Positions 1-64,000 of a DNA stretch of 64,000 bases are shown here, piece by piece. A program made the position numbers and the translations under genes. The notes beneath the pieces are model-generated. The model searched no databases and was not told the origin of the DNA. It saw nothing but the letters and a program-made list of their open reading frames with translations. Origin of the DNA: Enchytraeus crypticus (lineage: Eukaryota; Annelida; Clitellata; Enchytraeida; Enchytraeidae). The stretch's first letter is position 1; each line of letters starts with the position of its first letter. The stretch is taken from NCBI GenBank assembly GCA_905160935.1, contig CAJHZI010000647.1, positions 870,001 to 934,000 of the forward strand, read 5' to 3'.

Positions 1-66
1 TACGAAGATAAGTACTTGCCATGGCATGATGAAACCTGTCTCTCCTACCTACAATTCCTCTCCTAC

Positions 67-205
67 TGGCTGGAACCAGTGGCGGTGTCGGTAAGATACT
101 CGACCGCGGATCAGTATGTGGGGGATTCAAATCCTGGGGTCGCCGGTCACTGATATCGCTTTCGAGTGAAGAAACTGACGTTAACTCTAGCTTTATTTAA
201 CTATG
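67..205 (+). repeat. family A tRNA-headed SINE-like repeat
   Basis: Contains GGTAAGATACTCGACCGCGG, a polymerase III B-box-like GATTCAAATCC, then the core CACTGATATCGCTTTCGAG and GAAGAAACTGACGTTAACT. A partial copy is at 1829-1898. No tRNA cloverleaf forms, so this is a tRNA-derived repeat, not a gene. Confidence 0.75.
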
Positions 206-1092
206 AGCCGACAAAGACGGAAATTCGAACAGGTTTTTATCATCTTTAAACGTCTTCAGAATTAACAAAAGGAAGCGTTGTCAGCCTAAATAATTTTAAA
301 AGAATGTTTGAATGGAAATAATGAGAATATAACACGTCTGTAAATAAGCTTAATCAAACAAAACATTTCAGTAGTAAATCAATTTATTTGTTATGGTTTA
401 AATTGCAAACATTCTTAAAATATATAAAATATTTAAATACACAGTACGATCAACTCTAAGTAAGTATATATAGCAGCAAAGGCAGTCTCATTGTAATTCC
501 ATCACATATTACATTTTACTGTATTATGAGTTTAGCGCAAACGATCATTTAAAATCACAAAACAACTCGAACTGTCACCTAAAAATGGAATCAAATTGCA
601 CGGAAAAATCATAGTAGCATTAAAATGATAAAAATTTAGCTGTTTAGTTTATAACTAATTACTTAAAAGGAATTAATTATAAACTAATTACAATAATTCC
701 TTATTCTTATAACTAATTATGTAAAAGTAATTAGTTATAAATGTGATGTGTGTACTGCGTGCTACTATAAATAACACACATAATAAGATCTACTCAATTC
801 AACTTGAAGCACATAAACATAACTGATCAATCAATCATTCACATACTGAGGATTTAACGTCCGTTTCCTCACTCGTAACTGATGTTGTAGACATCATTTG
901 TTAGTACTTTATAGCAAGTCAAAGCTCACTTCATAGTTTCACAAATCACTAATGAATTTTTGATTGAAATTATGTTAGCCTATAAAATATTTCTTTTGCA
1001 CATTATTCCTAGCCCCTTCTTTGTCCAGCATAGGATAAGCTACTTGTACAATTGTCCAATAAGCAAGGAAGACTTAGTCAGACCGCCTTTAA
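206..1092. other. intergenic, no gene seen
   Basis: AT-rich. 640-745 has several inverted TAACTAATTA blocks. A family D-like fragment (TTAACGTCCGTTTCCTCAC) lies near 853-871. Confidence 0.6.
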
Positions 1093-1300
1093 TGTTGTGT
1101 CCGGGTTGCTGAAAAATAAACAAACCGTGGACTGCACGTGTCGTAAAAGGCGACAAAGCTTGATTCTAACCAAAGTCGGAAAGGATGGGTGAACGTCTAG
1201 GCTCCAGAAATTGCTGGAAAATTTTATAAAACGAATGCAAAAGTTTCATAAAAATTCCGACCGTCGATAACATTGGATTCAAAGGAAGATGATGATGATG
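1093..1300 (+). repeat. family C SINE-like repeat
   Basis: TTGTGTCCGGGTTGCTGAAA, GTGGACTGCACGTGTCGTAA and AACGAATGCAAAAG, with a GATGATGATGATGATG tail. Confidence 0.72.
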
Positions 1301-3148
1301 ATGCTGAACGAGTATATAAGTAGTGGCTCATGGGAGTGTAAAATTCTGATAGTTATAATCAAGCAGTTATCATCTGTAAAACTAAATACACACACAAATA
1401 ATACACACACCGGCGGATAGGAATTTGAAAAAATATGCAGTACACAGCTTTGTTCGTTAAATTAGACATTACTTTTCACAGTAATTTTTTAAAATACAAA
1501 CACAGAACACCTGAGTTGATTCGATAACAAACACACTCATTCACACAACTGGATTGATTTCCCACAAACACAATCAATAGTAGAGCATAATTATACCAAC
1601 ACATAGAAAACATTATAAAGCACTTAGGTTATAATAGTGAGCCTACGCAGAAATGAGAATTTCCTTAAGGACAAATTGCACTAGTAATACAAACACTAAA
1701 AATATTAGAATAGTAATTGATATATGCTTAACTTATGCATTACTTAATAGTCAACTCAACCTGTCAATCTTCAATCAAGCACACATGCATTAATTAATTA
1801 GTATGTGTGCGTTCATTCCCAAATCTTGAGCTCACCCGTCACTGACAAAGCTTTCGAGTGAAGAAACTGACGTTAACATTACCTTTACCAGCTTTTTAAT
1901 ACAAGATTACACTTCGAAGCATAAACAAACAACCATGATAGATCTACGAAAGCAAATTTAACGTCATTTGATCATATGGTAAATGACTCTACAGATATTT
2001 GTTGATATTGCACAAGTGCATACAGTCAGTAAATTATATAAGTACCCATATGGACATATTCAACATCATGGCAGACTTATTACAAAAATAGGTGTACATA
2101 TTACGTACCTCTGTTTTCTAATTAAGTTTACAAAAATCAAGCCATTGGGATATGCAGCATCCAATGTGAGATCAAATTTTTTCTAACATTCTGTAAATCA
2201 TATTTGAATATAACAGTATGATTTAATTATAAATATATATCCTTTTAAATTAAACAAGATTATTAATTAATCAACTATATCATTCAATAAAAATAAGTAG
2301 TTCTAAGCCCTTTTCATTATCCATTTGCTCACTTTGATGCAGTTTTACCAAAATTTGAAATTAATTTTCAATTCTAATTCCGAATGGTAGAACGACATTA
2401 AACTATACACATAATTTAAAATTGTAAAAGAATTTGTTTCACTGCGACATGAATTAATGTAACAGCATCCTTAAAAAAGAAACTAAAAAATAAATACAAA
2501 AATTAATTTAATTAAAATACCAATCTGAGTATATTTAGATTATTCTGATGATATATTAGCCACCAAACCCTGAAGAAGAAACAGATTCAAAGCTAAAATG
2601 TTTCAAAATAATCACATTATATCTAACAGAGATGTCTGCCTCATCATTTTAATTTACAATATTCTGCAGTAGTCAACAAATATTTACTATTTTACTGTCA
2701 GTAAATGACCCATAAAGGACTTTAGTGTCTGGTTTATTACTATTCATATATATTATTCATATAGAATACTATATATATGAATATATGAATATATATAAAT
2801 ATATTCAAATATATATAAATATATTCATATATATTATAAATAATATATGAATATATATTAAAAATATATTAAAATATAAAATAAATTAAAATATATTAGA
2901 ATATATATTAAATATATATTCATATATATTAAAAATTATATAGGAATATATTCATATATATTATAGATAATTATTATATATATATATATATATACATACA
3001 TGTATATATATACATGTATACATTCATACATATATTCATATATATTCATATATAGACACAAAATTTGAAGCATATCATCATGCATACGCGAGCTTTTGTG
3101 AAAAAAAGAATACACGCAGTCAGTATTAGACAAAATATAAAGAGTACA
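1301..3148. other. intergenic, downstream of the Atg8 gene
   Basis: Apart from the family A fragment at 1829-1898 and AT-rich simple sequence at 2740-3060, nothing is recognisable. The short frames here have no domain. Confidence 0.6.
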
Positions 3149-6613
<3,465 letters not shown>

Positions 6614-8202
6614 GATTTTACTATGCAATATTCGGAATGGCTAGAGCAATCTAGATTAGCCTAGCAAAGCTTGGCACTTTGATTAAATATAAGATGCCTA
6701 ATACTTCCTAACTTTCTCGAAACAATTAATCGTTGTTATGTAAGTTTTGTAATAATCACTTGTTTACATATACTGTTTACTTCCGTAATTTTATTAGCCA
6801 CTTCTTTCCCTTTCTTTAGGATCACTCGACCAATATCTACAATCATATCTAAAACTTTTTAAAATAATTTGCTAGATTAGTTGATTACGTGACGATTATT
6901 AGTTATTTGATGTGTGATTATATAGAATGCTACATAACCAGAGGCAAGCCTATCATTCCGATGAAAACATTTGTTAAAAGTTTAGCGTCGGAGATTTCAA
7001 GCAATATGCAATTACTTCTCCGAAAGTTGCTAGGTCAATCCACTTTCGAACTGATTCTGGAGTAAGCATCATGAATCGTATAACACTGCATGTAGTGTAT
7101 ATGATATTAATTTTAAGTAATCTCCACAAAAGCTGTATTGAAAAATGTAAATTAAAGACTTTTGCGTGTATGCTTTTTAGGTTGTAACAAAGTGATGTTG
7201 TAAAATTTTAAGTCATCTCTTCCATCTATCCAGATGGAAGAGATGACTTAAAATTTTAAAATATAGCTACAGATCCTCAATTGGCAAGCATATGATCGAC
7301 TGTTACACTGCTAATAAAAATTTTCAAATTTCATTTATTGGCATTTGTCGACGCCTGACTCTATTGAATTGACAGCACGACTAAAATTTAGATATTTTGC
7401 AAAGACCTTTAATATTTTGTGACAGAAAATAATTTACTGAATCTGAAACTGATAAGTTGAACTAAGACTCTGAATGAGTCAAGTGGAAAAAATGAAACAA
7501 AGTTTTGGGTCATGTTATCCGAATGTTATGTTAAGTCTTACTCTTATTCCCTAATCTCAGGATTTATCCTGTTTATGAAAATATAAACAAAAATGGAGAC
7601 GAGAATAATCAGAGAATAATAATATATAAATAATCAAAAATATATACAAAAGCTATTTTTGGGTCACTTTAAATGATGCTATAAATGTTGTTTAGTATAT
7701 ATCATAGAGCTGTGCTATGGTCAGTAGATAAGCGATAAATGTGCTGAATTACAACGTGATATATGCAATGCAAACGGAGTGAGTAGATTTTATATCGTCA
7801 TTTATTTTTTGTTTGATCATTTAAATATACATTATAGTGAAATGACTTAGTCTCTCAACTCTCAATTCAAGTACTTAACTATATCATTCTCTGTATCATC
7901 ATCTAAGTATCATTTCTGGAATGCTATACTAAGGACTTCAGGGAAAGTCAAATATCGTCCGTGTTGTGCAAGGCTTCTGCTAAATGATATAAATGCATTT
8001 ATCAGAAATGTCTTTAAACTAAAATCTCTTTGAAAAGTTTTGAGATTCAAATCAACCTGAATATGTTTAATCTCTACTGTGTCAAAAGGTTAAAATATCT
8101 GACTAACTTTATTACTAAATTGTGAACACATAATATCATTATGTATAAATATACAATTTTTGTTAATCAAAGTTCCTTGTGAAATGTTTTAGCGAAGGTG
8201 AC
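6614..8202. other. region between divergent Atg8 and RNPS1-like genes
   Basis: Probably holds both promoters and a 5' UTR exon of the RNPS1-like gene. The only clear structure is the hairpin at 7201-7258. No TATA or CpG-rich block was recognised. Confidence 0.5.
7201..7258. repeat. perfect 27-bp inverted repeat
   Basis: TAAAATTTTAAGTCATCTCT continuing TCCATCT, a 4-base loop, then the exact complement. It stands in the region between the divergent Atg8 and RNPS1-like genes. Confidence 0.9.
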
Positions 8203-10103
8203 ATGAAGAGATCAAGACCAAGGTCAGAATCAATATCATCAAGTGATTCAGTTGGTCGCAGATCGCGTAGTGTGCACAAATCGAGATCTGATAGTAGACA
8301 AAGAAGTATTGGTGATGGTGAGAGAGAACGGCGGCATAGCGACTCCTCTGAGCATTCAGAAGATAAGGCAAAGTAATTATCAACAATTTGCTTAGCAGTA
8401 GTTGTTTTTCATTTATAGTATTAGCGGATAGTATTGTACGTTTGTTATCAGGTCCTCTTGTGTATATCATTGCTATAGTATTTCTCGGCCTAGCCTCATA
8501 TTTGTGCGACAATGTAATGATTCTTGTCTTTTTTCCTCACATAGAGTGCCCAATATAGTAAATCTCGGAGCCCCTGTCCACTTAGGGCGACAGTGTGATC
8601 CATCTTGCCTCAGGTATTATTTCATATTGCCGGTTCTTGTCTTGTGTTCTGCCTTGTTAGTCGCTGATGACGAGAGAGTCTGTATTGTGGATTTGGATGA
8701 TTATATCATCCAAGGATGACGTCCCTGACATCATCCTTGGATGAGGAAACGGGCTTTAAACCTTTATTATTATTATTATTGTAGTTTGATAATATCTGCA
8801 ATTAAATACAAAAACTACATTAGCCCTTGTGTGTTATCAGAAATTAGATGCAAGAATTAGTTTTAACTCTAGCTTGTTTAACTATTTTTATATTTCAGGG
8901 ATGACAAAAAATCACGCAGAAGAAAGCACAAAAAGAAGCACAGAGGCAGTAGATCGACAGTGATTGAGATTGGTAGATTAACATCTGCAGTCAGCAAGGA
9001 GCATGTGCTGGAGATATTCTCACAGTATGGCAGAATACGTAGTTTAGAGATAGCACCAGATCACGCTATCCAGCCAGTAGGACCAGCAAGGGCTCTGGGA
9101 CATTTCCAGAGAGCTTCAGTGGAGTATGAGTCAAGGGCAGATGCTACTCGGGCGAAGAAATATGGAAATGGAGGTTATTGCAATATTTCATTGTCCAATT
9201 GTATTATTTAGAAATGGTTTTTTTTGGAAATGCTTCATTTTCATTTATTTAAAAATGACAGCAAAGCTGTGAAAGTAAGAATTCCTTCTGTCAATATTTT
9301 ATTGTCAAATTGTATTTTTAAAAATGTTTTTGGAAATGCTTCATTTTCGATTATTTCAAAGTGACAACAAAGCTGCAAAAGTAAGAATGCCTTCTATCAA
9401 TTGCAGCATTGTATTTGTGAAAATTTGGAATATGCCATTTCATTCTTCCTTTGTGGCTTCACTATTAAATCTGGTGAGTCCTTGTCTAGAAACGACGACT
9501 CAATTAAACAATAAATTGTGACCTATTAAAATATTGTAGGTGTTTAAAGATGTTGTAGCTATAATAGTTTTATTTTAAGTAGTAGATAAGTAGATAATTT
9601 AGTAGATAAGGCAAATCATTCTGTGAAGGGATTAACTCGTGAGTCGATAGAGTGGAGCCTGAAAGTAGCGTGTCCGTACAAATGTGTACTTTGGATCTGC
9701 CATTTGACAGAACACTAGAGGAATGTTTAGCTAATAATTGACCAAATTTCTACTTTTTTATTGTTAAAATGTTAACATGCAGAGGAAAGCGGAAGATAGA
9801 GAAGAGCAGATGAAGTTTATGCCATAGACCTGCCAGCAGGCAAAATGTTATCAAGTTATTCGACTGCGGATCAGTAGGTGCAAGGTTCAAATTCAGTACT
9901 CTCCCCGTCAATAAAATTCTATCGAGCAGGAAACTGACGCTAGACTTGGCTTAGCTTAGTTTTTTGTACTATAATGTAAATCTTAACACAGAATGTTTTT
10001 TAATTTGTTATTGATATTTTCTTATTTTTCATTTACAGGAATGATTGACCGACAAGAAATCACTGTTGAAATTGTTTCTACCCGACCTGCAAGGCGGCGC
10101 TAG
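8203..10103 (+). CDS. RNPS1: RNPS1-like RNA-binding protein (RS region plus one RRM), 3 exons
   Basis: Probable relative of RNPS1, an exon-junction-complex and ASAP-complex splicing factor in the nucleus. Coding exons 8203-8372, 8899-9173 and 10039-10103 join in phase (GT-AG) to give 169 residues. Residues 1-56 are rich in Ser/Arg (KRSRPRSES, DSVGRRSRSV). A basic KKHRGSRS linker follows, then one RRM with IEIGRLT (RNP2), VSKEHVLEIFSQYGRI and SVEYES at the RNP1 strand, closing with GGMIDRQEITVEIV, the counterpart of RNPS1 GGQIDGQEIT. It stops at RPARRR, so the long C-terminal Pro/Arg/Ser tail of vertebrate RNPS1 (about 305 residues) is absent, and the loop before RNP1 is unusual. ATG 8203 was chosen because an AG acceptor lies just upstream (TTTTAG at 8187-8192), which suggests a 5' UTR exon further up. 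A tail exon beyond 10103, or alternative splicing, cannot be excluded. Confidence 0.78.
8668..8785 (+). repeat. family D hairpin repeat with (ATT)n tail
   Basis: TCATCCAAGGATGA and TCATCCTTGGATGA are complementary over a short loop, followed by GGAAACGGGCTTTAAACC and (ATT)n. It lies in intron 1 of the RNPS1-like gene. Confidence 0.7.
9174..9402. repeat. tandem duplication after the exon 2 donor of the RNPS1-like gene
   Basis: Two diverged copies of about 115 bp. Both contain TGGAAATGCTTCATTTTC, GACA(G/A)CAAAGCTG and GTAAGAAT(T/G)CCTTCT. Confidence 0.75.
9780..9960 (+). repeat. LINE tail followed by family B SINE-like repeat
   Basis: 9780-9850 resembles the LINE C-terminal block also seen at 63605-63735 (GAAAGCGGAAGATAGAGAAG). 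From about 9838 the family B repeat begins: GTTATTCGACTGCGGATCAG, AAGGTTCAAATTCAG and AGCAGGAAACTGACGCTAG. It sits in intron 2 of the RNPS1-like gene. Confidence 0.62.
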
Positions 10104-11227
10104 TCTAATTAATACAACTTATTCTTTTCCTGTGCATATTGTCTAGTTATATAAATTGAAGGCTTTTTTACTGGTAATATAATTAAATTAACAGTTTTTA
10201 CAACAATTGTTTTAGAATTTAAACAATTAAAATAAGTTACAATATTTCAATTAAATTAACATAAATACAACTTTGCTGTCTTAGCTATTATTATGTTATT
10301 GCAAACTTTTCTAATTGTTACAGTTAATGCCAATCATAATGAACTTTCTGTTGAAACAGAATTTATTTTGTATTGTACTGTTTATATTTAATTTAGTGAT
10401 TAGTTAATTTTGCATGACTTGTAGACTTGACTGTAGAGTAATTTAGACTGTAGAGATTGTAATGTTCGCAATGAAACATCAAGCTATGAAGCGGTGGCGT
10501 AGCGAGGGGAAGGTGGGGTAGTGGCATGTGCCTCTTCGGAGATGTCTCGTATAAATTTGATATAAGTACACACATCGTATAAAGTGTGTGCCTCCCCCAA
10601 CGTGCCCCCCCCCAAGATTAAACCCTGATATGAAATTATTGTGACTGATATTTCAATTGCATTCACTGTCTGTCATGTCATGAATGTCGTTTTAATAGGT
10701 ACTATACCAGTGTAATTTGTCATATACGCGTGAGGATCTCAGAGTGTTTAATGATAGGGCGAGAAATTGTGTCAGACGCTGGATTAATGCTGTATAAGGA
10801 CACAATAAGAAGAAGAAGATTTGTCATATAAATATTTGTGAGTGATCTCGTACAAAGTGTAAGAGTTGTTTCTCCTTGTTTTGTTCAGGCCAGTTCAGGA
10901 CAACTCAAACCTATCAGAGGCTGTTATTCAAAGTCACTGGCAATACATAGTAAATATGAAAGCAGACTGTGAATAGAAATATATGCATTGGAACTATAGC
11001 TAGGCAGAACGCTAGAGAGAGAGAGACTGGCGCCAAGAACATATTAAATTTTGAGTTTGAACCTTCTTAGTTGTTTCATGTAACAGATATTTGTATCTGT
11101 CCTTATATCGTATCTGAGATTGTCCAGCGTAATAAGGAAGCAGAAGTTGAACTTCTTTATAGCTTTTTGTATGATTAGATTATAGCAATATTTTGCTGAG
11201 ACTGAGACAGTAGCCTAATTACTTATC

Positions 11228-11335
11228 TGTAATTAAGTTGTTCGACTGTTGATCAGTAGATGGAGGGATTAAATTCAGCGTTTTCCCAGAATTGAACGCT
11301 TTCGAGACTGGAAACTGACGTTAAACTTTCCTTTA
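11228..11335 (+). repeat. family B SINE-like repeat
   Basis: GTTGTTCGACTGTTGATCAG, GGGATTAAATTCAG and GGAAACTGACGTTAAAC. Other copies lie at 43745-43873, 62498-62640 and 63246-63378. Confidence 0.65.
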
Positions 11336-11789
11336 GCTTATGCTTTAACTGTACACTCTGCGATGATACCAACAAAATTGAACTTTTGTTCTCTATCAAT
11401 ATGCTCACCTGATGTCGCATGAAGTCAAACCAAAAATTAACAAACAGAAAAAATTCAATAATTTTAAAGTAAGGAAAGATTCAAATATTGAGTGCTACAA
11501 ATTTTCAGATTAAATAGGCCTATGCTATATTCAAATTGCCACTCGGCTATCAGTGCAAAAATTTGGCAGGCCTCATTTCTCCAACAACGCAGTTTAAGTT
11601 ACGTCATAGGAATAATAGAGGAAAATGGAAAAATAAACGGGATCGAGCTTCAAAAAATGGTATGGAATGGAAGATTTGCCGAGAATAAGTTAGGCGGGAG
11701 AAGCATGCATCGTTGCTTTAGTGGGATGGACGCTCAGGCCCTATAAGTTAGCTACTTTAGAGAGACAGAGCATTCCTTCACGTAGCAAG

Positions 11790-11990
11790 GTCTAGGCGCT
11801 CCTTCCAGTATGCTGCCCCGCAGATCTGGAATTCTCTTCCGTCCACTCTGCACACTCCCTCATCTACTCCTGATCAGCCTTTCCTACTTCACGAACAGTT
11901 TCATAGGCTTAAAGCTTTTCTCTTCGACTTCTCCTATCCACCAAATGTTCATGACCTGAGACTAACATGTAAACCTCCAATCCGCTAGAA
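11790..11990 (+). mobile_element. LINE ORF2 C-terminal fragment
   Basis: Reads RSFQYAAPQIWNSLPSTL and FHRLKAFLFDFSYPP before a stop, the usual C-terminal block of CR1/Jockey-type LINE reverse transcriptases (AAPxxWNSLP, then FKxxLKxxLF). The upstream part is lost. Confidence 0.72.
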
Positions 11991-12027
11991 TGTTAATTAC
12001 TTACTAATTAATGTTAATTACGTTAGA

Positions 12028-12215
12028 ATGTCTCAATGGCGTGGAGGTAACGTCACGAAGTTTTAAATTTCAGTTCTTGGGTTGAATTTAATCCTCGTGG
12101 GTCGAATCCCAGCCGTGCTGATCTGAGAGTAAAATCTCGGACATTCACTGGAGTGATTATACGGAAAATGGACTAACTGCCTAACGGTTTAAACATGTAG
12201 TATTAAAAGTGATAG
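12028..12215 (+). repeat. family E tRNA-headed SINE-like repeat
   Basis: GTCTCAATGGCGTGGAGGTA head, GTGGGTCGAATCCCAGC (B-box-like), CTGATCTGAGAGTAAAATC, GGACATTCACTGGAGTG. Other copies: 38216-38400 and 53668-53850 (plus), 40590-40790 and 51005-51180 (minus). Confidence 0.75.
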
Positions 12216-12267
12216 TTATCGACATAGTTGATCATTTCGATCACTATAATGTGTTGCTTTTTTGTTA

Positions 12268-12620
12268 GTACCCTACCTTGGACTGACTACCCGGATTTTG
12301 GCTCGCACCTTTTATGGACCCCTCACTCTGCTCATCGGTTGTAGTTTGGTTCCACAGTGTTCGATGTTGTCATGTACAGCAGTAGCACTCTAATCATATT
12401 GTTGTTGCTGCTGTTGTTCAAATTTAAGATAATTGTTTATATTTATGGACCACATTATATATAATTATTACTTTGGACTGATTATCTGGATTTTGGAATT
12501 TGCACCGTCTTTGGACCTACTTTTGCTTGCCGGCTTGATTTTGTCTCAATAGTGCTCGATGTTGTCATTGATGACTGTAGCACTTTAATTGTTGTTGTTA
12601 TCATTATTATTATTATTATT
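12268..12620 (+). repeat. two tandem family F repeats
   Basis: Copies at 12268-12410 and 12470-12620. Each runs GGATTTTGG, TTTGGACC, (C)GGCTTGATTTTG, TGCTCGATGTTGTCATTGAT and TAGCAC, with (GTT/ATT)n tails. They follow a family E copy directly. Confidence 0.7.
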
Positions 12621-12967
12621 TAATAATAAGAAAATGAAAAGTTCTGGAGAACTGGAGCAGGATCGTATTTATATAAATAAATAAATAAAAGTGAAAGGAA
12701 TGAGTAATAAATTGTTAAATTTATAGTCATGTTTAAGAAATAAAGACATGATTGTCAGTATGTTTTGAATGTTTAGAAGTTTTTCACTCGTATGTCTAAA
12801 TTTAAAATTTAAATGTAAAATGATAGTTGATGCCGTGGAATAATTAGGCTCACAGAGTGACATTCATCCAGTCAGTCGCTCGATGTAAAATGACTGCATA
12901 ATTTCCTAAGATTGTTTCGAACGGATTCTTTGCCTATAGTCTACTTTAATAACCTAGTCTTGATGAA

Positions 12968-15900
12968 ATGGCAGACGTTTCGGAAGTTGCTCTCCGGACT
13001 AAATTTGTAAAAGCTATCTTCAACTTTCAACCAGCCAACACGGATGAAGTAATTTTATATTATTTGTTAGATACTGTATACTAACACTAACATATTAGAC
13101 ATAACATCTTGTTACTCTATTGCCAAATAATTGTGATTTAAATTAAACTACTAAGTTATCTTTTAGTCGTGATTAGAATATGTTAACCAGTTCCGCAATT
13201 ATTTTTGCAAATAAATTGCATTTAACATTAGGTAATTCTTTCTTCATTAATTTTTTCTATATTACTGTGCACATTGCTTACTGAGAATTAAAATATGAAT
13301 TATGCTTTAAATGCAAATTGATTGTAAAGATTAGACAGGTCTGTATAATTTGTATTATGAATAGCATGCAAGACACAGGTTATCAGGTTTTTTTAAAAAT
13401 CATCATAAGACAATGATGATGCAAACCCTGATGACTTAGTTAAGTTAATAACTTAATGATGGATGATGACAACTTCCCACCTCAAATCAGTGTGTGAGGG
13501 GTTCAAATTGTGGGCTCGCATATCGCTGATATAATTTTTGAGAGATGAAATAGATGCTAACATTGGCTTTATATAGTGTTTTAATATTACAATTATAATT
13601 TGGTCAAATCCGGTTTCCGTTCCGGCCGGATTTGTGTTTGAAATTTGGTACTGGTACCGGCAGATTTGAAAAATCAAATCCTGTACACCCCTAAAATATA
13701 TCTTTCTTTCCTTCCATTCCCTGGTTTTTCTTAAAAATAATATATTGATGAAACAATTTTTTTGACATCTACTTTCTTGTCACCACATGGGATTCTAGTG
13801 GCTGAAATAACCATTTAGCTACAAATTGTGGCAATCTTTCGCCAAACATTGACATAGCCTTTTGCTTGATTCACAGGTGATTTCCACGTTTCTTGACGTA
13901 ACACTGGCACTAGGACTTTTGTGCAGATATATTGTAGCTGCTGTGTACATGTAATTATTCTTTGCTTAGCTGGCATTCCAGAAAGGTGACGTGATATCTG
14001 TGACTCAGCAGTTAGACGGGGGCTGGTGGGAAGGGACGCTGAACAGTGTCACAGGCTGGTTTCCCAGCAACTATGTGAGAGAAATCAAGGCCTCAGGTTT
14101 CATATTTATCTCTGAGCATTGATTTTTGTTTCAATAACTTAAATATTGTGAGAATCGACTCGCTCAGCTCAGTTTAGCGACTCTTAATGACTTGCACTGT
14201 TCAGTATTGAGACTTATTTTATCAGCACATTGTTCTCCAATGACTCTTTCAGTAAGATTCTGACTAGCAACTATTCACAGAGCTGATAAGCACAATAGCT
14301 TGAAACAATTCTTCAGTTTTTAATATTAATGACCGTCACTATATCCATCTATAAACTGTATTAATTAATCATATAATATCAGTATTACGACTTCACACAG
14401 TCTTTGGTTAGAAATTTTAAGCAAACAAGTACATCATTAGTTAAACGTGTATAAATGAAGCATTCGGGGATTTACTTGGATTTCGCTTATCGATGGTACC
14501 ACCAGCGAAGGCACCAGCCTAAAGTCAAACTCGTCGGATCCGAAATGGTTTTAAATACATTAAGTGAACCAAGATTTGATAGTTCAAGGTGACATATCAC
14601 TTTTGATTGTGTAATTGCCTATGTCGGTGAGGTAACCCCGTATACTATTTAATCTAACTTGCTAATTGAATTTAATCTAAATCACTAATTTAATTTATCT
14701 TATTATAGGCTCCATGGAAACTCCAGTATTGGCTAACAAGTCTTTTAGGATTATATAAATTCAGTAATATAATGAACTATTAAAATTTTAACCATTAGAA
14801 CTTTAGCAAGGCTCATTTAATCACTCACAGAGACAGCGATTAGTAACTAATTTGCTGATCCTATTGTGCCTAGGACTCTTAGTCCATGTTTTAGAATTTA
14901 ACATATACTGGTATTTCGTTGTATACTGCAGTATACTGAACATTCAACATAATACCAGCATTTGTACTTCATTTGTACTACTTTATGCATTTGGACAGTG
15001 GCGTGTGTGTTCTGTCAGGCAATAGGCTAGTACTAGTATGGCCCTATGCTGTACCTTTATAGCTATCTTGCCATTCCAGGACACAGTGTAGAATCTAACT
15101 AACTTAGCTGCACAGTTGTAAGCAACAGTAGTCCATTTTTAATATTATAAAAGCGTTGACTTTGAATGACAGAAGCACAGATAAAGTGGGATGTTTACTA
15201 CCGTAAAATATTTGTAACATATAGATTCGTTTCTTATTCGTCCTAAACAGACAGGAAACATATCTTATCTCATTTGAAATGTAAATATGACGTATAGTTG
15301 TTACTGTGCAAGTTATTGGGTGGATGCCATTTGATCACTTTCAGTTTCATTAAAATATAATTTAGGTTTATTTGTCGTTGCTGCAGAGGCTCGCTCTGGT
15401 GCCAAAAGTCCCACTGGTGTAAAAGTTAGCGACGCTAAATCTTCCCGCAACGATGCTTCTTTCAATCGTAATATGGTTCGTGATGCCTCTTACTTTTACA
15501 TCTAGTCAAGATATAACGAGAGATAAAATTGTTAAATAATACTGTAATTGTAGTAAAAATGTATTGATTTTCACAGTGGTATGAAGTTGTTAAGATTAAA
15601 TGCTATTGATAAGGTCTAATACTAGGACTTGTGTGCTAGACTAGAGTTTCTGAGGGAAGAAGTGTAGAGTGCTACATGTCTGACGTTAGGTACATGGCAT
15701 GTAACTCTTCAGACATATTCTGTCTTCTGATTTTCATCTCTGTATGTGAATGTGTTATCTAATATCAAACATCCTTTGTCTCAGTCTGTCCTTAAACTCA
15801 GCTTTTCTTCGTTTGCCACGACAGCTGGATGAGCAGGAAACAATATCCTGTGACACTAGTGTTGCTAACAGGTCGTAGGCCTATACTGGTTGTTATTGTG

Positions 15901-18900
15901 GTTGTTGGTTGTTGTGGTTGTGGGCACTGGTTGTACGTGTGTTAGGTTTGAGCAACGAATGCCTACACTGTAGCAACTTGCCAGTAATGCATACTTTTAG
16001 TCTTTTAATTAAAAATGTTTCAAATTAAATATAGCTCTTTCTGAACCAATTAATCATTCAATTAATCAATAAGATTTTAATGTACAGTTCCTAGCTATAA
16101 GCAATATCAGGAACGTGTCAAGGAAACCACCCTTGACATAGTAGAGTTAACTAGCTTTCTTTTGAATCTCTCCTCTGCTTCGACTTTCAGGATATATCTT
16201 ATGATAAATCTCTATGGGCTCCTCCTTCTATTTCTTATATAATTATATTATCTGTACATCATTTCTAGTTATTCTCTCAAGAACTTCTTCATAAATTTTT
16301 TATTTTGTGAGTCTAACTATTTTCATCATACTCCATGATCATATTTCCAAGTTTTTCACATCACAGGTGCTTTCAAGTCTAATTACTACAGAAAAAGAAT
16401 TCACAGCCGAACTTAACGATCATTTACGGCTCTACTTGCTACCTCTTGAAGGAGTTGATTTGTAAGTTTATCTTTTTATTTCAGTTTTGTTCTTCTCTGA
16501 GCTATTGTAGGCTTGTATAGACTATCTTGTCTTAATATTTGTCGCCTTTTTTACATCTATTATAACTTTTCTTTTTTTTCTCTTACTTGAAAACTTTTTT
16601 GGAGACTGTTATCTTACTTACCTTAGTAATTTATTTTTATATTGAATATGAATATATTGGTAATGATGTTCTTTTTCCTATTGTGTCCTTATACAGTTAT
16701 AGTGTTTTGCAAAACTGTTGTATTCCATGAGAGCTTCATGTGTGACTAAGTTGAGTTAGTGCGTACAATGCATTGAGAGATCAGTGACCTCTGAGCCGTG
16801 TAGTGACCTCTGAGCCGTGAAGTGACCTCTGAGCCGTGTAGTGACCTCTGAGCCGTGTAGTGACCTCTGAGCCGTGTAGTGACCTCTGAGCCGTGTAGTG
16901 ACCTCTGAGCCGTGTAGTGACCTCTGAGCCGTGTAGTGACCTCTGAGCCGTGTAGTGACCTCTGAGCCGTGTAGTGACCTCTGAGCCGTGTAGTGACCTC
17001 TGAGCCGTGAAGTGACCTCTGAGCCGTGTAGTGACCTCTGAGCCGTGTAGTGACCTCTGAGCCGTGTAGTGACCTCTGAGCCGTGTAGTGACCTCTGAGC
17101 CGTGTAGTGACCTCTGAGCCGTGTAGTGACCTCTGAGCCGTGTAGTGACCTCTGAGCCGTGAAGTGACCTCTGAACCGTGTAGTGACCTCTGAGCCTTGT
17201 AGTGACCTCAGAGCCGTGAAGTGACCTCTGAGCCATGTAGTGGATGTGGCCTATCCAAGTCTTATTTACTGCATTCTGCCGGACTGATTGGCTGACTGAC
17301 TGATTGACTAACTTCCTGACTGACTGTTTATACTAATAATATTGATAATGACTAACATAGTCATAACTATGACTATTGTATTATATTATCATTATATTAT
17401 AACATTAATATTATTTATTTCCTATCAAATGAATCCAGTTTAATGATATGCAGAGAATGATGTTATTTAACTTAAAAAAATGTCATTGATAATTTCACAT
17501 TCTTGAAATGTCATATCAAATGCATGGTCCAAATGTGTCGATAGTTTTTATTTTGTGAGTTGTTTAGCAACTGCCGCTATTGATAAGTTATTTGTGAATG
17601 ATATTGTGTGCAGTCTCTCAGCTCCAGAGTATGCAAATGTTATCGGAAATCTTTCAGAATTAGCAGCCATGCATAAAAGTCTTCTTGCTTCTTTGGAAGA
17701 GGCCACACAGTATGAATAATTTATTTTATTAAATAATAAATTAAGTTATAATAATTTAATAATTTAATCTGTTTTATTGTAGTAATTAAATAAACTTGTG
17801 TGCTTTTCTAAATCATTGTACATTTTGCCAGAGTTAGGTATAACCTTTTTGTTTTAGGTTATGAAATTACAGCCTAAATGAATTTTACCTGCTTTGACTA
17901 TTAAAGAACTGTTAATGTTGTAAAATGTTCTCTTAAAGCTTATTTGGGCAATAAAGATGTGGTGTTTAGCATACTTTTATGTTTTAAATTAATAAATGGG
18001 TTGATTTGTCTTTTGATGGATTTTAACCCATTGTTGCAGATCGAAATGTAAATGGTCTGCATAATGAGTTACTTAATTAATTGGTTGATTTATATCTACC
18101 GTTGTTGGAGTGTTGATATGCTGTATGGAAATAAAAGTAATTAATAATATTTGATTCTACGTATCGATACTTTTATGCCAATTGGGGGGTTAAAGTTCTT
18201 TATAATTTATTTAGTGAGAAGGACATTAAAATTAAGAAGGACATGAGAAATAGGGGATTGACTGATGATATGGTGAGGGACAGGGAGGACTGGAGAAAGT
18301 CTATTCGTATCCCGACCCTGGTTAAACTGGGATTTAAGGGAAGATGATGATGATAATAATTTATTTAGTTAATTAGTTCATTAATTTAGTTAATTAATTG
18401 ATTGATGTAGACATTCAGTCGCTGATCAGAGGATTGGTGGAATTCTATTGCATATCGCCCCTCAGCTTCAAGCTCTCTATCAGAAATACAGCAGCAATCA
18501 TCCCAAAGCTGCCGCAGTTCTTCAGTCTAAGAAGTTAGATTCTAACTCCTAACACTACGTCGCTATATGTACACGTACTGTTTTTAGATGTTCTTATTAG
18601 AAACAGAAGTAACAATAATAGTAAATAAAATAACAGAGTTTATGCTGTTAATATTGTAAATGTTAATGCATTTGGTATTGGTAAGAAATTTGTAAATATA
18701 TTTAAGAAGTTAGATTCTAACTCCTAACACTACGTCGCTATATGTTCATATATTGTTTTCAAATGTTCTTATTAGAAACAGATTAAAATAACAGCGTTTA
18801 TGCTGTTAATATAGTAAATGTTGATGCATTTATTAATGCTAAGAAATTTGTAAATATTTTTAAATTTCTTGTAGCCTTTGTAGTTTTGTAATTTCTATAT

Positions 18901-21900
18901 TTTTTTAACTCATTTAACCATTTTGATTGCTAATTTTTCTGTTGCCTCAGATGTTGCCTCTGTATCAACAAAATCCTCCAAAGATTCTGTATTTTGAAAG
19001 AATTTTCTTGAGTTTCTATACTATCATCATTTAGACATTAAAACATTTGCTGCTACGTGTTTATATTTATTCGCTTAGATATTAAGTGATTACAATTTAC
19101 ATGTTCGTATATATTTTTATCATTTTATACTACTTACATGTTCATATATATTTTTATCATTTTAGAGAGCAGTAGTGAAGATTGTGTAGTTTTTGATAGA
19201 TGATGAGTTGTGATCTTAATCGCAGTTTTTTCGTGTGTACAGAGAGGAACTGAGTAGGTATATGGAGGATTTAGGTGTACATAGCCCCGGTGTGATGACC
19301 TTGACCCAGGGTCTCTCTAAGCCTTTCCGCAGACTGGACCGTTACTCCAATCTCCTCAAGGAACTGGAACGACACACTGAGGTATAATAATAACAATATT
19401 AATCATCATCATCATCCTCCTCCTCCCTTAAATCCCAGTTTAACCAGGGTAATTATTATTTGTAATAATAATAATAATGATAATAATAATAATAATAATA
19501 GTAGTTATAATAATAATAATAAGAGTAATAATAATAATAATATGCTTCAGCAATTCTTTTAAGCCGCTAGATGACCTTGAGTAGCCGGGTGGCGATTTAG
19601 CACATATTGCTTGAATCATTTTGTCAAACCTCTGGTTCTTTACACGTGAGGGTAAAAGAATATTTGCAAAATAATAATATTAATAGTAATAATGATCTCA
19701 GACAATTTCTATCGTATTGTCAGGACACACTGAAGTATATTAATTGCATCAATATGTGCAGAAAGTAATAATATTGTTAAATAATATAATAATAATTAAT
19801 TAATGCAATAGCAGTTATCATCATCATCATCATCGTCATAATAGGACATCATCCTTGTTTGAGGAAATAGACTTTAAACCTCTATAATTATTATTATTAG
19901 TATTAATCTTCCATTTAATCCCAGTTTAACTAGGGTCGGGACACTAATGGACCTTCTCCACTCATCTCTATCCTATACCATATCATCAGTCAATCCCCTA
20001 ATGAATATAATAGTAATGAAAATAATAGTAATGCTCGTGTTGATTACGGGCTGCTACACAACATACCGACTGTTAAATGCACATATCATAGGAAACTACT
20101 AAGCAGAACCTAAGAAAAGCAAGCAATGGGAAGCCACTCCAGAGGTCTAATTTTTCCAAGTTCTGAGCTACTTAATGGTTTGGTAAATGCTTGCCTGTAG
20201 TGATGGGATCAACAGAGTACTTTAAATGAGTGTAAAAGTGGACTTTTAGAGTAAGAATACGTACCTGGGACCTGCCATTTGCCAGAACACTATATACATG
20301 TATTTATAGATTTATAAATTTTTTCAATTAAAAAATAAAAATTTGGGATTGAGATAGATTTAAAATAATTTTTTGATTTATAAATTTATATTTTTAAATT
20401 AAAAGATTTAATTTATAAATTTTAATTTTGAAATTTGTTAAATTTAATATATATGCATGTAGATATAGATAGATTTATACGCAAATATATATTGCTCATT
20501 AACTTATTGTATTCTTATTGTAATACATTATGGCATTGTTTTCATTGTTTGTGATTTGCAGGAGAATCATCCAGACAGGGGAGACACTCAGAGAGCTATA
20601 GCTGTATATAGGGACATGGCAGTGAGTATTCTGTCAATGTAAACCATAAATCAATGAATCAGCGGCAGACAGTTTTTAACATTTTCAGTCAATACTGTCC
20701 CTTACAAGAAACAATCTGGGTCATATCATAGAGTACTTTTAACCTTTTTTTAGCACTTTTTATTCTAGAGTATTTTAAGTATTTTAAGTATTTTTATTGT
20801 CTGTATATTTATTATAGTATAATTTACTTTATTGAGTTTGTAATATCGCAGCACCGTTTAAATGGAAGGTTAAATACTGACATATTTTAATTTTAACCGC
20901 CTTGACCCTGAAAACAGATTAAATGTTTTTGTATAGTTAAAGGTTAAAGCCAGATTTAACGTCAGTTTCCTATCACAGGCCATGTTGACAAGTTTAAAGA
21001 TAAATTCAATTTTCCTTTGCCAAATAATTAAGTTCATGGCAAGTTAAGGTGTCATTTATGCTCGCTTTTACCATTGCTAGATGCGCAGTGATATATTTGT
21101 AATGTACAGTTGGCATGCTCAGAGATACGTAAGCAGAAAGAGTTGGAGTATGAGATTCTGCATAGCGAAATCCGCGGGTGGGATGGAGAGGTAAGTTTAG
21201 TCTAAGTAAAGAACATCATTTTGTTTCTATTGTCATGTTGATCCCACCTATCAAGCTGTTGTTTATATGATTTTCTGAAGACATAGATGATGTATTGGTT
21301 GATTTATATTTGTAAATAATTTATATTTTTAAATAATTGATGGTTTCATCATTTTTTGAAAATTCGAATTGGTAGTCTTGATTTTATAATTGATAAAAAA
21401 ATAAATTTAATGTTTATTATGATGTATAAGTTATTGATTAGCTGTTTTATTTATTATTCAATTTTATTCCTCTGATCACACACATGAAATATTGCACATG
21501 CTACAGAGTTTTCTTGCTTAGTTGCTGTTTTTTTTAAGTTTTGTAATTTCTATCCTCTCTTTGATTATTATAAATGGATGCTTTTTGACAACCCATCGAT
21601 TGCAGCCAGAGTTGTAGAGTTAAGAATAACCGTTTAAAACCCCGGGATGTTTTTGTTTAAACAACACTGTCAGCACTCAACCTTCCCAAGTACTAATATT
21701 TAAGTATTTTATTTTAGTTTAGTAACGTTCATTTGTTCATCACAGCACAGATTATACAAACAATAGGAACGTACATGTAGTTAGATAAACAAATATTCAC
21801 ACGTGTGTGTATTATTCTTTAATAATTGGTTTGATTTATTGAGGGATAGATTTTATGATTGATTGGCAGAACTTAAGTCAACTTGGCGAGGTTTTACTGC

Positions 21901-23179
21901 TGACTCATGCGGCTGTAGAGATAGAAGGAGGAGAGGCCAAGGATCGTCTGCTGCTGTTGTTTCCTGGCCTCCTATTGGTGCTTTCTGTAACGCCTCGCGT
22001 CAGTGGCTGCGTATTCGAGGTACAATTCTATTTTTATATCATATTGTATGATTATAATATTGTTTCTGATTCACCCTGCAATATCATGCAATATCATACA
22101 CAATTTCGATACATTGCATATGTATTTACTGATGTAGTTTGACGTAATAATTTATCTAAGTTATAAAAGTTGTTATTGTATTTTAAAACTGATTATTATT
22201 GCTGTGTAATTTTTAAAGACGAATACTGCTACCATTGCCTTTTCGAGCGATTTTTTAAAAGTCAACTATTTGCCTTTGTAAATGCTAATTACTTATTTTT
22301 ACAAATTTTACGATTTCTGTGATTTTTATGATTTTTTAATGCAGGGAAAACTTCACATAAATGGTAACACTACAGTTAATGCAGTGGAAGATACAGAAAA
22401 TTGTAGCTATAGTCTTGAAATAACAGGTATTCTAAGTCTATTGATCTAGTCAAAATGTTTCTATATTTAGTGACTCTGTAGCTACTCATGTTTCTGCTAC
22501 TCTTTGTTTTCTTTGTCTTTGCTGATAATTTTTGTTATTATTGATATCTTTTGTTGCTTTCCCTTGTTGTGTCCGGGTTGCGGAAGATTTCGACCGACCG
22601 TGGACTGCAGGTGTCGTAGAAGGTGACAAAGCACAAAGCATATTTACGACTTCTTTGTTGTTGCTGGTGTTTTTGTGACTGCTATAATTGTGTTTCTTTC
22701 TTTGTTGTCGCTACTGGTGCTTTGTTGTGCGGTGCTGCAAATTTGTCATTAAGGGTTAAAATATTCTTTAGACATTTAAGAGAACAAAATTAAAATTGTA
22801 TGTTTGCCTTCTCAGTACATAGTAATTATAATAGTTTCAAATTATATTTATTGATATACATGTAAAGTAAACAATTGAAAACAAACATTTATTGTTAATA
22901 ATGAGTAATAATTATTAATAGTTTTTGCTAAATTTAGTTAAATTATGTGTACACAATATATTTATGATATGATAATCTGGCATGAAATTTATTCTCATGC
23001 ATAAATGAGAATAAATGTCAGTGTCAGTTAATTTTCCAATATTGTTTCTAATCAATTGTTACAGTACTAATTGATAACGAAAATTTAATAGAATAGATTG
23101 CTTAATAGCTAGTTAATCAATTCTTTAGATTAATTAAATAGATCAATGAATACAATATATTATATATTAAAATATATTA

Positions 23180-23236
<57 letters not shown>

Positions 23237-24741
23237 ATATATTATATAATAATATTATTTGTATAATAATATATTATTAAATATATAATAAAGTATTTTT
23301 ATATTTTATTATACATATTATATTATTATTATTATAAATTAACATTATATATAATATTATTATGTAATATTACTCATAAATAGTATAATTTTTTCCAGGT
23401 GGTGGTGGCTTGGAGAGGTTAGCGATATCCTGCTCATCAGTACAAGAGAAGAACAAATGGCTGACAGCTTTCAAGCCACTCGCCAAGCTAAATCCTTCCT
23501 GCTTCTCGTCCCCAAAACCTGCGGCAGTGGCACCTCTGCCTGCCCTGGTCTGCAACAATTCTTATTACTATGAGAAATATATTGCATCATCATCATCATC
23601 ATCTTCCCTTTAATCCCAGTTTCGCTAGGGTCAGGATACGAATAGACCTCTTCTCTGTCCCACGTCATATCATCAGTTGATCACCAATGGATTACTGAGA
23701 TTATTCTATGAAAATAGACTATGGAGATTACTATAGATAGATTAATAGCTTACGGTGATTACTCAATTAAAGCTGACTTTGACCGGATCAGGAACCATGC
23801 ATACACTTGAACCCTGACCCAATACCATTCATTCATTACTACCACAACCGAATCGAGGCTGCGGTAGTTTAAAGTTATCTGGGTCAATGTGCCTTGGGCT
23901 TATAATTTTTAGTAACATCATCATCATCATCTTCCCTTCAATCCCAGTATAGACTTTCTCCAGGATATGAATAGGTCTTCTCCTCCCTTCTCTGTACGTC
24001 ATCATATCATCAGTTTATCCTCTATTTCACTTCCGTTCGTTTTATAAAATTTTGTAGCAATTTATAGAATCTAGGCGCTCACCAACCAAATGACCTTTCT
24101 GCCGTTGACTTGGATCCTATTGCTTTAGTCGCCTTCTACGATATGTGCAGTCACCGGTTAGTCTATTCTTTAAACAATCCGGACACAACACGGGGAATTA
24201 AATTTAATAATAATAATAATAACGATTTAATGTCCGTTTCCTCATACAAAGATAAAGACAGGGACGTCCCCAGAGCACATTCCTTCACAAAGCGATTCAA
24301 AGCGAATTTGAAGCTCGGTCATTCAAGCAGCAAAGGATAAGCTCTGCAATTAAATCGTTAAATGTAATTATTCTAAAATTTTTCTATATCTATTTTATTA
24401 CTCTATATTTTATATTATTATTTTTATATTTTAGTATTATTATATTTTTAGTATATTTATAATGTTATCCGTGTTGTGTCCGGATTGCTGAAGAATAGAC
24501 CAACCCTGGACTGCACCTCTCTTAAAAGGCGACAAGGCACTAAGGTCCAAACCAACGTCAGAAAGGCTATTTGGTTGGTATGCTTCTAGGCTCCTGAAAT
24601 TGTTAAAAGAAATTTTTAAACGAATGGAAAAGAAGGTCTGTTCATATACAGACTAAATCTAAACTCTGATTCAAGGAAAGGTGATGCTGATGATGATGAC
24701 TTTAATATCATTATATTTTGTCATTTATTGATATCTTTTAG

Positions 24742-24777
<36 letters not shown>

Positions 24778-24808
24778 AAAAATATATATATATATATATA
24801 TATATAAA

Positions 24809-24870
<62 letters not shown>

Positions 24871-26483
24871 AAATTATGTAGGCAATTATTTCCTGGCATC
24901 CGTTCGTCAATTTGGTTTTAAACAAAAAGTGGGATGTAGTAACGCAATTTATTCTTTAAGAAAAACTATTGAATATTTCACAACTAAAAGCTCTACTGTC
25001 AATATTTGTTCGTTAGATGTATCGAAAGCATTTGATAAAATTAATTTCAAAATGCTATTCTGCAAATTGATGAAAAGAAAATTACCAAGAGTGCTAATTG
25101 CACTATTGATAAATTGGTACGGCAAACTAAATTCACGTGTTAAGTGGAATGATGCTGTATCAAGTAGTTTTATGGTTACTTCGGGAGTTAGGCACGGCGG
25201 CATTTTATCTCCAATTTTGTTTGCTGTATGTGTCGATGATATGCTAGTTAAACTTGAAAAATCCAGAATTGGTTGTTTCGTATCATCTCTGTGCTTCTTC
25301 GTCCTTTATGTATGCGGACGATTTAATATTATTATCATTAACAGTGAAAGATTTGCAGTCCCTAATTGATATCAGGAGACATGCATTAGCTAATCTAGGT
25401 TTAAGTGTTAATTGTAGTAAGACATTCTGCATTAGAATTGGTCCTAGACATAACATTAAGCCCATTAATATGATAATTGATAACAGAAGCATAGAGTGGG
25501 TTAATGAAATACGTTATTTGGGATTAATTTTGGTGTCTTCTAAAAGCTTCAAAATCAATTTTCAAAATCGTAAACATAAATTTTCTAGGGCACTTACCGC
25601 TATCTTCAGCAAAATTGGGGGCAACTCTGCACCTTCTGTAGTTATTTCACTTGTTGAATCATATTGCGTACCTATTTTGCTGTATGGTTCTGAATGTGTC
25701 TTCTTCTTCTTCAGAGCACTGCCGAGTGGCAGGTTCAAGGTACATATTCATACTCAAAGTCTGTTTTCTCGCTCCATAAGAGCACTCCTTAGATCAACAA
25801 GTTAATCCCTTCACAAAGTCTATGCCTTATCCATGCCTTATGTAGCCTATAGCTTGGGAAAAATATGGCTTCTGAGGTTGTTTCCCGTTGCTTACCTCAG
25901 TTAGGTGGATTAATTACCATTTAATCCTGGGGGAAAATATTTCTTGGTGAGGTCGATCCCCTCTAGCCATCCTCACATAGCTGAATGTGTAGAAATGTCA
26001 AAATCTGTGATTCAGAGCCTAGAAAATGCTTATTCTCAATTGTTTAGCAAGTTATTTCGTACTTTCGATAAAAACACAATTACGCAATGTCAATTTTTTT
26101 CAGGTCAATTTCCGATTGAACTTAAGATTTCAAATAGAAGATTTAATTTTTTGAGAAAATTGTGTCTTTCTGATAATAATTGTAAATACGTTAATTGTTT
26201 CAATGGAGAGTTATTACCATTAATTAATAAATACTGCGTGAGCGTTAGTAATAACTGTATCTTGCCCGAGAGCTTCCAGGTTGAGAGACTTGACTGGAAG
26301 TCATTATTGCGAAACTACCTTGAACGATCGCTAGAAATCATTTAATTAATTTTTAGTTATTAATTTTGAGTTGATTGATTGAGTGTGTGCTTGCATTGAT
26401 TTTTTGTCAACATTATTTTTGCGTTTACTTGTCTGATTGTATGTATTTGTTTCTTGTCTTGCTACCTGAGTGGTGAAATAAAG

Positions 26484-26521
<38 letters not shown>

Positions 26522-26540
26522 TATGATATATCCTATATAT

Positions 26541-26612
<72 letters not shown>

Positions 26613-26692
26613 ATATTATATATATATATATTTATATATATATATATTATATTATAGATATCTATATATATAATAATATATATATATATATA

Positions 26693-26727
<35 letters not shown>

Positions 26728-26730
26728 ATT

Positions 26731-26767
<37 letters not shown>

Positions 26768-28905
26768 CGAGTATCTTACCGACTTCACCAGTGGCGAAAT
26801 CGGTAAGATACTCGACCGCGGATCAGTTTATGCGGGTTCAAATCCTGGGCTCGCCCGTCACTGACATCGCTTTCAAGTGAGGAAACTGACGTTAACCATA
26901 GCTTTACCAGCTTTTTTATATATATTTCTATATTTAATCTGACAGCAAGCAGTCAACCCTAGTAGAGCGGTGTCTAACAGTGCTACCACTGTCACAGTTA
27001 ATCAGAGCGTTACCATGCAACAAAAGCCTTCTGCAACTCCCGCAGCCATTGCTCCGTTAGTTGGCTCTGCCGCTCACAAAGCTTCGCCGCTGAAAACTTC
27101 TGCGAACATATCCTGTTTACGCCCCGGACCTCCTCTTAGACCCTCTGTGCTTGTCAAAGAGGACGGAAACAGAAGTCCGCGAATGACTCATCGAATCATC
27201 GGCACGGGCAGACGAAAGCCAGGTTTGTTGTTCAGAAATTTCTGCAAATAATTCTATAGTTTGATTGCATAATTAGATAATTTTTGGAACTATTTTGCTT
27301 AGTAAGATTTCTAATTTTAGTAAACTCTTTTTGCTGCAATATTTTATGGTTATTTCTGACACGCAATGTAGCCATCTAGTGGAGAAATATGAGCTGCAAT
27401 GACAGTTAATGCTATTGATATTGATAAGAAATTAACTAGTCATTTTGTGGAGATCATATCCGCGCTAGTTCCGGAACAATGTATTTTACAGTTTTGTATG
27501 AATCTAGATTATATTAATAAACTTAGTGTTATAAGGAAGTGTACTTGGACACTATTACTATTATTATTTGTGCATTCTATTGTTAATCACTATTGTTCTA
27601 AAGATATCAAAAGTTTTATATTGTTAATTTTTTGTAAGTTATGTCATGGTACTTTAATGAAGTAAATTGTAAACTAATTTACTGAGTAGTTTTTGTGTTA
27701 ATCTTGGTTAGATATAAAGGTATCGTGCAGCATTATTATATTTGTAATGAGTTAAACTGAATTTAGAATCAGTTGTGCAGAGTTGTCAGTACAAAGTGTA
27801 TGATGAAACTTGAAACCTCTGAACTGGCTAGTCCTCATAATTACGCTCATGAGTCAACTGGAGTGATTATAGATTAATGCTATTGATGGACGATAGATTA
27901 ATTGAATTGTTTGAGTGTCTCAATAGCTCAGTGTGTAGAACATCATATAACGTTATTAAGTTTTGATGGACGATAGATTAATTGAATTGTTTGAGTGTCT
28001 CAATAGCTCAGTGTGTAGAACATCATATAACGTTAAGTTTTGATGGACGATAGATTAATTGCATTGTTTAAGTGTCTCAATAGCTTAGTGTGTAGAGCAA
28101 CAGATAACGTTATGAAGAAAACTTCATAACGTTAAACTTCATAACTTCATAAAAGGGTAGTCCTTTCAGCAGTGGGATCAGTTCTAGTCCAGTGGTTCAG
28201 GCTGTACAATATCACAGGACTTGTAAATTAGACATTGACAATAAACTGCATAATGGTTTAAGCATGTGCTATTAAAAGTTATAGATATCATCTTAAATGA
28301 TCATACGCCGTTATTTATGTGTAATCTTTAATTGATTGACTAACCAACTTTGCATCGCATAGAGAGGGCATTATCTCAGGATGAATATCGGGTGTACAAG
28401 AAGAGTTCGTATTATTTAAGAAAACTTTGGCTGTCATTTTGCTGTTGTGAATTATTTTGAATTATCTGTGACCAGGCAGATCTTTGTGTGATTTATTTTA
28501 TGATTTTGAGTATACAATCTCTCTATATATACCTTGAATAATGTATATTTAAATAATGTAGCCTTTTTTTATTCGTGGTTTGGTTTTATTTAGATAGTTA
28601 TTTTGTTTCTTAGAATTAGCTTGAGTACAATAGGTTTCTACTTTTTATTCAGGCTGCCATCCTTTTAATTTGATTGTATTTTGTAATTTTACATATCCTT
28701 TTTCTTTTATTTTCTGTTTTGTTGTCTTGTTTGAAAAAAGTAAGTATTATTTATGTTTACTGGTGTTTTTAGCAATACATAATTACATGTAATTGTATAT
28801 TGCACTTAATATTACATATAATATGCTATAAAATATAATATTTTATTACATATTATTATGCAATAATATATACAGATATTTAATGTATTTTATATATATA
28901 TTATG

Positions 28906-28985
<80 letters not shown>

Positions 28986-31900
28986 AATTATATATTGCGT
29001 AATGTTACATATATATTATGATTTTTTATTATTACTATTAATAATTGTATTATTATTATTATTATTTATGCGATTATTTATTATTATTTAACGTTTTAGT
29101 ATTATTGTTGTATATGAATATCGCGTTGATTATGTTGAATTAAACTGTAACTAGTTTACTTAAATATAACTAGTTCATTTTCATTTACAAAATATTTCTA
29201 TTATTTCACAATAATATCGTTAATTAACGTTATCCTTGTATGAGAAAGCGAATTTGGTCATTTATTATTATTAATATATCATGCTTATATTTAATAGTCA
29301 AATTTAAAAATGTTTTACTACTTTGTCTTGTGCACTAAAATACCAAATTTCTATGTCTTCTTCAGTGCACTACCGAGTGGCAAGTTCATATTCATACTCA
29401 AAGTCTCTTTTCTCGCTCCATAAGAGCACTCCTTAGATCAACAAGTTAATCCCTTCACAAAGTCTATGCCTTATCCATATCTTATGTAGCCTATTGCTTG
29501 GGAATTTATGTTAATTCTTGAATTTACGTTGATGAGTAAAATTGTTTTTAAGTTATCACAGAATACATGTTTATTTATCTTGAACAGTGTTATTCTAGAC
29601 AACATTGAATTTCATGGCAGTGTGAAATTATTTATTTTTGAATTGCTAGAAATAATTACTTATTTTTATAGACATTACAGTTAGCACTTTGTCATTATTT
29701 GAGCGGTGGTCCTATTTTGAAATACTCATGTATACCTCTGGAACTTTTATCATATTTCTTACATTGCTTATTTTACACGTGTTTCTTAATATAAACGTTT
29801 TTCGTCAAAATAGTAACAATATTTTTGTTAATTCTAACTCATTAAATCTGATTTCCTGAAGTTATTGTTTAGAATATGAGGTAATTTTACCAAGTGGCAA
29901 ACATTTGCAAAGTTATGAAAAAAACAAGCTCTCGTTAGCTAGTGATCTTTTAGCTTAGATGATGGGCATGAGCTTCAGAGTCTGGAGACCAAGATTTAAA
30001 TATCAGATCAGTCAGCAGTGAGTAAGCACTAGGCCAGTGTAGGACTAGATTTAAATCTGTTCTGGTTGCTTTGTTCTGTCTCATCTCACATTGCAACGAT
30101 TGTGATTTTTTCTCGTTCATATAAATTACACACATGACATACCGCATGTGCTACATGGTTTCCTTTTTCAGTTGCAGTTTTTGTAGTTTCGTTATTTCCT
30201 CGATTTCTCTCCATGGTTATTAGTAATCGTTGCCTTTTGTTTTGCGCATCAATTGCAGCCGGCGCGGATTTAGGAATAACCTTTCAACAATCTCGGGATT
30301 TTTTTAATTCGGGGCTCTCAACACTCGGTATTCCATGGTGGTACCCACAAAATACTGTCCGGGCACGATATAGCTTTTGCATTTTTCTTAATAATTATAA
30401 ACATGCAGTGTTTTCAATTATATAGTGTAAACACTTGTAGCAGTAAAAGTTAAAAAATTAAAGTCATACAACATAGCGGAAGTTGAATAATTATTGTTTG
30501 AAAATCTTCAAGTATTGAATAGACATCAGACAATCACAAAAGAGCTGAAAAGATGGCAGAGACTGCATACTTGACTTGATTATTCAAAACGACCGTCGCA
30601 TTCGAAAAGATAGTAGTTGAAATCAGCATGAATTTGTTTTTTAACGAAATAAAAAAGCTAATGTTAACGTCAGTTTCCTCACTCAAAAGCGACGTCAGTG
30701 ACCGGCGAGCCCAGACTTTGAACCCCACACATACTGATTCGTGGTCGAATATCGGATATTCGATATTATATATATTATAGCTTTCTGGGGTTTCTATTTG
30801 ATCGTTTTGTGTATCAATGATATATTTGACGATCCAAGACCATGGATTGCTGTACTTTTAATCTGTGTGTCTTTTTAAAGCTAGCGTTGCGAGAAATCAT
30901 TATGGATTAACTTGGATGTTTTTATGATGTAGTCGACGACGCCAAGACTCTGGAAGAGGATGCCGTGATGCTACAGATCATCGAGGGCTACTGCACCAGC
31001 ACCAAAGCTCGACAGACTGTTAACTCATGTATGTAGCAGAACTACACAATCTTTAGTTTTCTATAATATTCATTGCTATACATTGAATCATCATCATCCT
31101 CCCTGGAATCCAAGTTTAACCAGGGTCGGGATACAAATAGGCTGTCTCAAATCCTCTCATTGCTATACATTGAATATTAATGGAAAAATAAAAGAAAAAG
31201 TCTGATTATTATTATTACGACTATTATAAAATATTCATTGTCAGAGTCTGCGAGAAAGCTGACTATGAGTATGAGCTATACATTTTGTTTTCCCGTGATG
31301 TGTCCGGGACACTTAAGAATAGACTAACCATAACTGTACTTGTCGTAAGAGACGATTAAGCAAAAAATGAGGAAAGCAATGGAAACCATCTCAGAAGCCA
31401 TATTATTCTCAAGCTATAGGCTACATTAAGTTGTGGATTAGGCATACTTATTGTGAGGGGATTAATTCGTTGATCAGTGCTGATTATGAAGTGCTTATTA
31501 AGTGCTGTTTATGGAGCGTGAAAGGCAGCAGTGAGTAGGAATATGTACCTTAGACATGCTAATTGGTAGAACGCTAGAGAAGGATACATTACATAGCTTT
31601 GTAATTTAAATTCGCCGACTGCATCATCGGAGACTCTTTCTCCTGACTATTTCAATAACTACAGTTTATTTCTAGTTACACAACGTAGCATTTGGGGTGT
31701 ACTGGGTGAGCCAATTAGTCTGTTAACTTAGTCTTGTACAATTTTGTTCAAATGGATTATTATGTGATTGTTTTGAACGATTACTTTAATTTGCTTTCAT
31801 TTGTTAAGAGAATTAATAGCATACCTTGCTACTAATAAGCAGTAATTTCGTCTGGACTGTCGCTGATGATACCTTTATACCAAGGAAGAGACCGTTAAAC

Positions 31901-34900
31901 TTGTACTTGTAGTTTTAGAGTTAGAACTATTCAATATCACATTGTATTGTGTTGACCAATGTTACTATGATCGATGGGACAAAACAGTGGACTTGGCTAA
32001 GATTCGTAAAATAACTCAGGCAGAATTGCGTAAAGATCTGTGGGACGGTAGGTCTGGCTATTGTAGCGAGTTGTCGTCAGGCTTATTGACACGTTTACTG
32101 TATTCATTTGACACGTTTAGAATTGACATTGTATTAGTTTGTGAACACCTTTTGTTTTTAAAGCACTATCATTAGCAGCCTGATCCTAATTACAGATGTG
32201 TCATTTTTTATTATTCTATGGATTTTTTGTTTGAAAATTGTGTTCTGGTTGTGTATCTATTTTAAATATGATTAAATTTATAATTTAGTTTTATTTAAAA
32301 TATTTTTGTTATTTCTTTGTGTCCTGATTTATATGTTATTTTGGATATTCTGCATTATCTACAAAAATGAAGAGTTTTATAAAGATAAGTGGATTAAAGA
32401 AAAGATTTTACTTAAATTATTTTTCTTTTACAAAAAAGAAGATCTAATCCGAAGTTGCTCTCACGCCATTAGTATTAATAAAATAACTTCATCTATTAAA
32501 TGTCCCTTTGAATGCGGTAGCTCGCTTTACAATTACTACTATTTTTTATATTCATGGCTGTAATACTCCTGTAAATAAATAAAATCAAAAAATAGATATT
32601 AGTATGTTAAAAATAACTGACAGTGAAAAATGCTAGTACTTGTCATGAATCGTATTTAATCTGCATAGTTTGCAGTGACATTTCTGTGAATAACTGCGGA
32701 AATAAATTGCATTTAGCTCTCTGGGCTATTCATAATTTCTGCTATGCCTATTGGAAATTATTCTTTCGAAGATAATGATATTATTTTTTATAAATGCTAC
32801 CAAGTACTTTCAAGAAAACTGTTGCTATTAATATTACTTTTAGCACCATCGATTATTGCTTTTGCTATTATTTTATACTCAGATGGCATCAGTGTTAGTC
32901 TTGTCTTGATTTAGTCTGAATTTAATGCTTTTGTTGTTTCGATTTTAGTTTGCCTAGATTTACTTATATGTAATTGTAGAGTATTATACTCAAAAACGTT
33001 TATCCGGGGTAATTCTGGTTTTTTTCGATATTCTAAGTTTTAGAAGAAAGCAGACATTCAGTTTTTGTTAATATGATTTTACTAGTAGGCTTAGTAATAT
33101 TTTCTGTGGTGTGATATAGACCTTTTCAGGTGACTGTAATTTTCGTTGTGTAAATTACTTAACAGAGTTTATGTCAGTACTATATCAAAGTGTTTGATAG
33201 TAATAATTGTGCGTGGGCTGATGATGAATGTTAAAATAGTTAAATATGTCCTTCGTAACAATTTTTACAAATTTAAATATAATACGAACATCTAAAGTAG
33301 TTAGATCAAAAGTAAATCTAGCAGAATAATTCATTTACAAAAATCTCCTTAAAGAGAGAGAGATATGCGTTTATTTTCAGCATCAACACCAAATCACTGA
33401 CAAACAACATACGTGTAAAAATTGTTAGATACTAGCAAAAGAAATCATACAAAAATCAAATGAAATCAAATGTTATTCTTCTCTGACCGTTTTTGATCAT
33501 CGGACTGGCTTTCGTTTAGGACTTTACGTCTCCTCAACGCATTTCTTCTGCGGATTGGTCTAGGTGAATTTATCTGTAGTGATGTGTGCTGTGGGGACGT
33601 CCCTGACATCATTCCTGGATGAAGAAACGGACATTAAACCTTTACCATTGTTATTATTTCAGCTCTGCTAGAAAATCCGCAAGTCCTGATTGCGGAGGAG
33701 GAGAAAATCATTATAGAAGAGATGAAGGGAAACCAGACTGTCGTTGAAGAGAAGTACGAATTACTGCAGCGATATTTCATTCTAGTCTGCTTAGTGTACT
33801 GATATATTATATATTATATTTATGATATTATATGAAGTATCACAAATATAATACAAAATTATATAGGGTGTCGCATAAGTTCGTATACCGTTTTCAAATT
33901 GCATTAACTCTGGAACTACTTAACCGTTTTAAACCAAATTTGGACAGTATGTAGACACGATAAATAAAATATATGGGTACAATTTAATTTGTAATCGTAC
34001 AAGTAATTAAGTAGAAACTGAAATTTTTCTGAATGACGTCACATTTTCGCAAAAACTAATATTTTATAGTATTTCCTTTTTGCTTAATGACAGCGAGTAT
34101 TCTATCCGGCATAGATTTGATTAATGTCTGAAGTATTTCCACTTTCACTGATCTCCAAGCTTGTTGTAGACGACGTTTCAGCTGCACAACATTCGTGGGC
34201 TCTGGATCGCGGTAGACACTAAACGACAGAATACTCCACAGGTTCTCGATAGGAGAAAGGTCTGGAGAGTTCGGTGGCCAGTCCTTCGGCTTAATGTACG
34301 ATGGAATGTTGTCTTCCAACCATCTTGTTGTTTTGGCTGATGTATGACATCTTGCACCATCCTGTTGAAAGATGCCAAGGTCATTGTCATTGAACAGCTT
34401 TACTCGAGTAACGTTGCCGCCGGTTACGATTCTTTGAAACGCTGGCTTGACGAGTTTATCCAGTATGTTTACAATGTAATAATCCGAGTTAAGTCGTGTA
34501 CCGTTCGGAATGAAGTGCAGACTCGTTAATCCGTGTGCAGTCATTCCGCCCCAAACCATAACCGAGGGACTGAACTTCATTTGAGCAGCGGGAGGAACAT
34601 TACTCTCCTGTGATCCCCACACAGTGTCGTTCTTGGGATTGGGTATGTAAAACACTTTGAAGGGTGACTCGTCAGTAAACAGAACATTTGACCAATCCTG
34701 AACAGTCCAATTACGATGATCACGCGCAAACTTAATACGTTTCACCTTGTGAGCATCAGTCAACAGTGGAATTTTTTTGCGACGCCAGTTCTTCCACTTC
34801 AGGTCATTAACCATGTATCTGCGAATTGTGTCCTTAGAAGCACGTTCATTACGAATTTTCAGTTGATTTGAAATACGGCGCAAACTCTGTCCACGTCTGT

Positions 34901-36237
34901 ATTTTGCGGATTGGATGAGACGCTTGGCTGTATTAGACAGTATCTTCGGACGTCCACTACGTTTCATATCCACTAGTTTTTCGTCAAATTTGCTTCGACC
35001 TACCCACTTCGTAACCCAACACTTACTCCGATTTAACTTTTGTGCAATACATTTATGCGAATATCCTTCTTTAGCCAATACTACTGCCTGTGCACGTAAT
35101 TGTATTATTTTAATTTTATCCATATTATAAATTATACGCGGCCTCATCGAACAATAACATTGACACGTTGATTAGCCTTGACTGCGGTCCTGGACGACAA
35201 CATCAGGTAATTTCCAGGCACGCGCTGCATGCAGCCACAGCGTGTCTCTAGCTGCGCCAGTCAGAAAATGGGTCACATTGCGCGACAGCGCCGTGTGACG
35301 TCATTTCCAGGTCTAATGAAAATAAACTTGCACCAACATCTAATTCACATCTATTATACACGAATACGAAATTTTATGAACATGCGACCTTTACTAGCCG
35401 AATTACTGCAATTTGAAAACGGTATGCGAACTTATGCGACACCCTATATATTATGTATTATATCTATTGCTTTTGTATTATATTATATGAAATTATCTTT
35501 TGTATCATATATTAAATATCATAAATATCATACAAAATGATATATTATGTATTATATTGATGATTTATTATGTATTATTATGTGTGATATTTATATATTT
35601 TTATATATCTCACTGATGCTTCAGATCTACTATTAGTATTCCACTCCTGTAATTGTAATAGAAAACGATTTTCTTTGGAATGAAATTGTGCCTAAATCTA
35701 AAATAGTGTATTTTATGCTGCAAACTGTATTGTTTTTAACTTTGCCTTTGTGTATTTTTTCAGAACACTGGTGGATACTGTTTACTCATTGAAGGATCAA
35801 GTTAAAGAACTAAAACAGGTAACTTGTTTTTAAGGACAAAGGCTGTTACTCCTTTATGGTAAGTCCTTTATCGTAACTTTATTGTATACCTAGCACGGGT
35901 AACTTTGCAACCGTGTTAATAATTCAGAAGACCTCTGGTTAAATGTTACTCTCCTTTGGCTACGATTTTCTTATTTAAATTTACGCCATTTTACAGATGG
36001 ACTGAAATGTGATTGATTATTGATTGATTGTTTAAGTGACTGATTGATTGATTAAGTAATTGATTGATTGATTGATTGATTGATCTATAGGAGCAGCAGC
36101 GGCTGAGGAAGGACCTGGACAATGAGAGGAGAGCGAGGAAGAGACTAGAGCTGATGCTGAGGCAGTCGCTCAAGTCCATCGACGAGAACACGTTTGAGTC
36201 GAACGATACGTTAACCAACGCGAATGGAAATACCTAA
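12968..36237 (+). CDS. ARHGEF7: beta-PIX/Cool-1 Rho guanine-nucleotide exchange factor, 17 coding exons
   Basis: Rac/Cdc42 exchange factor that binds PAK through its SH3 domain and GIT proteins through its C-terminal part, at focal adhesions and synapses. Exons: 12968-13048, 13970-14096, 15387-15475, 16367-16461, 17614-17709, 18411-18533, 19243-19381, 20562-20621, 21110-21190, 21870-22019, 22345-22426, 23399-23547, 26946-27222, 30933-31028, 33663-33753, 35764-35818, 36091-36237. All are GT-AG with consistent phases, giving 645 residues, the size of human beta-PIX. Order: SH3 ([38 protein letters not shown]), DH (ITTEKEF through [20 protein letters not shown]), PH ([15 protein letters not shown]), a Pro-rich stretch ([11 protein letters not shown]), GIT-binding [32 protein letters not shown], and a C-terminal coiled coil ([18 protein letters not shown] onward). 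There is no calponin-homology exon. The end of exon 12 could also be 23526. The start ATG has G at -3 and G at +4. The protein ends NANGNT and lacks the mammalian ETNL PDZ ligand. Confidence 0.93.
16783..17240. repeat. 19-bp minisatellite, about 24 copies
   Basis: Unit GTGACCTCTGAGCCGTGTA with few variants (GTGAA for GTGTA, GAACC, GCCTTG), in PIX intron 4. Because 19 is not a multiple of 3, it reads as a false 151-residue frame with a 19-residue period on the minus strand. Confidence 0.95.
18528..18870. repeat. tandem duplication at the exon 6 donor of PIX
   Basis: Two copies, period about 174 bp, both starting TAAGAAGTTAGATTCTAACT. The first contains the real exon end and donor (18533/18534). 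The second (from 18702) repeats the donor sequence without an open exon before it. Confidence 0.88.
21475..21695 (+). repeat. dispersed repeat I, copy 1
   Basis: Shares blocks with 30118-30340: CACACACATGA, CATGCTACA, TTTCCTC-rich middle, ATTGCAGCC, AGAATAACC, CGGGAT and TCAACACTC. In PIX intron 9. Class unknown. Confidence 0.6.
23915..24198 (-). repeat. family C SINE-like repeat, full length, minus strand
   Basis: The minus strand reads from CCCCGTGTTGTGTCCGGATT to a 3' end of GGGATTGAAGGGAAGATGAT repeats, about 284 bp. It forms a nested pair with the plus copy at 24470-24700. Confidence 0.75.
24470..24700 (+). repeat. family C SINE-like repeat
   Basis: Begins GTGTTGTGTCCGGATTGCTG and ends in a GAT-rich tail. 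Internal blocks GGACTGCACCTCTC, CAAACCAACGTCAGAAAGGC and TAGGCTCCTGAAATTGTT recur in every full copy. Partial copies: 1093-1300, 18265-18356 and 22567-22640 (plus), and 19400-19452, 19905-20003, 23584-23690 and 31088-31165 (minus). Confidence 0.75.
24741..24867. repeat. (TA)n tract before the LINE
   Basis: Nearly pure TA dinucleotides. Other long tracts: 2970-3060, 23170-23235, 26485-26765, 28905-28980, 40818-40905, 49148-49330, 55530-55715, 63468-63520, 63575-63606 and 63742-63780. These are common assembly weak points. Confidence 0.95.
24865..26490 (+). mobile_element. LINE (non-LTR retrotransposon) reverse-transcriptase fragment
   Basis: 5'-truncated LINE in PIX intron 12, with (TA)n tracts on both sides. 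The frame from about 24869 gives [31 protein letters not shown] and [15 protein letters not shown]. After a frame change near 25262-25300 it continues with [16 protein letters not shown] (YADD active site), EIRYLGLIL and LYGSEC. A 281-bp SINE interrupts it, after which the C-terminal frame ([17 protein letters not shown] to 26342) resumes. The 3' end AATAAAGC runs into (TA)n. The YADD order and the LRKSGIGC-like block suggest a Jockey/CR1-type clade. It is dead through truncation, the frame change and the nested SINE. Confidence 0.85.
25700..25980 (-). mobile_element. SINE-like element, family G, inserted in the LINE
   Basis: A 281-bp insert interrupts the LINE frame between LYGSECV and EMSKSV. 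The 10-bp host sequence CTGAATGTGT is repeated at 25690-25699 and 25981-25990 as a target duplication. Read on the minus strand, the element ends in a (GAA)n tail. The inner block (TTTGTGAAGGGATTAACTTG, TCTAAGGAGTGCTCTTATGG) recurs elsewhere in the window. This is the best-bounded copy of the family. Confidence 0.85.
26788..26917 (+). repeat. family A SINE-like repeat beside PIX exon 13
   Basis: Well-preserved copy with GGTAAGATACTCGACCGCGG, GGGTTCAAATCCTGGGCTCG and GAGGAAACTGACGTTAACC, ending in TTTACCAGCTTTTT. It lies directly after a (TA)n tract and ends about 28 bases before the exon acceptor at 26945. Confidence 0.8.
27895..28300 (+). repeat. family E repeat with triplicated head
   Basis: A unit of about 80 bp (TGATGGACGATAGATTAATT, TGTCTCAATAGCTCAGTGTG) is tandemly repeated three times and then continues into the rest of a family E element. 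It lies in PIX intron 13. Confidence 0.72.
29352..29507 (-). repeat. family G SINE-like copy, partial
   Basis: The 3' half of the element seen at 25700-25980, very similar in sequence, in a PIX intron. Further partial plus-strand copies lie at 9604-9722, 10935-11025, 20128-20296 and 38795-38908. Confidence 0.75.
30118..30340 (+). repeat. dispersed repeat I, copy 2
   Basis: Counterpart of 21475-21695, about 70-75 percent alike by eye, in PIX intron 13. Confidence 0.6.
30654..30762 (-). repeat. family A SINE-like repeat, minus strand
   Basis: Reverse complement of the core and B box (GTTAACGTCAGTTTCCTCAC, CCCAGACTTTGAACCCC). It lies in PIX intron 13, about 170 bases before exon 14. Confidence 0.72.
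31296..31575 (+). repeat. composite of family C head and family G body
   Basis: Starts with the family C block (TGTGTCCGGGACACTTAAGA) and passes at about 31370 into the family G block (CTCAGAAGCCATATTATTCT to CTAGAGAAGG). It may be a template-switch chimera or one repeat inserted beside the other. Confidence 0.55.
33588..33655 (+). repeat. family D repeat fragment
   Basis: GGGGACGTCCCTGACATCAT and GAAACGGACATTAAACC, ending a few bases before the acceptor of PIX exon 15. The repeat contributes the upstream part of that 3' splice region. Confidence 0.65.
33866..35444 (-). mobile_element. Tc1/mariner-superfamily transposon, DD37E type, apparently whole
   Basis: A 1579-bp element lies in intron 15 of the PIX gene. 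The ends are inverted repeats of about 38 bp starting GGGTGTCGCATAAGTTCG, with one mismatch between the two ends (GTA against GCA). TA flanks both sides (33864-33865 and 35445-35446), the superfamily's usual target duplication. One open frame fills most of the interior. A single open transposase, near-identical ends and no visible decay suggest a recent insertion. Confidence 0.92.
34056..35147 (-). CDS. Tc1-like transposase, DD37E catalytic triad
   Basis: Cut-and-paste transposase of 363 residues (355 if Met9 is the true start). An N-terminal helix-turn-helix covers about residues 10-50 ([19 protein letters not shown]). A GRP-type linker follows (KRSGRPKIL), then a second helix-turn-helix ([10 protein letters not shown] to TIRRYM) and a DDE domain with FTDES (Asp159), FQQDGARCH (Asp263) and [15 protein letters not shown] (Glu301). 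Exactly 37 residues separate Asp263 and Glu301, so this is DD37E rather than the DD34E of Tc1. There is no internal stop, and all three acidic residues are present. The frame opposes the host PIX gene. Confidence 0.93.
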   Translation of the reverse strand: MRPRIIYNMDKIKIIQLRAQAVVLAKEGYSHKCIAQKLNRSKCWVTKWVGRSKFDEKLVDMKRSGRPKILSNTAKRLIQSAKYRRGQSLRRISNQLKIRNERASKDTIRRYMVNDLKWKNWRRKKIPLLTDAHKVKRIKFARDHRNWTVQDWSNVLFTDESPFKVFYIPNPKNDTVWGSQESNVPPAAQMKFSPSVMVWGGMTAHGLTSLHFIPNGTRLNSDYYIVNILDKLVKPAFQRIVTGGNVTRVKLFNDNDLGIFQQDGARCHTSAKTTRWLEDNIPSYIKPKDWPPNSPDLSPIENLWSILSFSVYRDPEPTNVVQLKRRLQQAWRSVKVEILQTLIKSMPDRILAVIKQKGNTIKY

Positions 36238-36945
36238 CCAATATACCAGTGGAAACACCTAGCTGATATACACCTAGCTGATATACCAAATACCTAGCTG
36301 ATATAACAGTGGAAATACGTAGCTGATATAACAGTGGAAACACCTAGCTTGTATAATAGTGGAAACACCTAGCTGATATAACAGTGGAAGCACCTAGCTG
36401 ATATAACAGTGGAAACACCTAGCTTGTATAATAGTGGAAACACCTAGCTGATATACACCTAGCTGATATACACCTAGCTGATATACCAGTGGAAACACCT
36501 AACTGATATACCAGTGGAAACACCTAGCTGATATACCAGTGGAAACACCTAGCTGATATAAACCTAGCTGATATACACCTAGCTGATATACCAAATACCT
36601 AGCTGATATACCAGTGGAAACACCTAACTGATATACCAGTGGAAACACCTAGCTGATATACCAGTGGAAACACCTAGCTGATATAAACCTAGCTGATATA
36701 CACCTAGCTGATATACCAAATACCTAGCTGATATAACAGTGGAAACACCTAGCCGATATACCAGTGGAAACACCTAGCCTGTATAATAGTGGAAACACCT
36801 AGCTGATACAACAGTGGAAACACCTAGCTTGTATAATAGTGGAAACACCTAGCTGATACAACAGTGGAAACACCTAGCTTGTATAATAGTGGAAACACCT
36901 AGCTGATACAACAGTGGAAACACCTAGCTGATATACCATCTTAGT
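36226..36945. repeat. 25-bp minisatellite overlapping the PIX stop codon
   Basis: Unit CCAGTGGAAACACCTAGCTG plus ATATA, about 30 full and shortened copies with higher-order blocks. The first, variant unit is AATGGAAATACCTAACCAAT, whose TAA is the PIX stop codon (36235-36237). The array would lie in the 3' UTR. An AATAAA is present at 37124-37129. Confidence 0.9.
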
Positions 36946-37737
36946 GGCGCATTCCCTGAAATACGGCGATAATATTTGTAATTCTAATTCCTAACCCTCT
37001 ACAGTGCAAATGGTGAATTTGGATGACCCTGTAGCACTATATTTAAGACGTTTGATAGCAAGAATTAGGTACTGAGTTTAAAGTCAGGGCTCGCATGTCA
37101 ATGAAAACTTTGTGAGATGGCTAAATAAAGCTGGGTTTTAGCCTAGGCTAAGCTATTGTCACAAGTTGAGAGTTAAGACTTTCTAAACAATTCTAATAAT
37201 TTTATATACTATTTAAAGCAGACATCTTTATTATTACTTAATTTAATTAGATCTAATAGTACAAGAGCTCCTTTGTTTGAGACAATGACCAGGAATGATC
37301 TCAGAAGTCGACGTTAAACCGTGTTACCAATAATTCAACACTCTTCTTTCGTTGTGCTTTTTGTTCCTTTTTTGGTTTCATATTTCTGTATTCTTTTGTT
37401 TTCTACAAAAAATGGCCTTCAATTTACAATTATAAACTACTAAGGTAGTATTGTCAGTTGTTGTTTGAACTTCTAGTTTTGCTAACAAAGGAAAATCTTA
37501 TACTAATATAATAATACCACATTCTTTATATAAAAAATCAGTGAAAATAAGATCAAGTTTTAGTGAACCTTCGCTGTGTATTGATGTAGTGATAACTGAT
37601 TGTAGATTTTCACATGCTACCAGGTGATTAGGTATTTTTCTGAAGTTCAACCTCTCTTTGTGTGTTCTAGCTTTCTAAGAAATCGTGTAGACATAGCAAA
37701 GTTAAACGAACTATCGCTATAGACTGAAGAGAATAGT

Positions 37738-37965
37738 ATGAAGGGTATGGCGCAGTGGTGGATCGCCTGCCTTTCCAATAGTAGGTCGCTAGTTCGGACA
37801 GCATAAGACGTGGCTTTCTTTCCAGAGAGGCCAATACTGGTTTTACCTAGTTGTGTGCACTTCTTGGTGACTGGCCGATGGATAACCGATTTGAAGGTCC
37901 ATTTCCCATCTAGACCCCTCCGTGTCGATCCATGTGAACATGGCGTCACTTAACATTTTTATTTT
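37738..37965 (+). repeat. tRNA-headed SINE-like repeat J
   Basis: TATGGCGCAGTGGTGGATCG resembles a polymerase III A box and GGTCGCTAGTTCGGAC a B box. The rest (GGCCAATACTGGTTTTACC to CCATGTGAACATGG) is not tRNA-like. A single copy in this window. Confidence 0.55.
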
Positions 37966-38215
37966 AAAAGTAAAGATGCTGATTTTAGAATACTTATTCT
38001 AACCATATAGGATTTACGTCAATTCCCCTAATTTAAAGTTCTTTGTAGGAAAGCGCCTGTAGCACACGTGACTGCAAAGTGATTTTCTCGAACATTTTTA
38101 CGAATACCTACTTTTGAAGGAAAATGCGATCATGTATATCTTATTAACCGGTAAATTTGTTACGTATACTTGGCTATTACTTCAGTATAGCTGTTGAATA
38201 TCGTTGATTGTATGT

Positions 38216-38400
38216 CTAAATAGGTCAGTGTGTAAAGTCTTGTAATTATAAATGAATCTTCCAGAGGTCGTGGGGTCAATTCTCAGGCTAGCTGATCAGA
38301 GAGTAAAATATGGGACATTCAAAAGGCACGGTAACATGGATAATTAACTAAAATGCCGACAATGGCTTAAACATACGGTTGTTGAAGTGATAGATATTAT
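38216..38400 (+). repeat. family E SINE-like repeat
   Basis: CATTCAAAAGGCACGG, GATCAGAGAGTAAAATATGG, AACTAAAATGCCGACAATGG. Intergenic. Confidence 0.65.
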
Positions 38401-39177
38401 TACATACAATCATATAACTGTATTGTGTGTTTAATCACTTCGCTATGAGATTGTGTTTATATCATAACATCAAATACTTCAAGCGTTATCACGTCGTTAA
38501 TACGGCGTCAACACGGCGTTAAATACGTCACCTGAGTGAACAATAAACTCTGACATGTTTGACTCGCTGTAATGTACCTGTAGCGTATGGATAGCATTCT
38601 CTTATTTCTGTGTTCTCTTATCCTTGAATTTTAATAATATCCTATCGTGCTATATAATGAGTTAAAACGAAAATCCTATTAATGATTTCATTATTTAAAC
38701 CATGTATTGCATAATCAAGGCTCATAATTAATTGATTCTAAATTTCATGTATTGCTATATTGTTTTCAAGTTGTATGCTACATACGGACGAGGCCTTTTG
38801 TCAAAGGATTCGCTTGTTGATGAATGGACTGCTTTTTATGGAGCGTTAAAGCAGACTCTGAGTATGAATGTGTGCTTTAGACCTCCAACTTGTCAGAACA
38901 CTAGAAAGAGAGAGAGAGATTGTATTATAAATTTTTTATTTAATTACATATATTCCAGTCGCACATGTTTACACACATTTGTATTTCTGGTGTTAATATT
39001 TTCTTTCAGTAATAAACTGTAATTGATATATTGTAGATAGGCCTAATACTCAATACAGCAAGTACAAATTTTAGAAAAATATCTCAACTCTTAGGTTATT
39101 CTATTAATCTTGATCTGGGATTAGAAATCAAACCTATGAATTCGTGGTCGGATGTTCTATATTCTATTCAAACGATA

Positions 39178-39402
39178 CTTTGATCAACTGAAAGAGATTT
39201 AGCACTAATTTAGTTTAGCTCTGATCTAAGCAATGCTTTGATCAACTGATCTAGGTTTAGCTCTGATCTAAGCAATGCTTTGATCAACTGATCTAGGTTT
39301 AGCACTGATCTAAGCAATGCTTTGATCAACTGATCTAGGTTTAGCTCTGATCTAAGCAATGCTTTGATCAACTGATCTAGGCCTAACACTGATCTAAATG
39401 AA
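39178..39402. repeat. 42-bp minisatellite, about 4.5 copies
   Basis: Unit built on GATCTAAGCAATGCTTTGAT and CAACTGATCTAGGTTTAGC. Intergenic. Confidence 0.9.
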
Positions 39403-40203
39403 ATACTTCACAGTCTAATGGTAGAGTGTCGGCTGCTGAATGAATGCTAGTTTACTTGATAGAGTTGTGGTTGGTGTTAGGGATATGGTTGTCATCGATT
39501 TGCTATAGGCCTATTGTTGTGTTGTCATGTATAGTTCCATAGCATTTTGTCGAGTAATTAAAAATCGCTTTGGTGCGTGTATGTTTAATTGCAATTGATT
39601 AATTATACATACTTAGTATGTTATATATATATAATTCTAGATGTACATTAATGAGGCATGCATGCATGTATGTATGTATTGCATTAGAACAATTTCTGCG
39701 TCTGTTTTAGACCTTCTAGTGTTGGCCTATATTATGCAAGTCGTATTTGTATTTGTAAATAAGTATTTGTGCAGACCCGTTGTGTGTGCATCATTAGACT
39801 TGTAGGCTATGTGTAAACACTATTTAGAACAAGCACTCTGCCTTACGTATTTGCTATCGTAGTTTAGCTTTTATCGATCTGTATATATTACTTTATCATT
39901 CTTGCGCTCAATCAATCAATCAGTCAATTTGTAAATATATTAAGAGCTAAGAGTTAAATGAACAGTACGTTTTCATAACTGTGGATATGAATTCCTCTAC
40001 TCAGCAGCCCTATTTCTTTTTGCTTTTAAGGTGTTTATTGTAATTAATGGTAAATTTCTGACATAATGAGTTAATATCTAGATTGCAATTACGTGCATTA
40101 TTCTGTGTATTCAAGAGCTTTAGTTGTAATACCCCTACTGGAAATTGTTAAGTAGGAAAACATTGGATGGATTTGTAATGTTTAACGGCTTCATTGTTAA
40201 GAG

Positions 40204-40374
40204 AGCAAACTGTAGGAAAGCACCCGCCACTATTAGTTGTAGGAAAGCACCCACCACTATTAGTTGTAGGAAAGCACTCACCACTATTAGTTGTAGGAAA
40301 GCACCCCACCACTATTAGTTGTAGGAAAGCACCCATCACTATTAGTTGTAGGAAAGCACCCCACCACTATTAGC
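40204..40374. repeat. 27-bp minisatellite, about 6 copies
   Basis: Unit TGTAGGAAAGCACCCACCAC plus TATTAGT. Units abut with no unique spacers. Confidence 0.92.
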
Positions 40375-40589
40375 AGCTTAGAATTCAGACGCTGTTAATT
40401 CTTTTACTTTGCGAGGAATTGCTGAAGCAACAAAGTGCTCGTGTTTTAGGAGCGACTAAAGCACTATATATTCTATAATATTTTCATTGGTAATTCTTCT
40501 CTAGTTACATATATTCTTCACATCATCTTCGTTACCACTAAAGCGACTGGTAGTGTTCGGTATTACTGTTTCTCGTGGGTGGATAGATA

Positions 40590-40790
40590 AAATTCATAAG
40601 CAAATTTTGACCATTTTCCGTATTACCAGTCTAGTGAATGTCCGAGAGTTTACTCTCAAATCAGAGCAGCTGAGAATCGAACCGACGAGAGTTCAATTCA
40701 CCTCAGGATGTGTCATTTAAATTTTTATGACGCTACAGAACGTCTCTAACCACTGCGCTATTATGTCTTTAAAAGGACAACAGTGGTATC
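40590..40790 (-). repeat. family E SINE-like repeat, minus strand
   Basis: TTTTCCGTATTACCAGTC, GAATGTCCGAGAGTTTACTC and GAGAATCGAACCGACGAG read as the reverse of the family E body. Confidence 0.7.
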
Positions 40791-40813
40791 TCTAAAGTAG
40801 TGGACTTCAATAG

Positions 40814-40866
<53 letters not shown>

Positions 40867-41329
40867 ATATATATATATATATATATACAGTATATATATA
40901 TATAAAATTGTGTCTGAAGTTTATCAGTGGTTTTCTGTAAATAGGCCGGCTTTCCTGTACCTACAAGTGTGATGTGCTTCTTTCATTTCGAAATCAAATG
41001 CGCGCACGCTTCACTTTTCGTAATAAATTGTTTCTGATTAATTGTCGTAAATTGTGCTTTGTTTTACTTCGATCTAACTAATTGTTTAATTAAATTTTAA
41101 TTACAAAAGATCAACTCTAACTAGCCCCACAAAAGTTATATATATATATATATATATAATATTATATTAAGGCTTAAATAATTGGTTTGTCGGTGTTTAG
41201 GTAAATTAAAGCAGAGACTAAATAGGAATATGAGATAGTTATGAGAGATATTGCGAGTTGATAGTTGTGATGACTTTGTGGTCAAGCTTTTCAGAACATC
41301 TCATTAGTTTTCAATTTGAAAAGTAAAAC

Positions 41330-41401
41330 TGGAGATGCGGGGTTTCGAACCCCGGGCCTTTCGCATGCAAAGCGAACGCTCTACCACTGAGCTACATCCC
41401 C
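41330..41401 (-). tRNA. tRNA-Ala (anticodon TGC)
   Basis: A 72-base cloverleaf reads on the minus strand. The acceptor stem GGGGATG pairs with CATCTCC (one G-U) and the discriminator base is A. The A box TAGCTCAGTGG and B box GGTTCGAAACC are present. The anticodon stem TTCGC/GCGAA encloses the loop TTTGCAT, giving TGC. A T-rich stretch follows the 3' end, as expected for polymerase III termination. There is no intron. Unlike the SINE heads nearby, all stems are intact. Confidence 0.96.
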
Positions 41402-41540
41402 TTGCGTCAATTGTTAAAGATTTGAGGAATGCTCATGATGCCTAGCTTGTGGCTTAAATGCCAGTTTTACTGCGGAGCGGCGCTCTCATTAAATGGCAAT
41501 GACTCTGATTCATACCATACAATACACCTGCCTAATTCAG

Positions 41541-41541
<1 letters not shown>

Positions 41542-41579
<38 letters not shown>

Positions 41580-41611
41580 ACTCTCTCTCTCTCTCTAACT
41601 CTCTCTCATAT
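41542..41611. repeat. (CT)n microsatellite
   Basis: CTCTCT runs broken by CTAA, 140 bases beyond the 5' side of the tRNA-Ala gene. Confidence 0.95.
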
Positions 41612-41972
41612 CTCTAATCTTATAATTAGTAGGCCTTAATTACTATCATTAATTAATTCGTTATTAATTAATTAATTATTAAATTTTTATTTATTACTTA
41701 AGTATTGATTCTATAATTATTGTGTATGCAATAATTGGCTTAACAACTTTGTCTCCAAAGTCAAACATAAAATGTATAATATAGAGACAGAAGCGCTGAC
41801 TTCGGGTAAGGGGAGGGCGTTACGGGTTTGAAGCACCCCACAAACTAGTACGCAAGGGGCTCTGCACTCAAATTATAAATGAAAATAATTAGCCGCATAC
41901 AAAATTATCCCTCGATCTTAACCTTTAAATGATCCTTTCAATTTTTCGATTCTATATCTTTGTCATTGTAAA

Positions 41973-42834
41973 GGTAAAGCTGGTAAGGCTAATTTAAACG
42001 TCAGTTTTCTCACTCGAAAGCGATGACAGTGACGGCGAGCCCAGGATTTTAACCCCGCACATATTAATCCGCATTGGCGGATCTAGGGGGGGCCCGACCC
42101 CCTGGATCCGCCAATGCCCCCCCCCCTTAGGTCCGTCGATAAAAAATTTAAACTATATTTTCATTGTTTCTATGGCAATTTCGATGTGTAATTATGTTAG
42201 TGAGGGCAGTGGTTAGAGGGGGGAGGGGGGGGGGGATACGAGAGAGAACTCAGTTCCAATAGCTCCATTTCTTTCTAGGATATACTAGGAGCCCTGTATA
42301 GTGGAAGGGGGCCCGAAATGTTGACCGTTTCACTAGCTCTCAATTTTCTCTTGAACCTTTGTATTAGAAGTGAAAGGGTATAAGTAAAAATGTGAACTCT
42401 GTCCCGTAGCAGTGGTGCAAAGAGCCTTGGCTGGGAGGTGCTTAAGGCCCCCCCTACCTCCAGAAATAGCTAACTTTTGCCATTTTTTCGAGATCTGCAG
42501 AGTTTCTTCGGAGGTTAAAAAATTGGCCTACTTTTTTTCAAAACAAATGTAGGATTTTAGGTTTTCCCCTGACTTTAGTACGGGTATGAGCGGTGGGGGG
42601 AGGTAAGATATGGGGATACACTCACTCTATGAGCCGAATGAAGAAGTGAACAAATTGTAAGCCCCCCCCAACAGCAATTTTTCTGGTTGCGTCACAGGTC
42701 CCGAAGAAGGCGGGGCGTAAGCAAAAATGTGTACACTCTCAAAAAGATTTCGGGCCCCCCCTTAAAAAATTCCTGGATCCGCCCCTGCTAATGCGCGGTC
42801 GAATATCCTACCAACATAGCCACTGGCTCCTTTA
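41973..42834 (-). repeat. family A SINE-like repeat split by a hAT element
   Basis: The reverse-complement core and B box lie at 41973-42071 and the head (GCGGTCGAATATCCTACC) at 42788-42834. The pieces are separated by the 716-bp element at 42072-42787. Confidence 0.75.
42072..42787. mobile_element. non-autonomous hAT-like element
   Basis: The right end, read inward, is CAGGGGCGGATCCAGG and the left end is CATTGGCGGATCTAGG, an imperfect inverted repeat of the type common in hAT elements. It is flanked by TTAATCCG and CTAATGCG, an imperfect 8-bp duplication, the hAT length. The interior is G-rich with no transposase frame. It is inserted inside a family A SINE. Confidence 0.72.
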
Positions 42835-43651
42835 TCATTGTCTGACGATATTTGACATTATATTTAAAGTTCTTGCCGTAGACACAGTACTTTAGACTAC
42901 ATCAATTCCGAGTCGACCCAAAGCAGATTTTTACCCTTCACTGTGAATTTCTAATTCACCATTACTCGCATACCTATACTTCGAAAAAATATGGCTTCCT
43001 TTCTTTACATTATTTTAACAATTACATGTAGGCCTATACTACATTAGATTAAATGGCATTACATCGATATTAATTTCTTCACAATAAATTACATTTTAAT
43101 AAATACATTACAACTATATTTGCTATTCATAACTACATATTATTATGATTTATAATACATGGTATAAATAAAGGCTAAATTATTTCTAATCATTTAAAGC
43201 TTTATCTATATATCTAATCGATATGTACTGTTTATCTATTATATCTTCTACAAAAAGGTCAACGAGCTCCTACAGTTAAATGAGCCGTTAACTCCTGAAA
43301 CAGACCAATCTAATCGATAAGTAAGAGAATTGCCTGTAGTTAGAATTCTAGATACTCTTACGGTTAAGTGTCAGTAAGCAATAGCATTATGCCATTGAGA
43401 TGTAAAGATAAGAACATCTGCGCACTGATTACTTCGTAGGAAATTATTTCATGATGTAAAGACTTTAATGTCGCCAATTTAGGCAGAAAGTTTTTCAAAT
43501 CACTATCTAGCTGACGCAATGACATTATGATGAACTGACGACAACTGTTAACGATAATGATGTAGCAAATCCTTTCTTCCATATTAACTGAAAATCATAG
43601 GATAATATCTTATGAGGTATATTAAAAACATTATAAAATCGTATTATAATA

Positions 43652-43714
43652 CCTTACTGACATCGCTTTCGAGTGAGGAAACTGATGTTAACCTTAGCTT
43701 TACCAGCTTTTAAT
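43652..43714 (+). repeat. family A core fragment
   Basis: Only the 3' part: CTGACATCGCTTTCGAGTG, GAGGAAACTGATGTTAACC and TTTACCAGCTTTT. Confidence 0.65.
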
Positions 43715-43744
43715 TAAATCAATTATACAGACCATTCTGTATAA

Positions 43745-43873
43745 GGGCTGAACCGGCAGCATACTGTCAAGCTGTTCGACAGCGAATCATAGATGTAGGG
43801 GTCAAATCACATACTCTCCCTGTCACTGACATGCTATAGGGCAGGAAACTGACGCTAAACATGGTTTTAGCTT
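43745..43873 (+). repeat. family B SINE-like repeat
   Basis: GAACCGGCAGCATACTGTCA head, CTGTTCGACAGCGAATCATA, GGGGTCAAATCACATACTC and CAGGAAACTGACGCTAAAC. Confidence 0.65.
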
Positions 43874-44200
43874 TAAGAATCGTAATTAAGGCCATTTCTA
43901 ACAAATAATCTTTAATGATGCTAGCTAATCTGCAATATGAATTTTACTCACGTGATTATGGCCTTTGCTATTATCTATTTAATAATAGTATCCTTATATT
44001 AGAGTACGACAGTGCAAACAGTGCGACATTGCACGCCCACCTGTAATCAAATGATAAGATTTACCCCGATCAAAGTCTCTTCAAGCTTTTCTCCCTAGAT
44101 ATAATGCCGCCATCTATCGAGAAGCTCAAGTGCTCCCTACGTCCCTGGCATTGCCTTATGGTGAGGAACCGGACGTTAAATTCTTATCGATTACTAATTA

Positions 44201-46156
44201 CACTGGTCAACAAATTTTAAGTTTTTGTCTGTTTCCTTAATAAAAATATGTGTCCTAGACTAATTCAGGCATGCTGATTTCAAATATGAAATCCATTTTT
44301 TCACATCACGTACCAATTTTTAGATATCGATAATTTTATATTTCAAATTTCATAATTATGCGAAATATAGATTGTAATACATTATTTTACATAACCAAAG
44401 TTCTTCGAAGAAAAAAAGTGAATTATTCCATCATTTTAATGACAAACATAACGTTTTAAATTAAAATGTTATAACTGTACCTAGAATACATACAGCAAGA
44501 AATTTTAGCTTAATTCAAAACTGCTTAGCCCGTGATTTTCGCTTATAGCTAGTGGAAGGAGCATCTCTCTTTAGCGTCCAGCAGTAGTCCGCTAGCATAC
44601 TTGGACTCCATTTTCCTTGGTAACGCTTTTCCATCGCAGTAATATCTTGGTGAAATCGCTCACCATGTTCGTCACTGACATCACCAAGGTTTGCCGGAAA
44701 AGTATCAAGGTGTGAATGGACGAAATGAATTTTGAGAGACATGTTGCACCCAAGAGACTTGTATGACTGCAGAAGAACATCGACACGCTGAGCATAGTCA
44801 TGTGATTTCTCCTTTCCCAAGAAGTATTTTGTAACGCCTTAACGCCTTTGAAAGCATCCACGCACGAAGTTCTACAAGATTCAGGTTCTCTTCAAACTGT
44901 TCATCATTCATTACTTCCCTGATCTGAGGGCCTACAAAAATTCCTTCTTTGATTTTGGCATCACTGACACGTGGAAACTTGCTTTGAAGATATCGAAAAC
45001 CATCGCCTGATTTATTCATTGCTTTCACAAAGTTTTTCATCAATCCCAGCTTGATGTGCAGTGGTGGAAGATATATTTTACTAGGATCAACGAGTGATGG
45101 ATGAGCAACACTTTTCTCGCCAGGAACTGAACCTGTGCGTCTCGGCCAATCTTTGACGACATACTGATCATTTTTTGCGCGACTATCCCATTCACACAAA
45201 AAACAACAGTACTTTGTATATCCGGGTTGCATTCCCATCAGTATCCCAATAACTTTCAGATCTCCACAAATGTGCCACTGGTGCTGTGCGTAGTCTGTTT
45301 GCTTCAACAGTACATCAATATTTTCATACGTCTCCTTCATATGTACTGCATGTCCAATCGGGATGGATGGATAAACTTTGCCGTTGGGAAGTAATACAGC
45401 TTTTAAACTTAGCTTTGACGAATCTATGAAAAGTCGCCATTCAGTTGGATCATGTTCAATACCTAAAGCTAAGAGAAGACCATTGACGTCACTGCAGTAG
45501 GAAAGATCACCTTCCCTCTTGAAGAAAGGTAAGAGACTAGCATGACGGGTCCTCAATGATATTCTTGTATCTTGGTCTAAGAGATTCCACTGTTGTAGTC
45601 TGGAGCCAAGCAATTCCGCTTGAGCTTTTGATAGGTTTAAATCTCGTACTAGATCATTCAATTCAGATTGATTTATAAGATGAGGGCCGTCAGACTGGGC
45701 AGAAAGCTCTTCATCTGATTCCTGCTGAACTTCAGCAGCTAAGGATTCACTGTCATCTTCATCCGTAGACCAACTTTGTGGCGGTACAGGAACCTCGAGA
45801 TCGTCTGAATGAAGCACAGGGCGCACCTGTACTATGGTCTATATGTACTGTGCCCTATAAAATAGGGCATAGTACTTACAGAGCATAGTACATATTATGT
45901 ACTATGCCCTATTAACGGAATGGAATCTATTGCAGTCAGGCATTGAGAAATAAATAGTTCTAAGTAAGCCTGCGCCTTCATAATCTTAATGCAAAGGTTC
46001 TAATTAAGCATTCTGAAAAGTGGAAAATGATTCTAGTCGATAACTTTTTTTTCTTACGTGATAGAAAAAAACCGAGACCAGATTTGAAATCAGCATGCCA
46101 AAATCTATAAGAAACACCTATTAAATACAAGGAAACAAAAATCATGTTGACCAGTG
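44201..46156 (-). mobile_element. Chapaev3-like (CMC superfamily) DNA transposon
   Basis: A 1956-bp element. The ends are imperfect inverted repeats that begin CACTGGTCAACA and share an inner block GGCATGCTGATTTCAAAT about 60-80 bp in from each end. The flanks are TTA on both sides (44198-44200 and 46157-46159). CACT ends with a 3-bp TWA-type duplication are what I recall for Chapaev3. The interior encodes a transposase-like protein on the minus strand. A palindromic AT-rich insert at 45826-45925 built on ACTATGCCCTAT lies just upstream of the frame. The family name rests on ends, target duplication and memory of the protein family, not on a search. Confidence 0.75.
44515..45826 (-). pseudogene. 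Chapaev3-like transposase, frameshifted
   Basis: Two minus-strand frames, 45826-44798 (342 residues) and 44820-44515 (101 residues), are parts of one protein of the uncharacterised transposase-like family seen in many invertebrate genomes. Conserved blocks: LFIDSSKLSLKAVLLPNG, WHICGDLKVIGILMGMQPGY, the zinc-finger-like CCFLCEWDSRA, YLPPLHIKLGLMKNFVKAM, KIKEGIFVGPQIREV, then in the second frame LGCNMSLKIHFVHSHLD, SDEHGERFHQDI and MEKRYQGKWSPSMLADYCW. The shift lies at about 44800-44840. The Asp of FIDSS, the Asp of CGDLK and the Glu of HGERFH are my candidates for the DDE triad; this is inference. The N-terminus may also be missing. Confidence 0.8.
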
Positions 46157-46230
46157 TTATAAGTTATTATAATTGATTGATACGGTAGGCTACTTGAAGT
46201 AGTGCTGTTTCTGAAACATCGTGTAGCGAC

Positions 46231-46428
46231 CGGTTATACAGCTCAATGACTCAGCTCTATCAGCTCAATAACTCTGCTCTATCAGCTCAATGACTCTGTT
46301 CTATCAGCTCAATGACTCTGCTCTATCAGCACAATGGCTCTGCTCTATCAGCTCAATGGCTCTGCTCTATCAGCTCAATGACTTATGCTTTATCAGCTGA
46401 ATGGCTCTGCTCTATCAGCTCAGTGAAC
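46231..46428. repeat. 22-bp minisatellite, about 9 copies
   Basis: Unit CTCTGCTCTATCAGCTCAAT plus GA, with small variants. It lies between the Chapaev3-like element and the left palindrome arm. Confidence 0.9.
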
Positions 46429-46476
46429 TTTGTGTGATAAAACGATTCGAGCAATACGTGCTGAATCGCCGCCCGG

Positions 46477-46734
46477 CTACTCGAAGTCATCAAGCGGTTT
46501 AAAAGAATTGCTGAAGCAAACTGCGTTAAATCCTTGCAAGGTTATGAAAAGCCTTTGCCAAAGAAAAGAGGAGGTCTCTCGCTTATCGCCGATTTCCTCT
46601 GTAATAAGTTTGCCTATGCCATTAATGAAATCAACTTCATTGGGATTCATGGGGCCCATGGTTTCAATGGCCACAGGAACAACTTCATATCCTACGGACA
46701 GGTCATGGCATTTATCCATTTTCTCAGAAGCGGC

Positions 46735-46737
<3 letters not shown>
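46477..46737 (-). mobile_element. retroelement-related ORF fragment at the left edge of the inverted duplication
   Basis: The minus strand reads MAASEKMDKCHDLSVGYEVV to the end of an 86-residue frame. It resembles the conserved tail (PVAIETMGPMNP, FNAVCFSNSF) that I recall downstream of reverse transcriptases in marine invertebrates; the family is not certain. The right arm of the duplication carries only the first eight codons before homology ends at 58148. Confidence 0.5.
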
Positions 46738-46779
<42 letters not shown>

Positions 46780-46920
46780 AAGTATTATTTTTATTTTTAT
46801 TTTTATTATTTGTATTATTATTATTATTATTGATATTTTCATCATCATCATCATTATTTATTTTTTGATTAATTTTATTTTTATTTTTATTACTATTATT
46901 ATTTTTTAATCATTTTTATT
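46738..46920. repeat. (ATT)n-rich tract, left arm
   Basis: ATT/TTA triplets and TTTTTATT blocks, mirrored at 57945-58127. Confidence 0.9.
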
Positions 46921-48390
46921 ATTCACTTTGTCACACACAAACAATTAAACGTATAGATAAAAACCATTCTAACTTTTTGAGCCTCTTGCCAGCGAAAAAT
47001 TTCAAGCATATTGGACTATAATGCATTATTGAGTGTCCCATAGACTAAATCTTTCAAGGAAGCGCTGAAAGTCCTTTTTGAAGTTTATACGTTGTTAAAT
47101 ACACCATCTATTTACGTCAAGTGATAATACATAATATAACATTCATATCAGTAAAACTTCCTAAAGACGTTATAACACTTGAAGCCTGTCTGTCCTTACA
47201 TCGTTATTAGCTTCTCTTGTTATCGATCTTGGTAGCTCAATTTAATTCTTTTTGTTGGAGGGGCTCAAATGTTGCTACTTCTCCATAAATTTACTGACGA
47301 CGATTTAAAGTAATCAGTGCAGAGATTATATTGTAGAATTTATCTTTACAAAATAAAAGTAAATAATAATCAAAATAATTAATAATAGTAAGAATACTAC
47401 TACTACTACTAATAACAATAATAATAATTATAAGGGCACTTATTTAAAAATAAATAATAACAACAATAATAATAATAATAATAGCAATAATAATAACAGT
47501 AATGATAATTATTATTATTATTATTAATGATAATAATAATAACCCTTATATAATTAATAAATTAACTACTTACAAATAAAATAAAAATACTAATAATTAA
47601 TAATAATTATAATATATAGTAAAATTTTGAATCGAATACTGCGTAGTACGCTCCATATTGCGTGTAATTATATTTGTGTTATTATTGTGTACTTACTTAT
47701 AACTATGTCAACTTATGTGTAATTATATTATAATGTTGCGCAAGAGTTGTATAATTATACAAAACTAATTTTTTTTATATAGGAACATTCATGATCATGT
47801 AGCTAACTATTAATTTACGCATTTATTTATCCATATGTCAAACGCACGCCCACGTACATGTGCCGTATTTAGATTGAATAAGTTTAACTCTTTTAACTGG
47901 AGGAGATGATACCCTCGCAAGCCCACGTGGATTGACGTCAGTGTTATCTATTATACAATTTACAAAATTATTGTGTTTACAGGTCAGGCCTTCAAGAGAT
48001 AAATAAACTGTTCTTCAATTACGCAAAAGAAAAATTACCGAAATGTTTCACTTTCAACTGTTTTTCTGCCTATAGTTTCATCTTATCAGTATGATCTGTA
48101 TCAGCTCTAGGCCATCTACGTAGATTCTTACCGCTGTGCCTAACAGGCCCTATGCCTATATAATCACTGTCGATTTATCCATCATCCATAAGCACGTGTT
48201 TGAAGAGCATACGAGAGCGACTAGATTGGTTCTAGCAGAATAATATTCAGTAACTTTTCAAAATCTTTCTAAGATTTCTTTAAAGTAAGCGATATTGATC
48301 AATTCTATAACCTAATACTAGGTGATCTAATAATTCTAACTGGAAATAATTCTACGTAGAGAATATAAACCTCCATACGAATCAGCAGAC

Positions 48391-49147
48391 ATGTCTAAGC
48401 CAGCTGGAAAAGAAACTGAGAACGAGTATTCTAACGCGGAATTTAGCGGATCATCCACCGTAAAACACGAACCCGCAGTGGTCGGGGGTGCTGTGGCTGG
48501 GGCAAATTATAGCGGAAAAACTGAGGAAAACGAAGTATACGCCACAATACCTAGCAGCGCTACAGACAAGCTTGGGAGAGATCCTTTCAGCGTCGAAGGT
48601 GACATCAAGGTTAGTCGGTCAATTCCTCTCATGTTGTTTAATGTAGTTGTTGCAATGTTGTTTAATGCAATGTTGTAATGTTGTTGTCATAAACCAGCAT
48701 CTGTGCTTCCTGACCCAGTGTGCCGTTATGTTAATTCTGTTACTTAGTATGGGTGGTAATGTAATATTTCGATCCGTATTATTTCGTTCATTACCGAGAT
48801 ATTCTTCGGCAAGATAACGGTAATACATCTTTAGCAACGTTGGTTCAAAATAAAAACCATTCAAGCACTAATATAGTTCATAATAAGAACAAGCAATTCG
48901 GAATCAATGTTAACACGACTGGAAAAATTATAATAATGTCCAACAAATGGTGTAAAATATCTAGTAAACCAGTCCAATCCAGCCCAAACCAGTCGAAACC
49001 AGTACACCACGCTTTTGAAGCCAATCAAGGAAAGTCAGGGACGAAATTAGGAGGGCTGATAGTGGGAGTGGTCTCGATCTGTCTGAATCTTACAAGCTAT
49101 AGCCTGCTGTTATTTTATCATGAGTAGTTTGATTGACAAAATTTTAA

Positions 49148-49205
<58 letters not shown>

Positions 49206-49275
49206 TACATGTATATATACAGTACATGTATATATACAGTATATATATATATATATATATATATAGGCCTATATG

Positions 49276-49334
<59 letters not shown>

Positions 49335-50817
49335 TTGGTTATATTTCTACACCATAGATTTCTGATTCAGAGAGTTATAATTGATTCAGATCCTCTGACC
49401 TGTCATCATTTTATAGAAGAATAATTATCTCAGGTATATAGTTTTCGATGTTTGTAGTTTATACTTGTACTGTGTGTCTTTATGTAGATCCAGTTCGATG
49501 ATTTATTCCCAGAACCGACCGATCAAGTGCAGAGCCAAGAAGATGTATGGAAAGTTAGCAACCAGGTAGGATATGTGTAATATAGGCTTCATTACAAGCA
49601 AACAACATGAGATAGGCTATATAGGCTTCAATACAAGCAAACAACATAGGCTAGGTGATATAAGCTTCAATACAAGCAACAACATAGGCTAGGTTATATA
49701 GTCTTCAGTAAAAGCAAACAACATGAAATAGGCTATATAGGCTTCAATACAAGTAATCAACATGGGTTAGGCTATATAGTCTTAAGTACAAACAAGCAAC
49801 ATGAGCTAGGCTATATAGGTTTCAATACAAGAAAACAACATAGGTTAGGCTATAAAAGCTTCATATTGACAACATCGTCTGTACAACATTCAGCTAACGA
49901 TGTATATACAATATTCAGCTAACGTTTAAAAATAAGCAATAAACCAAAGGGTCTGGCATAATAGCAAATCTAAATATGTAATCGATTTTGATTCATCTAT
50001 CTTTAGCGCTCTAAAATGACAGCATAATAATTATTCATGATTAATTTATTAATTTTATTTATTGATTGATTGACTAATTGAGTGACTGATTGATTTATTC
50101 ATGAATCTATTGATTGATTTATTGATTGGTTGGTTTATAAATTTATTGGTTCATAGATTCATTAACTGCGTATCTGACTGACTGACTAACTGACTGAGTG
50201 ACTGACGGACTGACTGATCGACTGAATGACTGACTGACTGACTGACTGATTGATTGACTGACTGATTGACTGAATATGTCGGACTGACTGAGTGATTCAA
50301 TAATTGATAGAATGATTCGTTGATTACCATATCGATTATTTCACTGACATAACATAACATAACAACAACTAGAGTGCTACAATCATCAATGACAGCATCT
50401 AGCACTATTGAGACAAAATCAAGCCGGCGAGCAAAATGAAGGTCCAAAAACGGTGCAAATTCAAAAATCCAGATAATATTCTAAATGTCCTTTACTTACT
50501 CACTGATTGCTCTCACTGTACAGGTCTACACAGGCACAAAGTTTTGGTGCTACAGAATAACGTCGCTCATACTTGGGGTGCCAGCTGCCTGCTGTTGGGG
50601 TGTCATATTTGCCTGTACCATGTTCATCAGGGTCTGGTGCTGCATGCCATACCTTCGCTGCTTCCACATCCGCATCAGTTTCTGCAGAATTTACTATCAA
50701 ACTATCATCAACACCTTCGTGCTGCCGTGCTACGAAGCCATCGGATACGTCTTCTATCACATGAGAGTTCAAGTAGTACGTCAGCCAGATGCTCGTGCAG
50801 AATTGCAGCATTTTTAA
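48391..50817 (+). CDS. CAV: caveolin, left-arm copy, 3 exons
   Basis: Caveolae scaffold protein that inserts as a hairpin in the inner leaflet of the plasma membrane. Exons 48391-48609, 49488-49565 and 50524-50817 (GT-AG, both introns phase 0) give 196 residues. Residues 1-73 are polar ([13 protein letters not shown] onward) and end with [11 protein letters not shown]. Exon 2 carries the caveolin signature FDDLFPEP (residues 76-83) and EDVWKVSNQ. With the start of exon 3 this forms the scaffolding segment (about 91-110) ending TKFWCYR. A hydrophobic, cysteine-rich intramembrane stretch follows ([15 protein letters not shown]), then [20 protein letters not shown], matching the caveolin C-terminal domain. 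Intron 1 holds a (TA)n tract and intron 2 a 39-bp minisatellite. A dispersed repeat ends about 30 bases before exon 3. An almost identical copy lies in the opposite orientation at 54034-56474. Confidence 0.92.
49575..49866. repeat. 39-bp minisatellite in caveolin intron 2, left arm
   Basis: About seven units built on TAGGCTATATAGGCTTCAAT and ACAAGCAAACAACAT. The mirror array is at 54993-55284. Confidence 0.85.
50340..50480 (-). repeat. family F repeat in caveolin intron 2, left arm
   Basis: Reverse complement of the family F block, ending about 40 bases before exon 3. The mirror copy is at 54370-54490. Confidence 0.75.
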
Positions 50818-51004
50818 TTTCACAGAAAAATGTTGATAGAACTTAATTATACTGAAGAAGACGGTACAAATATGAATGCTGATGCCTCTATTATGAATGC
50901 ACTGCTAGCCGCTCTTTGTGCAGATTAGAACAAAGGACATTTATTTGAATTTGATTGGATAGTATTATTGACAGTATTGATTGAGAAAATCACCCAATAG
51001 GTAA

Positions 51005-51180
51005 TTTATACTATTTTCCGTATAACCAGTCCAGTGAATGTCCAAGATGTTGCTCTCAGATCAGCGCAGCTGGGATTTGAATCCACGAGGGTTCAGTTCA
51101 GCTCAGGATCTGTCATTTAGAACTTCATGACGTTACCCCTACGCTATTTAGACATTCTAGAACTGTTGGAGTATTGCTTA
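51005..51180 (-). repeat. family E SINE-like repeat, left arm
   Basis: Lies about 200 bases after the left caveolin stop codon. The mirror copy is at 53668-53850. Confidence 0.75.
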
Positions 51181-51687
51181 CATAACTAATGATTGATTGA
51201 CTAATTATGTAAATTAGTGTCTTTCACTTACATAATTTATTATGCTACCTCGCTGGGTTAGCGCTAGAGCAGAAAAGCAACTTTACATTCTGTGCTCGAT
51301 TGTTCAGTCTACATGTATAGGACTTGACAACTAGTAATATATAATATTAGGCAATTTATTTAAATTATTCTAGTGTTTAATTAATTCCATCTACTATATA
51401 TTATAATTACCTTATTATTACGCATAAAATTACATTGATAAGCGATTTATTAATATGCCCTATTATTTCAAATATTAATATTTTACGAGATGATTGATGT
51501 AATAAACTATTAGCAACAATTAACTGCAACGATTTGCGTTTCACAGTTATTTTGGTACTTTAATGTTAATTTTATATACATGTAGATCGTAGAAAATAAA
51601 TGATTTAAAGAATTGTTTAGTTTTTTATTGATAATTTCTATACTGTGCATTCTATTCGTAAGTGTTGGCTACCTGTTGGTTGGCCAA

Positions 51688-51982
51688 GTTATCACCATCA
51701 TCATCTTCTTCCCTTAAATCCTAGTTTAGCTATAAGGTCGGGATACTAATTAATGGACTTTCTCCATTCCTGTTTGTCCCATACCATATCAAAATCTTTT
51801 TCATTCGTTTAAAATTTTTAAAGCAATTTCTGGAGCCTAGGCGCTCACCAACTGAATGCCCTGTCTGACGTTGGTTTGGATCTTTGTGCTTTGGCCGCCT
51901 TCTACGTCATGTGAAATCATCGATTAATGACTGCACTTGCCGCTATTCTATTCTTAAAACAAACCGGACACAACACGGGGAC
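51688..51982 (-). repeat. family C SINE-like repeat, inner end of left palindrome arm
   Basis: Full-length minus-strand copy whose 5' end (CCCCGTGTTGTGTCCGG) lies within ten bases of the inner boundary of the arm. The mirror copy is at 52866-53162 on the plus strand. Confidence 0.8.
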
Positions 51983-51990
51983 CAAATTAT

Positions 51991-52860
51991 CGATGATGCA
52001 AACAATAACTTAATTGAAGAACAATTTAATTTCGAAGAAAATTTGGTGCTGTGAATTTTAGCACACTAGTTTTGAATAAACCATCCGTTCCATCAAACGA
52101 TTCACGGAAAAAGTGAGACGATACATTTTCTAGATTGAACGACATAGCCAATTGAGGATTGTCACAGCTGTTAGCCGCGCCCACTTTTATACACCTACCG
52201 GCATTGGCATCCATATTGGATTACGTCTGTTGATTATTAGCATTACGTATATATAGATATATATGCATTTAAAAAATAAAATTTCTATATATGTACGTAT
52301 ACAGGGTGAGTAAAAAAAAGATAACACCTGCAAAAAGTTTGAATATCTCAGGCTATTGTTAATATTTGTAAATTAAACTTTTACCAATTAATAAGGGACT
52401 AATTTCTGGTGGGATGGCCAATTTTCATTTATTTTGGTGCAAAATGTTGCTTATATAGTAATCGGTCTCTGTGTTATTTTATTAACTAGACCAAGACTTA
52501 CAGCTCCCAAACTACCCCAGGCAGGACCTACCCATGTTAGTGTTCGTTATACCTTCGCGTTGTGAATTGGCACAGATAGCAAACTGAGCAGTGTTAGCAA
52601 CACTAACAACAAGCAACAACAATACACTCTTTTAACAATAATTAAGTACCACACCTAAATACTGCACAATAGATTAGAATATGCAGCATAGTACATGGTT
52701 ATGATAGGCATACATTGAAGAGGTTTTACAGTGCAAACTTTGCAGCGATTAAATAAAATTAACAGGTTGAATGTTTAATAAAATTTCGTATGACTCAGCT
52801 AGGTTTCTAATCGGCGGCAATACCTGTTATTTAAATTATTATAATATTTGTCCGTAGGCT
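51991..52860. other. unique spacer of the inverted duplication
   Basis: 870 bp with no mirror counterpart. Near 52301 it holds ACAGGGTGAGTAAAAAAAAG, which resembles a mariner-type terminal repeat, but no matching second end was found. A 62-codon minus frame at 52026-52214 has no recognisable domain. Confidence 0.7.
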
Positions 52861-52865
52861 ATAAT

Positions 52866-53162
52866 TTGGTCCCCGTGTTGTGTCCGGTTTGTTTTAAGAA
52901 TAGAATAGCGGCAAGTGCAGTCATTAATCGATGATTTCACATGACGTAGAAGGCGGCCAAAGCACAAAGATCCAAACCAACGTCAGACAGGGCATTCAGT
53001 TGGTGAGCGCCTAGGCTCCAGAAATTGCTTTAAAAATTTTAAACGAATGAAAAAGATTTTGATATGGTATGGGACAAACAGGAATGGAGAAAGTCCATTA
53101 ATTAGTATCCCGACCTTATAGCTAAACTAGGATTTAAGGGAAGAAGATGATGATGGTGATAA
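52866..53162 (+). repeat. family C SINE-like repeat, inner end of right palindrome arm
   Basis: Mirror of 51688-51982. The two inverted copies face each other across the unique spacer and could have driven formation of the inverted duplication. Confidence 0.8.
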
Positions 53163-53667
53163 CTTGGCCAACCAACAGGTAGCCAACACTTACGAATAGA
53201 ATGAACAGTATAGAAATTATCAATAAAAAACTAAACAATTCTTTAAATCATTTATTTTCTACGATCTACATGTATATAAAATTAACATTAAAGTACCAAA
53301 ATAACTGTGAAACGCAAATCGTTGCAGTTAATTGTTGCTAATAGTTTATTACATCAATCATCTCGTAAAATATTAATATTTGAAATAATAGGGCATATTA
53401 ATAAATCGCTTATCAATGTAATTTTATGCGTAATAATAAGGTAATTATAATATATAGTAGATGGAATTAATTAAACACTAGAATAATTTAAATAAATTGC
53501 CTAATATTATATATTACTAGTTGTCAAGTCCTATACATGTAGACTGAACAATCGAGCACAGAATGTAAAGTTGCTTTTCTGCTCTAGCGCTAACCCAGCG
53601 AGGTAGCATAATAAATTATGTAAGTGAAAGACACTAATTTACATAATTAGTCAATCAATCATTAGTT

Positions 53668-53850
53668 ATGTAAGCAATACTCCAACAGTTCTAGAATGTC
53701 TAAATAGCGTAGGGGTAACGTCATGAAGTTCTAAATGACAGATCCTGAGCTGAACTGAACCCTCGTGGATTCAAATCCCAGCTGCGCTGATCTGAGAGCA
53801 ACATCTTGGACATTCACTGGACTGGTTATACGGAAAATAGTATAAATTAC
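53668..53850 (+). repeat. family E SINE-like repeat, right arm
   Basis: Mirror of 51005-51180. GGATTCAAATCCCAGCTGCG is its B-box block. Confidence 0.75.
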
Positions 53851-54033
53851 CTATTGGGTGATTTTCTCAATCAATACTGTCAATAATACTATCCAATCAA
53901 ATTCAAATAAATGTCCTTTGTTCTAATCTGCACAAAGAGCGGCTAGCAGTGCATTCATAATAGAGGCATCAGCATTCATATTTGTACCGTCTTCTTCAGT
54001 ATAATTAAGTTCTATCAACATTTTTCTGTGAAA

Positions 54034-55524
54034 TTAAAAATGCTGCAATTCTGCACGAGCATCTGGCTGACGTACTACTTGAACTCTCATGTGATAGAAG
54101 ACGTATCCGATGGCTTCGTAGCACGGCAGCACGAAGGTGTTGATGATAGTTTGATAGTAAATTCTGCAGAAACTGATGCGGATGTGGAAGCAGCGAAGGT
54201 ATGGCATGCAGCACCAGACCCTGATGAACATGGTACAGGCAAATATGACACCCCAACAGCAGGCAGCTGGCACCCCAAGTATGAGCGACGTTATTCTGTA
54301 GCACCAAAACTTTGTGCCTGTGTAGACCTGTACAGTGAGAGCAATCAGTGAGTAAGTAAAGGACATTTAGAATATTATCTGGATTTTTGAATTTGCACCG
54401 TTTTTGGACCTTCATTTTGCTCGCCGGCTTGATTTTGTCTCAATAGTGCTAGATGCTGTCATTGATGATTGTAGCACTCTAGTTGTTGTTATGTTATGTT
54501 ATGTCAGTGAAATAATCGATATGGTAATCAACGAATCATTCTATCAATTATTGAATCACTCAGTCAGTCCGACATATTCAGTCAATCAGTCAGTCAATCA
54601 ATCAGTCAGTCAGTCAGTCAGTCATTCAGTCGATCAGTCAGTCCGTCAGTCAGTCAGTCACTCAGTCAGTTAGTCAGTCAGTCAGATACGCAGTTAATGA
54701 ATCTATGAACCAATAAATTTATAAACCAACCAATCAATAAATCAATCAATAGATTCATGAATAAATCAATCAGTCACTCAATTAGTCAATCAATCAATAA
54801 ATAAAATTAATAAATTAATCATGAATAATTATTATGCTGTCATTTTAGAGCGCTAAAGATAGATGAATCAAAATCGATTACATATTTAGATTTGCTATTA
54901 TGCCAGACCCTTTGGTTTATTGCTTATTTTTAAACGTTAGCTGAATATTGTATATACATCGTTAGCTGAATGTTGTACAGACGATGTTGTCAATATGAAG
55001 CTTTTATAGCCTAACCTATGTTGTTTTCTTGTATTGAAACCTATATAGCCTAGCTCATGTTGCTTGTTTGTACTTAAGACTATATAGCCTAACCCATGTT
55101 GATTACTTGTATTGAAGCCTATATAGCCTATTTCATGTTGTTTGCTTTTACTGAAGACTATATAACCTAGCCTATGTTGTTGCTTGTATTGAAGCTTATA
55201 TCACCTAGCCTATGTTGTTTGCTTGTATTGAAGCCTATATAGCCTATCTCATGTTGTTTGCTTGTAATGAAGCCTATATTACACATATCCTACCTGGTTG
55301 CTAACTTTCCATACATCTTCTTGGCTCTGCACTTGATCGGTCGGTTCTGGGAATAAATCATCGAACTGGATCTACATAAAGACACACAGTACAAGTATAA
55401 ACTACAAACATCGAAAACTATATACCTGAGATAATTATTCTTCTATAAAATGATGACAGGTCAGAGGATCTGAATCAATTATAACTCTCTGAATCAGAAA
55501 TCTATGGTGTAGAAATATAACCAA

Positions 55525-55587
<63 letters not shown>

Positions 55588-55653
55588 CATATAGGCCTAT
55601 ATATATATATATATATATACTGTATATATACATGTACTGTATATATACATGTA

Positions 55654-55717
<64 letters not shown>

Positions 55718-56474
55718 TTAAAATTTTGTCAATCAAACTACTCATGATAAAATAACAGCAGGCTATAGCTTGTAAGATTCAGACAGATCGAGACCACTCC
55801 CACTATCAGCCCTCCTAATTTCGTCCCTGACTTTCCTTGATTGGCTTCAAAAGCGTGGTGTACTGGTTTCGACTGGTTTGGGCTGGATTGGACTGGTTTA
55901 CTAGATATTTTACACCATTTGTTGGACATTATTATAATTTTTCCAGTCGTGTTAACATTGATTCCGAATTGCTTGTTCTTATTATGAACTATATTAGTGC
56001 TTGAATGGTTTTTATTTTGAACCAACGTTGCTAAAGATGTATTACCGTTATCTTGCCGAAGAATATCTCGGTAATGAACGAAATAATACGGATCGAAATA
56101 TTACATTACCACCCATACTAAGTAACAGAATTAACATAACGGCACACTGGGTCAGGAAGCACAGATGCTGGTTTATGACAACAACATTACAACATTGCAT
56201 TAAACAACATTGCAACAACTACATTAAACAACATGAGAGGAATTGACCGACTAACCTTGATGTCACCTTCGACGCTGAAAGGATCTCTCCCAAGCTTGTC
56301 TGTAGCGCTGCTAGGTATTGTGGCGTATACTTCGTTTTCCTCAGTTTTTCCGCTATAATTTGCCCCAGCCACAGCACCCCCGACCACTGCGGGTTCGTGT
56401 TTTACGGTGGATGATCCGCTAAATTCCGCGTTAGAATACTCGTTCTCAGTTTCTTTTCCAGCTGGCTTAGACAT
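54034..56474 (-). CDS. CAV: caveolin, right-arm copy, 3 exons
   Basis: Second complete caveolin gene, the mirror image of the copy at 48391-50817. Exons on the minus strand: 56474-56256, 55371-55294, 54327-54034. The conceptual 196-residue product shows no difference from the left copy in any exon I compared, including the FDDLFPEP signature and the scaffolding segment. Upstream sequence is also duplicated to 58148, so both copies should carry the same promoter region. The two genes converge, with stop codons 3.2 kb apart. Length changes between arms are confined to simple repeats in the introns. It could be a true second locus, a copy kept identical by gene conversion, or a second haplotype placed here by the assembler. 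Confidence 0.88.
54370..54490 (+). repeat. family F repeat in caveolin intron 2, right arm
   Basis: TTTGCACCGTTTTTGGACC, GCCGGCTTGATTTTGTCTC and TAGTTGTTGTTATG tail. Confidence 0.75.
54993..55284. repeat. 39-bp minisatellite in caveolin intron 2, right arm
   Basis: Mirror of 49575-49866, with the same unit order. Confidence 0.85.
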
Positions 56475-58085
56475 GTCTGCTGATTCGTATGGAGGTTTAT
56501 ATTCTCTACGTAGAATTATTTCCAGTTAGAATTATTAGATCACCTAGTATTAGGTTATAGAATTGATCAATATCGCTTACTTTAAAGAAATCTTAGAAAG
56601 ATTTTGAAAAGTTACTGAATATTATTCTGCTAGAACCAATCTAGTCGCTCTCGTATGCTCTTCAAACACGTGCTTATGGATGATGGATAAATCGACAGTG
56701 ATTATATAGGCATAGGGCCTGTTAGGCACAGCGGTAAGAATCTACGTAGATGGCCTAGAGCTGATACAGATCATACTGATAAGATGAAACTATAGGCAGA
56801 AAAACAGTTGAAAGTGAAACATTTCGGTAATTTTTCTTTTGCGTAATTGAAGAACAGTTTATTTATCTCTTGAAGGCCTGACCTGTAAACACAATAATTT
56901 TGTAAATTGTATAATAGATAACACTGACGTCAATCCACGTGGGCTTGCGAGGGTATCATCTCCTCCAGTTAAAAGAGTTAAACTTATTCAATCTAAATAC
57001 GGCACATGTACGTGGGCGTGCGTTTGAGATATGGATAAATAAATGCGTAAATTAATAGTTAGCTACATGATCATGAATGTTCCTATATAAAAAAAATTAG
57101 TTTTGTATAATTATACAACTCTTGCGCAACATTATAATATAATTACACATAAGTTGACATAGTTATAAGTAAGTACACAATAATAACACAAATATAATTA
57201 CACGCAATATGGAGCGTACTACGCAGTATTCGATTCAAAATTTTACTATATATTATAATTATTATTAATTATTAGTATTTTTATTTTATTTGTAAGTAGT
57301 TAATTTATTAATTATATAAGGGTTATTATTATTATCATTAATAATAATAATAATAATTATCATTACTGTTATTATTATTGCTATTATTATTATTATTATT
57401 GTTGTTATTATTTATTTTTAAATAAGTGCCCTTATAATTATTATTATTGTTATTAGTAGTAGTAGTAGTATTCTTACTATTATTAATTATTTTGATTATT
57501 ATTTACTTTTATTTTGTAAAGATAAATTCTACAATATAATCTCTGCACTGATTACTTTAAATCGTCGTCAGTAAATTTATGGAGAAGTAGCAACATTTGA
57601 GCCCCTCCAACAAAAAGAATTAAATTGAGCTACCAAGATCGATAACAAGAGAAGCTAATAACGATGTAAGGACAGACAGGCTTCAAGTGTTATAACGTCT
57701 TTAGGAAGTTTTACTGATATGAATGTTATATTATGTATTATCACTTGACGTAAATAGATGGTGTATTTAACAACGTATAAACTTCAAAAAGGACTTTCAG
57801 CGCTTCCTTGAAAGATTTAGTCTATGGGACACTCAATAATGCATTATAGTCCAATATGCTTGAAATTTTTCGCTGGCAAGAGGCTCAAAAAGTTAGAATG
57901 GTTTTTATCTATACGTTTAATTGTTTGTGTGTGACAAAGTGAATAATAAAAATGATTAAAAAATAATAATAGTAATAAAAATAAAAATAAAATTAATCAA
58001 AAAATAAATAATGATGATGATGATGAAAATATCAATAATAATAATAATAATACAAATAATAAAAATAAAAATAAAAATAATACTT

Positions 58086-58127
<42 letters not shown>

Positions 58128-58148
58128 GCCGCTTCTGAGAAAATGGAT

Positions 58149-59662
58149 TAATTAATTATACTAGTTCAGTAGGTTTTGATCGAGGACTTGTAACACTAGT
58201 CTAGTCGTAATTCAATGCCTCAATACACAAAGACCGTAAAGGATTCAAATACGAACCGTAAGTCTTTAACTATAGGCTAGTGCAAAAGGTCAAAATTTTC
58301 AATAATATTTTGGTTACAGATCTATGTATATTCCAATAACTTTTCCCTGTTTTGAGAAATTTGACCTTAATTTGCCCTACATAAATGGCAGAAATGGCAG
58401 AAGTTTTGCAATGACTAATTTCGTCAAACCACTACAGCTTGCCAGTTGCCACCAATAGGCCTATCTTATATTTCGACAACTAATTAAATACATAGACTAA
58501 GTACACAACAAAACAGAAACACATCGTGCGGACAGATTTTTGTCCCATTTTCCTGAATTTCACTCATGGAGTCCAAATTTCTGCCATTTCTGCCAATTAG
58601 CCTGTCAAGCACTATTTGGCAGAAATGCTGAAATTATGTGTAAGAAAGCTTTCAAGAATCATCATATCCATTACCAGTTCATTAACCTGTAAGAAAGAAC
58701 CAATGTCCATATGCCAGACACAATTTTATACTAAATTAAGATGAAAAACTACTTAAAGTTACATATATAGCCGTGCATCATATAGAGTGAGTGTCGTATA
58801 TCAAAATGGCGGCTTTGTAATGTAAACAAAAAATGACGTGTTCATGAAACCTCTCTATATGAAAAGTAAACAGACACTGAAAGGTGAAGGTCGGACGATG
58901 TAGATTTTAGTTAGATTTTAACAGCACAACATTTTCAAGGTGTTTCTTTCTTATTAGAGGACAGGAAATGGTAAAATGCTTTGCAGCCTTATAAATTTAA
59001 TCAGCTTTTACGTGGTAAATGCCAATATAAATGTCAATTTAAGAAATATTTTATAATTTTTCTTGCATTTATCATTATGTTCAATGCCGTCATCGCGTGA
59101 ACAATTTAATTGTTTGTGCTGGTTCTGAAATTTAGTGACTATTTACCCTAACGGTGGCTAATCAATAAACTGTGCATAAAGTGAAGTCACGCATCTGGCA
59201 ACAACATACTCAGTATACAGTTATGCCATACTCGCCGGAAATATTTTGAGTAATGTATACATTTCAAAAGCCTGACACTTCGTAGATATCTAACGTGAAA
59301 TATTAGTTGTGCTTGTTCTGCAAGTCAGTGACTAATTACACTAATAGCTTCTAGATAACTTGTACAACACTCGAGATGCTTCGTCCTATCTACAAATTAT
59401 ATGTGGACATAGCCACGACTATATTAACCATCTTTTGATACACAAGAGTATGATAGATATCATAAGCTCCGTGCCCTAGTAGTGCGTAGTACCTAACTAA
59501 ACACTAATATATTCAAGCGCAATCTATATATTTACATTTTGTTTGTCGTAGTCATGTATTTATACATTTTTAGCAGGTTTAATCTACCATTATTGAATAT
59601 GGTGTATATTTTCTGAAGTATTGAAATCATTGACCAGTACACATTATAGATTTCTCATTGGG
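58149..59662. other. region upstream of Apollo
   Basis: Unique DNA. TGGCAGAAATGGCAGAA at 58387 is repeated inverted near 58576-58597. ATCAAAATGGCGGCTTTG near 58800 resembles a YY1-type core-promoter motif (AANATGGCGGC). No coding sequence seen. Confidence 0.5.
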
Positions 59663-62254
59663 ATGAGCGGGCTAGTGTTAAAGGATTTACCGATAGCTGT
59701 AGACTTCTGGAGGCCAAGAAGCTGCACCCATGTGAAACTGTTCTTCCTTTCTCACATGCATTCAGATCACATTAATGGATTGACAGAGCGGTGGTCGTAC
59801 CATATATACTGCAGTCCGATCACAAAGAAGCTTCTTGTAATAAAATTTAAGGTATATACGGTCATTTTATCTTAGCCGATAGCTGTTGCATGAGCATTGT
59901 CTGACATTTTTGAAGGCAAATTTTGTGCAGTTATGATAAGAGAGAGAACTATATTTATTGCAAACATACAGTAACTCATACGGTTGTTAAAGAGGTTACA
60001 AAGTAGCTTAGTTTATAGTCTAGTATCTAGTTGTCCACTTATCTGACATAAGAGGAGAAATTAAAAATAAACAGGCAAAAGTAGATGCAATCTTTGAAGA
60101 AAAGAAAGGGAAACACTCTATAGTCAGTATATGATATTGTTTCAGTACATATATAGTTAACCTTAAAATTAAATTGGCAATATCTTATCTTTATATAGAT
60201 AGTTATAAACAATTAGAAACTGATAATCTGGTAGTCACCAAAATATGAGTGGCCTGATTGGTCAATTATAATATTTATTAACCTCAATTCATAAGATAAA
60301 GCTAGTATTAAATATATACTTCATTGTATAATATTTGAAATGTTAGCATAAAGTATTTCGTTGTGATTTACAAAGTATTTATAGAAGAATCAAAATGCTG
60401 TATTTAAATTGCTATGTAATATATATAAATGACTCATTTCTCTAAATTTTTCTTTGTATATAAGTTGCTTCATTAACTTTCAAAGCACTGCTCATTGGTA
60501 CCCATTTTCACCTCTCAACTTTCAGAGCACTACTCATTGATAAACCTCCTTCCTACTGAGTTTGTATTTCCTTAGTTTGTATCTCAGTGCTATATAAGCA
60601 CACTACTCCTGTGTACATAGTACAATACACAGTCCTATCATTCTCAATGTTGAGCTGCTGAAGCCAGTTAAGTTGTACATCTTTCTCCAACTACTCTAAC
60701 ATCTTGAACCTTTTTTCTCATGATTTTTCACTTGGAATATTCCATTTTCCTACCCGTGAGGATATTCTATTTTCCTTGTCTATGTTGGGCTTAAAATATC
60801 ATTTGTAACTGATATACATTTAAATGTCTTAACTGACATTTGACGCCCTGCTGCCACTTATTGATCTCATCAGTGCTAGTTATGTGCTGCTGGGATATTC
60901 TTTGCATCATCGAGAGAAAATAGAGGAACTTAGACGATAAGTTTCAAACTGTGGAAGTGGCTAAAGATTGAGGGAGATATGAGAGAGAGAGAGAGAGAAA
61001 AAAACTTACATTGAATAGCATATATTGTACAAATATATTTACTACTATTTTTAACAGGCTCTTGAAGACAGAATCCATGCTTTGGAGATGAATGAGCCGC
61101 ATATACTGTCTTACGGAAGGCTTGATGAAACCGTTACAGTGACACTGATAGACGCTCGTCATTGTTACGGTTCTTGCATGTTTCATTTCATCGGTAGCTT
61201 CGGAAGAATTTTCTACACCGGTGACTTTCGCTTCTGTCCAGCAATGCTCTACGACGAATCGTTCAATAGAATCGTTAGATCTGCTCCAGTTGATGATCTA
61301 TACCTGGACAATACCTTCTGTAGCCCAAACTGTCGGCAAATACAGAGCAGAGAGAAGGGTTTGGCAGAGATCGTTGATCTGATCAAAGAGCATGATGATC
61401 ATTTGATTATTCTGTCTCTTAGAACATTGGGAAAAGAAAATCTTCTTATTGCTTTGGCTCATATTCTTCGACGGCGGATATGCGTATCTGCAAATCGCTA
61501 TAAAACACTAATGGCTGTAGAAGCCCCAGATATGTTCACCTGCGACGAGAGTGAGGCAGATATCATAGCAATAGACACTGGTCGTGCTAGCCCATGGCAT
61601 GTGAAGAAATTGAGCAGTCATTATCTTTCAGTTTTAGAGATTATACCAACTGGATTAAATTGTGCTATGCTGGATAATGAAATAATCAGTACGAATAGTA
61701 AAAGAAAAGTTGTTGGCTATTCTGATCATTCAACCTATGAGGAGCTGCAGGAATTTGTGAAAATAGTTGCGCCTAAACGAGTGCATCCCATCCTCACAGC
61801 TTCTACGAGTGGTCGATTAGCGAAGGCAATTCCTGAATTTTGTGATATGCAGTGTTTTGATCGATATTTAACCAAGGATTACGTGTCAGACATAGATACT
61901 AGCCCTATTAGAAATAATAGAACGATAACCTTTGCTAATAATACCAGTCCTCGTTCTCCTTTTAGAGATGTGAAATCTTTTAATTTTCCTTCTAAATTAT
62001 TTCCAACGGGTTCAAGTCCTGCAAAAGCTCTTAAGTTTACAAGTCCTAACAAAATGGCAACGAATTCGAGTAAAAAAGTATCTACATGTCTCTCTGGCTC
62101 GGCTGTAAGAGCATCAACATCAGAATCTGGTCTTACTGATAATATTTCGGAAAAGAGAAAATTATCTCGCAGAAAGTCTGGACTCAAAATACCCAAGACA
62201 TGCCATAGACCAGGCGTGCCAAAGGGAGTGGAGTACGTGTGTGATAGTGATTAG
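59663..62254 (+). CDS. DCLRE1B: SNM1B/Apollo 5' exonuclease (metallo-beta-lactamase, beta-CASP), 2 exons
   Basis: Predicted zinc-dependent 5' DNA exonuclease of the SNM1 family. Apollo processes telomere ends and takes part in interstrand-crosslink repair in the nucleus. Exons 59663-59851 and 61058-62254 join in phase 0 to give 461 residues. Visible motifs: PIAVDFW (Asp14), FFLSHMHSDHINGL with the metal-binding HxHxDH at 31-36, YCSPIT, DARHCYGSCMF (His98; the usual form is HCPGS), IFYTGDFRF (Asp119), LYLDNTFCSP, LRTLGKENLL, and GYSDHSTYEEL of the beta-CASP part. The match is closest to Apollo rather than Artemis or SNM1A, which is clear from the start MSGLVLKDLPIAVDFW. The last 170 residues are Ser/Lys-rich and unalignable. 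I see no YxLxP-type TRF2-binding motif. The stop codon falls at the edge of a dispersed repeat, so the natural C-terminus may have been lost or may lie in further exons. Confidence 0.9.
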
Positions 62255-62365
62255 ATTTTGCACCATTTTGGACTTCTTTTTGCTCGCCAGCTTGATTTTG
62301 TCTCAATAGTGCTCGATGTTGTCATTGATGACTGTAGCACTATAATTATTGTTATTATTATTAGT
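62243..62365 (+). repeat. family F repeat at the Apollo stop codon
   Basis: GATTAGATTTTGCACC, GCCAGCTTGATTTTGTCTC, TGCTCGATGTTGTCATTGAT and an ATT-rich tail. The alignment begins at or a few bases before the Apollo stop codon (62252-62254). Confidence 0.72.
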
Positions 62366-62497
62366 AGATTATGTCATACGTATTTCTGATAATATCTATA
62401 AAGTTTCAATCAGCTTACTTTTAGCTAATGAATCTTAGCATTGTCTTTGAAGCGCTAGTAAGTTATGCAGATATATATATATATATAGTACATTGTT

Positions 62498-62640
62498 TTA
62501 AGAGGGCCGAGCAAGTGGCATATTGGTATGTTGTCTCACTGCAGATCAGTAGATGTAGGGTTCGAATACAGTGCTCTCCCGGTTGTGTGGACATGCTTTA
62601 GAGACAGGAAACTGACATTAAACTTGGCCTCGGGTTATTT
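62498..62640 (+). repeat. family B SINE-like repeat
   Basis: GTTGTCTCACTGCAGATCAG, AGGGTTCGAATACAGTGCTC (B-box-like) and ACAGGAAACTGACATTAAAC, followed by CTTGGCCT. Confidence 0.7.
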
Positions 62641-62654
62641 CCTTAGTTTCATAA

Positions 62655-62766
62655 TTAAGGTTACAGGGTTCAAATCCTAGGCTCATCCATCACTGATATC
62701 TCTTTCGAGTGAGGAAACTGACGTAAACCTTAGCTGACGTTAACCTTAGTTTTACCAGCTTTACCA
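62655..62766 (+). repeat. family A SINE-like repeat
   Basis: GGGTTCAAATCCTAGGCTC, CACTGATATCTCTTTCGAG and GAGGAAACTGACGTAAACC. The final TGACGTTAACCTTAG block is doubled. Confidence 0.7.
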
Positions 62767-63036
62767 GTGTGTGAAGGGGTTGATAGGGGAAGTGAATGTA
62801 GTTATGTTATGCCTTTAATTGTGCATTGATATATACGGCACATATTAGCTGTGAGCAATGAGCAATTTGAGCATATAACAGATACTTGGCTGAAGTTAAT
62901 AGTTACTCTCATGGCATGAACTGGTTTCTTATGCAACTTGATGTTGTTCTGATCTTATTCATAGACCAAAAAATAAGTCATTTATTAGCGAGATATATGT
63001 CGATTGTATTTGATCGTTTTACATTTTAATTAATTG

Positions 63037-63165
63037 GCTGGAGCCAGTGGCGATGTAAGATATTCGACCGCGGATCAGTGCAGGGTTCAAATCCAGGGCT
63101 CTCCCGTCACTGACATCGCTTGCGAGTGAGGAAACTGTAGTTAAAATTAGCTTTACTTTACTTTT
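63037..63165 (+). repeat. family A SINE-like repeat
   Basis: GGCTGGAGCCAGTGGCGATG head, GGGTTCAAATCCAGGGCTC B-box block and CACTGACATCGCTTGCGAG core. Confidence 0.75.
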
Positions 63166-63245
63166 ACTAGATCTGAGGCATTTATTAAATTTTCTCTCTA
63201 ACGTGTCACTATATAATGACATGCATTGCACGGACGTCCCTGACA

Positions 63246-63378
63246 CTCCTGCAGTGGGTTGAACCAGTGGCTTGTTGACAAGTTGTTCGACAACGGATAG
63301 GTAGGTGCAGGGTTCTAATCCAGTGTTCTCACTGTCACGCTATTGAGCAGGAAACTGACGTTAAACTTGGCTTGAGAT
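63246..63378 (+). repeat. family B SINE-like repeat
   Basis: GTTGACAAGTTGTTCGACAA, CAGGGTTCTAATCCAGTG and GAGCAGGAAACTGACGTTAA, followed by ACTTGGCT. Confidence 0.7.
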
Positions 63379-63401
63379 TTTTACATCATCCTTAGCACTG
63401 A

Positions 63402-63461
63402 AATGGAAAATATGAAATTAGTGTTTATTATGTTGAAGTGCTGTTCACAAACATATTGTGT

Positions 63462-63505
<44 letters not shown>

Positions 63506-63565
63506 ACACAATATGTTTGTGAACAGCACTTCAACATAATAAACACTAATTTCATATTTTCCATT
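63402..63565. repeat. fold-back with (TA)n centre
   Basis: Arms of about 65 bp, starting AATGGAAAATATGAAATTAG and closing ATATTGTGTTAC, match exactly in reverse complement around a (TA)n core. No coding content. Confidence 0.9.
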
Positions 63566-63571
63566 ATATAT

Positions 63572-63604
<33 letters not shown>

Positions 63605-63608
<4 letters not shown>

Positions 63609-63735
63609 TCAGGGGCAGGCCGAGATTCGGTATGTTAGATGATTTAAAGACCCACTCATATGTGGAAATGAAGAGGAAGGCGGAAGACAGAGAAGAGTGG
63701 AGGCGTTATGTACCATGGACCTGCCAGTAGGCAGT
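63605..63735 (+). mobile_element. LINE ORF C-terminal fragment
   Basis: Reads RGRPRFGMLDDLKTHSYVEM and AEDREEWRRYVPWTCQ before a stop, a typical end block of LINE reverse-transcriptase ORFs. (TA)n tracts lie on both sides. Confidence 0.68.
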
Positions 63736-63741
63736 GCACTA

Positions 63742-63784
<43 letters not shown>

Positions 63785-64000
63785 TAATGTTAAGTTATTT
63801 ACCAATTAACTAATCAACTAACATGAAACTGAAATTGGGTTTAATTTAAATAATACAAAAATTGAACAATATCAACAATGTTCAGTCAAATTATTCCTAA
63901 CATGCACATGATAGTCTTAATTACCAAGTCGTTTTATACAGTTATGAATAAATAACTTTAAACGGTTGTTCTAGATATAGGAATAGTGGACATCAACAAC

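Follow-up and report, generated by a model that had tools for sequence, protein, structure and literature searches.

A near-identical inverted duplication carrying two convergent caveolin genes in Enchytraeus crypticus, probably of recent origin

In the genome of the annelid Enchytraeus crypticus, two predicted caveolin genes lie tail to tail in the arms of a mirrored block of 5.3 kb. The question raised by this locus is whether the arrangement arose in a recent inverted duplication, is an old palindrome with arms held alike by gene conversion, or is a product of the assembly. The window, meaning the whole stretch of DNA analysed, covers 64,000 nucleotides of contig CAJHZI010000647.1 (C552:870001-934000) in an assembly of 524 Mb and 802 contigs [GenBank assembly GCA_905160935.1], and all coordinates below are positions within it.

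Comparison of the window with itself using BLASTN places 46710-51990 against 58152-52861 as one long inverted match, with 99.47% identity across 5299 columns and differences scored as 3 mismatches and 5 gap openings. An inverted match of 5.3 kb at 99.5% identity is far outside chance. The strict edges proposed in the initial annotation were confirmed, with the left arm at 46714-51990 on the forward strand and the inverted right arm at 52861-58148. Beyond these edges (46714/58148), four further matching bases, with one mismatch at 46713/58149, extend the similarity to 46710/58152. The longest ungapped block of the palindrome reported by a repeat finder is 2464 bp (46739-49202 with 55663-58126), and includes one of the two substitutions between the arms. 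The spacer separating the arms (51991-52860) is exactly 870 bp, as had been annotated. It has no match in the window outside the palindrome, nor in the 36 other loci (L003-L038) compared, and would, if single-copy, be the kind of spacer by which a fold-back inverted duplication is recognized.

The arms had been described as alike apart from three simple-repeat length changes and one substitution. The length changes are present, and consist of one ATT unit at 46736, three TA units at 49150 and two 4-bp units at 50198. However, two substitutions rather than one were found outside the simple-repeat arrays (47837/57028 and 51647/53204), and about 10 bases also differ within a TA array at 49262-49275. 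In a MAFFT alignment, the arms share 5274 aligned bases and differ at 12 of these, with 2 of the mismatches lying outside arrays. The alignment also has 4 gap events, including a 4-base overhang that arises from how the right arm was cut. With four simple-repeat arrays masked, the divergence is 2 substitutions in 4370 aligned bases, or 0.046% (Poisson 95% limits 0.006-0.17%). The corresponding identity of 99.95% lies in the range of ∼99.9% or more that is associated with palindromes kept by conversion, and is equally expected of a young duplication. From the inner edge, identity between the arms is unbroken for 343 bp. Counting inwards from the outer edge, the ATT unit differs only 22 bp in, and no difference outside an array is met before 1.1 kb, at 47837. 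The longest difference between the arms is at most 8 bp, and hence neither arm includes a transposon that is private to it.

Each arm carries a predicted three-exon gene with GT-AG introns and a coding sequence of 591 bases (196 codons and a stop codon). In the left arm, coding exon 1 (48391-48609), exon 2 (49488-49565) and exon 3 with the stop codon (50524-50817) are on the forward strand. Identical counterparts of these exons are found on the reverse strand of the right arm at 56256-56474, 55294-55371 and 54034-54327, respectively. The two coding sequences, 48391-50817 (+) and 56474-54034 (-), are the same and converge on the spacer, in agreement with the earlier description of two identical caveolins placed tail to tail.

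Assignment of the gene to the caveolin family also stood. The joined 196 aa product matches Pfam Caveolin (PF01146) at 2e-31 and 109.2 bits, against a gathering cut-off of 25, with residues 56-183 aligned to positions 6-132 of the 133-position profile. Its matches among solved structures are caveolin-1 (7sc0, 1.1e-25) and two distant caveolins (9dn0, 8.7e-7, and 9dn1, 5.7e-6). The predicted product aligns to the human CAV1 structure over residues 45-184 but is divergent in sequence, with FDDLFPEP where the caveolin-1 chain has FEDVIAEP. The intron that precedes the signature region is in what we take to be the same place as an intron in vertebrate CAV1. In a protein search, none of 54 candidates matched the full caveolin at an E-value of 0.001, and the exon 3 frame found one caveolin (P0017, 46%). 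Exon 3 is also overlapped by open reading frames at 50412-50846 (+) and 50500-50904 (-), in frames other than its own, and both were set aside because the caveolin match sits in the frame at 50485-50817.

Within the arm, 1.68 kb is present upstream of the ATG and 1.17 kb downstream of the stop codon, and AATAAA signals are found 3′ of the stop codon at 51501 and 51595 in the left arm. The initial annotation held that complete regulatory and coding sequence had been doubled. This is borne out for the gene and its surroundings, while completeness of the regulatory sequence would follow from the length of these flanks. With flanks of this length inside the block, both predicted copies probably work, and would raise the dose of caveolin.

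Full-length matches to the arm were found at two places in the assembly, both in this window, and there is no third copy among the best 40 of 16829 candidates scored. The other 71 of the 73 arm matches listed cover no more than about 300 bases of the arm. When the genome was searched with the caveolin protein, 11 matches were obtained from 12 candidates and six of these are exons of the pair. The remaining five are all <50% identical to it, and are located in C330 (47%, or 49% by tblastn), C377 (31%), C293 (30% and 27%) and C107 (27%). The two in C293 are about 11 kb apart, and the weaker one has two stop codons within the match. Identities this low indicate that the genome has other, old caveolins, and that only the pair described here is near-identical. 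The presence of extra caveolins is in itself unsurprising, as Bilateria, Placozoa and Cnidaria are reported to have more than one caveolin paralog in the available text of one study (PMC12330381). A narrow word search of the literature found no comparable caveolin pair among the 12 titles listed of 30.

The outer edges of the arms indicate which of the two is the older. A copy of a dispersed repeat (46432-46734) with a minus-strand coding fragment spans the outer edge of the left arm, and we take this repeat to be the end of a retroelement reverse transcriptase. Among its other matches listed (best 40 of 2056 candidates scored), 39 of 40 cover the whole stretch. In all 29 other loci compared, a copy of the repeat runs unbroken across the position equivalent to 46714 and on to 46734. 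Seven of these loci hold an additional partial copy, and six of the seven end before 46714, at varied points between 46493 and 46705. The minus-strand frame of the repeat likewise aligns across the 46714 edge with 9 protein relatives (9 of the 16 found were placed in the alignment). The right arm retains a 21 bp remnant of the repeat at its outer end (58128-58148, +, equivalent to 46714-46734), in which 21 of 21 bases are kept. Different sequence follows, and this places a new outer junction between 58148 and 58153. Because the repeat is unbroken across the left edge and cut to 21 bp on the right, the left flank and left arm are the older order, the outer junction of the right arm is new, and the right arm is the derived copy. 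Some caution is due here as breaks in this repeat are not rare, though none of those seen in the 29 loci falls at 46714.

The flank beyond the right arm leads to a gene of a different type. The region at 61055-62254 encodes part of an Apollo-like nuclease, with a DRMBL domain above the Pfam cut-off and the 5′ exonuclease Apollo as the best match among solved structures (1.5e-39). A frame at 59597-59875 has a metallo-lactamase match of 16.4 bits, which is below the Pfam cut-off of 27, and probably belongs to the same gene.

These flanks bear on whether the palindrome could be an assembly error, in which a single real caveolin locus was placed twice via a chimeric or fold-back read, or via a second haplotype with the block inverted. 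With the arms only 0.05% divergent outside arrays, a single sequence could have been entered twice and acquired errors in array length, and artificial palindromes are described as common after whole-genome amplification in the available text of PMC6218980. However, a fold-back read would be expected to be followed by the left flank in reverse complement, whereas the right arm ends in different sequence leading to the Apollo-like gene. Two false junctions would be needed, and the two substitutions outside arrays are clean. Furthermore, the outer flanks differ, the derived outer junction is on one side only, and the candidates scored include neither a third arm copy (best 40 of 16829) nor a second near-identical left edge (best 40 of 2056). 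On balance, an error of this type is unlikely, and less likely than a real duplication. The possibility of misplaced haplotypes raised in the initial annotation persists, at a lower probability than had been feared given the absence of a third copy among the scored candidates, the different outer flanks and the one-sided derived junction.

If the duplication is real, its arms could be alike either because the event was recent or because they have been held alike since. If mutation rates between 1e-9 and 1e-8 per base per generation are assumed, the arms would last have been identical from 229,000 down to 23,000 generations ago, these being point estimates from two substitutions with wide limits. 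An old palindrome would require arm-to-arm gene conversion of the kind seen on mammalian Y chromosomes and in Caenorhabditis, and the initial annotation had hinted at this. The identity of the arms and their whole-gene content fit that pattern, and there is a precedent in the convergent hsp-16 gene pairs of C. elegans, which are 100% alike, are common to C. remanei and proved ancient according to the available text of PMC1803023. Against conversion, identity stops sharply at the edges with no zone of substitutions, the right arm keeps its remnant of the truncated repeat intact (21 of 21 bp), and all arm differences are ≤8 bp, for which youth is the simpler account. As youth alone suffices to explain the abrupt edges, the differences of ≤8 bp and the divergence of 0.05%, the hint of conversion found no support here. 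Youth is probably the better explanation of arm identity, and long maintenance by conversion appears quite improbable.

The most probable origin is one segmental inverted duplication of recent date, produced by fold-back or template switching, in which the caveolin gene was doubled together with its surroundings. A single-copy spacer between an original and its inverted copy is the typical leftover of fold-back or template switching. In the ancestral order, the left flank would have been followed by the caveolin block and then the spacer. A broken or stalled strand end located beyond the spacer would have turned back on its own strand, and the block would have been copied backwards from 51990 to 46714. 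Joining of the copied end to the right flank, ahead of the Apollo-like nuclease gene, would give rise to two complete convergent caveolin genes with a loop of 870 bp between them. The inverted duplication is perhaps still polymorphic.

The inner edges were compared for traces of such an event. At the inner junction, arms and spacer diverge at once at 51991/52860, and inverted microhomology is not visible. This would count against the fold-back reading, though the test is not a clean one, as its outcome depends on the sequence that originally lay beyond the spacer. A second dispersed repeat lies at the inner edges (51691-51990, with a mirror copy at 52861-53160). Most of its listed matches stop about 9 bp short of the inner edge and one reaches the edge; the closeness of the inner edge to the end of this repeat may be chance. 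Its two mirror copies are identical over 305 bp, compared with differences of about 16-28% between family members in the longer matches, and the second of the two therefore most likely came with the copied block. For this reason, the idea that an inverted pair of these repeats was already in place and seeded the event was rejected. A 10-bp word, CCTACGGACA, is found close to two of the four edges, at 13 bp from the outer end of the left arm and, in inverted form, at 2 bp from the inner end of the right arm, in both cases beyond the arm itself. When four 25-bp stretches were drawn at random from the window 2000 times, 34 of the draws shared a word of at least 10 bp, and CCTACGGACA is thus weakly unusual. 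No mechanism was found that needs this word, and it was set aside.

Structures of this kind are already known, as palindromes of nematodes and Y chromosomes and as inverted duplications in humans. In the available text of PMC3907307, human inverted duplications have a spacer at 21 of 21 sequenced junctions, with sizes of 766-70,466 bp, and the 870 bp spacer falls within this range. Inverted microhomology of 2-8 bp is reported there for 13 of the 21 junctions, repeat homology of about 300 bp for 3, and insertions for 5. As in those fold-back duplications, a spacer of similar size, here probably single-copy, separates the inverted copy from the original. Those listed there, however, span megabases and adjoin terminal deletions or translocations, and 13 of the 21 junctions have microhomology of 2-8 bp, whereas the duplication described here is 5.3 kb, interstitial and without visible microhomology. 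The long inverted repeats of Caenorhabditis hsp-16, as described in the available part of PMC1803023, resemble it in that genes and intergenic DNA are mirrored around a short unique spacer with arms up to 100% alike. They differ in that they occur in both C. elegans and C. remanei, are old, with a degenerated form in C. briggsae, and have two genes per arm, in contrast to one genome and one gene per arm here. The human Y palindrome P6 (PMC3723533, available text) also has spacer-separated arms, with an identity of 99.97% against 99.95% outside arrays here, but its conversion was demonstrated by comparison of lineages and species, and one genome alone is compared here.

The mirrored pair might also have been selected as such, with the palindrome itself regulating caveolin dose, either via a 5-kb hairpin RNA from convergent transcription through the spacer or via conversion that holds the two promoters and the two genes identical. 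Such selection for the mirrored arrangement is considered very improbable.

Should the palindrome be an assembly error, it would be a caution for gene counts in this genome. If it is real, it represents an inverted gene duplication caught early, with sharp junctions, an older and a new copy that can be told apart, and coding sequences that are still identical. Such a pair could be used to gauge how fast inverted arms diverge or convert, and could show whether expression goes up or is silenced when an additional convergent copy of a gene is present.

A 10-bp word, CCTACGGACA, is found directly outside the outer edge of the left arm (46691-46700) and again, in inverted orientation, directly inside the right end of the 870-bp spacer (52849-52858). 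When this word was tested against chance, words of at least 10 bp in common were present in 34 of 2000 random draws, each made up of four 25-bp stretches of the window. At the inner edge of the same arm, a dispersed repeat (51691-51990) with many matches across the genome ends 0-9 bp short of the arm boundary.

An uninterrupted transposase-like frame of 371 aa (34059-35171, minus strand) contains Tc3-type helix-turn-helix and DDE domains, both above the Pfam cut-offs. Reverse-transcriptase-like open frames are present at 24620-26345, and the single one scanned against Pfam (25248-25802) matches RVT_1 slightly below the cut-off. A minus-strand open frame of 346 aa (44801-45838) has no Pfam match at E 0.01. 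Self-comparison of the window detected an array of a 19-bp unit at 16783-17242, with ∼97% identity between shifted copies and more than one reading frame open.

Elsewhere in the assembly, two further caveolin-like matches, L045 and L049, lie ∼11 kb apart on a single contig (G000:C293:1413980-1425752). They share the same orientation, and one is interrupted by two stop codons.
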